From Terriglobia bacterium (GTDB lineage: Bacteria > Acidobacteriota > Terriglobia > Acidiferrales > UBA7541): a DNA stretch of 35,606 bases. The translations under genes and the position numbers were made by a program. Shown here piece by piece: positions 1 through 35,606 of the stretch. The stretch lies in contig JAIQGC010000126.1 of assembly GCA_020072805.1 (NCBI GenBank), positions 1 to 35,606 of the forward strand. The letters run 5' to 3'. The notes under the pieces are model-generated. The model had not been told where the DNA came from. It saw nothing but the letters and a program-made list of their open reading frames with translations, and searched no databases. Each line of letters starts with the position of its first letter. The stretch's first letter is position 1.

Positions 1-32
1 TCAATTTCTTTCTTTAACTTTTCAAATTCCAT
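1..32 (-). CDS. Possible 5' end of a truncated CDS
   Basis: An ATG at 30-32 opens a frame reading MEFEKLKKEI that runs off the left edge. The upstream sequence is purine-rich but holds no clear Shine-Dalgarno. The only support is that it continues the one-strand gene train and has no stop before the edge. Confidence 0.3.
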   Translation of the reverse strand, partial: MEFEKLKKEI

Positions 33-81
33 TAATTTTCTTTTCTTTTATTCTAGTTTTTCTTTTGCATCCCTATATCAA

Positions 82-288
82 TTAGACACTATCTGTATCA
101 AGTTTTTTCATTCTTTTTACATAATCCTTTGTCGCTTCTAGTATTTTGGTTTTATTCTTGTCGCTCTTAACATCAAAAATTTCTAATACCATGATTGCTA
201 ATTCTTCTACGGTCTTTGTTTTATTCGAACTATCTTCTAACATTTTTATTATTCTGTCATGTTTTATTAAGTCTTCTTCTGTTAGCAT
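82..288 (-). CDS. Small hypothetical protein, second gene of a two-gene cassette
   Basis: I do not recognise this 68-residue, mostly helical, charged protein (MLTEEDLIKHDRIIKMLED at the start, ending LDTDSV). A GTG 75 bases upstream would give 93 residues, but it lies inside the upstream 48-residue gene. The ATG at 286-288 starts five bases after that gene's stop and has GGAAGATGATA in front, so I prefer it. The tight spacing suggests translational coupling, as in toxin-antitoxin-like pairs; nothing in the protein itself shows toxin activity. Confidence 0.55.
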   Translation of the reverse strand: MLTEEDLIKHDRIIKMLEDSSNKTKTVEELAIMVLEIFDVKSDKNKTKILEATKDYVKRMKKLDTDSV

Positions 289-292
289 ATTA

Positions 293-439
293 TCATCTTC
301 CAAACACTTTGTCAACCAATCCCTTCTTCTTAATATACCCTGCACTTTTAAGTATAAACTCACGCCACGACATATCTCCTTTCTTTTCTTTCAAGAAATC
401 AAATTCTTCATCATCAAATTTTTCGTTAATTCCTTTCAT
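293..439 (-). CDS. 48-residue RHH/antitoxin-like small protein
   Basis: The frame reads MKGINEKFDDEEFDFLKEKK, then GDMSWREFILKSAGYIKKKG, then LVDKVFGR. It starts at an ATG with AGGTGAT five bases upstream. The pattern of a short polar strand followed by F-x-x-L-K-x-x-x-G-D-x-S-W-R-E-F-I-L resembles small archaeal antitoxin or ribbon-helix-helix proteins (KGDMSW-type), but no family is certain. It is the first gene after a promoter at about 524-562 and overlaps the possible GTG start of the next gene. The good RBS and the natural-looking sequence make it more convincing than the overlapping longer frame. Confidence 0.6.
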   Translation of the reverse strand: MKGINEKFDDEEFDFLKEKKGDMSWREFILKSAGYIKKKGLVDKVFGR

Positions 440-455
440 TGTATCACCTTATAGT

Positions 456-510
456 TAGTTACTTACTAAGTTACTTATTTATTTAGTTACTTACTTACTT
501 ACTAACTTAC
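456..510. repeat. Tetranucleotide repeat (TAAG/CTTA) in a 5' leader
   Basis: Degenerate runs of TTACTTACTTAC and variants fill the leader between the promoter at 524-562 and the RBS of the 48-residue gene. No gene is visible here. Simple tandem repeats of this kind recur across the window. Confidence 0.7.
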
Positions 511-523
511 TATGTGTTATTGC

Positions 524-562
524 TATATATACCTTCCTAATACAGAAAGAAGAAACGATATA
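524..562 (-). promoter_or_regulatory. Promoter P1 with shared upstream box
   Basis: On the minus strand the order is TATATCGT, then TTTCTGTATTAG, then a TATATATA box. The same order (TCGYAG-like element, TTTCTRTTATAG, AT box) occurs at 1623-1660 and 1990-2030, with a weaker version at 7636-7676. The TATA box fits archaeal TBP. The shared upstream box suggests one regulator for several small operons. Confidence 0.6.
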
Positions 563-618
563 AATTTAGATTCATTATTCCCTCGTATCATCAGGTGAAT
601 TCTTTCTATAGTAGATTG

Positions 619-804
619 TTATTCATAATCTACAATCTTATTTTGTTTTGATTTTTTGAGGTCTAATTCTATATTTTTATCAAAAAATTCTTCTATCACT
701 CTTACAGCAGTTTCAGATTTTGTTGAAAATTCCTTATTAGCTTTTAATATTTCCAGCTTTTTATCATATTCTGGATCTAAATTAATTACCATTTTTGTCT
801 TCAC
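619..804 (-). CDS. RHH-like protein with KIVDYE tail
   Basis: 61 residues beginning MKTKMVINLDPEYDKKLEIL. A short beta strand (KMVINLD) followed by two helices is the CopG/Arc ribbon-helix-helix layout, usually a DNA-binding antitoxin or plasmid regulator. The start overlaps the end of the GIY-YIG-like gene by 23 bases, which implies coupled translation. The last eight residues, QNKIVDYE, are identical to those of the RHH-like protein at 1370-1564 on the other side of that gene, although the rest differs. The RHH call rests on pattern, not on a clear family match. Confidence 0.65.
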   Translation of the reverse strand: MKTKMVINLDPEYDKKLEILKANKEFSTKSETAVRVIEEFFDKNIELDLKKSKQNKIVDYE

Positions 805-1282
805 TTCTTTTTGTTCCTGGTTTTTCTAATTCTTTCTCTTTTGAATATAAAAGTGTCCTTCCTGATGCATTAGCCCTCTCTAAAAGAATAATATCACAAT
901 TTAAATTTTGATAGTTTTTTCTATTTCCATTTATTTCTGGATGAACTCTATTAGCCAAATATTGTTCTAATTTTCTTGTAACGTCTCTATTTCTTGATGT
1001 TTCATAAAGAAAAATGACCAGTATTTCTAGTTTACTACAATGTATATCTATTCTTGATTTGAAATATAAAGTCTGCCCAACATATTTTTCTTTGTTCGTT
1101 GTTACAATAATATATGCTCCTGATAGATAAAAATCATATCTATGTCGTCTAAGTTCTTTCGGAAATATAAACTTTTTTATCGACAATATTTCAATATTCA
1201 TTTCATTTTTTATTTCATCTATTGTAGGCAATGTTTTTTCAATATCAAATATTATAGTATTTATTTCTGTTGGTATTTGCAT
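782..1282 (-). CDS. GIY-YIG-like nuclease domain protein
   Basis: 166 residues. A central segment reads SGAYIIVTTNKEKYVGQT at about residues 54-71. The GAY (55-57) and YVG (67-69) tripeptides with ten residues between match the GIY-(x10)-YIG core, followed by Arg77, Glu106 and Asn118/Asn120, which could be the conserved Arg, metal-binding Glu and Asn. GIY-YIG domains cut DNA in homing endonucleases, UvrC and some restriction enzymes. It lies between two RHH-like genes with identical C-terminal tails and downstream of promoter P2. The cassette could be a homing or toxin-like module with DNA-binding partners. The fold is likely; activity is not shown. The start has no strong SD. Confidence 0.65.
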   Translation of the reverse strand: MQIPTEINTIIFDIEKTLPTIDEIKNEMNIEILSIKKFIFPKELRRHRYDFYLSGAYIIVTTNKEKYVGQTLYFKSRIDIHCSKLEILVIFLYETSRNRDVTRKLEQYLANRVHPEINGNRKNYQNLNCDIILLERANASGRTLLYSKEKELEKPGTKRSEDKNGN

Positions 1283-1369
1283 ATTAATAATTCAATTCCA
1301 TATTTTTATATCGCCTTTCTTATCATATAAATTTCTATATATTTTAGTAACGTTTTTTCTCATAATCTA

Positions 1370-1564
1370 TTATTCATAGTCAACAATCTTATTTTGTACA
1401 CCCACTTTTAATCCTAATTCTTCTTCTATCCTATTAAATCCAGATATAATAGCCGCATCTGCAATATCTTTTATATCAAATTTTCTTCCATATTTCTCTA
1501 ATATTTCTAATTTCTTCTTTTGCATTTTCAAGTGAATATCTTCACTAACCTGTACCGCAGTCAT
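1370..1564 (-). CDS. RHH-like protein with KIVDYE tail (paralogous end)
   Basis: 64 residues starting MTAVQVSEDIHLKMQKKKLE. The strand-helix-helix pattern (VQVSEDIHLKMQ) is typical of CopG-type regulators and antitoxins. The ATG has TTAGGAG eight bases upstream, and promoter P2 lies about 60 bases further up. It ends VQNKIVDYE, identical over eight residues to the protein encoded at 619-804. It heads the operon that continues with the GIY-YIG-like gene. Confidence 0.65.
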   Translation of the reverse strand: MTAVQVSEDIHLKMQKKKLEILEKYGRKFDIKDIADAAIISGFNRIEEELGLKVGVQNKIVDYE

Positions 1565-1622
1565 TATAATCTCCTAATCGCATTTATAATTAGTAACATA
1601 ATAATTACAGTATTGATGCTAA

Positions 1623-1660
1623 CATATATATACGTTTCTATAATAGAAACGCTGCGACAT
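1623..1660 (-). promoter_or_regulatory. Promoter P2 with shared upstream box
   Basis: On the minus strand ATGTCGCAGCG precedes TTTCTATTATAGAAACG and TATATATATG. The middle part is itself a palindrome (CGTTTCTA/TAGAAACG). It matches P1 and P3 base for base at most positions and lies at a suitable distance from the RHH-like gene starting at 1564. Confidence 0.65.
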
Positions 1661-1768
1661 AGTATGACAACATCTGATAGAACAAATAACCTAGTACATC
1701 GTATAACTTCTAAAACGTACACAATTTTTTCACTTCATAAATCTATCTGTAACCCTAAATCAGACCAT

Positions 1769-1816
1769 AAAAAAAGGATTATGCAAATCACAAATCTGAT
1801 CCACATAACCCTTTTT
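1769..1816 (-). terminator. Hairpin terminator after the small membrane protein gene
   Basis: The arms at 1771-1783 and 1804-1816 pair over 13 positions (one G-U on the minus transcript) around a 20-base loop. The transcript then runs through seven U residues. It begins directly after the stop codon of the 43-residue gene and separates it from promoter P2. Confidence 0.7.
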
Positions 1817-1948
1817 CTATAACAATCTAGCTGTCATATTCTTTATATAATCTTTCACATAAACTAGGGTTTCATTTGCCACAATTGCACCAAATGAAAT
1901 TAAATATACAGCAGCAACTATAACCGTACCATCCAATAGCATATTCAT
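1817..1948 (-). CDS. 43-residue single-pass membrane protein
   Basis: The frame starts MNMLLDGTVIVAAVYLISFG and continues AIVANETLVYVKDYIKNMTA to RLL. Residues 7-24 form one hydrophobic span, followed by a basic amphipathic tail. An almost perfect SD (AGGAGGTGA) lies seven bases before the ATG, promoter P3 lies about 45 bases upstream, and a hairpin terminator follows the stop. Such complete expression signals make this a real gene despite its size. Its neighbour upstream is the ATP synthase c subunit gene, but that has its own promoter region. Function is unknown. Confidence 0.75.
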   Translation of the reverse strand: MNMLLDGTVIVAAVYLISFGAIVANETLVYVKDYIKNMTARLL

Positions 1949-1989
1949 ATAGTTTCACCTCCTATCATATTTTATTTTTATTATCCAAT

Positions 1990-2030
1990 GTATATATTAT
2001 TTACTATAACAGAAATACTACGATATAAAT
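1990..2030 (-). promoter_or_regulatory. Promoter P3 with shared upstream box
   Basis: On the minus strand TATATCGTAGTA precedes TTTCTGTTATAG, then an AATATATAC box. It drives the 43-residue membrane protein gene. The alignment with P1 and P2 covers about 35 bases. Confidence 0.65.
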
Positions 2031-2163
2031 TGACAATCAATTTGTGATTCATAATCATATTTCATGGCACACGTATGCCAATTACAATATATATATTAGT
2101 AAAGTTATTTTTTTACCAATTATTTTCATCATCTTCAATATAATATATCCTTTGTTCATAGTA

Positions 2164-2409
2164 TTAATATACAAATATCAGAATCAACGCAACTACAAGC
2201 CCAAAAATTGCAATGGTTTCTGGAATAACTGTCATTAACAATCCTTTACCAAAGAATTTTTCATCCTCTGCCATTGCACCAACTGTTGCGGCACCTATTG
2301 ATGATTCTGCATTTGCCGCCGCATATCCCGATAACCCTACAGCAATAGCCGCCCCAATCGCAATCAGACCTTTAGTAATGTCTGGACTTACCAATGTTGG
2401 ATCTACCAT
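2164..2409 (-). CDS. atpK: A-type ATP synthase membrane rotor subunit c (K)
   Basis: 81 residues with two transmembrane helices, the usual size of the simple archaeal proteolipid. The first helix is glycine/alanine-rich (GLIAIGAAIAVGLSGYAA, 14-31). The loop reads VGAMAEDEKFFGKG (43-56), and helix two carries the ion-binding Glu64 in VIPETIAIFGLV. This is the c-ring protein that carries H+ or Na+ during ATP synthesis. The sequence closely follows methanogen-type AtpK as I know it. An SD (AAAGGAG) and a TATA-like ACATATATAATG lie upstream. No other ATP synthase gene is in the window, so it is a solitary ring subunit that could enter the host's ring. Confidence 0.92.
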   Translation of the reverse strand: MVDPTLVSPDITKGLIAIGAAIAVGLSGYAAANAESSIGAATVGAMAEDEKFFGKGLLMTVIPETIAIFGLVVALILIFVY

Positions 2410-2546
2410 GTCATTATCTTCTCCTTTTAATATTGTTATTTACTTTATTATAATCATTATATATGTAATGACATAAATAAATAGTTAACTGGCATTAGTT
2501 GCTATAAAATAGCATAATTGATTCATTATTGCCATTGTTGCTGTTA

Positions 2547-2987
2547 TCAACCTTTTTTCAAATTTTTCTCCTTGTATCGTATTAATCCTATTAGATATCC
2601 TAACCACGATTCATATTCTTCCATTTCTTTTTTTACAGTATTCATTTGAAGAAAATTCGTAGTATCATGAATACCAAGTCCATCTCCTTCTTGTTTAAGA
2701 TAATCCCATTTTTCCATCAGCTCTACTATTTTATCTTCAAAATCCTCAAGGTCTTCTAGACGAAAACTTGTAGTAGAATTATCTAATCTTTTAATAAGTC
2801 TTTCCATCGCACCATTCTTCAAATCTTCGTCTTGATTGTATCTTCTACATAAATCACATTGACTTATATGTGCTTTAGCAAAATCCTGAGTATAAGTATC
2901 TACTCCTATCAGTTTATCTGGATTGTCATCAAAATATTGCCGTACAACTGGACATCTGCCATGTAACCATATATTTTTTCCTTTCAT
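2547..2987 (-). CDS. Hypothetical protein with H-x3-C-x2-C zinc-like site
   Basis: 146 residues. Residues 36-48 read FAKAHISQCDLCR, an H-x3-C-x2-C pattern like the zinc site of zf-HC2 anti-sigma-type domains; Cys12 in HGRCP could be the fourth ligand. The rest is acidic and helical (residues 60-146), possibly coiled coil. An SD (AGGAGAT) lies close before the ATG. It is followed at 2547 by a short gap before the atpK leader, and the zinc-ribbon gene ends 26 bases upstream of it, so the two may be one operon. Function unknown. Confidence 0.7.
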   Translation of the reverse strand: MKGKNIWLHGRCPVVRQYFDDNPDKLIGVDTYTQDFAKAHISQCDLCRRYNQDEDLKNGAMERLIKRLDNSTTSFRLEDLEDFEDKIVELMEKWDYLKQEGDGLGIHDTTNFLQMNTVKKEMEEYESWLGYLIGLIRYKEKNLKKG

Positions 2988-3012
2988 AATATTATCTCCT
3001 GTATAACAATTT

Positions 3013-3456
3013 TCACATAATATAATTTATATCTGATCCTAAATCTTGGACCTTTGGATTTTTTGTATGATTATAACTTCTTTTTGGTCTAAAATATTCA
3101 TTACAATGCATCTCATTACTTATTTCTTCCTCCATATCTTTAACACCCAAATCCCCATAATAGAACAATTTTATGTTTTCTATGACAATATTTATTGCTA
3201 GAATCTTAATTTTGTAAGGCCAATCTTTTTCGTTTATATAACCGACAATATTCATTGTATGCTGAACAGCTATATCATATAATTCTGCTTTATTTTTTGA
3301 AAACCAATCGTTAAACTCTTCATTTCCACTATATTCTACCCCCTTATTCCAACATATAAATATTTCAAAACAATTCTTACATCTATACCTTATTCCTCTA
3401 TTAAGTATTGCCAATATCTCTTTGTTATCCTCCTCACAATTTGGGCATTTATCCAT
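3013..3456 (-). CDS. Zinc-ribbon hypothetical protein
   Basis: 147 residues starting MDKCPNCEEDNKEILAIL. Two CxxC knuckles (Cys4/Cys7 and Cys26/Cys29) at the usual ribbon spacing form an N-terminal zinc ribbon; the remaining 115 residues are helical with no family I recognise. The gene starts 15 bases after the preceding coiled-coil gene, so it is probably co-transcribed with it. Zinc ribbons of this kind usually bind nucleic acid or protein. Confidence 0.72.
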   Translation of the reverse strand: MDKCPNCEEDNKEILAILNRGIRYRCKNCFEIFICWNKGVEYSGNEEFNDWFSKNKAELYDIAVQHTMNIVGYINEKDWPYKIKILAINIVIENIKLFYYGDLGVKDMEEEISNEMHCNEYFRPKRSYNHTKNPKVQDLGSDINYIM

Positions 3457-3470
3457 ATTTTTAACCCATT

Positions 3471-4538
3471 TTAAAACTCATCAGGAAATTTAGGTTTTGC
3501 TCTCAAAATCTGTTTTCTATTTATTTTAATTCCAGGAATATCATAATATCCTCCATACTTCTCAAAAGCTTTATTAATTTTGTCTGCAATTACGACTCTT
3601 ACCATATCTATAAACTCATCAGGAACCATATTAATGTTTTCTACCTCCCATTCAGTATATATTGCAACATTTACATCCTTTACTTCTACTAATTCTTCTA
3701 ATGGTTCCGAATCAACAACAGTTGATTCCATTTTAAGTTTTAGCAGTTCTCCCTTCACACCAGATGCTGTTAAAGCCACGGATCTAGCATTAATCCTTTT
3801 ATCTTCCAAATTATTTTTAGCTACTTCTATATCGCTAATTACAGAAATCTTTTGTTGTTCTAAACTATCCAATTCTTTTTCTTTATCTCCGTTTCCTGAT
3901 TTCTCTTTTTCCTCATCAATTTTTTTGCATATTTTTGACAATTCTCTTTCTTTTTCAAGAACATCTCTTTCTGCATTTTTTCTCTCTTCTATTTTAGAGA
4001 CCTTTTGCTTTTCAATAATATCTGATTGTTTTTCGACTTCTGAAATTTCTGCGTCTTTCAGTTTTCTATTTATAGCAGCATTTTCTAGTTTAATTCTATT
4101 CTTCTCATCCAGTTCTTTGTTAAAAGAATTTCTCCAACCTAATATCACATTTCTTAATTCAGCATTATCATTATTATTAGTTTTTATACGAGAATTATAC
4201 TCTCCTGATATTACCTTTCCAAGAGCATTAATAGGCTCCAGATCCATTTTCTTATTATTTTTCAATTCAATGTCGATACCATTTGATACCCTTAATTGTT
4301 CATTTCTTGTATCATTTTCTCTTAGACTAGATATTTTTATATCACCCAATTTATTATGAAATTGGTCAACTTTTTTAAGATACTTTATAGAATTCTCAGG
4401 CAATATGCCCTCGCTGCCTATAGTTATAGTATAACCCCTTTTTTCATTTCCTATACTTATAGTACTACCTGGTTTCAGAATGCTTACAGCATTATTCATT
4501 TCTTCTTTTCCAATTAACCGAATTTCCTCACTAACCAT
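3471..4538 (-). CDS. Coiled-coil hypothetical protein in a ParB operon
   Basis: About 355 residues. The ATG at 4536-4538 has an SD (AAGGAG) at normal distance, while an ATG three codons earlier touches the SD, so I use the later one. The N-terminal 65 residues look beta-rich (KPGSTISIGNEKRGYTITIG). Residues 125-265 are strongly charged and heptad-like, a long coiled coil. The C-terminal 80 residues are globular (DMVRVVIADKINKAFEKYGG). It follows the ParB-like gene by 35 bases. A partition adaptor or structural partner is possible; no family match is claimed. Confidence 0.7.
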   Translation of the reverse strand: MVSEEIRLIGKEEMNNAVSILKPGSTISIGNEKRGYTITIGSEGILPENSIKYLKKVDQFHNKLGDIKISSLRENDTRNEQLRVSNGIDIELKNNKKMDLEPINALGKVISGEYNSRIKTNNNDNAELRNVILGWRNSFNKELDEKNRIKLENAAINRKLKDAEISEVEKQSDIIEKQKVSKIEERKNAERDVLEKERELSKICKKIDEEKEKSGNGDKEKELDSLEQQKISVISDIEVAKNNLEDKRINARSVALTASGVKGELLKLKMESTVVDSEPLEELVEVKDVNVAIYTEWEVENINMVPDEFIDMVRVVIADKINKAFEKYGGYYDIPGIKINRKQILRAKPKFPDEF

Positions 4539-4573
4539 ATTTAGCATCTCCTTATATATGTAATTACATCTAT

Positions 4574-6103
4574 TTATTCTTCTTCTGTTTCGACAAAAGT
4601 TGTATCGACTACATCAACAATGTTATCAATATTGCCGGCATTGTTAATACCAACATCGTTAACACCTATTCTCTTTTCTTTCTGTACATCATCATATACA
4701 ACTTCTTTAATGTTTCCAAGTTCTATTAATATGGATTCAAATAATTCGTAATTACCTCTGAATATTTTTGACGCTTTTGCTCTAACATCATCTGTTTTTA
4801 GACGCCTCGGATGAAAATCTTTAACGGTTTCCAAAATATATGACGACATTCTTTGATATCTGTCCAAACTTCTTCTATCGTGAATTTCGTTTTTTCTACT
4901 CTCTTTTTTTAATTCTTCTTCAAGAACTCTATCCTGCCTAGTTTTTAAATCAGTTTCTCCTTTATTATTCAGGTCCTCTTGTTGTTTTAACCTGGTGTCT
5001 ATAGTTCTCTTATTATCCCAGTTATGAACCTCTTCGGCAGTTTTAAGTTCGTTCAAAACTTTATCTCTTCTTTGTGGAGTATCAAATTGATTTAATAACC
5101 TTGCATCACTAACATTAATTTCTCCTTCTTCCAACTTCTCCTTTATGTCACTAGGCGACACTTTATATGTATTTAACGTATCTGTAAATTTTTCATCAGA
5201 AATTTTCGGAGTTTTATAATCTATTTTCATTCCTACTATTGGTTTAGATATATTTTCTTTATTTATATCTCCCTCCGATTTTATTGGTTCCTTGCTTGGG
5301 TCTTTGTTTGATTCTTTGTTCGTTACAAAACCACCAACATCACCAGTTAATACTATTCCAATAGTTTTTTCGCCTATAATTCCTGCTGTTTTTTCTTTTT
5401 TTGTATTGTCTACTATGTCTAACACCTTTTTTACTACAACCTCCTCTGTACCTATATCCAATTCACTTTTAATTTCTTCAGATATCTTGCCCATATCTTC
5501 TGAAGTCAATTTATCTTCTTGTTTTTTCTTTAATAAATCTTTTCTCAACTCAGGATGATCTGATAAATCCTTTGTGTTATCAATATCGTGTGTAGTAGCA
5601 AATTGTATAATAGGACTTGGATCATCATCCTTGAGCTTTCCGGCAGATATTATCATTCCCAAAAGAATACTATCTATTCCTATCTCATCTGCTAAATCCT
5701 GTATATATTCAAACTCCCCACTCTGTTTTCCTATTTTCCATGTTTCATAAATGTAGGCATCTGTCGCATTAGATTCTGGATCTTTTCTTTGGTAATTTTC
5801 ATTCAGACACATGAGTCTACCTCTCATGTCTGACATATTTACAAAAATCTTTGCTAATATATCATCCTCCTTTGTGGCTACGAGCCTTCTTGCTCCAGCA
5901 ATCAGATCATACTTTCCTTTTACTTTACTTTCTCTGACATCAATTTCATTTATCATCCCTCCATTACTAATTGATGCAGACAAACCTTTTATATCACTAT
6001 CTTTTTCATCTTCCAACTGTCTCATAATAAAGTCAGGTATCAAAATATCTTTTTTCGCTATTTTCTTTACTTCCTTTAATTCATATTTTTTCTTTTTTGT
6101 CAT
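4574..6103 (-). CDS. ParB-like partition/nuclease-domain protein (long)
   Basis: 509 residues. The N-terminal ParB/Srx-type domain shows GLSASISNGGMINEIDVRES (40-59), the nucleotide-binding loop AGARRLVATK (69-78, equivalent to GERRxxA) and LNENYQRKD (100-108, equivalent to ENxxR). ParB-family proteins of this type bind CTP and clamp onto DNA at parS to segregate replicons. After about residue 220 the protein becomes low-complexity, then charged and coiled (380-415). An SD (GAGGAGG) lies upstream. A second, shorter ParB is at 23082-24215. No ParA is visible, so this could also be a ParB-domain regulator. Confidence 0.8.
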   Translation of the reverse strand: MTKKKKYELKEVKKIAKKDILIPDFIMRQLEDEKDSDIKGLSASISNGGMINEIDVRESKVKGKYDLIAGARRLVATKEDDILAKIFVNMSDMRGRLMCLNENYQRKDPESNATDAYIYETWKIGKQSGEFEYIQDLADEIGIDSILLGMIISAGKLKDDDPSPIIQFATTHDIDNTKDLSDHPELRKDLLKKKQEDKLTSEDMGKISEEIKSELDIGTEEVVVKKVLDIVDNTKKEKTAGIIGEKTIGIVLTGDVGGFVTNKESNKDPSKEPIKSEGDINKENISKPIVGMKIDYKTPKISDEKFTDTLNTYKVSPSDIKEKLEEGEINVSDARLLNQFDTPQRRDKVLNELKTAEEVHNWDNKRTIDTRLKQQEDLNNKGETDLKTRQDRVLEEELKKESRKNEIHDRRSLDRYQRMSSYILETVKDFHPRRLKTDDVRAKASKIFRGNYELFESILIELGNIKEVVYDDVQKEKRIGVNDVGINNAGNIDNIVDVVDTTFVETEEE

Positions 6104-6217
6104 AAATCTATAACCTCCTCTATCTATAAATACTGGAAAACTAATTTTAAAGCGTTGACATAAATGCGATATGCATGATGTGCAACAGAATAGTTTCGAC
6201 GCATATTATAAACACCC

Positions 6218-7597
6218 CTATGGACATACATCTTTAATACCACTCTCAATTGCCTCTTCCATAACTTCTTTTATACTTCTATTTTCTCCCATTATATCTG
6301 ATAATTCTTTTTGTCTCTCTATTATCAAATTATAAATATCGTTTTCGTATTCCTCTTGTAATAATCCCTTCTCTTTTCCTTTCTCTTCTCGCAATCTCTT
6401 TTTTAACATTTTTTGTACAACATTATTTGCACTATTCCCACTATTATCTTCACCATCAGATTTTAATTCAAATATCTTTCCTAACTTCTCCAATCCTAGT
6501 TCTATTGAACTTTCTGCCAAATATCCAATGCTTTTTTTAATGTTAGTGGCATCTAGTATATCTTGTTGTTTTTCGTACAACAGGAGACGGACAGCGCTTT
6601 TATGTTCATTTCTCAAATCATCATATTTCATACTTTTTAATTTTTGAAGTTCTTTCTTTAATTCGAACCCCTCCATGTCAGATATCTTTTCTTTGGAATC
6701 GGTTATCGAAAGAGAATTTCTATTCCAAAACTTTTTCTTACTCATTATTACTACTTTCTTACCATTTCTAACTTTACTAGACGTTGATACAAATACGATT
6801 CTTGATTTTACAAACCATAAATGTTGGAAACCCAATGATTCTCTATCATCAAACGCAGATAATAAAAAAGCGTCTGCATCCTTATTATTACCTATTTCAT
6901 ATTCCCAGAAATAAATATCCCCCTTTTTACCATGCCGTATTTGTCTGCCACTAGTTAAATGTTTAACCTTAAATCTTTTACCTTCCATGTCTAATATAAA
7001 ATCAAAATATCTGTCTCTATTCCCATTGATCTCTGTGATCTTATCAAAAACTGATTCAACCTGTCTTTTTATGACATCTATAAATAGAGGACAATTAGGG
7101 TTTTCCCAATATTGAACCTTTTCATAAGAACGAATAATATTCTTGTATTCAATATAACTTTTACTAAACCCTTTTTTCATATCTTTAAAATCAATCAATT
7201 CCAACTTTTCAAACCCATTTTCTCCAATTGAAAATGGTTCTAACACACCCTTTTTTTCTTTTAATCTTTCCAACATAATTTTGAGGTTGTTAATAGACAA
7301 CCTATATATACTAGGTACAATATCCATTCCAAGTAGTCTTCTAATATCTTCTATTTCTTTTATTATTAGTTTTCTAGTATTTTTTCTTTCTTCTATTCTA
7401 TTTCTTTCTTCTATTCTCCTTTTTTGTATATTCTTATTTTTTTCTTCTATTCTTCTTTTTTGCTCTTTTTTTCTTTCTATTATTAAATCCAAGTTTTTCC
7501 CATCTTCTATTCTCTGTATTCTTGACATTTTCCTTTCTTCTAACCTTTCTTTACGACTTTTGATTACATCCTCTGCCTTAACAAGATCAATTATCAT
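6218..7597 (-). CDS. Coiled-coil plus nuclease-like domain protein (family of four)
   Basis: 459 residues. Residues 15-85 carry repeats of the type RIEER/RRIEEK, a charged coiled coil. Residues 210-262 read KRFKVKHL, then FWEYEIGNNKDADAFLLSAF. The same order, K-x-K-H then W-x-I-x-N-N-x-x-A-D-x-F-x-L, occurs in the proteins at 24629-25819 and 25855-26883, and a looser version at 27979-28809. The pattern resembles a PD-(D/E)XK endonuclease core (acidic residue, x-K-x-K, then a strand ending ADxF), which is inference. The C-terminal 150 residues are helical and charged. An SD (AGGTG) and promoter P4 lie upstream. Confidence 0.65.
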   Translation of the reverse strand: MIIDLVKAEDVIKSRKERLEERKMSRIQRIEDGKNLDLIIERKKEQKRRIEEKNKNIQKRRIEERNRIEERKNTRKLIIKEIEDIRRLLGMDIVPSIYRLSINNLKIMLERLKEKKGVLEPFSIGENGFEKLELIDFKDMKKGFSKSYIEYKNIIRSYEKVQYWENPNCPLFIDVIKRQVESVFDKITEINGNRDRYFDFILDMEGKRFKVKHLTSGRQIRHGKKGDIYFWEYEIGNNKDADAFLLSAFDDRESLGFQHLWFVKSRIVFVSTSSKVRNGKKVVIMSKKKFWNRNSLSITDSKEKISDMEGFELKKELQKLKSMKYDDLRNEHKSAVRLLLYEKQQDILDATNIKKSIGYLAESSIELGLEKLGKIFELKSDGEDNSGNSANNVVQKMLKKRLREEKGKEKGLLQEEYENDIYNLIIERQKELSDIMGENRSIKEVMEEAIESGIKDVCP

Positions 7598-7635
7598 AAG
7601 ACACCTGTAGTTAATAATTAATGATATAAACGACG

Positions 7636-7676
7636 CTATAATACATAAACTTTTCTAAAACGATCATACTACGATA
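7636..7676 (-). promoter_or_regulatory. Promoter P4, partial match to P1-P3
   Basis: On the minus strand TATCGTAGTATGATCG precedes TTTTAGAAAAGTTTATG and a TATTATAG box. TCGTAGTA is identical to the upstream box of P3. It lies between a three-way-junction element and the 459-residue gene. Confidence 0.45.
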
Positions 7677-7682
7677 CACATA

Positions 7683-7763
7683 GAAGCACACAGAAAAGTA
7701 TACGATACCAAAAGAAGCATTTCGTATACTCTGATTCTATTCAGAAGTAACTCTGTGCGCTTC
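7683..7763 (-). ncRNA. Three-way-junction structured element
   Basis: Outer arms at 7683-7694 and 7752-7763 pair over 12 bases with one wobble or mismatch. Inside are a 9-bp hairpin (7697-7705 with 7722-7730, AGTATACGA/TCGTATACT) and a 5-bp hairpin (7730-7734 with 7741-7745). It begins at the stop codon of the 45-residue RHH-like gene and ends just before promoter P4, so it may be a 3'-end structure, an RNA element or a DNA site. No U-tract follows, which argues against an ordinary terminator. Confidence 0.55.
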
Positions 7764-7899
7764 ATTGTACAAATTGACAAATATCTCTTTTAATTGTTTC
7801 TTCGATCATTTCCTTTATTGATACCAAATGACCTGTTTTTTCATATATGTCTTGTCTCTTTTTAATGACTAATTTAAACAGATCAATATTGTACTCCAC
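7762..7899 (-). CDS. 45-residue RHH-like protein, GTG start
   Basis: The frame reads MEYNIDLFKLVIKKRQDIYE, then KTGHLVSIKEMIEETIKRDI, then CQFVQ. The two-helix pattern (KKRQDIYEKTGHLVSIKEMIEETI) resembles the helices of plasmid RHH proteins, although the N-terminal strand is short. The GTG start lies inside the end of the upstream gene (17-base overlap), implying coupling. The stop falls in the outer arm of the three-way-junction element. Confidence 0.5.
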   Translation of the reverse strand: MEYNIDLFKLVIKKRQDIYEKTGHLVSIKEMIEETIKRDICQFVQ

Positions 7900-8188
7900 T
7901 ATTATATGGATACATCTCACACGTTGCTCTAAAATATCTAAGACCCAATTCTTTTGCTTTTGTAATTGTCTCTTCTCTTAATACAACTGTTTTTCTATAT
8001 TCATCAATTTTACTAAATTCTAGACATACAAACTCTACTGACACCTTTGGTACAGGTTCATCAGAAACAATACATCTACCAGTATCAGATATCTTTAGAC
8101 ACAATATATCTATAATATCTTTATTCCACTTACGCAGAGTAGCACCGTTTGTATCAAAAACATCTTCAATTCTTTTCTTCTTTATCAT
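7883..8188 (-). CDS. Hypothetical protein, paralogue of its upstream neighbour
   Basis: 101 residues from the ATG at 8186-8188, which overlaps the upstream stop as ATGA; a frame extending to 8230 exists but that coupling favours the shorter form. Residues 50-93 (VEFVCLEFSKIDEYRKTVVL, then TITKAKELGLRYF) align with the upstream protein (CKTFACPSLNLIDEKGKELR, then TIKKAKDMAIEYL). The shared core is C-x5-IDE, a charged strand, then T-I-x-K-A-K helices. This is a tandem duplication of an unrecognised small domain. Confidence 0.65.
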   Translation of the reverse strand: MIKKKRIEDVFDTNGATLRKWNKDIIDILCLKISDTGRCIVSDEPVPKVSVEFVCLEFSKIDEYRKTVVLREETITKAKELGLRYFRATCEMYPYNSGVQY

Positions 8189-8442
8189 ATTACCATCAAG
8201 TATTGACGCAATATACACAAATGATAACAAATATGTGAAAGACGAATAACGGGCACATGATATGTCTTTTTGAGATACTCAATAGCCATATCTTTAGCTT
8301 TCTTAATTGTCACATCTTTTAGTCTGAGCTCTTTTCCTTTTTCGTCTATTAAGTTCAAACTTGGACAGGCAAAAGTCTTACAGTCAATCTCTTCTAGATT
8401 ACAATTATTTCTCCTAATCTTCGTTACATCTTCGTATTCCAT
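8185..8442 (-). CDS. Hypothetical protein, tandem paralogue
   Basis: 85 residues, SD (AAGGAGA) before the ATG. Residues 20-62 match the next gene's core, as described there. The last 22 residues (from VPVIRLSHIC on) do not look like the paralogue's end and may be neutral or frameshifted sequence. It ends in an ATGA overlap with the following gene. Function unknown. Confidence 0.6.
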   Translation of the reverse strand: MEYEDVTKIRRNNCNLEEIDCKTFACPSLNLIDEKGKELRLKDVTIKKAKDMAIEYLKKTYHVPVIRLSHICYHLCILRQYLMVI

Positions 8443-8509
8443 ACTATCTCCTTAATCATCTCTATTATTTTCATCTTATTATCTCCTAATGTGATATCAT
8501 AAAGTGATA

Positions 8510-9403
8510 TCATTCAGATTGTTTATTAATGATACCGCCTAAATCTTGGCTTACCATTTGCAGGTCTCTCTTTTCTAATTCTTTATATTCTTTATATTTA
8601 TCCATATCTAGATTATCGGTCACGGAATTTATTATTCTCTTTTCTAAAATTTCAACAGGTAAAGCATCTAACTCTGCCTGTAATACATATCCAGCCAATT
8701 TATAATTATCCAGATTTGTGTCTTCCTCCTTTTCTATATTGGTAGGAAGATTATATTCAAATATATCATCATATGTCAATGCAATTCTCTCTATATCAAC
8801 ATCGACATTTAATTTTCTAAATGTTGATCTTATGCTTTTATCTATTTGAATTCCATTAGGATCATGATCACCAAAATACAGGATTTTACATTTCCTTCCT
8901 TCTGCAATATATTTCTTAAATATTAATGACCTTTCATAAATTATACTCAACGAAGAATATCCTCTCACTGTCATTAACAATATTCCATGATCAAAAATTT
9001 GATCATAGAATATATCGTATAATGCACTTTTTTCCATCCATACTTCAAAATAATTTGGTTGGTTTAACCAAATATTTCTCCTGTATAGAGACGGTAATAT
9101 GGAATAGAAATCTCCAACAGAATCCCACATATTTAATTGTGTTGGGAATCTTGATCTATCTACTATCTTATCCCAAGGTAATATGCCTTCTAATCTTCCT
9201 TGGGAACACAATCTACCAATTCTTTCATAACCATTAATATCTAATGAGACATAGTTCTTAGTCGCACATTGATAAAATATCTGTCTCACACTTAATCTTT
9301 TATGTTTTGACAATATGTCTTTAATCTTTTTAAACATATCCCAAGTTTCGGTTCTATGTCTCCTCGTCATTACATCTTCTGTCGATTGAATTGGAATTGA
9401 CAT
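8510..9403 (-). CDS. TopoVI-A/Spo11-like protein with Toprim domain
   Basis: 297 residues. The N-terminal part has a winged-helix-like segment with LSVRQIFYQCATKNYV (37-52), whose Arg40-Tyr44 resembles the catalytic Tyr region of TopoVI A/Spo11 (R-x-x-Y-Y type). A Toprim domain follows: Glu124 in VWMEKSAL, then GDHDPNG (178-184) with the DxD pair Asp179/Asp181. ELDALP at 244-249 is a hallmark of a family of TopoVI-A-like proteins in phages and plasmids. Toprim domains bind Mg and support DNA breakage or primase chemistry. No TopoVI-B partner is visible. It lies directly downstream of hairpin array 1, whose last unit ends about 55 bases before its start. Confidence 0.75.
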   Translation of the reverse strand: MSIPIQSTEDVMTRRHRTETWDMFKKIKDILSKHKRLSVRQIFYQCATKNYVSLDINGYERIGRLCSQGRLEGILPWDKIVDRSRFPTQLNMWDSVGDFYSILPSLYRRNIWLNQPNYFEVWMEKSALYDIFYDQIFDHGILLMTVRGYSSLSIIYERSLIFKKYIAEGRKCKILYFGDHDPNGIQIDKSIRSTFRKLNVDVDIERIALTYDDIFEYNLPTNIEKEEDTNLDNYKLAGYVLQAELDALPVEILEKRIINSVTDNLDMDKYKEYKELEKRDLQMVSQDLGGIINKQSE

Positions 9404-9456
9404 ATTATCACATCTTATATTTCATATGAATAATAACAATTTCGGAAATTAAATTG

Positions 9457-10225
9457 TCTTCTCATTTTATCGAAGTACCATTTTTCCATCTTTGCTATTT
9501 GCAATAAACAGGAAGGATATTCGTTACATATTCTTGTTTCAATATGATCAAACACAAACACGCTTTTAAATATGTACAAATATTCTATAATTCTCTCAAT
9601 TTCATCGAGCAGTATAGTTAATTGTGTGCACTTTGCAGGTTCTGTTAGAAAACAAACATTGTATCCTCATTTTCATAGGATTTTTCCTATTTTCATATAT
9701 ACACCAGGCCTTCCGAAGATGGAACATTATATTGTATCCTCATTTCATCATGGCAAATACAAATGCTTTTAAATATATTCTATAATTCTCTCATTTTCAT
9801 AGGATTTTTTGGGCAATGCAAGCTGCAGAGCTTAGATTGTTGTCATATCCTCATTTTTTCATAGGATTTTTCTTTTTTCATAGATTGTCATACCCTCATT
9901 TTATAGGACAACTCGAACTTGCATAACATCCAATTTTAAGTCCAAAACTTTATGTATATTCGTTTCCTTATTTTCATAGGATTTTTCGATGTCATCACTA
10001 ACAAAAAGACAAGATTGTACCCTCATTTTCTTGAGCTGAAAAACCTATTCAACAGGCGTTAAACTCTCAAATAATGAATTATATCCTCATTTTATTGGAT
10101 AATTTAAATGTCAGAAAACATCGAGAAAACAAACATCATACCCTCATTTTCTAGGGCAAGTGAAATTTATTAGAAAAACTTTAGGCGGCAAATCATTTTT
10201 CATCGGAACCGTTTCATCGGAATTC
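9457..10225 (-). repeat. Hairpin array 1 (about 12 units, covarying stems)
   Basis: Units centre near 9465, 9600, 9672, 9745, 9798, 9857, 9902, 9975, 10030, 10092, 10149 and 10200, with gaps of about 45-75 (one of 134). The plus-strand core is CCTCATTTTCATAGG. Paired arms include ATCC/GGAT (9663-9681), ATCC/GGAT (9847-9867), TATCC/GGATA (10082-10101) and CCCT/AGGG (10141-10156). On the minus strand the loop reads NAU-GA-AAAU-GA between CC and GG. A 3' flank of the type ACAAT is also conserved. No gene fits the 780 bases between 9404 and 10241. One unit with its flank is duplicated (9550-9606 and 9753-9800), so the array seems to grow by duplication. Confidence 0.85.
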
Positions 10226-10241
10226 AAATTCATATATTATC

Positions 10242-10463
10242 TCATACAGTGAAAAAGCTTTTTGCCGTCATATCATTATCTCCATATAGATCGTCGTGGT
10301 ATTTATTCATTATATCCAAACTTTCTTGTACACGCTTTCTAATAAATTCCTTAGTAAAGAATCCTGGATTTTCAAACCATGCATCTATATCTACCAATCT
10401 ACCATATAAATACTCTATAGTATGTTCAGGAATATTCACTGTTCTTTCTACTTTATTTTTCAT
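10242..10463 (-). CDS. Hypothetical small protein upstream of array 1
   Basis: 73 residues, beginning MKNKVERTVNIPEHTIEYLY. The start resembles an RHH strand plus helix (ERTVNIPEHTIEYL), followed by a helical region rich in Asp and Tyr. A good SD (AAGGAG) and a TATATATA tract lie upstream. The first hairpin of array 1 begins about 17 bases after the stop, so the array is probably in the same transcript. Confidence 0.6.
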   Translation of the reverse strand: MKNKVERTVNIPEHTIEYLYGRLVDIDAWFENPGFFTKEFIRKRVQESLDIMNKYHDDLYGDNDMTAKSFFTV

Positions 10464-10493
10464 TATTATTCTCCTTATATATATTTCATATTC

Positions 10494-10650
10494 TCACAAT
10501 GTTATCCTCACCATTTGGATAAATTTTCCAATACTATGATTCCAACAAAAGGGACATAAGGGTTTAATAATCACCCCAGCCCCCTCATTGATATAGAAAA
10601 AATTTACCGCACCGTGGACAAATCCAACGTTCTCCAACTATTGTAATCAT
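10494..10650 (-). pseudogene. Frameshifted double-CxxC zinc-ribbon gene
   Basis: From an ATG with AGGTGA upstream the frame reads MITIVGERWICPRCGKFF, then stops after LYQ at 10585. The shifted frame continues from the same point as YINEGAGVIIKPLCPFCWNH, ending at 10494. Joined, they make a natural zinc ribbon with two CxxC knuckles. The break falls near a six-base T run (on the minus strand, about 10597-10602). It may be a decayed gene, an assembly error in the homopolymer, or programmed slippage. Confidence 0.5.
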
Positions 10651-10683
10651 ATTCACCTATTTCTTCTTATATACATATGTATA

Positions 10684-11130
10684 TTAATCTGTCTCTCCAA
10701 CCAATGTTAGTTTAACACCGCCTACACTTGATGCAATAAGATTATATATTGCAGCCTCTATCATACCAAATATAAATCCCATTACAAAGGACAATATAAC
10801 AACTATTAATAAAATTAATACAAATCCTCCTCCCAATATAGACTTCAACTCAGGAGGAATTCCTGGCATCATTACAATAATTCCAATTAAAGGCAATATA
10901 AATATACATTCTACAATACCCAACAAAGCCGACATAAAACCCATAATTGTTCCAAATCGAAAAACGTGTATTTTTGTTATCGTTTTTTCCGTTCCATTAT
11001 TTAATTCTTCGATTTTAGCTCTATTTAACTTAATCTCATCTGTAAGACGTTTTAAATCGTCTTTAGTGTATTCCAAATCTTTCTTAAGATAAGAAACCTC
11101 TTCCTTTAGAAACAATATTTCTTCTACCAT
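10684..11130 (-). CDS. Membrane protein with coiled-coil N-terminus (DUF3566-like)
   Basis: 148 residues. Residues 1-50 are a charged coiled coil. Two to three hydrophobic helices follow (about 58-90 and 98-125). The ending FGMIEAAIYNLIASSVGGVKLTL resembles the archaeal/bacterial DUF3566-type pattern (YN-(L/F)-x-A-x-x-x-GG-(I/V)-x-L); I give that as a likely relation only. The ATG overlaps the stop of the preceding gene, and an SD (AAAGGAG) lies inside that gene's end. Function unknown. Confidence 0.7.
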   Translation of the reverse strand: MVEEILFLKEEVSYLKKDLEYTKDDLKRLTDEIKLNRAKIEELNNGTEKTITKIHVFRFGTIMGFMSALLGIVECIFILPLIGIIVMMPGIPPELKSILGGGFVLILLIVVILSFVMGFIFGMIEAAIYNLIASSVGGVKLTLVGETD

Positions 11131-11327
11131 TTTATTTTTCTCCTTTCTTCCACTTTATATGTGCTTCTTGTATCATATTCTGCTGTAAGCTTGACGAAAC
11201 CTACACCAAACCTGGTATATAGTCTCCCTTTTATTATCTCTCCAGAGACTTTTGTCAATAAATTTGCAAAATATTTACTGTCCTTAACTTTACTATTTTT
11301 GTTTTTCTTATCTCCAAATATACTCAT
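11124..11327 (-). CDS. Hypothetical basic protein
   Basis: 67 residues with a lysine-rich first 20 (FGDKKNKNSKVKDSKYF). The rest could form one small beta-rich domain (GRLYTRFGVGFVKLTAEYDT). It overlaps the gene before it by four bases (ATGA) and the gene after it by seven, so the three are one translational unit. Not recognised. Confidence 0.6.
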   Translation of the reverse strand: MSIFGDKKNKNSKVKDSKYFANLLTKVSGEIIKGRLYTRFGVGFVKLTAEYDTRSTYKVEERRKIKW

Positions 11328-11590
11328 ATTCTACTTCTCCTTCTCAACGACTCCCAAAGTTCTATGTTCTCTTCCATTAATTTCTTGTTCATATCAAAAA
11401 ATTGTTTTTCTATTTCTATCCACCATGTTATATCTCTATCCTCTTCTACTAACCTGTTTATCAACTCCCAATTTGGAGATCTGTCATTATTTGCAAAACC
11501 TATCCCAAACAAAATCCCATTTATAACAGATTCTCTTTCATTCTTTCCAACCAGTATATTTATTATTTTCTCAGCATCTTCATTATTCAT
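11324..11590 (-). CDS. Hypothetical helical protein
   Basis: 88 residues, acidic and helical (MNNEDAEKIINILVGKNERE at the start, tryptophan-rich DITWWIEIEKQF near residue 55). It has an SD (AAGGAG) and couples by ATGA to the next gene. No family is recognised. Confidence 0.6.
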   Translation of the reverse strand: MNNEDAEKIINILVGKNERESVINGILFGIGFANNDRSPNWELINRLVEEDRDITWWIEIEKQFFDMNKKLMEENIELWESLRRRSRI

Positions 11591-11636
11591 ATTTTACATC
11601 TCCTTCTTCTTTTCAACCATTTTTCTCCAACACAAT

Positions 11637-11945
11637 TTATAATATCCATCCTTTCTCTTCAAAGGCCTTTTTTGGATCTCTTTTCGCTTTACGCTCTTCT
11701 TCATACAATTTGAAAAATTTTCCTTCTTCCCATCTTTTGTGTAACTCAGCTGACCACCTTTTTATTATATCTTTATCTGCATCTTTTTCTCCCTTCTCTA
11801 TAAGAACCATCATATCTCTAGCGACATTAGCACACAGTTTATTATAATAACATTGACCACACTCTTCAATACTATGATCAAGCATTTTGTCTTGTCCAGT
11901 CATATTTTTAAGGAATTCAATTTCAGTTATTGTATCTAATACCAT
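11637..11945 (-). CDS. Hypothetical protein with a Cys cluster
   Basis: 102 residues. Residues 24-38 read HSIEECGQCYYNKLC, giving a C-x2-C-x5-C cluster with His24, a possible small metal site. The C-terminal half is strongly charged (KRWEEGKFFKLYEEERKAKR). An SD (AAGGAG) lies ten bases before the ATG, and the gene follows the DKDK-tailed gene by 13 bases. Function unknown. Confidence 0.62.
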   Translation of the reverse strand: MVLDTITEIEFLKNMTGQDKMLDHSIEECGQCYYNKLCANVARDMMVLIEKGEKDADKDIIKRWSAELHKRWEEGKFFKLYEEERKAKRDPKKAFEEKGWIL

Positions 11946-11958
11946 AATTATTTCTCCT

Positions 11959-12189
11959 TCAATTTTTATCTTTATCTTTATCTTTATCTTTATCTTTATC
12001 TTTATCTTTGAATATCGACCTAAATCTATTTAACAAAATTGCATCTGCAACTCCGAACTGTAATATAGCATTTGCCTTATCTTCTGGTATATTTGTCTTT
12101 TCTGAAATCCTCTTTGCGACCTCATCTATCTTGTCATCAAGTATTCTAATTTCAGACGTTTTTACCTTAGTTTGTAATTCGTTTGTCAT
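11959..12189 (-). CDS. Small RHH-like protein with an (Asp-Lys)n tail
   Basis: 76 residues. The first 60 are helical (LDDKIDEVAKRISEKTNIPE, then DKANAILQFGVADAIL). The last 15 are (DK)7 plus Asn, encoded by seven perfect copies of one hexamer, an in-frame tandem repeat. The ATG overlaps the upstream 33-residue gene's stop (ATGA). The tail is probably a repeat expansion, not a functional domain. Confidence 0.65.
   Translation of the reverse strand: MTNELQTKVKTSEIRILDDKIDEVAKRISEKTNIPEDKANAILQFGVADAILLNRFRSIFKDKDKDKDKDKDKDKN
11965..12006. repeat. Perfect hexamer repeat, 7 copies
   Basis: TTTATC is repeated seven times without a mismatch; in frame it encodes Asp-Lys dipeptides. Perfect copies indicate a recent or maintained expansion. 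Confidence 0.95.
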
Positions 12190-12287
12190 TTTAATTCTCC
12201 ATAAATTAGAAGGAAAAGACCATATAAGACAATATTCTTGAAAGTTTTCTTGGTCTTCTCCCTTAAAGCCTCAGCACTTTGCATCAT
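12186..12287 (-). CDS. 33-residue membrane-spanning microprotein
   Basis: The frame reads MMQSAEALREKTKKTFKNIV, then LYGLFLLIYGELK. A basic amphipathic start is followed by one hydrophobic span (residues 19-29). It starts 12 bases after the upstream stop and ends in an ATGA overlap with the next gene, the same coupling seen between its neighbours. The SD is weak, so the evidence is mainly the overlap and the natural residue pattern. Confidence 0.45.
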   Translation of the reverse strand: MMQSAEALREKTKKTFKNIVLYGLFLLIYGELK

Positions 12288-12298
12288 TGGCCATGATC

Positions 12299-12622
12299 TT
12301 ATTCTTTATCAAAAATCATTATTATTCTTACAGGAATATCAGGAATCTTATATTCGAAACTGGTCAGCCAACGAAAAACGGCCGATGAAACCTCTTTCGA
12401 TTTATATTTTTCTAATTTTTTCAAAGCATCTTTTGTTTGATCTTTCCTGAAACAGAAAAGGTCGATACAATCTGCAACTTTATGAACCACTATATCAACA
12501 TTTTTCAGAGTTATTGTATTACTATTGTCACTATCATTGTCGTCAATGACTATGTCATATCTTATTCCTGCATAATCCTTCTTTTTATCCAAATCCTTTA
12601 ATATTATCAAATTATTTGTCAT
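12299..12622 (-). CDS. Hypothetical protein
   Basis: 107 residues with mixed strands and helices. Residues 20-50 look like two beta strands (GIRYDIVIDDND, TITLKNVDIVVHKVADCIDL), and the end is RIIMIFDKE. It overlaps the preceding gene by one base and has an SD (AAAGGAG). I recognise no family. Confidence 0.62.
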   Translation of the reverse strand: MTNNLIILKDLDKKKDYAGIRYDIVIDDNDSDNSNTITLKNVDIVVHKVADCIDLFCFRKDQTKDALKKLEKYKSKEVSSAVFRWLTSFEYKIPDIPVRIIMIFDKE

Positions 12623-12852
12623 TATCTCTCCTTTTCATTCAACAATTCTTCAATTACTTTGTCTATAGCACCCATTCTCTTTCTTTTTCTTTCTAAGATA
12701 TCTTTATCTATATCAAAATCAACCTTCTTCCATTCTTTTATACATTTATCGTTCAAAATCAACACACACTCACAATCCCATCCATATAGATTGCGATTTC
12801 TTATCATTTCTAATATTTCAGTTTTTGATCCACAAATATAGCCATTACTCAT
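12622..12852 (-). CDS. Hypothetical protein directly downstream of array 2
   Basis: 76 residues from the ATG at 12850-12852, chosen because AAGGAGAT lies at the right distance; an ATG six codons earlier overlaps that SD. The sequence begins MSNGYICGSKTEILEMIRNR and ends in a charged helix. Three cysteines (ICG, DCEC) may matter. It starts about 50 bases after the last hairpin of array 2, so array and gene are probably one transcript. Confidence 0.6.
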   Translation of the reverse strand: MSNGYICGSKTEILEMIRNRNLYGWDCECVLILNDKCIKEWKKVDFDIDKDILERKRKRMGAIDKVIEELLNEKER

Positions 12853-12900
12853 CTTTATCTCCTTCTTCATATTCTATTTGTGAAATAACAACATATACCA

Positions 12901-13736
12901 TTTTCTCAATTTCATCGAAAAATATAACAGAACCGCTTCTAGTTCTTTATTATTCAGACTAATTTTCTCATTTTCATAGATATTATCTACCAATAACAAG
13001 ATATCTTAGTAAAATTATTTTCTCATTTTCATTAAAACCTTTTACCTTTTCAAGCTATATCACTAGCGATAGTAATTCGCAAAAGTGATTAAAAAATTTG
13101 TTTCCTCAAATTAATTTCATTAGAATCATTCTTTTTCACATAACCTGATGGAGCTAAAATTTATATCGAATTATTACCTCAGTTTCATAGTGCCATTGCT
13201 ACCGCCAATTACGAACAAAAGATATGAATATCAGTTGCAAAACATATATAAATATATAGTTTCCTCAAATTTTCATAAGAAACCTGATCCAAACAATCCT
13301 GATCATCTAGCTGTATATGTCAAATCATATTCTCAATTTCATAGATTGATAAAACACAACAAGTTATTCAATAGTATAGAAAGCAATTTACCGACTACTG
13401 AAATACGATCGTCTCCTCATTTTTCATTGGACTTACTAACTAAATAATCAACACTATGCAAAATTATCTCCTCATTTCCAGATTTCAAAATGGAATTATT
13501 ACTCAAGCACCACAAGCAAATGCTGTATCAGTATTGTTATTTCCTCATTTTTCATTGGAAATATTGAAATGTTGATAAATCTCCAGAAGATATATCATTT
13601 CCTTATTTTCATCGGAATAATTTAAATAGTCAACTACAATTTATTATGCATTCAATATTATCAGAATAATGTCTGCAAAAATTTATTAGCCAATTACAAC
13701 TTTTTATATATTGTTATCTCATTTCTTCAAAATAAT
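12901..13736 (-). repeat. Hairpin array 2 (about 12 units, covarying stems)
   Basis: Units centre near 12911, 12974, 13029, 13115, 13185, 13271, 13339, 13423, 13480, 13551, 13608 and 13725. The best-paired arms are TTTTC/GAAAA (12901-12921), GTTTC/GAAAC plus a wobble (13259-13283), ATTTCC/GGAAAT (13539-13562) and TTCC/GGAA (13599-13617). The loop core TCATTTTCAT is kept while the arms change, unlike array 1. It begins immediately after the stop of the Cas6-like gene. The unit near 13115 has a longer apical loop. No gene is supported between 12871 and 13740. Confidence 0.85.
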
Positions 13737-13740
13737 CAAA

Positions 13741-14796
13741 TCACAATACTCTAAATTGACCTTTTCCAAACGAAGTTCTATGACCAAATCCTCTCAACAT
13801 CTCTGCAGATGCTAACGTATCAAACCATTTTTTGTATCTATCATTTCCATAGATATCGTCCAAGTTTTCTCCATTATTTAGCAGACAATCAAGTTTTGTA
13901 CCTCTGGATATTACATTTAATTTTGTATTCAATGGTACTCCTTCATTTGTAAGAGGATCTATTTTAAGATCTAAGAATTGTACAACACTTCTTGGATCAT
14001 TTCTTCCTTTCATTATTGTCATTTTTGGCTGTTCATACTTTGTTACAGACGTAACTTCATCTGGATCTTCTGCCCATTTACCTATTCCAAAATATTTAGC
14101 TGCATTTTTGCAGTCTCTAAGAATATCTTCTGGCATTATTACAGTTTCAGAAACTATATCTGAAAGAAAATGTAATGTCATTTTTCCATTATTTTCTCTC
14201 ACCTTTCCTGCCAAATAATCGCTTCTTCTATCTATATCCCTTTTATTTATTTCTTTTTTCTCAACATTCTTTAATGTTATCTTCCCAAAACCCTTGTCGC
14301 CTCTCTTTCCAATATTAAGATCATTGTCTTTCGCATATTCCAACGCAGAAAGAAAGTCAGATAACCTTTGTACTTCATCTCCTTCTTTATCGCCTGGAAT
14401 TTTCTTGAGGTTTAATATAATCTCAAATTTGAAAGTCTTCTTTTCCGTGATACCGTCATTATAGAATGACTGAACTCTATGTTCTCCTAAATGAACTCCA
14501 ATGACACTATCTTTAACAGTTGGCTCTGCTATCAACTGCCCACATTTATTACACACATAGGCTTTACTTCCAATAGGAATAATAGATCCTCCACATTTAT
14601 CTCCATGTTTCACGAAACAGTCACGAAAGTATAATATCGGATGACCATTCCAATATGATTTTGCTATATCCAATCCCATTTGAAGAAATATATATCCAAA
14701 TGCACCTCTAATCACCTGACCCATAGGATATGGTTCATTATTCAAAAGTACGGAAGAGCTGTTTTCCAGCTCTCCGGTTACCTTTAATGCAATCAT
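13741..14796 (-). CDS. Cas6-like RAMP protein (candidate array-processing RNase)
   Basis: 351 residues, the size of long Cas6 proteins. Residues 23-39 read YPMGQVIRGAFGYIFLQ, like the RGAxG segment of that family, followed by a Cys cluster (Cys60, Cys68, Cys82, Cys85), a possible zinc knuckle. The first RAMP glycine loop is IGKRGDKGFGKITL (162-175). The second, at the end, is LRGFGHRTSFGKGQFRVL (334-351), the classical C-terminal Cas6 loop. Cas6 proteins cut precursor CRISPR RNA at hairpin repeats. No catalytic His can be assigned by eye. It overlaps the Cas7-like gene by ATGA, and hairpin array 2 follows its stop. No Cas1, Cas2 or Cas10 is nearby. A non-cleaving RAMP subunit is the alternative. 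Confidence 0.75.
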   Translation of the reverse strand: MIALKVTGELENSSSVLLNNEPYPMGQVIRGAFGYIFLQMGLDIAKSYWNGHPILYFRDCFVKHGDKCGGSIIPIGSKAYVCNKCGQLIAEPTVKDSVIGVHLGEHRVQSFYNDGITEKKTFKFEIILNLKKIPGDKEGDEVQRLSDFLSALEYAKDNDLNIGKRGDKGFGKITLKNVEKKEINKRDIDRRSDYLAGKVRENNGKMTLHFLSDIVSETVIMPEDILRDCKNAAKYFGIGKWAEDPDEVTSVTKYEQPKMTIMKGRNDPRSVVQFLDLKIDPLTNEGVPLNTKLNVISRGTKLDCLLNNGENLDDIYGNDRYKKWFDTLASAEMLRGFGHRTSFGKGQFRVL

Positions 14797-15536
14797 TTTG
14801 TCACAGCCTGCGTAGATTTCTTATCTTTATCCTTATCTTTTTCTTTATCCTTTTCTTTATCCGGATTTAATAATTTTCGAGCCTCCTCTTTTCCTATGTC
14901 TTTATATGTTGACCACTTTATTTTTTCAAGGGTTACATCTATCTTTGTTCTACCTCTTCCTCGCCTTGTCCATCCTCCTAGACCATGAGTTTCTATTGCT
15001 TTTAGGGCACCGGTAATAACTTCGATATCTCTTTCTTTTGGATTACGAATGACAATATTACCTACGAGCTCCGCTCCCTCTTGGATTTCTTCCAATTCTA
15101 TAGTTGGACCCTGGTCTTTAGTGACCACACCAGTATCTCTATCAATCCTCGGGTGCGTAGATATATCCACAACTTCATTAAACGGTCTAACAGTTTTCAA
15201 CTCATCAACACATACTCTTCCCTTCTTGCCCAAATATCCATACATATCACAAGTTATGCAATCTGGGCGTCCGCATCCTTTTGCGTCCCGAGCTACATCG
15301 CAAGCACCTGAACTCTTTAACATTTTCTCAGAAAATGCTCTCAATATTCCGCTCAAGTTAATTGTAGCAAAACCGTCTCCACTTTTTCTTGTCGGAATTC
15401 TATTTTTCGTCTTTCTTTCTTTTACTTCTTTTACCTTGTTCTCTCCAGTATAAATTGGAGACACTGCGGTAACCTTGAGGTGCATAATTATTATGTCCTC
15501 ATTTGGTGTTACCGCACCTTGTATTATATTACTCAT
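14793..15536 (-). CDS. Cas7/Csm3-like RAMP protein
   Basis: 247 residues. VTAVSPIYTGENK (22-34) fits the first RAMP strand and turn. GCGRPDCITCDMYG (87-100) matches the C-x2-C-x-x-F/YG segment of Csm3/Cmr4 proteins. HPRIDRDTGVV (128-138) and ELEEIQEGAELVGNIVI (147-163) match the RxRIDRxTG and ExxxxGxxFxG blocks. The glycine loop is GLGGWTRRGRGR (185-196). These proteins form the guide-RNA backbone of type III complexes, and Csm3 cuts target RNA. The usual catalytic Asp of Csm3 is not obvious. The tail (225-240) is a Lys/Asp/Glu repeat. It starts just after hairpin array 3, with an SD (AAAGGAG), and couples to the Cas6-like gene. Confidence 0.82.
   Translation of the reverse strand: MSNIIQGAVTPNEDIIIMHLKVTAVSPIYTGENKVKEVKERKTKNRIPTRKSGDGFATINLSGILRAFSEKMLKSSGACDVARDAKGCGRPDCITCDMYGYLGKKGRVCVDELKTVRPFNEVVDISTHPRIDRDTGVVTKDQGPTIELEEIQEGAELVGNIVIRNPKERDIEVITGALKAIETHGLGGWTRRGRGRTKIDVTLEKIKWSTYKDIGKEEARKLLNPDKEKDKEKDKDKDKKSTQAVTK
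14820..14862. repeat. Degenerate in-frame repeat in the Cas7-like tail
   Basis: TTTATC/TTTTTC-type hexamers encode the DKEKDKEKDKDKDKK tail. This is the same repeat type as at 11965-12006, less perfect, and suggests ongoing expansion in this element's genes. Confidence 0.8.
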
Positions 15537-15613
15537 GTTATTTATTCTCCTTTATGTTATAACTCTCAATTATTATTGATCGTTGTGTGTATTAAATATT
15601 TCATCCTTATGTA

Positions 15614-16036
15614 CTATTGTTGCCTGATTTTTATTTAGAATATACTAGGTAATGATGCCTAATGATAAAAGCGGTAAATAATTTGGATTTGTTACCTCAT
15701 TTCGTCGGTACGTTATTCCTCAATTAACTCTAAATGATTTTATAACAATATTACCTTATTTTCATCGGAATAATTTTGTTTACCTATTTCATTAAGTCAC
15801 ATATAGCTACCTGTCCTAATATATCTAATATATAATCGTTGCCTATTTTCATAGGCATTTATATTCACCTAGATTGGCATGCCGTTCATTATGTAAATAT
15901 ATTGTTACCTCTTTTTCATTGGAATTTACACTTAACACTCTTACACAAAATTTTTTGTTACCTCTTTTTATCGGTAATATATAGACTTTACCAAGTCCTA
16001 TTGGAGATGTTATTGCCTTATTTCATAAGCATCAAT
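15614..16036 (-). repeat. Hairpin array 3 (about 8 units, covarying stems)
   Basis: Units centre near 15628 (degenerate), 15702, 15762, 15790, 15849, 15914, 15967 and 16027. Perfect arms include TACC/GGTA (15693-15710), TGCCTA/TAGGCA (15840-15857) and TTACC/GGTAA (15958-15977). On the minus strand the 3' flank is often GGNAACAAT, and the loop again reads GAUGAAAAUGA or a variant. It begins about 40 bases after the stop of the beta-CASP gene and ends before the promoter or RBS region of the Cas7-like gene. No gene fits 15537-16072. Confidence 0.83.
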
Positions 16037-16072
16037 TCAAATCAATATTCTATTAATATCTTTTATTGTCTT

Positions 16073-18202
16073 TTATCGATCTCTCAGTTTCTCATTTATT
16101 TTATCAATACTTTCCTTCAAAAATCTTATGTTCAACTTCGCACCTCTTCTTAAACATGTTGCTATCATATCATTTGTTTTCTCCCTGTCAATTTTTACAT
16201 CTATTTTATCAAGATCTACTTGACGGGCTATAAGAACATCATGACTTAATTTGTTATCAATAATGTACAAATATTCACTTTTGCCTTTTTCTATTCCATC
16301 TTTCAGTTGTTTAATCAACCCCTTTGAAATGATCTTATCATCAAAAGCCTTAATCAAGACATCAACATATTTTTTAGACTCAATTATATTATCAGGTCCT
16401 TCAAATTCTTCTCCAATATCACTTCTTTCTTCTACTGGTAATAACTTATCTTTTTCTAGACACAATGCATCTAACAAATTCTTTTGCATCTCATCTTGGG
16501 ATACAAGTTTATAACTATTCCCATTATCAACAATAAACCCCCAGTATGGGGCAAAAATTTTTCCTGCCCTATTTTCAAACTTTACTATTTTACTTTCTCT
16601 CAATACATCAATATTCGTAATATCCTTAGTAATTACATTTTCATTTGTAGCAGACTCACTAAGTTCATAACTAACATTGAACTGACTAACTATTGTCTCA
16701 ACCCTAAACTTTCTTTCAATCTCACTTTTTAACGACTCAGACGCATCAGTTTCCCCATGTACTACGAAAATCTTCTTTGGTAATATGCGAAATTTATTGA
16801 TATATTCCAATAAATCATTTTTATCTGCATGAGCACTAAGTCCTTCAATCCTCCTGATAGAAGCATTTACAAAGACTTTCTTTGATACATCTTCTATTTC
16901 ACCTTCTGTATTTTTAATCTTGTAATTTACATGAACTTCTTTTTCTCCATCTATCAATTGCCTTCCCAATGTACCTTCTCCCTGATATGATGTGAACAGG
17001 ACAATATTCCTATTATCTTCAAGTATACCAGGAAGATATCTCATAATCCTTCCCCCCTCAAGCATTCCACTTGACGCGATGATTATACATGGGAATTTAG
17101 CACCAGCTATTTCCATACTCTTCTTGTTAGATATAACCTTCTCGAATCCAGCTGGTTTAAATATCTCTTTAAAGTCAACTTCACCCTTCCCCTGCTGAAG
17201 AGTCTTACTCAACCCATGAGCAAGATAATGTATACTACCCTGATATTCTCCATACTGTTCCAACTTTTTAGCTATTTTAGGAAGATCGTATCTATTTCGT
17301 GTATAAATTTCCAATACTTCCAAACCAAGAGGCGTATCAAAATATACTTTCTCCTTTACACCTAAATCTTTGATTAAATGCAACAACTCTTCAGCTCTGT
17401 CAACAGCCAATACAGGTATAAGCAACCTACCTCCACTTTCTTTTACATATTCAATTGCATTTTGCAAAGAAAGAGCATCGCTCTTTTCGATTTCTCTATT
17501 ACCATAAGTACTTTCAATTATCAAATAATCAACAATCTCATTCCCCTTCCCCACTGGAGAAGGTATCTCATGTAATGAAGATCTCCCTCCTCCTAGGTCT
17601 CCTGTGTAAAGTAAACTAATCGGCTTTGTTATCTTAATTGATACCCCACCAATTATATGTTCACTATTTACAAATTCAACCTTCAACTTACCATCATCAC
17701 TTTCCCAATCACCAAATTCCATTGGAATCGGAGTAAATAATTGTTTTGTTCTTTCAACATCCTTTTCACTAAACAGTAATCCTAGATCTTTTTCTGAATC
17801 ATCAACACTACTATCTTTCCCGTCATTTGTCTTTTCAATTCCATTCCCATTTTCTTTTTCTTGCTGTTTTCCTTTTTGGATTTTTAACATATCATCCAAT
17901 ATGATAAATGCTAAATCTCTCGTTACAGGCGTACTGATAATCTTACCTGTAAAACCCCGCTTTACTAACATGGGCAGACGCCCACAATGATCAAAATGGC
18001 TATGACTTAAAAAAATATATCGTATATCTTGAGGATTAATAGAATGGGGAAGATAACCGTTCAATTCTTCACTATCAAGACCTTGAAATGCTCCTGCATC
18101 CAAGAGAATTTTTAAAGATTCTTCTCCTTCGTCAAAACTCAACATATGTAAACTGCCCGTCACTTCGCCACACGCACCATAACTAGTAAGTTTAATTACC
18201 AT
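16073..18202 (-). CDS. Beta-CASP metallo-beta-lactamase RNase, long form
   Basis: 709 residues. The zinc motif HSHFDH (67-72) sits in LSHSHFDHCGRLP. Next come GDLGGGRSSLHEIP, ESTYGNR, GGRLLIPVLAVDRAEE, the beta-CASP segment IIIASSGMLEGGRIMRYLPG, then RIEGLSAHADKNDLLEYI and FVVHGE. This is the architecture of archaeal CPSF/RNase J-type enzymes that cut or trim RNA. It lacks N-terminal KH domains. About residues 490-709 form an extension absent from the paralogue at 21105-22592, and about 35 residues near 108-143 are low-complexity. A strong SD (AAGGAGG) is present. Hairpin array 3 follows the stop, so a role in array RNA processing is plausible inference. Confidence 0.9.
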   Translation of the reverse strand: MVIKLTSYGACGEVTGSLHMLSFDEGEESLKILLDAGAFQGLDSEELNGYLPHSINPQDIRYIFLSHSHFDHCGRLPMLVKRGFTGKIISTPVTRDLAFIILDDMLKIQKGKQQEKENGNGIEKTNDGKDSSVDDSEKDLGLLFSEKDVERTKQLFTPIPMEFGDWESDDGKLKVEFVNSEHIIGGVSIKITKPISLLYTGDLGGGRSSLHEIPSPVGKGNEIVDYLIIESTYGNREIEKSDALSLQNAIEYVKESGGRLLIPVLAVDRAEELLHLIKDLGVKEKVYFDTPLGLEVLEIYTRNRYDLPKIAKKLEQYGEYQGSIHYLAHGLSKTLQQGKGEVDFKEIFKPAGFEKVISNKKSMEIAGAKFPCIIIASSGMLEGGRIMRYLPGILEDNRNIVLFTSYQGEGTLGRQLIDGEKEVHVNYKIKNTEGEIEDVSKKVFVNASIRRIEGLSAHADKNDLLEYINKFRILPKKIFVVHGETDASESLKSEIERKFRVETIVSQFNVSYELSESATNENVITKDITNIDVLRESKIVKFENRAGKIFAPYWGFIVDNGNSYKLVSQDEMQKNLLDALCLEKDKLLPVEERSDIGEEFEGPDNIIESKKYVDVLIKAFDDKIISKGLIKQLKDGIEKGKSEYLYIIDNKLSHDVLIARQVDLDKIDVKIDREKTNDMIATCLRRGAKLNIRFLKESIDKINEKLRDR

Positions 18203-18243
18203 TTTTATACCTCCTTATATATAACCATTTTCCTTTCTCCATT

Positions 18244-18459
18244 TCAACCAATTTCTGGTATCCTCAGTTCCTCAAGAACGTTTTCTTCTTCCACTCCCAT
18301 TTCTCTTAATATTCTATGGATATCTTCTCGTTCTTCATCACTAATTTCTACTTCAGGAATATGTTCCACATAATATGGAAATCTCATATCTACTATCTTT
18401 ATCTTTTCCATTGCTCTGAAATGTCTATATATATCCATATCTATTTCATACATATCCAT
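18244..18459 (-). CDS. Hypothetical acidic protein
   Basis: 71 residues, rich in Met, Glu and Ile (starts MDMYEIDMDIYRHFRAMEKI; EISDEEREDIHRILREMGVE near the end). It overlaps the preceding gene by 14 bases. The purine-rich GGGGAAAGGAAA before the ATG can act as an SD. Not recognised. Confidence 0.55.
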   Translation of the reverse strand: MDMYEIDMDIYRHFRAMEKIKIVDMRFPYYVEHIPEVEISDEEREDIHRILREMGVEEENVLEELRIPEIG

Positions 18460-19060
18460 TTTCCTTTCCCCATTTTAACCAATCTTCTTTCATAAGCTTA
18501 ATAATTCCTCTATGAGATGATTCAATAGGATTGAATCCAGTAAGTTTTTCAAGAGCAAAAAACCAGAATGCAGGATCAGATTTTAAATCCTGAAATATTA
18601 ACGGTAACACTTCTCTACCCATGTCTATAATCTCTAAATATGACTTGTTCGATATTATTTCACTTACAGACGATGTGATTAAGGTTTCTTCTTTCCACTT
18701 TCTTGATAAATTATCAAATTTATCTTTAAATTTGTTCTGCTTTTTCCTTTCCTCTACCTTCAATAAAATATCTTTTGCCCATTCTTTCAATTGTTTTCTA
18801 TGATTAGACCAGCAATCAAACTCCTTTATTTTATCATGCTCCTCCAATATTTCCATTGACTGTTCTGCAAACCTTTTCGCAGCATGAACATTACCTTTAT
18901 CGTCAGAACTAGAACAACTAGAACAACTAGAATTACAACTATCTAACAAATCTTCTGCACATCTCAAATTTTTTGACAATTCCAAAAAAAGAATAGTCAC
19001 ATTTGCATTTTCCATTCTTTCCATTATTTCGTTAATATCATCCATATTTGTAATTCCCAT
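18446..19060 (-). CDS. Conserved hypothetical protein (W-x-E-T...WLxWG family)
   Basis: 204 residues. Residues 117-203 carry LSRKWKEETLITSSVSEI, then YLEIIDMGREVLPLIFQDL, PAFWFFALEKLTGFNP and DWLKWGKENGY. I recall this as a widespread family of unknown function in bacterial genomes and mobile regions; I give no name. The first 100 residues are specific to this protein and include CNSSCSSCSSSD, encoded by a nine-base tandem repeat. The beta-CASP gene is two genes downstream. Confidence 0.72.
   Translation of the reverse strand: MGITNMDDINEIMERMENANVTILFLELSKNLRCAEDLLDSCNSSCSSCSSSDDKGNVHAAKRFAEQSMEILEEHDKIKEFDCWSNHRKQLKEWAKDILLKVEERKKQNKFKDKFDNLSRKWKEETLITSSVSEIISNKSYLEIIDMGREVLPLIFQDLKSDPAFWFFALEKLTGFNPIESSHRGIIKLMKEDWLKWGKENGYV
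18906..18941. repeat. Nine-base in-frame tandem repeat
   Basis: AACTAGAAC recurs about three times with a degenerate end, encoding Ser-Ser-Cys units in the upstream half of the 204-residue protein. Copies are nearly identical. Confidence 0.8.
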
Positions 19061-19074
19061 TTATTTTATTATTC

Positions 19075-19386
19075 TCAGTCATTACAAAATCTATAAATTG
19101 ATTCATCACAACATAGACACGCATATCCATGACAAATTGGCTTCTTAAGTTCGCTTTTCAAATCAAATCTTAACTGCTCTTTCCTCCTCTTTCGAATTAA
19201 TTTTGTCTCCTTATTAGGATCTCGACACATCTTACACATCCCCATACAAATATAACTACGCCAAGTAAGTGGGATTCCACATTTATATACCCATACTCCA
19301 TTAATACAATTCGGAAGACTTAAATCACGTCTTTGTGCTTTCTTCAATCTTCTGTTATAAATTCTCTTCGTCCTAGTCATCGACAT
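19075..19386 (-). CDS. Basic Cys-rich hypothetical protein
   Basis: 103 residues with ten or so cysteines and many Arg and Lys. MCKMCRDPN (about 50-58) and CHGYACLCCDES (85-96) look like two metal-binding knuckles. The N-terminal 20 residues (TRTKRIYNRRLKKAQRRD) could contact nucleic acid. A TATA-like AATATATATAG lies upstream at about 19430. Function unknown; a zinc-dependent RNA- or DNA-binding protein is plausible. Confidence 0.65.
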   Translation of the reverse strand: MSMTRTKRIYNRRLKKAQRRDLSLPNCINGVWVYKCGIPLTWRSYICMGMCKMCRDPNKETKLIRKRRKEQLRFDLKSELKKPICHGYACLCCDESIYRFCND

Positions 19387-19446
19387 ACTCTATTATATTC
19401 AAAATTTTTCATAATCTATTCATTGTTTCTATATATATTGTTTTTT

Positions 19447-19770
19447 CTACTTTGTGTTATTAGTCAACTTTTTAAATATTTCATTAGCTCTCTCAAGTTC
19501 GTCTTCATCTGTTCTTCTATATTTATCATAACAATGACAATTGTCGTTTCTATATACAGAAATACTTTTTACCCTTTCTATTTCTCTTTTAGGAAATATA
19601 TAAATTCTTTCTACAACCTTTCTGTCTTCCCAATCAATTTCATCTATTGAAATGGATATACCATTTTCTTGACATATTCTACGAAGTTCTTTTATTTCTT
19701 CATAACATATTTCCAATTCCGTCTTCAACACTCTTATTTTGTATTCTTTCTGCTTGCATTCTTCACACAT
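19447..19770 (-). CDS. Hypothetical protein with N-terminal CxxC
   Basis: 107 residues beginning MCEECKQKEYKIRVLKTELE: a CxxC pair, then a coiled-coil-like helix to about residue 35, then a mixed region with HC-x-C-type residues (NDNCHCYDK). A strong SD (AGGAGGT) is present. It follows the repeat-bearing wHTH gene by 30 bases. Not recognised. Confidence 0.62.
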   Translation of the reverse strand: MCEECKQKEYKIRVLKTELEICYEEIKELRRICQENGISISIDEIDWEDRKVVERIYIFPKREIERVKSISVYRNDNCHCYDKYRRTDEDELERANEIFKKLTNNTK

Positions 19771-19800
19771 CTATTTTATTACCTCCTTTCCTCTATTGTT

Positions 19801-21066
19801 TTACCTGAAATATGTCTTATACCATTCAGTCAACTTTGATCTAATATTAACATTCTTCATTTCTTCTAACAACTTTAATCTTCTTTTTTCTTCATTATCT
19901 TTCAAATTTTCAAATGTTAGGTTTAACCTTCTTTTTTCATCATCAATTTTCAACTGTTCAAGAAACACATATGCATCTTCTTCAACAATTGTATCCCCAA
20001 TTATACACGCAGAAAATATATTCTTTATCAATTCTTTGATATTAAAAAGACTTTCAGGATATTTTTCCATACAATCCTTTGCAATTTTTCTGATAATTTC
20101 GCAATTTCTATTACTCCCCAAATACTCTTCGTATCCTTTTTTTGAAGAGAATCCTTGTTTTTCCCAAAAAAAGTATCTGAATTTCAAATATTCATAATAA
20201 ATATCAACTCTAATATTATAAGTCTCCATCTCATTCCTTATATTGAGATATATGGTTTTATCTTCATATATATTAAAATCTTTTCCAAGTACTTTTCTCA
20301 TATTATCCATCCTTATATAAGTATTATCATGCAATTCCAATTCCTTCTTCATTGAAGGTAGAATTTCTTTAATTTTATCTCTATATGTCAATAGATCTTT
20401 TTCTTTTCTCAATTCTTCTTCTTCTTCTTCTTTTATCTTTCTAATTCTCTCTGTCTTTCTCAATTCTTCTTCTTCTTCTTCTTTTATCTTTCTAATTCTC
20501 TCTGTCTTTCTCAATTCTTCTTCTTCTTCTTTTATCTTTCTAATTCTCTCTGTCTTTCTCAATTCTTCTTCTTCTTTTTCTCGTTCTTCATTAGTAATAA
20601 TACTAACAAAGTTTTTTGTACGTACGACTGGACTCGGATTTACATTTATACTATTTGGTGTCTGTTCTACAGGTTTATACTTTTCTTTTTTTGTATTTAA
20701 TGCATTGATATCCGGCAGTTTTAACTTGGATTGTCCGACTACCTGGAGAATCTTTTTGGGTTCGGTTTTTACTCCTACAACTACCAGTTTATTCACAATA
20801 TCGGATTTTTTTCTGGATATGTAAAGATATTCTTTTTTATATAACTCCGTATAGATACCGTATCTAAATAACAACCGTTTTAGAACCATATAAAATACTA
20901 TTGAGGTTTTATCTAAGAGTTCTCTTTTTGATTTGGCAATCTCATTTTGAACATCTTTCAATCTAACAACTATGAATTTGTCTTTACTTTTATCAATCTG
21001 ATAAATAAGCCACGGAACAATAGGTCTCAAACCTTCTTCATAATCTTTTGTTGTTACCAATACCAT
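19801..21066 (-). CDS. Repeat-bearing protein with two wHTH-like segments
   Basis: 421 residues. Residues 32-90 (VVRLKDVQNEIAKSKRELLD, then VLKRLLFRYGI) and about 250-310 (YIRMDNMRKVLGKDFN, then LNIRNEMETYNIRVDIY) show the same K/R-x-x-D-x-x, helix, F/Y-x-x-(L/V)-K, GI pattern. This also begins the two nuclease-like proteins at 24629 and 25855, so it is probably a shared winged-helix-like domain. Between them three near-perfect copies of a 16-17 residue unit (EEEELRKTERIRKIKE) form a charged coiled coil. SD (AAAGGAG). It lies between the two beta-CASP genes. Function unknown. Confidence 0.68.
   Translation of the reverse strand: MVLVTTKDYEEGLRPIVPWLIYQIDKSKDKFIVVRLKDVQNEIAKSKRELLDKTSIVFYMVLKRLLFRYGIYTELYKKEYLYISRKKSDIVNKLVVVGVKTEPKKILQVVGQSKLKLPDINALNTKKEKYKPVEQTPNSINVNPSPVVRTKNFVSIITNEEREKEEEELRKTERIRKIKEEEEELRKTERIRKIKEEEEEELRKTERIRKIKEEEEEELRKEKDLLTYRDKIKEILPSMKKELELHDNTYIRMDNMRKVLGKDFNIYEDKTIYLNIRNEMETYNIRVDIYYEYLKFRYFFWEKQGFSSKKGYEEYLGSNRNCEIIRKIAKDCMEKYPESLFNIKELIKNIFSACIIGDTIVEEDAYVFLEQLKIDDEKRRLNLTFENLKDNEEKRRLKLLEEMKNVNIRSKLTEWYKTYFR
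20409..20575. repeat. In-frame 51/48-base tandem repeat
   Basis: Two 51-base copies and one 48-base copy (one TTC fewer) plus a partial copy. The copies are otherwise identical, and length changes keep the frame. They encode the EEEELRKTERIRKIKE units. Confidence 0.95.
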
Positions 21067-21104
21067 TTTATTATCTCCTTTATCTCCTACTATCTCCTAC
21101 TATA

Positions 21105-22592
21105 CTATCTCCTTCTAGGCGTGAAATCTTTATGTTCTATTACAGACATACCATCATCGAAATCATCCACAATTCCTTCGCCTTTATTTTTTGTACTTTT
21201 TGTACTCGTAACAACCCTTCGCCTTTCACTTTCATTTACATTTACATTAGGTAATTCATATTCTACATTATATTCTGGTATAATAGTTGAAATTCCGAAC
21301 AACCCCTCTATCTCTTTTTTTAAATTTTCAGAAGCATCTAACTCTCCATGTACTATGAAAACCATCTTTGGTAAATATGAAAACTTACTTATATATTCAA
21401 TAATATCATTTTTGTCGGCGTGACTACTTATTCCATCCATTTTCCTAACAGACGCTTCTACTTTAACTTCTCCATCTAATATTCTCCTGCCCAAAGTTCC
21501 TTTACCTAAATATGAAGTAAATAGAATTATATTATTAGGATATTCTAGAATACCTGGTAGATATTTCAATATTCTCCCTCCCTCCAGCATACCACTACTG
21601 GATAGAATAATACAATTCGGAACTAATTTCGTATTCTTGGATACTTCTATGAAATTTTTTGGTCTAAATGAATAATATACTTGATCTGCATTTAAATTTC
21701 TATTCTTAATCTGTACTCTATTAAACTTTTCAGTCAACTTTACAAAAGAATTGGCTGTATAAATAGAAAGCACATCCAATGCCATTGGACTGTCTAAGTA
21801 TACAGTTTCTTCAACATTTAATGATTTCAGCAACGCCAGTATTTCTTCTGCTCTATCTATTGCAAGAATAGGAATTAGCAATCTACCTCTATTTTCTTTA
21901 ATATCGTTAATAGCATTCACCAAAACCATACTATCGCTCTTCCCTATTAGTCTATTTCCATAAGTACTTTCTACAATTAAGTAATCTATACCCCCTTTTG
22001 GGGGAACTGGAATCTTATGCAAAGATGACCTGCTTCCACCTAAATCTCCTGTATATAATAATTTTATGGGTTTTTCAATATATATACTCGCACTTCCTGC
22101 AATATGTTCTGCATTGATGAAAGTTACTACAAACTTTTCATCACTGCTTGCCAATTTTCCATATTCTTTACGTATTGGTACAAATAGTCTTTTGGTCATT
22201 TCAATATTTTTTTCTGAAATTGGACCAATATCCTTGTCTCTCTCAAAGTCAGAATCACTATTCTGAATTTTTACCATATTATCCATCAAGATAAACGATA
22301 TGTCCCTTGTTGCAGAAGTACAAATTATCTTTCCATGAAAACCTCTACTCACAAGTAGAGGTAATCTTCCAATGTGATCCAGATGCGCATGCGAAATTAA
22401 AATATAATTTATATCCATTGGATTAAGTTCCGCCGGTAAACAACTATTCTTTTCTCCAGCATTAAGACCTTGGAAAGAGCCAGCATCTAACAAGATTTTC
22501 ATCGGATAACCCATTTCGTCACTCAAATCCAGAAGATGCATTGACCCTGTCACACACGAACAACCGCCAAAACTGGTAAGTTTGACCGTCAT
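21105..22592 (-). CDS. Beta-CASP metallo-beta-lactamase RNase, short form
   Basis: 495 residues, paralogue of the protein at 16073-18202. HAHLDH (68-73) binds the catalytic zincs. GDLGGSRSSLHKIPVP, ESTYGNR, GRLLIPILAIDRAEE, CIILSSSGMLEGGRILKYLP, KMDGISSHADKNDIIEYI and FIVHGE follow in order. Archaeal and bacterial enzymes of this build act as RNA endo- or exonucleases. It lacks the ~220-residue C-terminal extension of the long form and ends in a low-complexity tail. SD TGAGG is close to the ATG. Two paralogues so near each other suggest duplication and specialisation. Confidence 0.88.
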   Translation of the reverse strand: MTVKLTSFGGCSCVTGSMHLLDLSDEMGYPMKILLDAGSFQGLNAGEKNSCLPAELNPMDINYILISHAHLDHIGRLPLLVSRGFHGKIICTSATRDISFILMDNMVKIQNSDSDFERDKDIGPISEKNIEMTKRLFVPIRKEYGKLASSDEKFVVTFINAEHIAGSASIYIEKPIKLLYTGDLGGSRSSLHKIPVPPKGGIDYLIVESTYGNRLIGKSDSMVLVNAINDIKENRGRLLIPILAIDRAEEILALLKSLNVEETVYLDSPMALDVLSIYTANSFVKLTEKFNRVQIKNRNLNADQVYYSFRPKNFIEVSKNTKLVPNCIILSSSGMLEGGRILKYLPGILEYPNNIILFTSYLGKGTLGRRILDGEVKVEASVRKMDGISSHADKNDIIEYISKFSYLPKMVFIVHGELDASENLKKEIEGLFGISTIIPEYNVEYELPNVNVNESERRRVVTSTKSTKNKGEGIVDDFDDGMSVIEHKDFTPRRR

Positions 22593-22637
22593 ATCGATGT
22601 CCTCATGTTTTCATATTATTTCGTCTTATCATCCTCG

Positions 22638-23000
22638 TTAGCTTTCCACAATATCCACATTTTTCACCTTTTCAGCCTTTTCAACAACAGCTGTTAATCT
22701 TGAAATTTTTATGACACCTTTATCTTTATAAGAACCTTTTGTTGCCACTAAATCTGACTTAGTCCTTACAAAATAATTGTTCATTATCTCAATAAGTCCT
22801 GTTATTTTGAATACATTTTCAAAACCTTTATACTCTTTTTTCCCAAGCCCAATCGTTGTCTCGAAAAGGATGAATACTTCCTTTCCCATATCTAGCTCAT
22901 CATTTATGTGTTCCAAACTAGCTCCCAAAAGACAGCCTACAAACCCATCATAACAATCATCTTTGTCTTCGTAAGCCAAAACTGAAGTATTAAAATTCAT
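22638..23000 (-). CDS. Hypothetical protein
   Basis: 120 residues, beginning MNFNTSVLAYEDKDDCYDGF. Predicted mixed strands (EVFILFETTIGLGKKEY, VIKISRLTAVVEKAEKV) suggest a compact beta-rich fold. I recognise no family. An SD (AAGGAG) precedes the ATG; just beyond it is the 13-base tandem repeat. It lies between a ParB gene and the short beta-CASP gene. Confidence 0.62.
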   Translation of the reverse strand: MNFNTSVLAYEDKDDCYDGFVGCLLGASLEHINDELDMGKEVFILFETTIGLGKKEYKGFENVFKITGLIEIMNNYFVRTKSDLVATKGSYKDKGVIKISRLTAVVEKAEKVKNVDIVES

Positions 23001-23016
23001 TGTTTTCTCCTTACTA

Positions 23017-23091
23017 TTATATTATTGTCTTATATTATTGTCTTATATTATTGTCTTATATTATTGTCTTATATCATTGTCTTATATCATT
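23017..23091. repeat. Thirteen-base tandem repeat, about 5.8 copies
   Basis: TTATATTATTGTC recurs at 23017, 23030, 23043 and 23056 without change, then twice with one substitution. It covers the stop codon of the ParB gene and the leader of the next gene, a spot typical of Borg-type repeats. Confidence 0.95.
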
Positions 23092-24215
23092 TGCGTTTCA
23101 CTCTGATCATCGATGATCCCTGCATCTGAGATCTCGGAAGGTTTCTCTTGCATTTCAGTATGAATACCTTCCTCTTCTTTTTCCTCTTTAGACGGTAATT
23201 CAGACTGAGGTTGTTCAATAAAACGTTTCTTATCGTCCTTTGTCTTTTCTTCTTTCTGTTTCAACAACCCTCTTTGTTCCAAGTACTCCCTTATTACACT
23301 TTTTATGAACTGTGTAGGTTCCTCGAACCTGCGTTCTCCTTCCTTTTTTATAATCTTTGCAACTCTTGCCTTGAAGATTATACTTATAGCAAGATCTTGT
23401 TCTTGTTCTTCGAGTTTTTCCTCAATTTCTTTTACGGTGATTTTTGGAGCCTCTTTTATTGCTTCTATTATCGCATCCTTTCTTTTTTTGTCCTGATAAG
23501 GAATAGTAGATATTTTCTCAGCTATCTTTACCATCTCTTCTGGCTCTACTTCTGAATAACGAGCAAGTTTTCGAGCATAGCCAGACCCTATTTTATCTCC
23601 TGTAACCATTACTTGTATCTTTTCTGGAACTTTACAATAGTTTGTCCAATACTGTAAAGTGGTTATACTTCTATTCAAGACTTCTGACAGAAGTACCCAA
23701 TCGTTATCATATGCTTCAAGCAGTTCTAACACTGCCATAGCCCTGTCTTTCGGATCAATATCAACTCTGTTGATATTTTCGCTTAACGAAAGTAATCTAT
23801 CATCCTCAGGTAAAGTATCACTTAAAATAAAGGCTCTAATAGTTTTCCATCCGATCATTCTAGCAGCAGCAGTTCTTCTAGAACCAGCGACAACATCGAA
23901 CAATTCCTTATTGCCACTAACTTTTGCCCTTCTTACTTCAATGGGTTGTCTTAGTCCATGTCTCCTCATATCTTGAGCTAATATTTCAACATCCTTCAAT
24001 GGGTCAGTTAGTCTTACATTTAATTTAGATACTCTAATATCTTCTAATGGTATGTCTCTGAGTTCCCTATCGTCCTTTCTCTGTTCTGTTACTTCTGTCT
24101 TATCAAACAGAGTTATTACTGTATCTTTCTTTTTTTTGTTATCTGGTGTACTTATCTCTATCTCTTCATCCACAGTTTTTTCTTCATCTTTAGTTTCACT
24201 ATTGTCGTTTGTCAT
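23082..24215 (-). CDS. ParB-like partition protein (short)
   Basis: 377 residues. The ParB core has IPLEDIRVSKLNVRLTD (55-71), VVAGSRRTAAARMIGW (108-123, the GERRxxA-type loop) and SLSENINRVDI (143-153, ENxxR). A helix-turn-helix region follows (VLLSEVLNRSITTLQYWTNY), then a segment FKARVAKIIKKEGERRFEEP that may be an RHH-like C-terminal domain, and a low-complexity acidic tail. It probably binds a centromere-like site and CTP. SD GTGAGG. The match to ParB is clearer here than in the 509-residue relative. No ParA is seen nearby. Confidence 0.88.
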   Translation of the reverse strand: MTNDNSETKDEEKTVDEEIEISTPDNKKKKDTVITLFDKTEVTEQRKDDRELRDIPLEDIRVSKLNVRLTDPLKDVEILAQDMRRHGLRQPIEVRRAKVSGNKELFDVVAGSRRTAAARMIGWKTIRAFILSDTLPEDDRLLSLSENINRVDIDPKDRAMAVLELLEAYDNDWVLLSEVLNRSITTLQYWTNYCKVPEKIQVMVTGDKIGSGYARKLARYSEVEPEEMVKIAEKISTIPYQDKKRKDAIIEAIKEAPKITVKEIEEKLEEQEQDLAISIIFKARVAKIIKKEGERRFEEPTQFIKSVIREYLEQRGLLKQKEEKTKDDKKRFIEQPQSELPSKEEKEEEGIHTEMQEKPSEISDAGIIDDQSETQMI

Positions 24216-24281
24216 ACTATATTCCTCACTTTATTTAATTTCCGACTCAGTAATTGTTTGTCATTTACAATCATCGAATCT

Positions 24282-24365
24282 TTAGAAAAAATAAAGAAAA
24301 AAGTTTCTATTTAAAGTCATAGTTACGCCGAGGGGAAATGGGTGAATCTCACTTTCGTATGCCAT
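24282..24365 (-). CDS. Possible 27-residue leader ORF
   Basis: A nearly ideal SD (AAGGAGG) lies six bases before an ATG that opens MAYESEIHPFPLGVTMTLNR, then NFFLYFF. The start lies in the loop of an 11-bp stem whose 3' arm is inside the ORF. It may be a real microprotein, a leader peptide for the ParB gene, or coincidence within a structured RNA. A second ATG four bases upstream gives only MNGIRK. Confidence 0.4.
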   Translation of the reverse strand: MAYESEIHPFPLGVTMTLNRNFFLYFF

Positions 24366-24402
24366 TCATTACCTCCTTCCCGACATTTGCGCTATGACTT
24401 TA
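24312..24402 (-). promoter_or_regulatory. Stem-loop enclosing a ribosome-binding site
   Basis: Perfect 11-bp arms TAAAGTCATAG (24312-24322) and CTATGACTTTA (24392-24402) enclose 69 bases. Inside are AAGGAGG and two ATGs, plus smaller pairings such as GTGA/TCAC and AAATG/CATTT. It lies in the 238-base leader of the ParB gene. It could be a translation-control element or a small RNA. Confidence 0.6.
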
Positions 24403-24453
24403 TTCGTTTTATCAATATAATCCAATAGCATTTTACAATATCATTCTACAACA

Positions 24454-24636
24454 TCATTCTACAATTACAAATTTTCCATTCTTTCTTATTACTTTTTTCC
24501 ATTTTATCCCATATTCTTTTTCAATTCTTTCTACGGCTTTTTCTGCATTATCGATCATTGTAGAAATATCGTAATTAGCTTCCTTCGCAAGTTTTTCACG
24601 TACTTTATGTACCTCGCCCACAATAGGGTCATACAT
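24454..24636 (-). CDS. Small conserved MYDPIVxEV-type protein
   Basis: 60 residues: MYDPIVGEVHKVREKLAKEA at the start. I recall many short bacterial proteins that begin MxDPIVxEVRxIRExLAxExNYD and lie next to toxin-like genes; this copy has all these positions, including ANYDIS. No function is established to my knowledge. It overlaps the upstream nuclease-like gene's end by eight bases and precedes the structured ParB leader. Confidence 0.7.
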   Translation of the reverse strand: MYDPIVGEVHKVREKLAKEANYDISTMIDNAEKAVERIEKEYGIKWKKVIRKNGKFVIVE

Positions 24637-25819
24637 AATTGTCTTCCATCTTTTCCTCCTTTTTATCTTCCTTTCTTTCCTCCACTTTCCCCTCCACTTT
24701 CCCCTCCACTTTCCCCTCCACTTTCCCCTCCACTTCCCCCTCCACTTTCCCCTCCACAGTCCAAGTTACTGTTCTAAACAGAATTGAATAATAATTCTCA
24801 ATATTTTCTTTTCTGTCTTTCTCTTCCTTCAGACGAATTTCATCCATTTCTTCTTCAGAATTCCTAACTGCGATCACATCAGTACTAAGTTCTAGCGCAA
24901 TCAACTGGTCTTGCAGAATTTTATCTCTGATTAAATCAAGTCTAACATCATCAACTTCATATTTACTATATTTTTTTATACTTCTGTCATGAGTTGATAT
25001 TAAGAAAGCACTTCTATCCCTAAACTCTTTTCCATTAACAATTTCATGGGCTTTAAATATCCAGGCTTTCAGCAAATTAAGATCTTCACTATTATCCCAT
25101 GCTGTTAATATGAATACATCAGCTTTAGTATTGTTTGCGATTCCCCACTGAAAAAGGTCTCTCTCAAAACCCTCTCTACCAGTTACTTTTGGTTGATCAA
25201 TTCTATGTCTTACTGTTGATGCGAAATGCTTTACTTTTAACCCATCACTTGTCCAATCATATCCTCCCCATTCTTCAGAATATTTGCCGGCTAAAGAAAA
25301 TTCATTTATTACAACATTCGGAAATATAATACTAACATATTTCCTTCCTACAAGGACAAAATAACGTTTATCTTCCTTATCAAACATATTAGTGCTGGTT
25401 CTGTTTCTATGAGAAGGAACGTTTCTTATATAATCTGCATAGTATTCATACCCAGCCTTTATTGCCGTTTTCATTCTTTGTTCTCTAAGAACTTCAATAC
25501 GAGGTCTAATTTCAGACTCTTTTGCAAACGATAGAATCAAGTTTGCACCATAATGATGGTGAAGTTTAATATTGATTCCATGTTCTAATAATATTGGTTT
25601 TAACATGCCATAAAAAGAATTAGTATTTTTATCTTTAAACTCCTCGCCCATCATATTTTTAACATCTTTTATCTTAACCTCAACCTCACCACTACTGCTA
25701 TCTTTTATTAGCGATTTCAACCTTTCTATATGAGGAGTGATTTTCCTCAAATATAAATTATCACATTTGTGTGACTTTTCAATCTTTACGTCTTCTTTTT
25801 TAATTAATTCCATCGCCAT
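24629..25819 (-). CDS. wHTH plus nuclease-like domain protein, repeat tail
   Basis: 396 residues. Residues 25-100 form the shared winged-helix-like segment (VEVKIKDVKNMMGEEFKDKN, then LKPILLEHGINIKLHHHYG). Residues 195-270 carry YDWTSDGLKVKHF, then LFQWGIANNTKADVFILTAW, then KAWIFK and STHDRSIKKYSKYEV. The order Asp, K-x-K-H, ADVF resembles a restriction-endonuclease-like core; this is inference. The tail has six to seven VEGK/VEGE units from a 12-base tandem repeat. It is a tandem paralogue of the next gene upstream (25855-26883). SD AAAGGAG. Confidence 0.68.
   Translation of the reverse strand: MAMELIKKEDVKIEKSHKCDNLYLRKITPHIERLKSLIKDSSSGEVEVKIKDVKNMMGEEFKDKNTNSFYGMLKPILLEHGINIKLHHHYGANLILSFAKESEIRPRIEVLREQRMKTAIKAGYEYYADYIRNVPSHRNRTSTNMFDKEDKRYFVLVGRKYVSIIFPNVVINEFSLAGKYSEEWGGYDWTSDGLKVKHFASTVRHRIDQPKVTGREGFERDLFQWGIANNTKADVFILTAWDNSEDLNLLKAWIFKAHEIVNGKEFRDRSAFLISTHDRSIKKYSKYEVDDVRLDLIRDKILQDQLIALELSTDVIAVRNSEEEMDEIRLKEEKDRKENIENYYSILFRTVTWTVEGKVEGEVEGKVEGKVEGKVEGKVEERKEDKKEEKMEDNYV
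24680..24757. repeat. Twelve-base in-frame tandem repeat, about 6.5 copies
   Basis: TCCACTTTCCCC is repeated with one variant copy; it encodes Glu-Gly-Lys-Val units in the C-terminal tail. The paralogue has no such tail, so the expansion is recent. Confidence 0.95.
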
Positions 25820-25854
25820 ATTTTTATTATCTCCTTTTCTCCTTTTCTCCTATT

Positions 25855-26883
25855 TCAATTACAATCAATTGATTCATCCTTAGTGACATCTATATCAACC
25901 TTATCTATATCTACATCCATATCTATATCAAGTTGTGATACCGATTCAAGTCTTTCTCTTATTTTCTCTAATTTTTCTTTACTAACTTCATATTCAGAAT
26001 ATTTTTTCAATGATCTTTTGTGAGTTGAAATCAAAAAAGAAACCCTATCCCAAAATTCACGATTATTGATAATGTCTCCCTTATTAAATACCCACGCCTT
26101 TATTAAACCCCCTTTACCACCTCTACCCTCTCTACCCTCTCCGACTTCTTCTACATTTCCCCAACCAGTTAGTAAAAACACATCTGCGATCTCATTATTT
26201 CCAATCGACCATTGAAAAAAATTCCTTTCATAATCATCGACAATACCATGTTGTAAGTGAGAACCAATATGCTTTATTTTCAATCCAATAATACTAGCTT
26301 CCCAATCATATCCACTAACAGTAAGCCTAGATCCCAATGAATGTTTGTTAATAATAGCACCAGGATATAAAATAGGTGCAATATACTTCTTTCCTATATA
26401 TACAAGATAAAATTTATTTTCTTTGTCATATCTCATGTCAGTTAAATGTCTTTTTCTTTCAGAAGGAGCATCCCTAAAATACTCAGCAGTACCATCATAT
26501 CCAGCGTTTTTTGCTGTTTTCAGAATTCTTTCTCTACCTGCATCAATAGAAGGTCTAATTTCACCTTCAGATGCAAGCGAAAGAATCAAATTTGCACCAT
26601 AATGATGATGCAATTTGACCTTTATTCCGAATTCTAACAGTATATCTTTGACTCTGGAATAAAAAGAATTAACAACTACATCTTTGAATTCCTCTCCCAT
26701 CAGACTTTTTAAATCCCTAATCTTAACCTCAATCTCACCACTACTACTGCCTTTTATCAATGCTTTAAACCTTTCTATATGAGGACTTAGTTTTCTTAGA
26801 TATGTTCCACAGCCTCTATTATATGATATATCCTCTTTAATCACGTCCTCTTTTTTAATCAATAAACTTTCATCTAATGACAT
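25855..26883 (-). CDS. wHTH plus nuclease-like domain protein, paralogue
   Basis: 342 residues, similar along its length to the protein at 24629-25819: SPHIERFKALIKGSSSGEIE, then KLHHHYGANLILSLAS, then GYDWEASIIGLKIKHIGSH, FFQWSIGNNEIADVFLLTGW, KAWVFNK and STHKRSLKKYSEYEV. An insert EGREGRGGKGG, encoded by a nine-base repeat, interrupts the domain just after ADVFLLTGW. Conservation of K-x-K-H and the NNxxADVF strand between the two marks the likely active core. A strong SD (AAAAGGAG) is present. The gene lies downstream of a kink-turn/terminator region, so it probably has its own start site. Confidence 0.68.
   Translation of the reverse strand: MSLDESLLIKKEDVIKEDISYNRGCGTYLRKLSPHIERFKALIKGSSSGEIEVKIRDLKSLMGEEFKDVVVNSFYSRVKDILLEFGIKVKLHHHYGANLILSLASEGEIRPSIDAGRERILKTAKNAGYDGTAEYFRDAPSERKRHLTDMRYDKENKFYLVYIGKKYIAPILYPGAIINKHSLGSRLTVSGYDWEASIIGLKIKHIGSHLQHGIVDDYERNFFQWSIGNNEIADVFLLTGWGNVEEVGEGREGRGGKGGLIKAWVFNKGDIINNREFWDRVSFLISTHKRSLKKYSEYEVSKEKLEKIRERLESVSQLDIDMDVDIDKVDIDVTKDESIDCN
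26115..26141. repeat. Nine-base in-frame repeat, three copies
   Basis: TACCACCTC, TACCCTCTC and TACCCTCTC lie head to tail and encode Glu-Gly-Arg/Gly-Gly units inside the nuclease-like domain of one paralogue only. Confidence 0.8.
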
Positions 26884-26943
26884 AATACTCCTTTTGATAT
26901 GTTTTTCCTTTTATCAGAATATGTCCACCATTATAATCATAAA

Positions 26944-26998
26944 AAAAGACCAAAGAAAGAAGACCAGGCGAACAATGGACATCTTATGAATCCTGGTC
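26944..26998 (-). terminator. Hairpin with poly-U, downstream of the kink-turn
   Basis: GACCAGG (26962-26968) pairs with CCTGGTC (26992-26998) around a 23-base loop, with more pairing possible outside. On the minus transcript it is followed by a pyrimidine tract ending in seven U residues. It probably ends the transcript that carries the secreted-protein gene and the kink-turn. Confidence 0.65.
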
Positions 26999-27008
26999 CT
27001 CTTCCTTA

Positions 27009-27057
27009 GATTGCCTCAGCGATAACAAGGTGAATTGAAATCACTTCATCGGCAATC
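27009..27057 (-). ncRNA. Textbook kink-turn hairpin in a 3' UTR
   Basis: On the minus strand GATTGCC (27057-27051) pairs with GGCAATC (27015-27009). Between come a three-base bulge GAU, then GA, a six-bp stem AGUGAU/AUCGCU (27045-27040 with 27023-27018), and a second GA. This gives C-stem, L1-L3 bulge ending in U, tandem G-A/A-G pairs and NC-stem, the standard kink-turn read by L7Ae-type proteins. It starts four bases after the stop of the secreted-protein gene. Its CC-GAU-GA...GA-GG core equals the loop core of the three hairpin arrays. Confidence 0.75.
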
Positions 27058-27060
27058 ACA

Positions 27061-27939
27061 TTATCCAAAAATTCCATCCCAAAATCCATGTAACATTCCC
27101 GATAGAAACTTTTCTGCACCAGCTCCAACCCACTTTCCCGTATTATAGGAAAAACTATCAGACGATGACGTAGTTACCATAGGTGTCACAACAGGAGTAT
27201 AAACCACAGGTTGAACCTGAACAGACTGTACAGTAGGAACAGGAGTAATCATAGTTTGAATACCATCTCCTGGATGGGGATTATTATCATCATCAGATAC
27301 AACTTCAAAATCTATTCTAGCTTTACCCCACGACGTATCAATAATAACGTAATAATACCCACCACCTTCTATTTCCCCAGTAAAATGACCAATATATGAA
27401 TATTCCTCAATACTTCCATATGCTCCACATTCTCCTTCTCTTCCAATATGAGGATATCCTCCACATGCAGAAACTATAAGTTTATCTGTCTGGACAATTA
27501 ATTTATCAGTTCCATCAGCATTTCCGCCTTTCTTATACCACGAATATTGAACATACCCATCTACAGGATCATTATCAAGTAGGTTGACAACAGCTATCGT
27601 CATTTCGCTTTTACTTATTCTTCCACTATTCCCTCCACTGGGTAAATCATTTAATGGAAAATACTGCGCCGAATTCGGATCTCCTAAATGCAAGCTGTAT
27701 GTAAAATCAGAATTGCACCAATCCCATCTAACTCCTTCATTTGTATTGTCCGTCGGAGTCGGTTGACACAATTTAACATCATTTTTCAACCCTATATTAT
27801 CATAAGTTATCCCCAAATAAACACCTGGAGGATTCCAAGGATTATGTATAAGTTTACCAGATTCTGCACTCACACTAAATGCTATCAACACCAATACAAT
27901 TGCCGACACACATACCAAAACCACTTTTCTTCTTTTCAT
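27061..27939 (-). CDS. Secreted or surface protein with signal peptide
   Basis: 292 residues. MKRRKVVLVCVSAIVLVLIA then FSVSAES is a Sec signal peptide with likely cleavage after VSA (about 25). The mature part is rich in Gly, Asp, Tyr and Trp with several cysteines (CQPTP, DWCNSD, ACGG, ECGAYG), beta-rich in look. A Pro/Thr/Val linker (residues 230-255, TPVPTVQSVQVQPVVYTP) precedes a short C-terminal region, NTGKWVGAGAEKFLSGMLHG. SD GAGGCGAT. It would lie outside the host cell or in its envelope. No family is recognised. Confidence 0.75.
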   Translation of the reverse strand: MKRRKVVLVCVSAIVLVLIAFSVSAESGKLIHNPWNPPGVYLGITYDNIGLKNDVKLCQPTPTDNTNEGVRWDWCNSDFTYSLHLGDPNSAQYFPLNDLPSGGNSGRISKSEMTIAVVNLLDNDPVDGYVQYSWYKKGGNADGTDKLIVQTDKLIVSACGGYPHIGREGECGAYGSIEEYSYIGHFTGEIEGGGYYYVIIDTSWGKARIDFEVVSDDDNNPHPGDGIQTMITPVPTVQSVQVQPVVYTPVVTPMVTTSSSDSFSYNTGKWVGAGAEKFLSGMLHGFWDGIFG

Positions 27940-27978
27940 TGTAATCGCCTCTTTTATTATCTATATTTTTATGTTCTT

Positions 27979-28809
27979 TTATATTTTTCTTAACACTGGA
28001 CAATTATCTAATTTCATAGTATGAAATAGATCATCCCATTTCTTAACTTCTTCTTCGCTTTCTTTATATTTATTGTATAAAGAATATCTATTATAAGGCA
28101 TCTTTATAACACTCAATTTACATACATCGTTTTCGTTTGGTATTATATATACAGCTATCACATGTTTTCTATTCTTATCGTATCCTATGCAGAAGAAAAA
28201 GTCTGCTTTTTTGTTCTTATTTATACCGAACTTATGATATAATTTATCTCTACCATCTTTTATTAATAGAGAAGACCCCTTAACATCTATCAATCCCCAA
28301 TCATCGTGTTCTATCATATCATATTCAGGATAGCAAAAATTTCCAGTTAAATCAAAACAATCTTCAATATTTAGAAATTTCTTTACCAGAACAGTTGTAA
28401 TATATCCTATACCATGACTACTATTAGGATCTAAGTTATTATTTCTACAATCTGCCTCTAGTTTTCTTTTATTATTATTACTATTATGATCATATTTTTG
28501 CCAACAGTTGCGACAATCCCATATTCCTATCCACTTTCCGTCTTTATCTTTTTCTTTTAAAGGCCATTTTGACACTTCATCAAAACTTTCTCCACATCTA
28601 TAGCACGTTTCAGTTGAATTGTGTTTAAATGTCCAATTTTTAGCAGATTTCAATTCTTCGTTAGTAGGACTCTTATTTACTATAAGTCCGTCTCCACCTA
28701 CTATTACCCATCTCGGTTTTTCTCCAATATCAGATATTTTGAACATTGTATATATATTCTTATCGTTATCACGATTAAGCAATCTGACCGATGTATCAAT
28801 TACTGTCAT
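27979..28809 (-). CDS. Zinc-finger plus restriction-like nuclease protein
   Basis: 276 residues. Residues 67-100 contain TCYRCGESF and WDCRNCWQKYDHNSNN, two CxxC pairs like a zinc ribbon or HNH-type finger. Residues 165-185 read EYDMIEHDDWGLIDVKGSSL, where D-x-K in GLIDVKGSS resembles the PD-(D/E)XK catalytic strand. FGINKNKKADFFFCIGYDK follows, like the ADxF strand of the paralogues at 24629, 25855 and 6218. Putative DNA nuclease; specificity unknown. It starts about 40 bases downstream of the preceding gene's stop. Confidence 0.65.
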   Translation of the reverse strand: MTVIDTSVRLLNRDNDKNIYTMFKISDIGEKPRWVIVGGDGLIVNKSPTNEELKSAKNWTFKHNSTETCYRCGESFDEVSKWPLKEKDKDGKWIGIWDCRNCWQKYDHNSNNNKRKLEADCRNNNLDPNSSHGIGYITTVLVKKFLNIEDCFDLTGNFCYPEYDMIEHDDWGLIDVKGSSLLIKDGRDKLYHKFGINKNKKADFFFCIGYDKNRKHVIAVYIIPNENDVCKLSVIKMPYNRYSLYNKYKESEEEVKKWDDLFHTMKLDNCPVLRKI

Positions 28810-28848
28810 TTTTTCAATTCCATATTCTATTCCTCCTTTTACTTCCTA

Positions 28849-29127
28849 TTATTTGAGTATTACTTCCATATTTGCTACATCAATTCTATCAACATCTTCT
28901 TTATAGACCTGGTATATTGGTATCCAATGTAACAAGAATTGATATTTATCTCCTACTAATACAATCTCATCGCAAAAGATTTCTGAAATTTCTCTACCTT
29001 CTTTTCTTATGTGAAAAGACATTAATCTATCTATTACTTCTGGATCTACCAGATCTTTTTTTAGTTTCTCTATTTTATATTTATGTCCATAATCCCAGAC
29101 ATAATTTCCTTCGTCTCCATTTTCCAT
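28849..29127 (-). CDS. Hypothetical protein
   Basis: 92 residues (MENGDEGNYVWDYGHKYKIE at the start). The middle is beta-rich (ISEIFCDEIVLVGDKYQFLL), the end VANMEVILK. It lies in a close train with the DUF5658-like gene upstream. Not recognised. Confidence 0.58.
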   Translation of the reverse strand: MENGDEGNYVWDYGHKYKIEKLKKDLVDPEVIDRLMSFHIRKEGREISEIFCDEIVLVGDKYQFLLHWIPIYQVYKEDVDRIDVANMEVILK

Positions 29128-29148
29128 TTCAAAAACCTCTCTTATTAT

Positions 29149-29502
29149 TTAAGCTATCAACAGCCAATATACATTATTGATAATTATAACACAAAACCCC
29201 ACATTTAAATACAAAAAGAATTTCTCTGGAATCATATTATATCTCTCCAGTATCAACCTTTTATTGTCCATTATCTTATAGATAAAATAAGAAACCACTA
29301 ATATGATAATGATATATAGTACCATCGAAACAATTATTCCAATATTTCCTATGGTATATGAAGTTATAGGATTCAATTCACTAGCAGACGGATTTTTCAA
29401 CGCTATATATGTCAACACCTTATCAATAACATTAAACATATTGAATAAACCTAACAATAATAGCATCCTAAATCTGTTAGTATAATTAAATACCATATTC
29501 AT
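29149..29502 (-). CDS. DUF5658-like membrane protein
   Basis: 117 residues with three or four hydrophobic helices. The first carries FNMFNVIDKVLTYIALK followed by SELNPITSY, the N-(V/L)-x-D-x-x-x-T and E-x-NP pattern that I associate with DUF5658. The ATG overlaps the upstream stop (ATGA). Role unknown. Confidence 0.72.
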   Translation of the reverse strand: MNMVFNYTNRFRMLLLLGLFNMFNVIDKVLTYIALKNPSASELNPITSYTIGNIGIIVSMVLYIIIILVVSYFIYKIMDNKRLILERYNMIPEKFFLYLNVGFCVIIINNVYWLLIA

Positions 29503-29786
29503 CTACCACCTACATCATCCATAGGGCAATAACTTAATAATTCCTTTACCCTTTTCTCTCCCCACATCTTTACACAATATTCGATAAAATCATCTTGCTC
29601 ACTTAATTCAGCTAATTTCAGGGCAACATTCGCACCAGCCATCGATTCCGCATACAAACACTCATAAAGATGAGTAGACGAAAACGTTTCCAGATCAGGT
29701 GGCACTCCAAAAACCGCAAACCAGGTATTTTCTGGGCAATCTAATGCCTTCAACTGATCATCATTTAACTTGAAATATAGTGTCAT
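29499..29786 (-). CDS. Hypothetical protein
   Basis: 95 residues from the ATG at 29784-29786, which has GAGG eight bases upstream; an ATG six codons earlier (29804) is possible but its SD is weaker. Sequence features are DQLKALDCPENTWFAVFGVP and a helical C-terminal half with EYCVKMWGEKRVKELLSYCP. Couples to the membrane protein by ATGA. Not recognised. Confidence 0.58.
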   Translation of the reverse strand: MTLYFKLNDDQLKALDCPENTWFAVFGVPPDLETFSSTHLYECLYAESMAGANVALKLAELSEQDDFIEYCVKMWGEKRVKELLSYCPMDDVGGR

Positions 29787-29852
29787 ATTCAATTCCTCAT
29801 TCATTTCTCATATTTTTATCCCTTATTGACAACTGTCCCTATATGACATCAT

Positions 29853-30059
29853 CTATCCATACGTCACTTTGTTCATTCTTTTCTTCATATGTATCAATAT
29901 CATTTTAGCAACTTCTTCTGGATCAGTATCCAAAAGAAAATCCAAAAATTCAGTCTGCTTCAGATTTATCCCAGCATTTTTATAGACTATATCTATTGCT
30001 CGATCCATTATATCAAGCTTATCTTCATTCACTTTTATTGCACTTACCATATTTTTCAC
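29853..30059 (-). CDS. Small helical protein, paralogue of 35107-35295
   Basis: 68 residues. Residues 26-62 (VYKNAGINLKQTEFLDFLLD, then TDPEEVAKMILIHMKKRM) align with FYKKADVRIIQKKFIEYLFE, then SDPEELATLVLKTYKKK in the protein near the right edge. The strand-helix-helix start (MVSAIKVNEDKLDIMDRAID) suggests an RHH-like regulator. SD GAGGTG. Confidence 0.65.
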   Translation of the reverse strand: MKNMVSAIKVNEDKLDIMDRAIDIVYKNAGINLKQTEFLDFLLDTDPEEVAKMILIHMKKRMNKVTYG

Positions 30060-30064
30060 CTCTT

Positions 30065-30505
30065 TTATTTCCTTTTCATACTGACGATTTTAAAAATTTT
30101 AATATACGGATTCCCATCCTGTTTTAAGATTGCCTCCACAGCCCTTTGTGGTATGGTACCATTCTCAATACCCTTTGCTAATTTATCAACAGGAACCTCT
30201 TTCAACTCTTCTACAATTTGACACCCAATGAGTTCCTTAAGCAATTCCTCATTCACTCCTATCTTATCTTCAGGATATATCATCTCTATCCTATACGGAT
30301 CGAAATCTGCTACCTCTATTCCAAGCAGCTTCATAAACATCATATTCTCCGCCTTTAGAAACTCTTTTCTGACAAGAAAAGGTCTAAGCTGCTGATTGAT
30401 GCTATAATATTCCACCGTATTCGCTTTTAGACGTAACATAAGTAAGTCATTATCAAACTTCTTTTGTTCCTCTATATTAATGTCATTATCCGTATCGTTT
30501 TGCAT
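30065..30505 (-). CDS. Hypothetical protein
   Basis: 146 residues, acidic N-terminus (MQNDTDNDINIEEQKKFDND), then helical. The last 50 residues (VEELKEVPVDKLAKGIENGT, then IPQRAVEAILKQDGNP) look like a small helical domain. It ends five bases before the start of the RHH-like gene. Not recognised. Confidence 0.6.
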   Translation of the reverse strand: MQNDTDNDINIEEQKKFDNDLLMLRLKANTVEYYSINQQLRPFLVRKEFLKAENMMFMKLLGIEVADFDPYRIEMIYPEDKIGVNEELLKELIGCQIVEELKEVPVDKLAKGIENGTIPQRAVEAILKQDGNPYIKIFKIVSMKRK

Positions 30506-30585
30506 TTTATCACACTCTTTGTTTATTTTTTTAATTTTAATATTCCTTTAAGCCTATCAAACCCATTATCAATTAATTCCTTTTT

Positions 30586-31230
30586 TTATTCTCTACAAAT
30601 CCCTATTTCTTTAAGTTTATCCAATTTTTCAAGCGTTTCAATATATTTGTCAAGTGTCTTACCAATTTCGTCTTCTATTATCTTCTTAGCAATTTCGTCG
30701 TCACAGTTATTTTGTTTTTTTACTTTCATAATTAACCATTGTTCTGGAGTAGTCCCTATCTGATCCTTTGATGCAGGACAATCTTCTCCTTCTCTGTAAT
30801 CTCCCCACATGTATTCAGTCAGCCCAGGAACCCATTTGTCTTCAATTGGATGTGTACGACAAATTATAGGCCGGCTTAATTTATAAATATTACAACCTCT
30901 AATTTCTTTGTTGTAGAATGGACATGGTAATTTCATCCTATAAAATGGCAATCTATCAACCGGAGTGTATTCTACTTTATTACTCAAATATTTTTTCTTG
31001 AACTTCATTTTTGACATATGTAAGTCTTCAGCCAGAACTGGAATATCAACATCATAAATTGCAATGTTTTTAGTCGCAGTAGTACAACAAGCTCCACATC
31101 TGGCACACTCAAAATGATTTTGTAAAATCATCATTACAATATGGGTCTTATGCGATTCTTCTAATTCAAATCTTTGCTTTCCCTCAGACCCATTTATAGT
31201 AATATAGATTTTAAATTCGTCAAATTTCAT
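30586..31230 (-). CDS. YkgJ-type cysteine-cluster protein
   Basis: 214 residues. The CxxCxxCC motif is CARCGACC (42-49), followed by PCPFYNKEIRGCNIYKLSRP and ICRTHP, the second conserved half of the YkgJ/CxxCxxCC family (PF03692). These proteins bind Zn or an Fe-S cluster; some help methylate proteins or act in flagellar and other modifications, but no single reaction is known for this type. The N-terminal 35 residues are a beta hairpin-like extension and the C-terminal 60 helical. Purine-rich AAAGG precedes the ATG. Confidence 0.85.
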   Translation of the reverse strand: MKFDEFKIYITINGSEGKQRFELEESHKTHIVMMILQNHFECARCGACCTTATKNIAIYDVDIPVLAEDLHMSKMKFKKKYLSNKVEYTPVDRLPFYRMKLPCPFYNKEIRGCNIYKLSRPIICRTHPIEDKWVPGLTEYMWGDYREGEDCPASKDQIGTTPEQWLIMKVKKQNNCDDEIAKKIIEDEIGKTLDKYIETLEKLDKLKEIGICRE

Positions 31231-31246
31231 TTTTATAAACCTTTCT

Positions 31247-31825
31247 TTATATTATTACTTTAATTCTTGCAACCTGTCCTACTTTAATGGTTTGACAAAT
31301 AGCAAATAAAGCCTTATCATTTTTAACTTCTATTAAAGTAATCTCATCATCCCCTGTTTTCTCAAACAAGAAGCCCATAGGAGCTGCCCAATGACCCTTA
31401 ATACTAAGATTATCAACAAGACTTTTTAACCACGTAATATCCTTTTGTGTAGGCTCATATTTTTCATCTACAAATTTTTGCATTACTTTCCCCAAATCAT
31501 CAAACAGTACTTCTACCATTATCACTATCTTTATACCAGTTTCCATTTCATACATTTTGACCTCGTCAATAATGTCTTTATCAAATGTGAAACACCAAAA
31601 GACAGCTACTTTTTCCTCCTTTATTTCCTTTAATGGATCTGCAACAAGATGAGATTCATGAACAGTCCTTAAACTTTCACAAAAAGCCCTTATCTCTTCC
31701 ATTCCCGCAATCTTATGCTCCAGGAATTCGTCTTCTGTCATAGGTCTCATATGAATCTGGTCCATACGACCCTTATTTATCTTGTTAAATTCCTCAAGCC
31801 CCTTTTGGCCAACTATTATTTCCAT
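31247..31825 (-). CDS. Hypothetical protein
   Basis: 192 residues. Alternating strands and helices (VAVFWCFTFDKDIIDEVKMY, IKIVIMVEVLFDDLGKVMQK, then ITLIEVKNDKALFAICQTIK) suggest an alpha/beta domain. IEVKN in the last part could be an endonuclease-like E-x-K but is not enough for a call. An SD (GAGGAG) is present. It belongs to the same train as the YkgJ-type gene, 16 bases away. Confidence 0.62.
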   Translation of the reverse strand: MEIIVGQKGLEEFNKINKGRMDQIHMRPMTEDEFLEHKIAGMEEIRAFCESLRTVHESHLVADPLKEIKEEKVAVFWCFTFDKDIIDEVKMYEMETGIKIVIMVEVLFDDLGKVMQKFVDEKYEPTQKDITWLKSLVDNLSIKGHWAAPMGFLFEKTGDDEITLIEVKNDKALFAICQTIKVGQVARIKVII

Positions 31826-31827
31826 TA

Positions 31828-32037
31828 TTACATTCTCCTCAGAATTTCACCTTTCAACTCTTCTAACTTAGCCATATAATTAGCTCTAATCGAATCCAGT
31901 AAATCCTGTTCTTCTTTGGTCGGTTTTCTTCCCATATTTTTTACAAACTCAACATCTGGAGCATCTGAAGCAAATATTTTCATAATATTCTCAACATGTT
32001 CCAATATATCTTTCAACTTTTCTTTTTCGTCTTTCAT
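31828..32037 (-). CDS. Small helical protein
   Basis: 69 residues, charged, helical (MKDEKEKLKDILEHVENIMK at the start; GRKPTKEEQDLLDSIRANYM in the middle). SD GAGG. Ends two bases before the next ATG, so probably coupled. Not recognised. Confidence 0.58.
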   Translation of the reverse strand: MKDEKEKLKDILEHVENIMKIFASDAPDVEFVKNMGRKPTKEEQDLLDSIRANYMAKLEELKGEILRRM

Positions 32038-32098
32038 TTAATCCTCATTTATTTAATATTTAACTAACTTCTAATTTTTCCATTTTTAATCACCCTTT

Positions 32099-32470
32099 TT
32101 ACAAATATTCTCCGTAAACATTTTTTTCACATTCTTGAATTCCAACCTTAAGTCTCACACACTTACCCATAAAGTTCTTCTCATATATATTCTTTATATA
32201 TAGCAGATTTTCAATAAAATCGATCATTTTCATATCAAGTTCCACTATTACAATTCCATCGTCACCTAACATATCCCTGTAAGTTGGAATAACACTCTCC
32301 CCAGCATCTCTACGGTCTTTAACCATATTCTCATAGTCATTATTTATTGCTGTCTCAACTCGTTCAAGAGATTTGAAAAGTCTTTCCATTCTTTCTGCAG
32401 AATATCTATTGCTTGCATGAAAGAATGCCTCACTCAATCTCAACTTATTATATTCTTCTATTGTTTCCAT
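32099..32470 (-). CDS. Hypothetical helical protein
   Basis: 123 residues, helical first half (METIEEYNKLRLSEAFFHAS, then AERMERLFKSLERVETAINN), then a short strand pair (DDGIVIVELDMKMIDFIENL). SD AGGTGAT seven bases before the ATG. It follows the 158-residue gene closely. Not recognised. Confidence 0.6.
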   Translation of the reverse strand: METIEEYNKLRLSEAFFHASNRYSAERMERLFKSLERVETAINNDYENMVKDRRDAGESVIPTYRDMLGDDGIVIVELDMKMIDFIENLLYIKNIYEKNFMGKCVRLKVGIQECEKNVYGEYL

Positions 32471-32476
32471 TTTTAA

Positions 32477-32953
32477 TCACCTTTTTTGTATCTCTTTTTC
32501 CATAATTTCTTTAGTTAACAATAGTCCAGTTGTTTTATCAAAAAACAACCATTCTTCTTGCAAACATTTCTCAATAGCCTTTCCCAGTTCTTCTCCCATA
32601 TTACGCCAAGGATAATTTAAACAAGAGCCTCTGCTACCAACAAGTCCAAGCATCAAAGCTTGAACAGAATTAAAAGAAACTGCTAATTCTTCCATCTCTC
32701 CTTTGTCATTTTTCATTTTTACTACATAATCTCCATCCACTTCCATATGAATCCTGAAATAATCTTTTATCTCACCTACACTCATTCCAGGACCAAGATT
32801 ATAAGCAAAATTGACAACAGCATCAGGAATATTCCCTTCTTTAAGAAGTTTTGCCCACTTAGTCCATCCGTCTATTCCTAATACTAACTCACTTTTTCTA
32901 CCCTCTGTTCTTCTTAACTTTATCTCTTTTAATTCTTCCCTAACTTCTGACAA
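32477..32953 (-). CDS. Hypothetical protein, TTG start preferred
   Basis: 158 residues. A GTG at 32960-32962 lies inside AAGGTGATT, the likely SD, so I place the start at the TTG five bases downstream, the same layout as AGGTGATTAAAA-ATG of the next gene. The sequence has IDGWTKWAKLLKEGNIPDAV and KDYFRIHMEVDGDYVVKMKN, then LLTKEIMEKEIQKR. No family recognised. Confidence 0.58.
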   Translation of the reverse strand: MSEVREELKEIKLRRTEGRKSELVLGIDGWTKWAKLLKEGNIPDAVVNFAYNLGPGMSVGEIKDYFRIHMEVDGDYVVKMKNDKGEMEELAVSFNSVQALMLGLVGSRGSCLNYPWRNMGEELGKAIEKCLQEEWLFFDKTTGLLLTKEIMEKEIQKR

Positions 32954-32971
32954 ATTAATCACCTTTTCTTC

Positions 32972-33239
32972 CTATTCAACACAATCTGGCATATTCACAA
33001 CGACACCATTATTTGATAATATATCTACATAACCAGTACCAGCAAATATGGTATATTTAACTCTACTTTTATCTCCACCCGAATCTCCATGTCTAACCTC
33101 GACAGGTTGAATAGCAATACAGCAACCATCGAACTTTCGTATAACCAATAAATCACCGATCAAACTGATTTTCAAATTCTTTCTAGTATCTTCATCTATA
33201 TCATTTAAAATGGTCTTCTAACTTCATAGTATCTGACAT
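32972..33239 (-). pseudogene. Small gene with apparent single-base frameshift
   Basis: An ATG at 33237-33239 with SD GAGG opens MSDTMKLEDHF then stops. A shift of one base in a four-T run (about 33204-33207) joins it to LNDIDEDTRKNLKISLIGDL, then VIRKFDGCCIAIQPVEVRHG, up to the stop at 32972. The unshifted downstream frame could use a TTG at 33175 but has no SD there. Either a sequencing or assembly error or a real frameshift. Joined length about 88 residues, beta-rich; function unknown. Confidence 0.5.
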
Positions 33240-33275
33240 ATTTCATTCCTCATATATTTAATCGTTCAAACCATC

Positions 33276-34544
33276 TTAAGATGACAAAACGATCAATTTA
33301 AATGTCTCAAATTCTCTTGCGATTATAGGTTCTCCGTCTTTCCTAGTACCCAACTGTACACACATTTTTGTAGGTATTCCCAAAATTGCTATTTTGTCAC
33401 CTTCTTTAATATCGTCAATCTCCGCTTCACAAATGTCTCCTCCATGTTTTGTGACAATTACTGTATGAGAAATAACATTACCATTATGATCATGCTCTGT
33501 TGTCTTTGCTATACAAATCGCATTTTTCATACCATTCCTCTCTCTTGAGTCGTCATCAAATGCAATTAAGACTTCTCCACCAGAAATTGCCCCAGTAACA
33601 ATACTATTTGCAGAATACGCTAATATTCTCTCTTTTTCCATTTCTCCCCATTTGTTGTCTGGATATATGTCAACCCATTTACCTATGACTTGTTCCTTTT
33701 TTCCTATAAGTTTTCTAACCGCAAAATCCTGCAACAAGCTGTCGGTATTTAACTTCAATTGTCCGTCCTTGTCACTTTCCAATATACTAATAATCCTAGC
33801 ATACATCATAGGTAATTTTCCCAATTCCCCTAGTTCAAGTTCTTCTACATTCCCCTTGTCGTTCCCATAATAAGACATATCCTCATTTGCAACACTTATT
33901 CTATCTCCAGGCACGACTTTTTTAAAGTCTTGCTCATCCACTACAAGAATAATTTTCTTATATTTTTTTCTACTACTTTCCTTTGGTTCATTGAAAATCT
34001 TTACGAGCAGTGCAAAACCGTCTCCCTCTTCGTCTCTTACATGTCTATCTTCACCTTCACCTACAAATTTGAACTCCTCATCTGCTCTTCCTCCGCATCT
34101 CATAAGCAATTGTCTTTCTACCTCCCCAACAATTCCCATTCTGTTACTCTCTATATTCTCTTTTTCTTGTATGGCTTTCAATGTATCAACATATTTTTTG
34201 GAAAATTCTTCCTTTTCAAAAACCATTGCCGCTTGTCCGTCATGGTGATATACAATTATATTCATAATATGTTCACCATCTTTATCTCTTATTATTCTAT
34301 TACAAGACTTTCCGCTCTTATCAGTATTAACAGCAACTTCAGCATCTTTACTAGTCCCATCGTCACACACTCGTCTTTTGGTTTTCTCACATCTTCTGAA
34401 ATCTTTACAAGTTTCGATAATCACAGTTCCAAACGCCTTTTCCATAGCCATTTCAAAACCTTTTCTACTTGTTGTAGCAAATAGACTCTTACCGATAGAA
34501 TCTAAGTCAATCTTCCCTGTTTCATCTTTTCTAATTTTAGACAT
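33276..34544 (-). CDS. Hypothetical protein with OB-like segments
   Basis: 422 residues. Two similar beta-turn blocks (FKKVVPGDRISVANEDMSYY near 215 and IDDIKEGDKIAILGIPTKMC near 380) resemble the V-x-x-GDxIxxxG turns of OB-fold proteins such as MCM N-domains or single-strand-binding proteins, but this is a pattern only. The N-terminal 100 residues have several Cys and Lys/Arg (KDFRRCEKTKRRVCDDGTSK). A strong SD (GAGGTGA) is present. Follows the coiled-coil gene by 12 bases. Confidence 0.6.
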   Translation of the reverse strand: MSKIRKDETGKIDLDSIGKSLFATTSRKGFEMAMEKAFGTVIIETCKDFRRCEKTKRRVCDDGTSKDAEVAVNTDKSGKSCNRIIRDKDGEHIMNIIVYHHDGQAAMVFEKEEFSKKYVDTLKAIQEKENIESNRMGIVGEVERQLLMRCGGRADEEFKFVGEGEDRHVRDEEGDGFALLVKIFNEPKESSRKKYKKIILVVDEQDFKKVVPGDRISVANEDMSYYGNDKGNVEELELGELGKLPMMYARIISILESDKDGQLKLNTDSLLQDFAVRKLIGKKEQVIGKWVDIYPDNKWGEMEKERILAYSANSIVTGAISGGEVLIAFDDDSRERNGMKNAICIAKTTEHDHNGNVISHTVIVTKHGGDICEAEIDDIKEGDKIAILGIPTKMCVQLGTRKDGEPIIAREFETFKLIVLSS

Positions 34545-34556
34545 ATTTCACCTCAA

Positions 34557-34958
34557 TTATCGATACTTATCATCAAGTTTGACAAATGTTGATAATTCAA
34601 GAAGTTCATTTTGAGTCTCAATAGTTCCAGACTGGGATTCCACAAGTTTAAGTAGTTTTTGATTCCAGACATTTTGTTTCTCGGTTAACTCATTTAACCG
34701 ATCAATAGAATCATCTTTTCCAGTTATAATAGACTCTTGTAAAATTATTGTATTATTAAGGTCACTTATTGTATCATCTTGTTTAATAATTGTATATTCC
34801 TGTTTACTTATTATACTGTCCTGAATCTTTACAACTTTCATCAAATCCTCACTTGCTTTTTTTAATCTATGATACTCATATTCCCAGTTTACATTTTCCA
34901 TGTTACCACAACTTATAGTCCATTTCTGAAAAACCTGAAATAAAGTCTGCATAGCCAT
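34557..34958 (-). CDS. Coiled-coil hypothetical protein
   Basis: 133 residues. From residue 26 on it is a continuous helix with repeating Ile, Gln, Asp units (KVQDSIISKQEYTIIKQDDT, then ISDLNNTIILQESIITGKDD), a parallel coiled coil. The first 19 residues look atypical; an alternative start at Met20 (34899-34901) has GTGGTAAC upstream. With a TATA box at about 34995-35004 the first ATG would be nearly leaderless. Function unknown. Confidence 0.62.
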   Translation of the reverse strand: MAMQTLFQVFQKWTISCGNMENVNWEYEYHRLKKASEDLMKVVKIQDSIISKQEYTIIKQDDTISDLNNTIILQESIITGKDDSIDRLNELTEKQNVWNQKLLKLVESQSGTIETQNELLELSTFVKLDDKYR

Positions 34959-34984
34959 AAAATAATTTGATTATACTAATTACG

Positions 34985-35006
34985 CACCCCAGGTATATAA
35001 ACTTTT
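34985..35006 (-). promoter_or_regulatory. TATA-box promoter
   Basis: On the minus strand AAAAGTTTATATACC, an archaeal TATA box with purines before it, lies about 40 bases before the ATG at 34958. No match to the P1-P3 upstream box. Confidence 0.55.
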
Positions 35007-35106
35007 AGTTAAGTGAGATGCTAGATAACGCAAAGGGAAGCATAATGAACACTTTTTTAACTCGGAAATGTCTGCGCAATCTTAAACATTACTCAACAAA
35101 TCCAAC

Positions 35107-35295
35107 TTATAATCTCATATTCAAGATCTTTTTCTTATATGTTTTAAGAACGAGTGTAGCAAGTTCTTCCGGATCACTCTCAAACAAATATTCAATAAAC
35201 TTTTTTTGTATAATTCTTACATCTGCCTTTTTATAGAATATAAAGCTTTTTAATTCCTCATGCTGCGATGTGCAAAGACGCACACAGATTAACAC
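35107..35295 (-). CDS. Small helical protein, probably N-terminally degenerate
   Basis: 62 residues if begun at a GTG without SD. The last 43 (FYKKADVRIIQKKFIEYLFE, then SDPEELATLVLKTYKKKILN) match the protein at 29853-30059. The first 19 residues do not resemble the paralogue's start, and no promoter or SD is visible, so this may be a remnant or a mis-started gene. Confidence 0.45.
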   Translation of the reverse strand: MLICVRLCTSQHEELKSFIFYKKADVRIIQKKFIEYLFESDPEELATLVLKTYKKKILNMRL

Positions 35296-35606
35296 AGATA
35301 TCTAAATAAACTATGTCGTATCTTATAATCACTCATAAATCGCGTTAAAATTTGCGTTGAATCAAAGCTTTCGGAGAAGCTATATTGATATAAATATTAG
35401 CATCATATTGACATATATTGGTATCTTTTAATGATCACATATTGTAACTATATTGATATGAAAGTTGATCACTGTAATTACGCTAAATATAGAGTTCATT
35501 ACCATAGCTATCAAAAAGCCCACGTCATATATATTAAGCGTTTCTAAGGGTTTATTATAACGTTGAACGTATATATCACGCCGAACGAATTGAATCACAT
35601 ATTGGT
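35296..35606. other. Non-coding AT-rich end with iteron-like motif
   Basis: No gene is visible. The motif (T/C)ATATTG(A/G/T) occurs six times, at about 35381, 35404, 35414, 35438, 35450 and 35598, within a stretch without coding. Such direct repeats can be replication or partition sites. The motif is short, so it may only reflect base composition. Confidence 0.35.

Follow-up and report, generated by a model that had tools for sequence, protein, structure and literature searches.

A cas14-cas7-cas5 operon flanked and interrupted by hairpin arrays

The window, which here means the whole 35,606-base stretch of DNA that was analysed, carries a predicted minus-strand operon in the order cas14–array–cas7–cas5–array, so that arrays of short hairpins both flank and interrupt the three cas genes (Table 1). 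The cas14, cas7, and cas5 open reading frames are intact. The initial annotation of this DNA, which described the hairpins, overlooked these surroundings.

Table 1. Positions of the cas genes and hairpin arrays in the window
Feature	Position	Strand	Description
Array 1	9457..10223	minus	11 scored units, with additional partial copies; lies farther downstream, beyond several small ORFs
Array 2	12901..13735	minus	12 scored units; immediately downstream of cas5
Example full unit	13537..13564	minus	ATTTCC, loop, GGAAAT; left out of the covariance model
cas5	13741..14796	minus	351-aa RAMP protein; 4-base overlap with cas7
cas7	14793..15536	minus	247-aa RAMP protein; tail rich in lysine/aspartate
Array 3	15617..16036	minus	7 scored units; separates cas14 from cas7
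cas14	16073..18202	minus	709-aa MBL/beta-CASP nuclease with C-terminal region
Second beta-CASP gene	21105..22592	minus	495-aa Cas14 paralogue; C-terminal adaptor region missing

In sequence comparisons Cas7, Cas14, and Cas5 are best matched by subunits of the solved type VII complex. Cas14, in which HSHFDH is seen, matched the PDB type VII Cas14 at 3.1e-54 in two stretches, the second reaching residue 642, and matched NCBIfam NF045584 at 2e-104; the 350-bit score falls short of the curated cut-off, which is 800, and two chromosomal Cas14 proteins that were tested likewise scored under it. Cas7 matched the PDB type VII Cas7 at 2e-32, and the best PDB match of Cas5 was the type VII Cas5 (0.02 alone, 7.6e-7 as a three-sequence profile). 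AlphaFold models were too poor to use (pLDDT, 43 for Cas5 and 54 for Cas14). A Pfam scan of all 40 minus-strand ORFs of at least 80 aa on the contig, which is a fragment, gave no match to Cas1, Cas2, or Cas6, and Pfam scans gave no Cas10 match.

The product of the second beta-CASP gene is 50% identical to residues 1 to 522 of the 709-aa Cas14, with the similarity stopping at its own residue 455. With Cas14 as the query, beta-CASP-like matches of 21 to 33% identity were also seen in 10 unannotated phage records.

Hairpin units with a conserved loop and tail

Read on the minus strand, the hairpin unit has the loop ATGAAAATGA within a 4-bp stem, followed by an AYRAT tail. Thirty-four units were picked by eye and 30 were used; those at 9683, 9869, 10192, and 15780, which are partial or adjacent copies, were dropped before counting. 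Among the 30 units the tail positions were conserved in 29 (A), 29 (Y), 27 (R), 27 (A), and 21 (T). The initial annotation had placed about thirty hairpins in three stretches, mostly 45 to 85 bases apart, and both statements hold: loop starts were 45 to 88 bases apart in 25 of 27 intervals, the remaining two being 116 and 136. This spacing is more variable than that of a standard CRISPR array. By our reading, the repeat core is ∼24 nt.

A covariance model built from 12 units with an 11-nt loop was scanned against both strands of all 35,606 bases, with E values that are rough. Its top 23 matches, 11 of which were absent from the model, were all within the arrays on the minus strand; at an E of ≤2, 26 of the 30 matches lay in the arrays, and the best match outside them had an E of 0.8. 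With a sequence-only model, 21 array units preceded the first match outside the arrays. No Rfam family reached its gathering score for the hairpins. A candidate further array at 31976 to 32045 was dismissed once the sequence was read.

Covariation of the stem arms

The initial annotation had proposed that the arms change together in stems of up to 6 bp. In shuffle tests of significance, the contiguous Watson-Crick stem amounted to 91 bp compared to 71.0 ± 4.8 bp when arms were swapped within arrays (0 of 4000 shuffles), and a check in which the register was set automatically gave 19 of 20000. Applied to each array, the automatic test was clear only for array 1 (17/5000), with 335/5000 for array 2 and 817/5000 for array 3. 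Among 49 column pairs, the top three complementarity excesses belonged to columns that face each other in the stem, at positions 2, 3, and 4 (0.109, 0.148, and 0.203), and there was no excess past position 4. Covariation was thus confirmed over ∼4 bp and not over the 5 to 6 bp first suggested. Because the arms covary, selection is considered to act on the folded strand, in agreement with the initial annotation.

Other measures speak against covariation. The highest plain mutual information, 0.514, linked 5' column 4 to 3' column 3 and so fell off the diagonal, where values were 0.31 to 0.41, and 10 of the 30 units had just one or two contiguous pairs, with G-U counted. The 12-unit alignment by itself was weak, with 72.9% pairing versus 67.0% (68/500) and a covariation score at 48/500, and it had no excess of double-change pairs (411/500) or of further pair types (485/500).

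Related loci in archaea

A search of genome_contigs with Cas7 recovered three loci, two titled Methanoperedens (L024, BLZ2; L025, E14 bin 71) and one titled Methanosarcinales (L023, METP1), whose Cas7 proteins are 57 to 58% identical to that of the window. Cas14, its C-terminal part included, and Cas5 are 46% and 44% identical, respectively, to their L023 counterparts. Because the Cas14 proteins of L023 and L024 are near-identical (638/640), the chromosomal loci represent two independent lineages.

All three loci have the cas14-cas7-cas5 order and share two of the array positions. The position of array 3 matches that of L025 units at 9680 to 9851, and the position of array 2 matches L023 at 11888 to 11999 and L025 at 11872 to 11980; in L025 an additional array lies on the opposite strand, upstream of cas14. 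The repeats of these loci contain ATGATATGAGG-NN-GCAAC, so that they share with the window a loop-GG-NN-RCAAY pattern, and they have similar stem swaps (TGCC/GGCA, TTCC/GGAG). The arms are therefore present in the relatives, in line with the initial proposal. The chromosomal repeats differ in being 37 nt long and less diverged. The window model did not single them out, and its L025 matches fell outside arrays; the grouping into one repeat family was made by eye, from the loop, the GG, the tail, and the array position.

In the bin's own family the only Cas7 match, 1 of 89, was the window itself, and among 396 genomes of the phylum there were three others, all weak. No relative of Cas7, Cas14, the 25855/24629 pair, or the TopoVI-A-like protein was found in viral_contigs, and no Cas7 match was found in plasmids.

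Guides and their matches

The suggestion that the segments between hairpins could be guides was borne out in the sister array of L025, where two of the four guides match their own genome (G486) in antisense orientation, at sites inside the first 50 bases of coding sequence, and the two matched stretches are whole spacers. Spacer 4 matches coding positions 14 to 50 of an AglJ-like glycosyltransferase gene (35/37), and spacer 3 matches positions 15 to 48 of a gene that has an archaeosortase-like gene nearby (30/34). A spacer from another genome, G493, matches that genome across the start codon in members of that glycosyltransferase family (33/34 and 32/34); it came from contigs already fetched for spacer 4 and is therefore not an unbiased draw. 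All of these matches are antisense to the long ORF, and none of 1000 shuffles of each matched spacer reached its score in 614 kb. The four L025 guides were the ones searched against whole genomes; spacers 1 and 2 had no good match in 34 genomes, and ten further sister segments had none in 614 kb.

For the window's own guides, no protospacer was accepted in the 34 L024-family genomes, in phages or plasmids, or in the window itself. The 34-genome search used the whole stretch and each array as queries, and scoring covered part of the candidates, no more than 8 to 19 in each genome. Distant blastn searches gave a best E of 0.2 for phages and 0.1 for plasmids, no protospacer was accepted in G484 to G486 or the contig's own bin, and no guide match in the window outside the arrays or in four low-GC contigs was convincing. 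The best array match, of window positions 13690 to 13732 to contig C77 of G514 (84% over 43 bases; E, 1.3e-5), was not accepted; the stretch is AT-rich and has weaker matches in other genomes too.

A Borg-like contig

The contig has a GC content of 31.5%, yet it was binned with a bacterium of ∼60% GC. This value fits the 30 to 35% of Borgs, as do scattered tandem direct repeats of at least three units in and between genes (11965 to 12009, 20405 to 20581, 23017 to 23091, and 24679 to 24757; some copies are imperfect) and the coding of a replichore from a single strand: among the 18 ORFs of at least 200 aa, 17 are on the minus strand, and the exception overlaps one of these. The 35.6-kb fragment thus looks like part of a Borg-like mobile element of methane-eating, Methanoperedens-type archaea. 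In the available text describing Borgs, no partition genes were detected (PMC9605863), whereas the contig encodes two ParB-like proteins (4574 to 6103 and 23082 to 24215), and it is therefore called Borg-like rather than a Borg. L019 was considered as a piece of the same element, which a protein comparison (E, 0.11) failed to show.

The arrays as probable type VII CRISPR arrays

Type VII CRISPR systems are rare. The units, their covariation, the operon, the homology of its products, and the synteny with archaeal loci make it very probable that the hairpin arrays are type VII arrays (Cas14-Cas7-Cas5) on a low-GC, Borg-like element whose host would be a Methanoperedens-type archaeon. According to the available text of published studies, Cas14 cuts RNA, the crRNA has repeat tags at its 5' and 3' ends, and an adaptation module is absent (PMC10910872, PMC12669027); how type VII systems gain spacers without Cas1 and Cas2 has been called an open question (PMC11786720). 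Type VII repeats "often contain multiple substitutions" in the part of PMC12669027 available. The window agrees with these systems in its three subunits, by homology, and in its operon, lack of detected adaptation genes, and substituted repeats. The initial remark that this is not an ordinary array steered away from CRISPR, although such substituted repeats were already in print. Unlike published type VII systems, the window has a shorter repeat core, compensated stems, three variably spaced arrays, an extra adaptor-less Cas14 paralogue, and a low-GC contig of mobile type. The Borg type III-A system, as described in the text available of PMC9605863, is likewise RNA-guided, without acquisition genes, and on a low-GC Methanoperedens element, whereas here Cas14 accompanies type VII Cas7 and Cas5 and Pfam scans lack Cas10.

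Array transcripts would share the direction of the operon. Each unit would serve as a short repeat consisting of a variable 5' arm, the loop, a complementary 3' arm, and the AYRAT tail, which may form the 5' handle of the following guide RNA. Cuts at the hairpins would yield guides tagged with repeat at both ends, which Cas5 and a Cas7 filament would hold; upon pairing of a guide with target RNA, the complex would recruit Cas14 to cut the target. Because adaptation genes are absent, no new repeat copies would be made, and repeats would drift by point mutation while selection preserved the loop, the tail, and the paired 4-bp stem. The repeats are indeed far diverged in sequence with the fold kept. 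Compensated stem drift and start-proximal self-matches were not found in print.

It is possible, with considerable doubt, that the guides target mainly transcripts of the host or of the element itself and act as stable regulatory RNAs, which is compatible with type VII arrays. The antisense matches at gene starts, the shuffle results, and the absence of adaptation genes favor this; however, it rests on three spacers, the G493 one not unbiased, the other sister segments searched had no good match, no match was accepted for the window's guides, and in the available text of PMC10910872 type VII spacers match mostly transposon genes. That the arrays are functionless, decaying relics of a once-active type VII system is improbable: strong repeat divergence, poorly paired units, partial copies, and the lack of accepted protospacers for the window's guides would fit decay, but the arms covary within arrays, the loop and tail are conserved, and the cas genes are intact. 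Short stems and irregular spacing might recall terminators, REP-like elements, protein-binding sites, or cruciforms, but a non-CRISPR identity is extremely unlikely given the matched spacers of the sister array, the absence of an Rfam family at gathering score, the shared position within cas operons of other genomes, and the conserved tail outside the stem; terminators and REP elements were rejected on the last two grounds.

Implications

If the arrays are type VII, as preferred here, repeats inherited long enough for compensatory stem swaps provide an evolutionary view of what a guide RNA essentially needs, and a type VII system is placed on a Borg-like contig. Finders of near-identical repeats would be expected to overlook such arrays. 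Concrete targets for testing are offered by the sister loci, whose guides match the opening codons of host genes in antisense. A broader proposal, which we regard as rather unlikely, is that the type VII arrays of Methanoperedens, including those of its elements, are not immune memories and are instead inherited sets of guide RNA genes that silence selected mRNAs at the 5' end; the chromosomal targets look like surface glycosylation and surface protein genes. Because adaptation is absent, such sets would evolve as other structured RNA genes do, with stems changing by compensation and guides diverging together with their targets, and a mobile element would carry ∼30 guides for managing its host or rival elements.

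Type VII cas genes beside arrays of hairpin units

Repeated units were read from the sequence in three intergenic stretches of the window, in the orientation shared by 17 of the 18 ORFs of at least 200 amino acids (minus strand). On this strand, each unit consists of a 5' arm, a loop of approximately (T/A/G)ATGAAAATGA, a 3' arm starting with GG or GA, and the tail AYRAT. Thirty-four units were picked by eye; four that were partial or adjacent were left out prior to counting, and 30 were scored. A covariance model of 12 units with an 11-nucleotide loop was searched against the whole window, on both strands and without filters. Its top 23 matches all fell within the arrays, 11 of them absent from the model, and the arrays held 26 of the 30 matches at an E value of ≤2. 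With a sequence-only model, 21 array matches came first in the window. These results bear out the initial annotation, which had described hairpin units in three intergenic stretches.

Features of the window
Feature	Position	Strand	Description
ATP synthase subunit C gene	2164-2409		Pfam, 3.9e-17; on an element-like contig
ParB-like gene	4574-6103
Toprim protein	8510-9403		TopoVI-A/Spo11 Toprim match (6e-4); weak JetD matches
Array 1	9457-10223	minus	hairpin units
Palindrome	9662-9700	minus	unit with directly adjoining partial second copy, ATAGGAAAAATCCTAT
Tandem direct repeats	11965-12009, 20405-20581, 24679-24757		in or beside genes; amino acid repeats in two proteins
Array 2	12901-13735	minus	hairpin units
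cas5	13741-14796	minus	351 amino acids
cas7	14793-15536	minus	247 amino acids
Array 3	15617-16036	minus	hairpin units
cas14	16073-18202	minus
Second beta-CASP gene	21105-22592		2.9 kb upstream of cas14; 50% identical to Cas14, without C-terminal adaptor region
ParB-like gene	23082-24215
Adjacent paralogous proteins	24629-25819, 25855-26883		52% identical; without good family match

The cas7 product matched type VII Cas7 in the PDB (2e-32), and the cas14 product received the NCBIfam name Cas14 (2e-104, with a score under the curated cutoff). The best PDB match of the cas5 product was type VII Cas5, which was weak for the single sequence (0.02) and reached 7.6e-7 with a profile including two homologues. 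Along the minus strand, cas14 is followed by array 3, cas7, cas5, array 2, small ORFs, and array 1. No Pfam match to Cas1, Cas2, or Cas6 was detected in any of the 40 minus-strand ORFs of at least 80 amino acids.

Compensatory change in the stem arms

Complementary-pair excess over column composition was calculated for 7 by 7 column pairs in the 30 units. The three largest excesses were those of the true partners at stem positions 2, 3, and 4 (0.109, 0.148, and 0.203), position 1 was nearly fixed (C-G in 27 of 30 units, T-G in 3), and no covariation signal was detected by this measure past position 4. Mutual information, which counts association of any kind and not complementarity alone, peaked off the diagonal (0.514, 5' column 4 and 3' column 3), at a column pair less complementary than expected; on the diagonal it was 0.310, 0.410, and 0.343.

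The contiguous Watson-Crick stem, summed over units, was 91 bp, versus 62.0 (SD, 5.0) when arms were permuted across the whole set and 71.0 (SD, 4.8) when they were permuted within arrays (0/4,000 in each case). Allowing G-U pairs gave a smaller contrast (105 versus 95.7 within arrays; 101/4,000). In a fixed register, 97 of 180 pairs were formed versus 85.9 within arrays (18/5,000); the excess was 35/60 versus 27.9 for positions 3 and 4 alone (40/5,000) and marginal for positions 3 to 6 together (48/120 versus 42.6; 986/20,000). Because the loop borders had been set by hand, the test was repeated with registers chosen by the same script for real and swapped halves. Within arrays, this gave 19/20,000 for the stem score and 37/20,000 for RNAfold energy, a signal that came mostly from array 1. 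In the 12-unit alignment alone, pairing was not significant (68/500), the covariation score was marginal (48/500), and two other measures had no excess. From these results, compensation between the arms was judged real but modest, with a stem of ca. 4 bp. Thus, of the covarying arms previously claimed, the compensation stood, but not the length of up to six positions.

Related loci in Methanoperedens and a Methanosarcinales archaeon

Cas7 relatives among the searched genome contigs occurred at three loci, two titled Methanoperedens (BLZ2 and E14 bin 71) and one Methanosarcinales archaeon METP1; among the 34 genomes of the BLZ2 family, taken as Methanoperedenaceae, Cas7 was present in these three. 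The genes cas14, cas7, and cas5 are in identical order in all three. The METP1 and BLZ2 loci, each with two units after cas5, were counted as one lineage because they are near-identical (638/640 in Cas14). In the E14 locus, units separate cas14 from cas7 and also follow cas5; a further array lies upstream of cas14 on the opposite strand. The sister repeats are 37 nucleotides long (for example, GTTGGCGAGGAACGTGCCAATGATATGAGGCAGCAAC), and their loop, GG, and GCAAC tail align with the window units. Their stems are TGCC/GGCA and TTCC/GGAG, with TTCC/GGAT and TTCC/GGGT imperfect. The window model did not pick out the sister repeats. By pattern and position, rather than by a score, the window repeats appear to be related to them.

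Spacer matches near gene starts

Of the four full spacers in the upstream E14 array, two had good matches beyond the array itself in a search against 34 genomes. Spacer 4 (37 nucleotides) matched its own genome, G486, at 35/37 positions, as well as two homologous genes in G493 and one in G484, and spacer 3 matched its own genome at 30/34. All five matched places are antisense to a long ORF. In the same 34 genomes, spacer 1 had weak partial matches only (E values of 0.02 and worse), and spacer 2 had no match outside the array. A remnant array adjoining a cas14-like start in G493 (L099) contains a spacer matching G493 at 33/34 and 32/34, spanning the start codon of the spacer-4 target gene family, within the contigs already chosen for spacer 4 rather than whole genomes. 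Relative to predicted gene starts at the matched loci L100 (6648), L101 (5078), and L104 (2763), the matches lie at coding positions 14 to 50, 15 to 48, and -12 to 22, respectively.

The spacer-4 target gene resembles PpgS and AglJ glycosyltransferases (under the cutoff) and has glycosyltransferase-like ORFs as neighbors. The spacer-3 target gene had no family match and is near an archaeosortase-like gene. Both targets may be surface genes. Two genomes have type VII spacers that match the conserved 5' end of the AglJ-like family (L100, L102, L103, and L104).

None of 1,000 dinucleotide shuffles per spacer reached the real score in 614 kb, a test of match quality rather than frequency because this set includes contigs selected for their matches. 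Within the 614 kb, six more E14 segments, four of METP1/BLZ2, and one of L099 had nothing convincing apart from matches to the locus of origin or to its sister loci (best E value, 0.005).

A Borg-like contig

The bin is bacterial by the SSU rRNA on contig C29, according to a model that also matches archaeal controls; the bacterial start motif is present in the C29 stretch. Among 12 other bin contigs sampled, eight had a GC content of 51 to 65% and four of 29 to 37%, and that of the window is 31.5%. A gene for an archaeal-type replication factor C small subunit lies on C120, one of the low-GC contigs. The window was probably binned with the bacterium by error.

Like Borgs, the window has a low GC content, genes on one strand, and tandem repeats, features used for finding them (PMC9605863), but it differs by its two ParB-like genes; Borg partition genes are reported in that source as undetected (PMC9605863). 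These genes speak against a plain Borg, and the window was therefore named Borg-like. Besides the window, L019, a low-GC bin contig with a gene for a replication factor C small subunit, has a perfect 22-bp tandem repeat at 2444-2559 and may belong to the element of the window or to a sister of it.

Proposed mechanism

Type VII CRISPR and its substituted repeats have been reported previously (PMC12669027). Methanoperedens, type VII, and CRISPR were not found together in the open literature searched (few subscription papers, no preprints or supplements), nor did titles there on self-targeting, covariation, or endogenous targets concern this subject. Within this literature, the compensated repeats, Borg-like setting, and start-proximal self-matches are new.

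In other type VII systems, Cas5-Cas7 is reported to bind a crRNA that carries a repeat tag at each end and to recruit Cas14 for target RNA cutting (PMC10910872; PMC11786720). By analogy, Cas5-Cas7 of the window system would bind double-tagged crRNA and recruit Cas14, and target RNA would be cut. The units, in which loop and tail are conserved and the stem varies in sequence yet stays paired, are consistent with an element for processing and handle formation. Compensated drift of the repeats would be expected because, without an adaptation module, no fresh repeat copy would be made.
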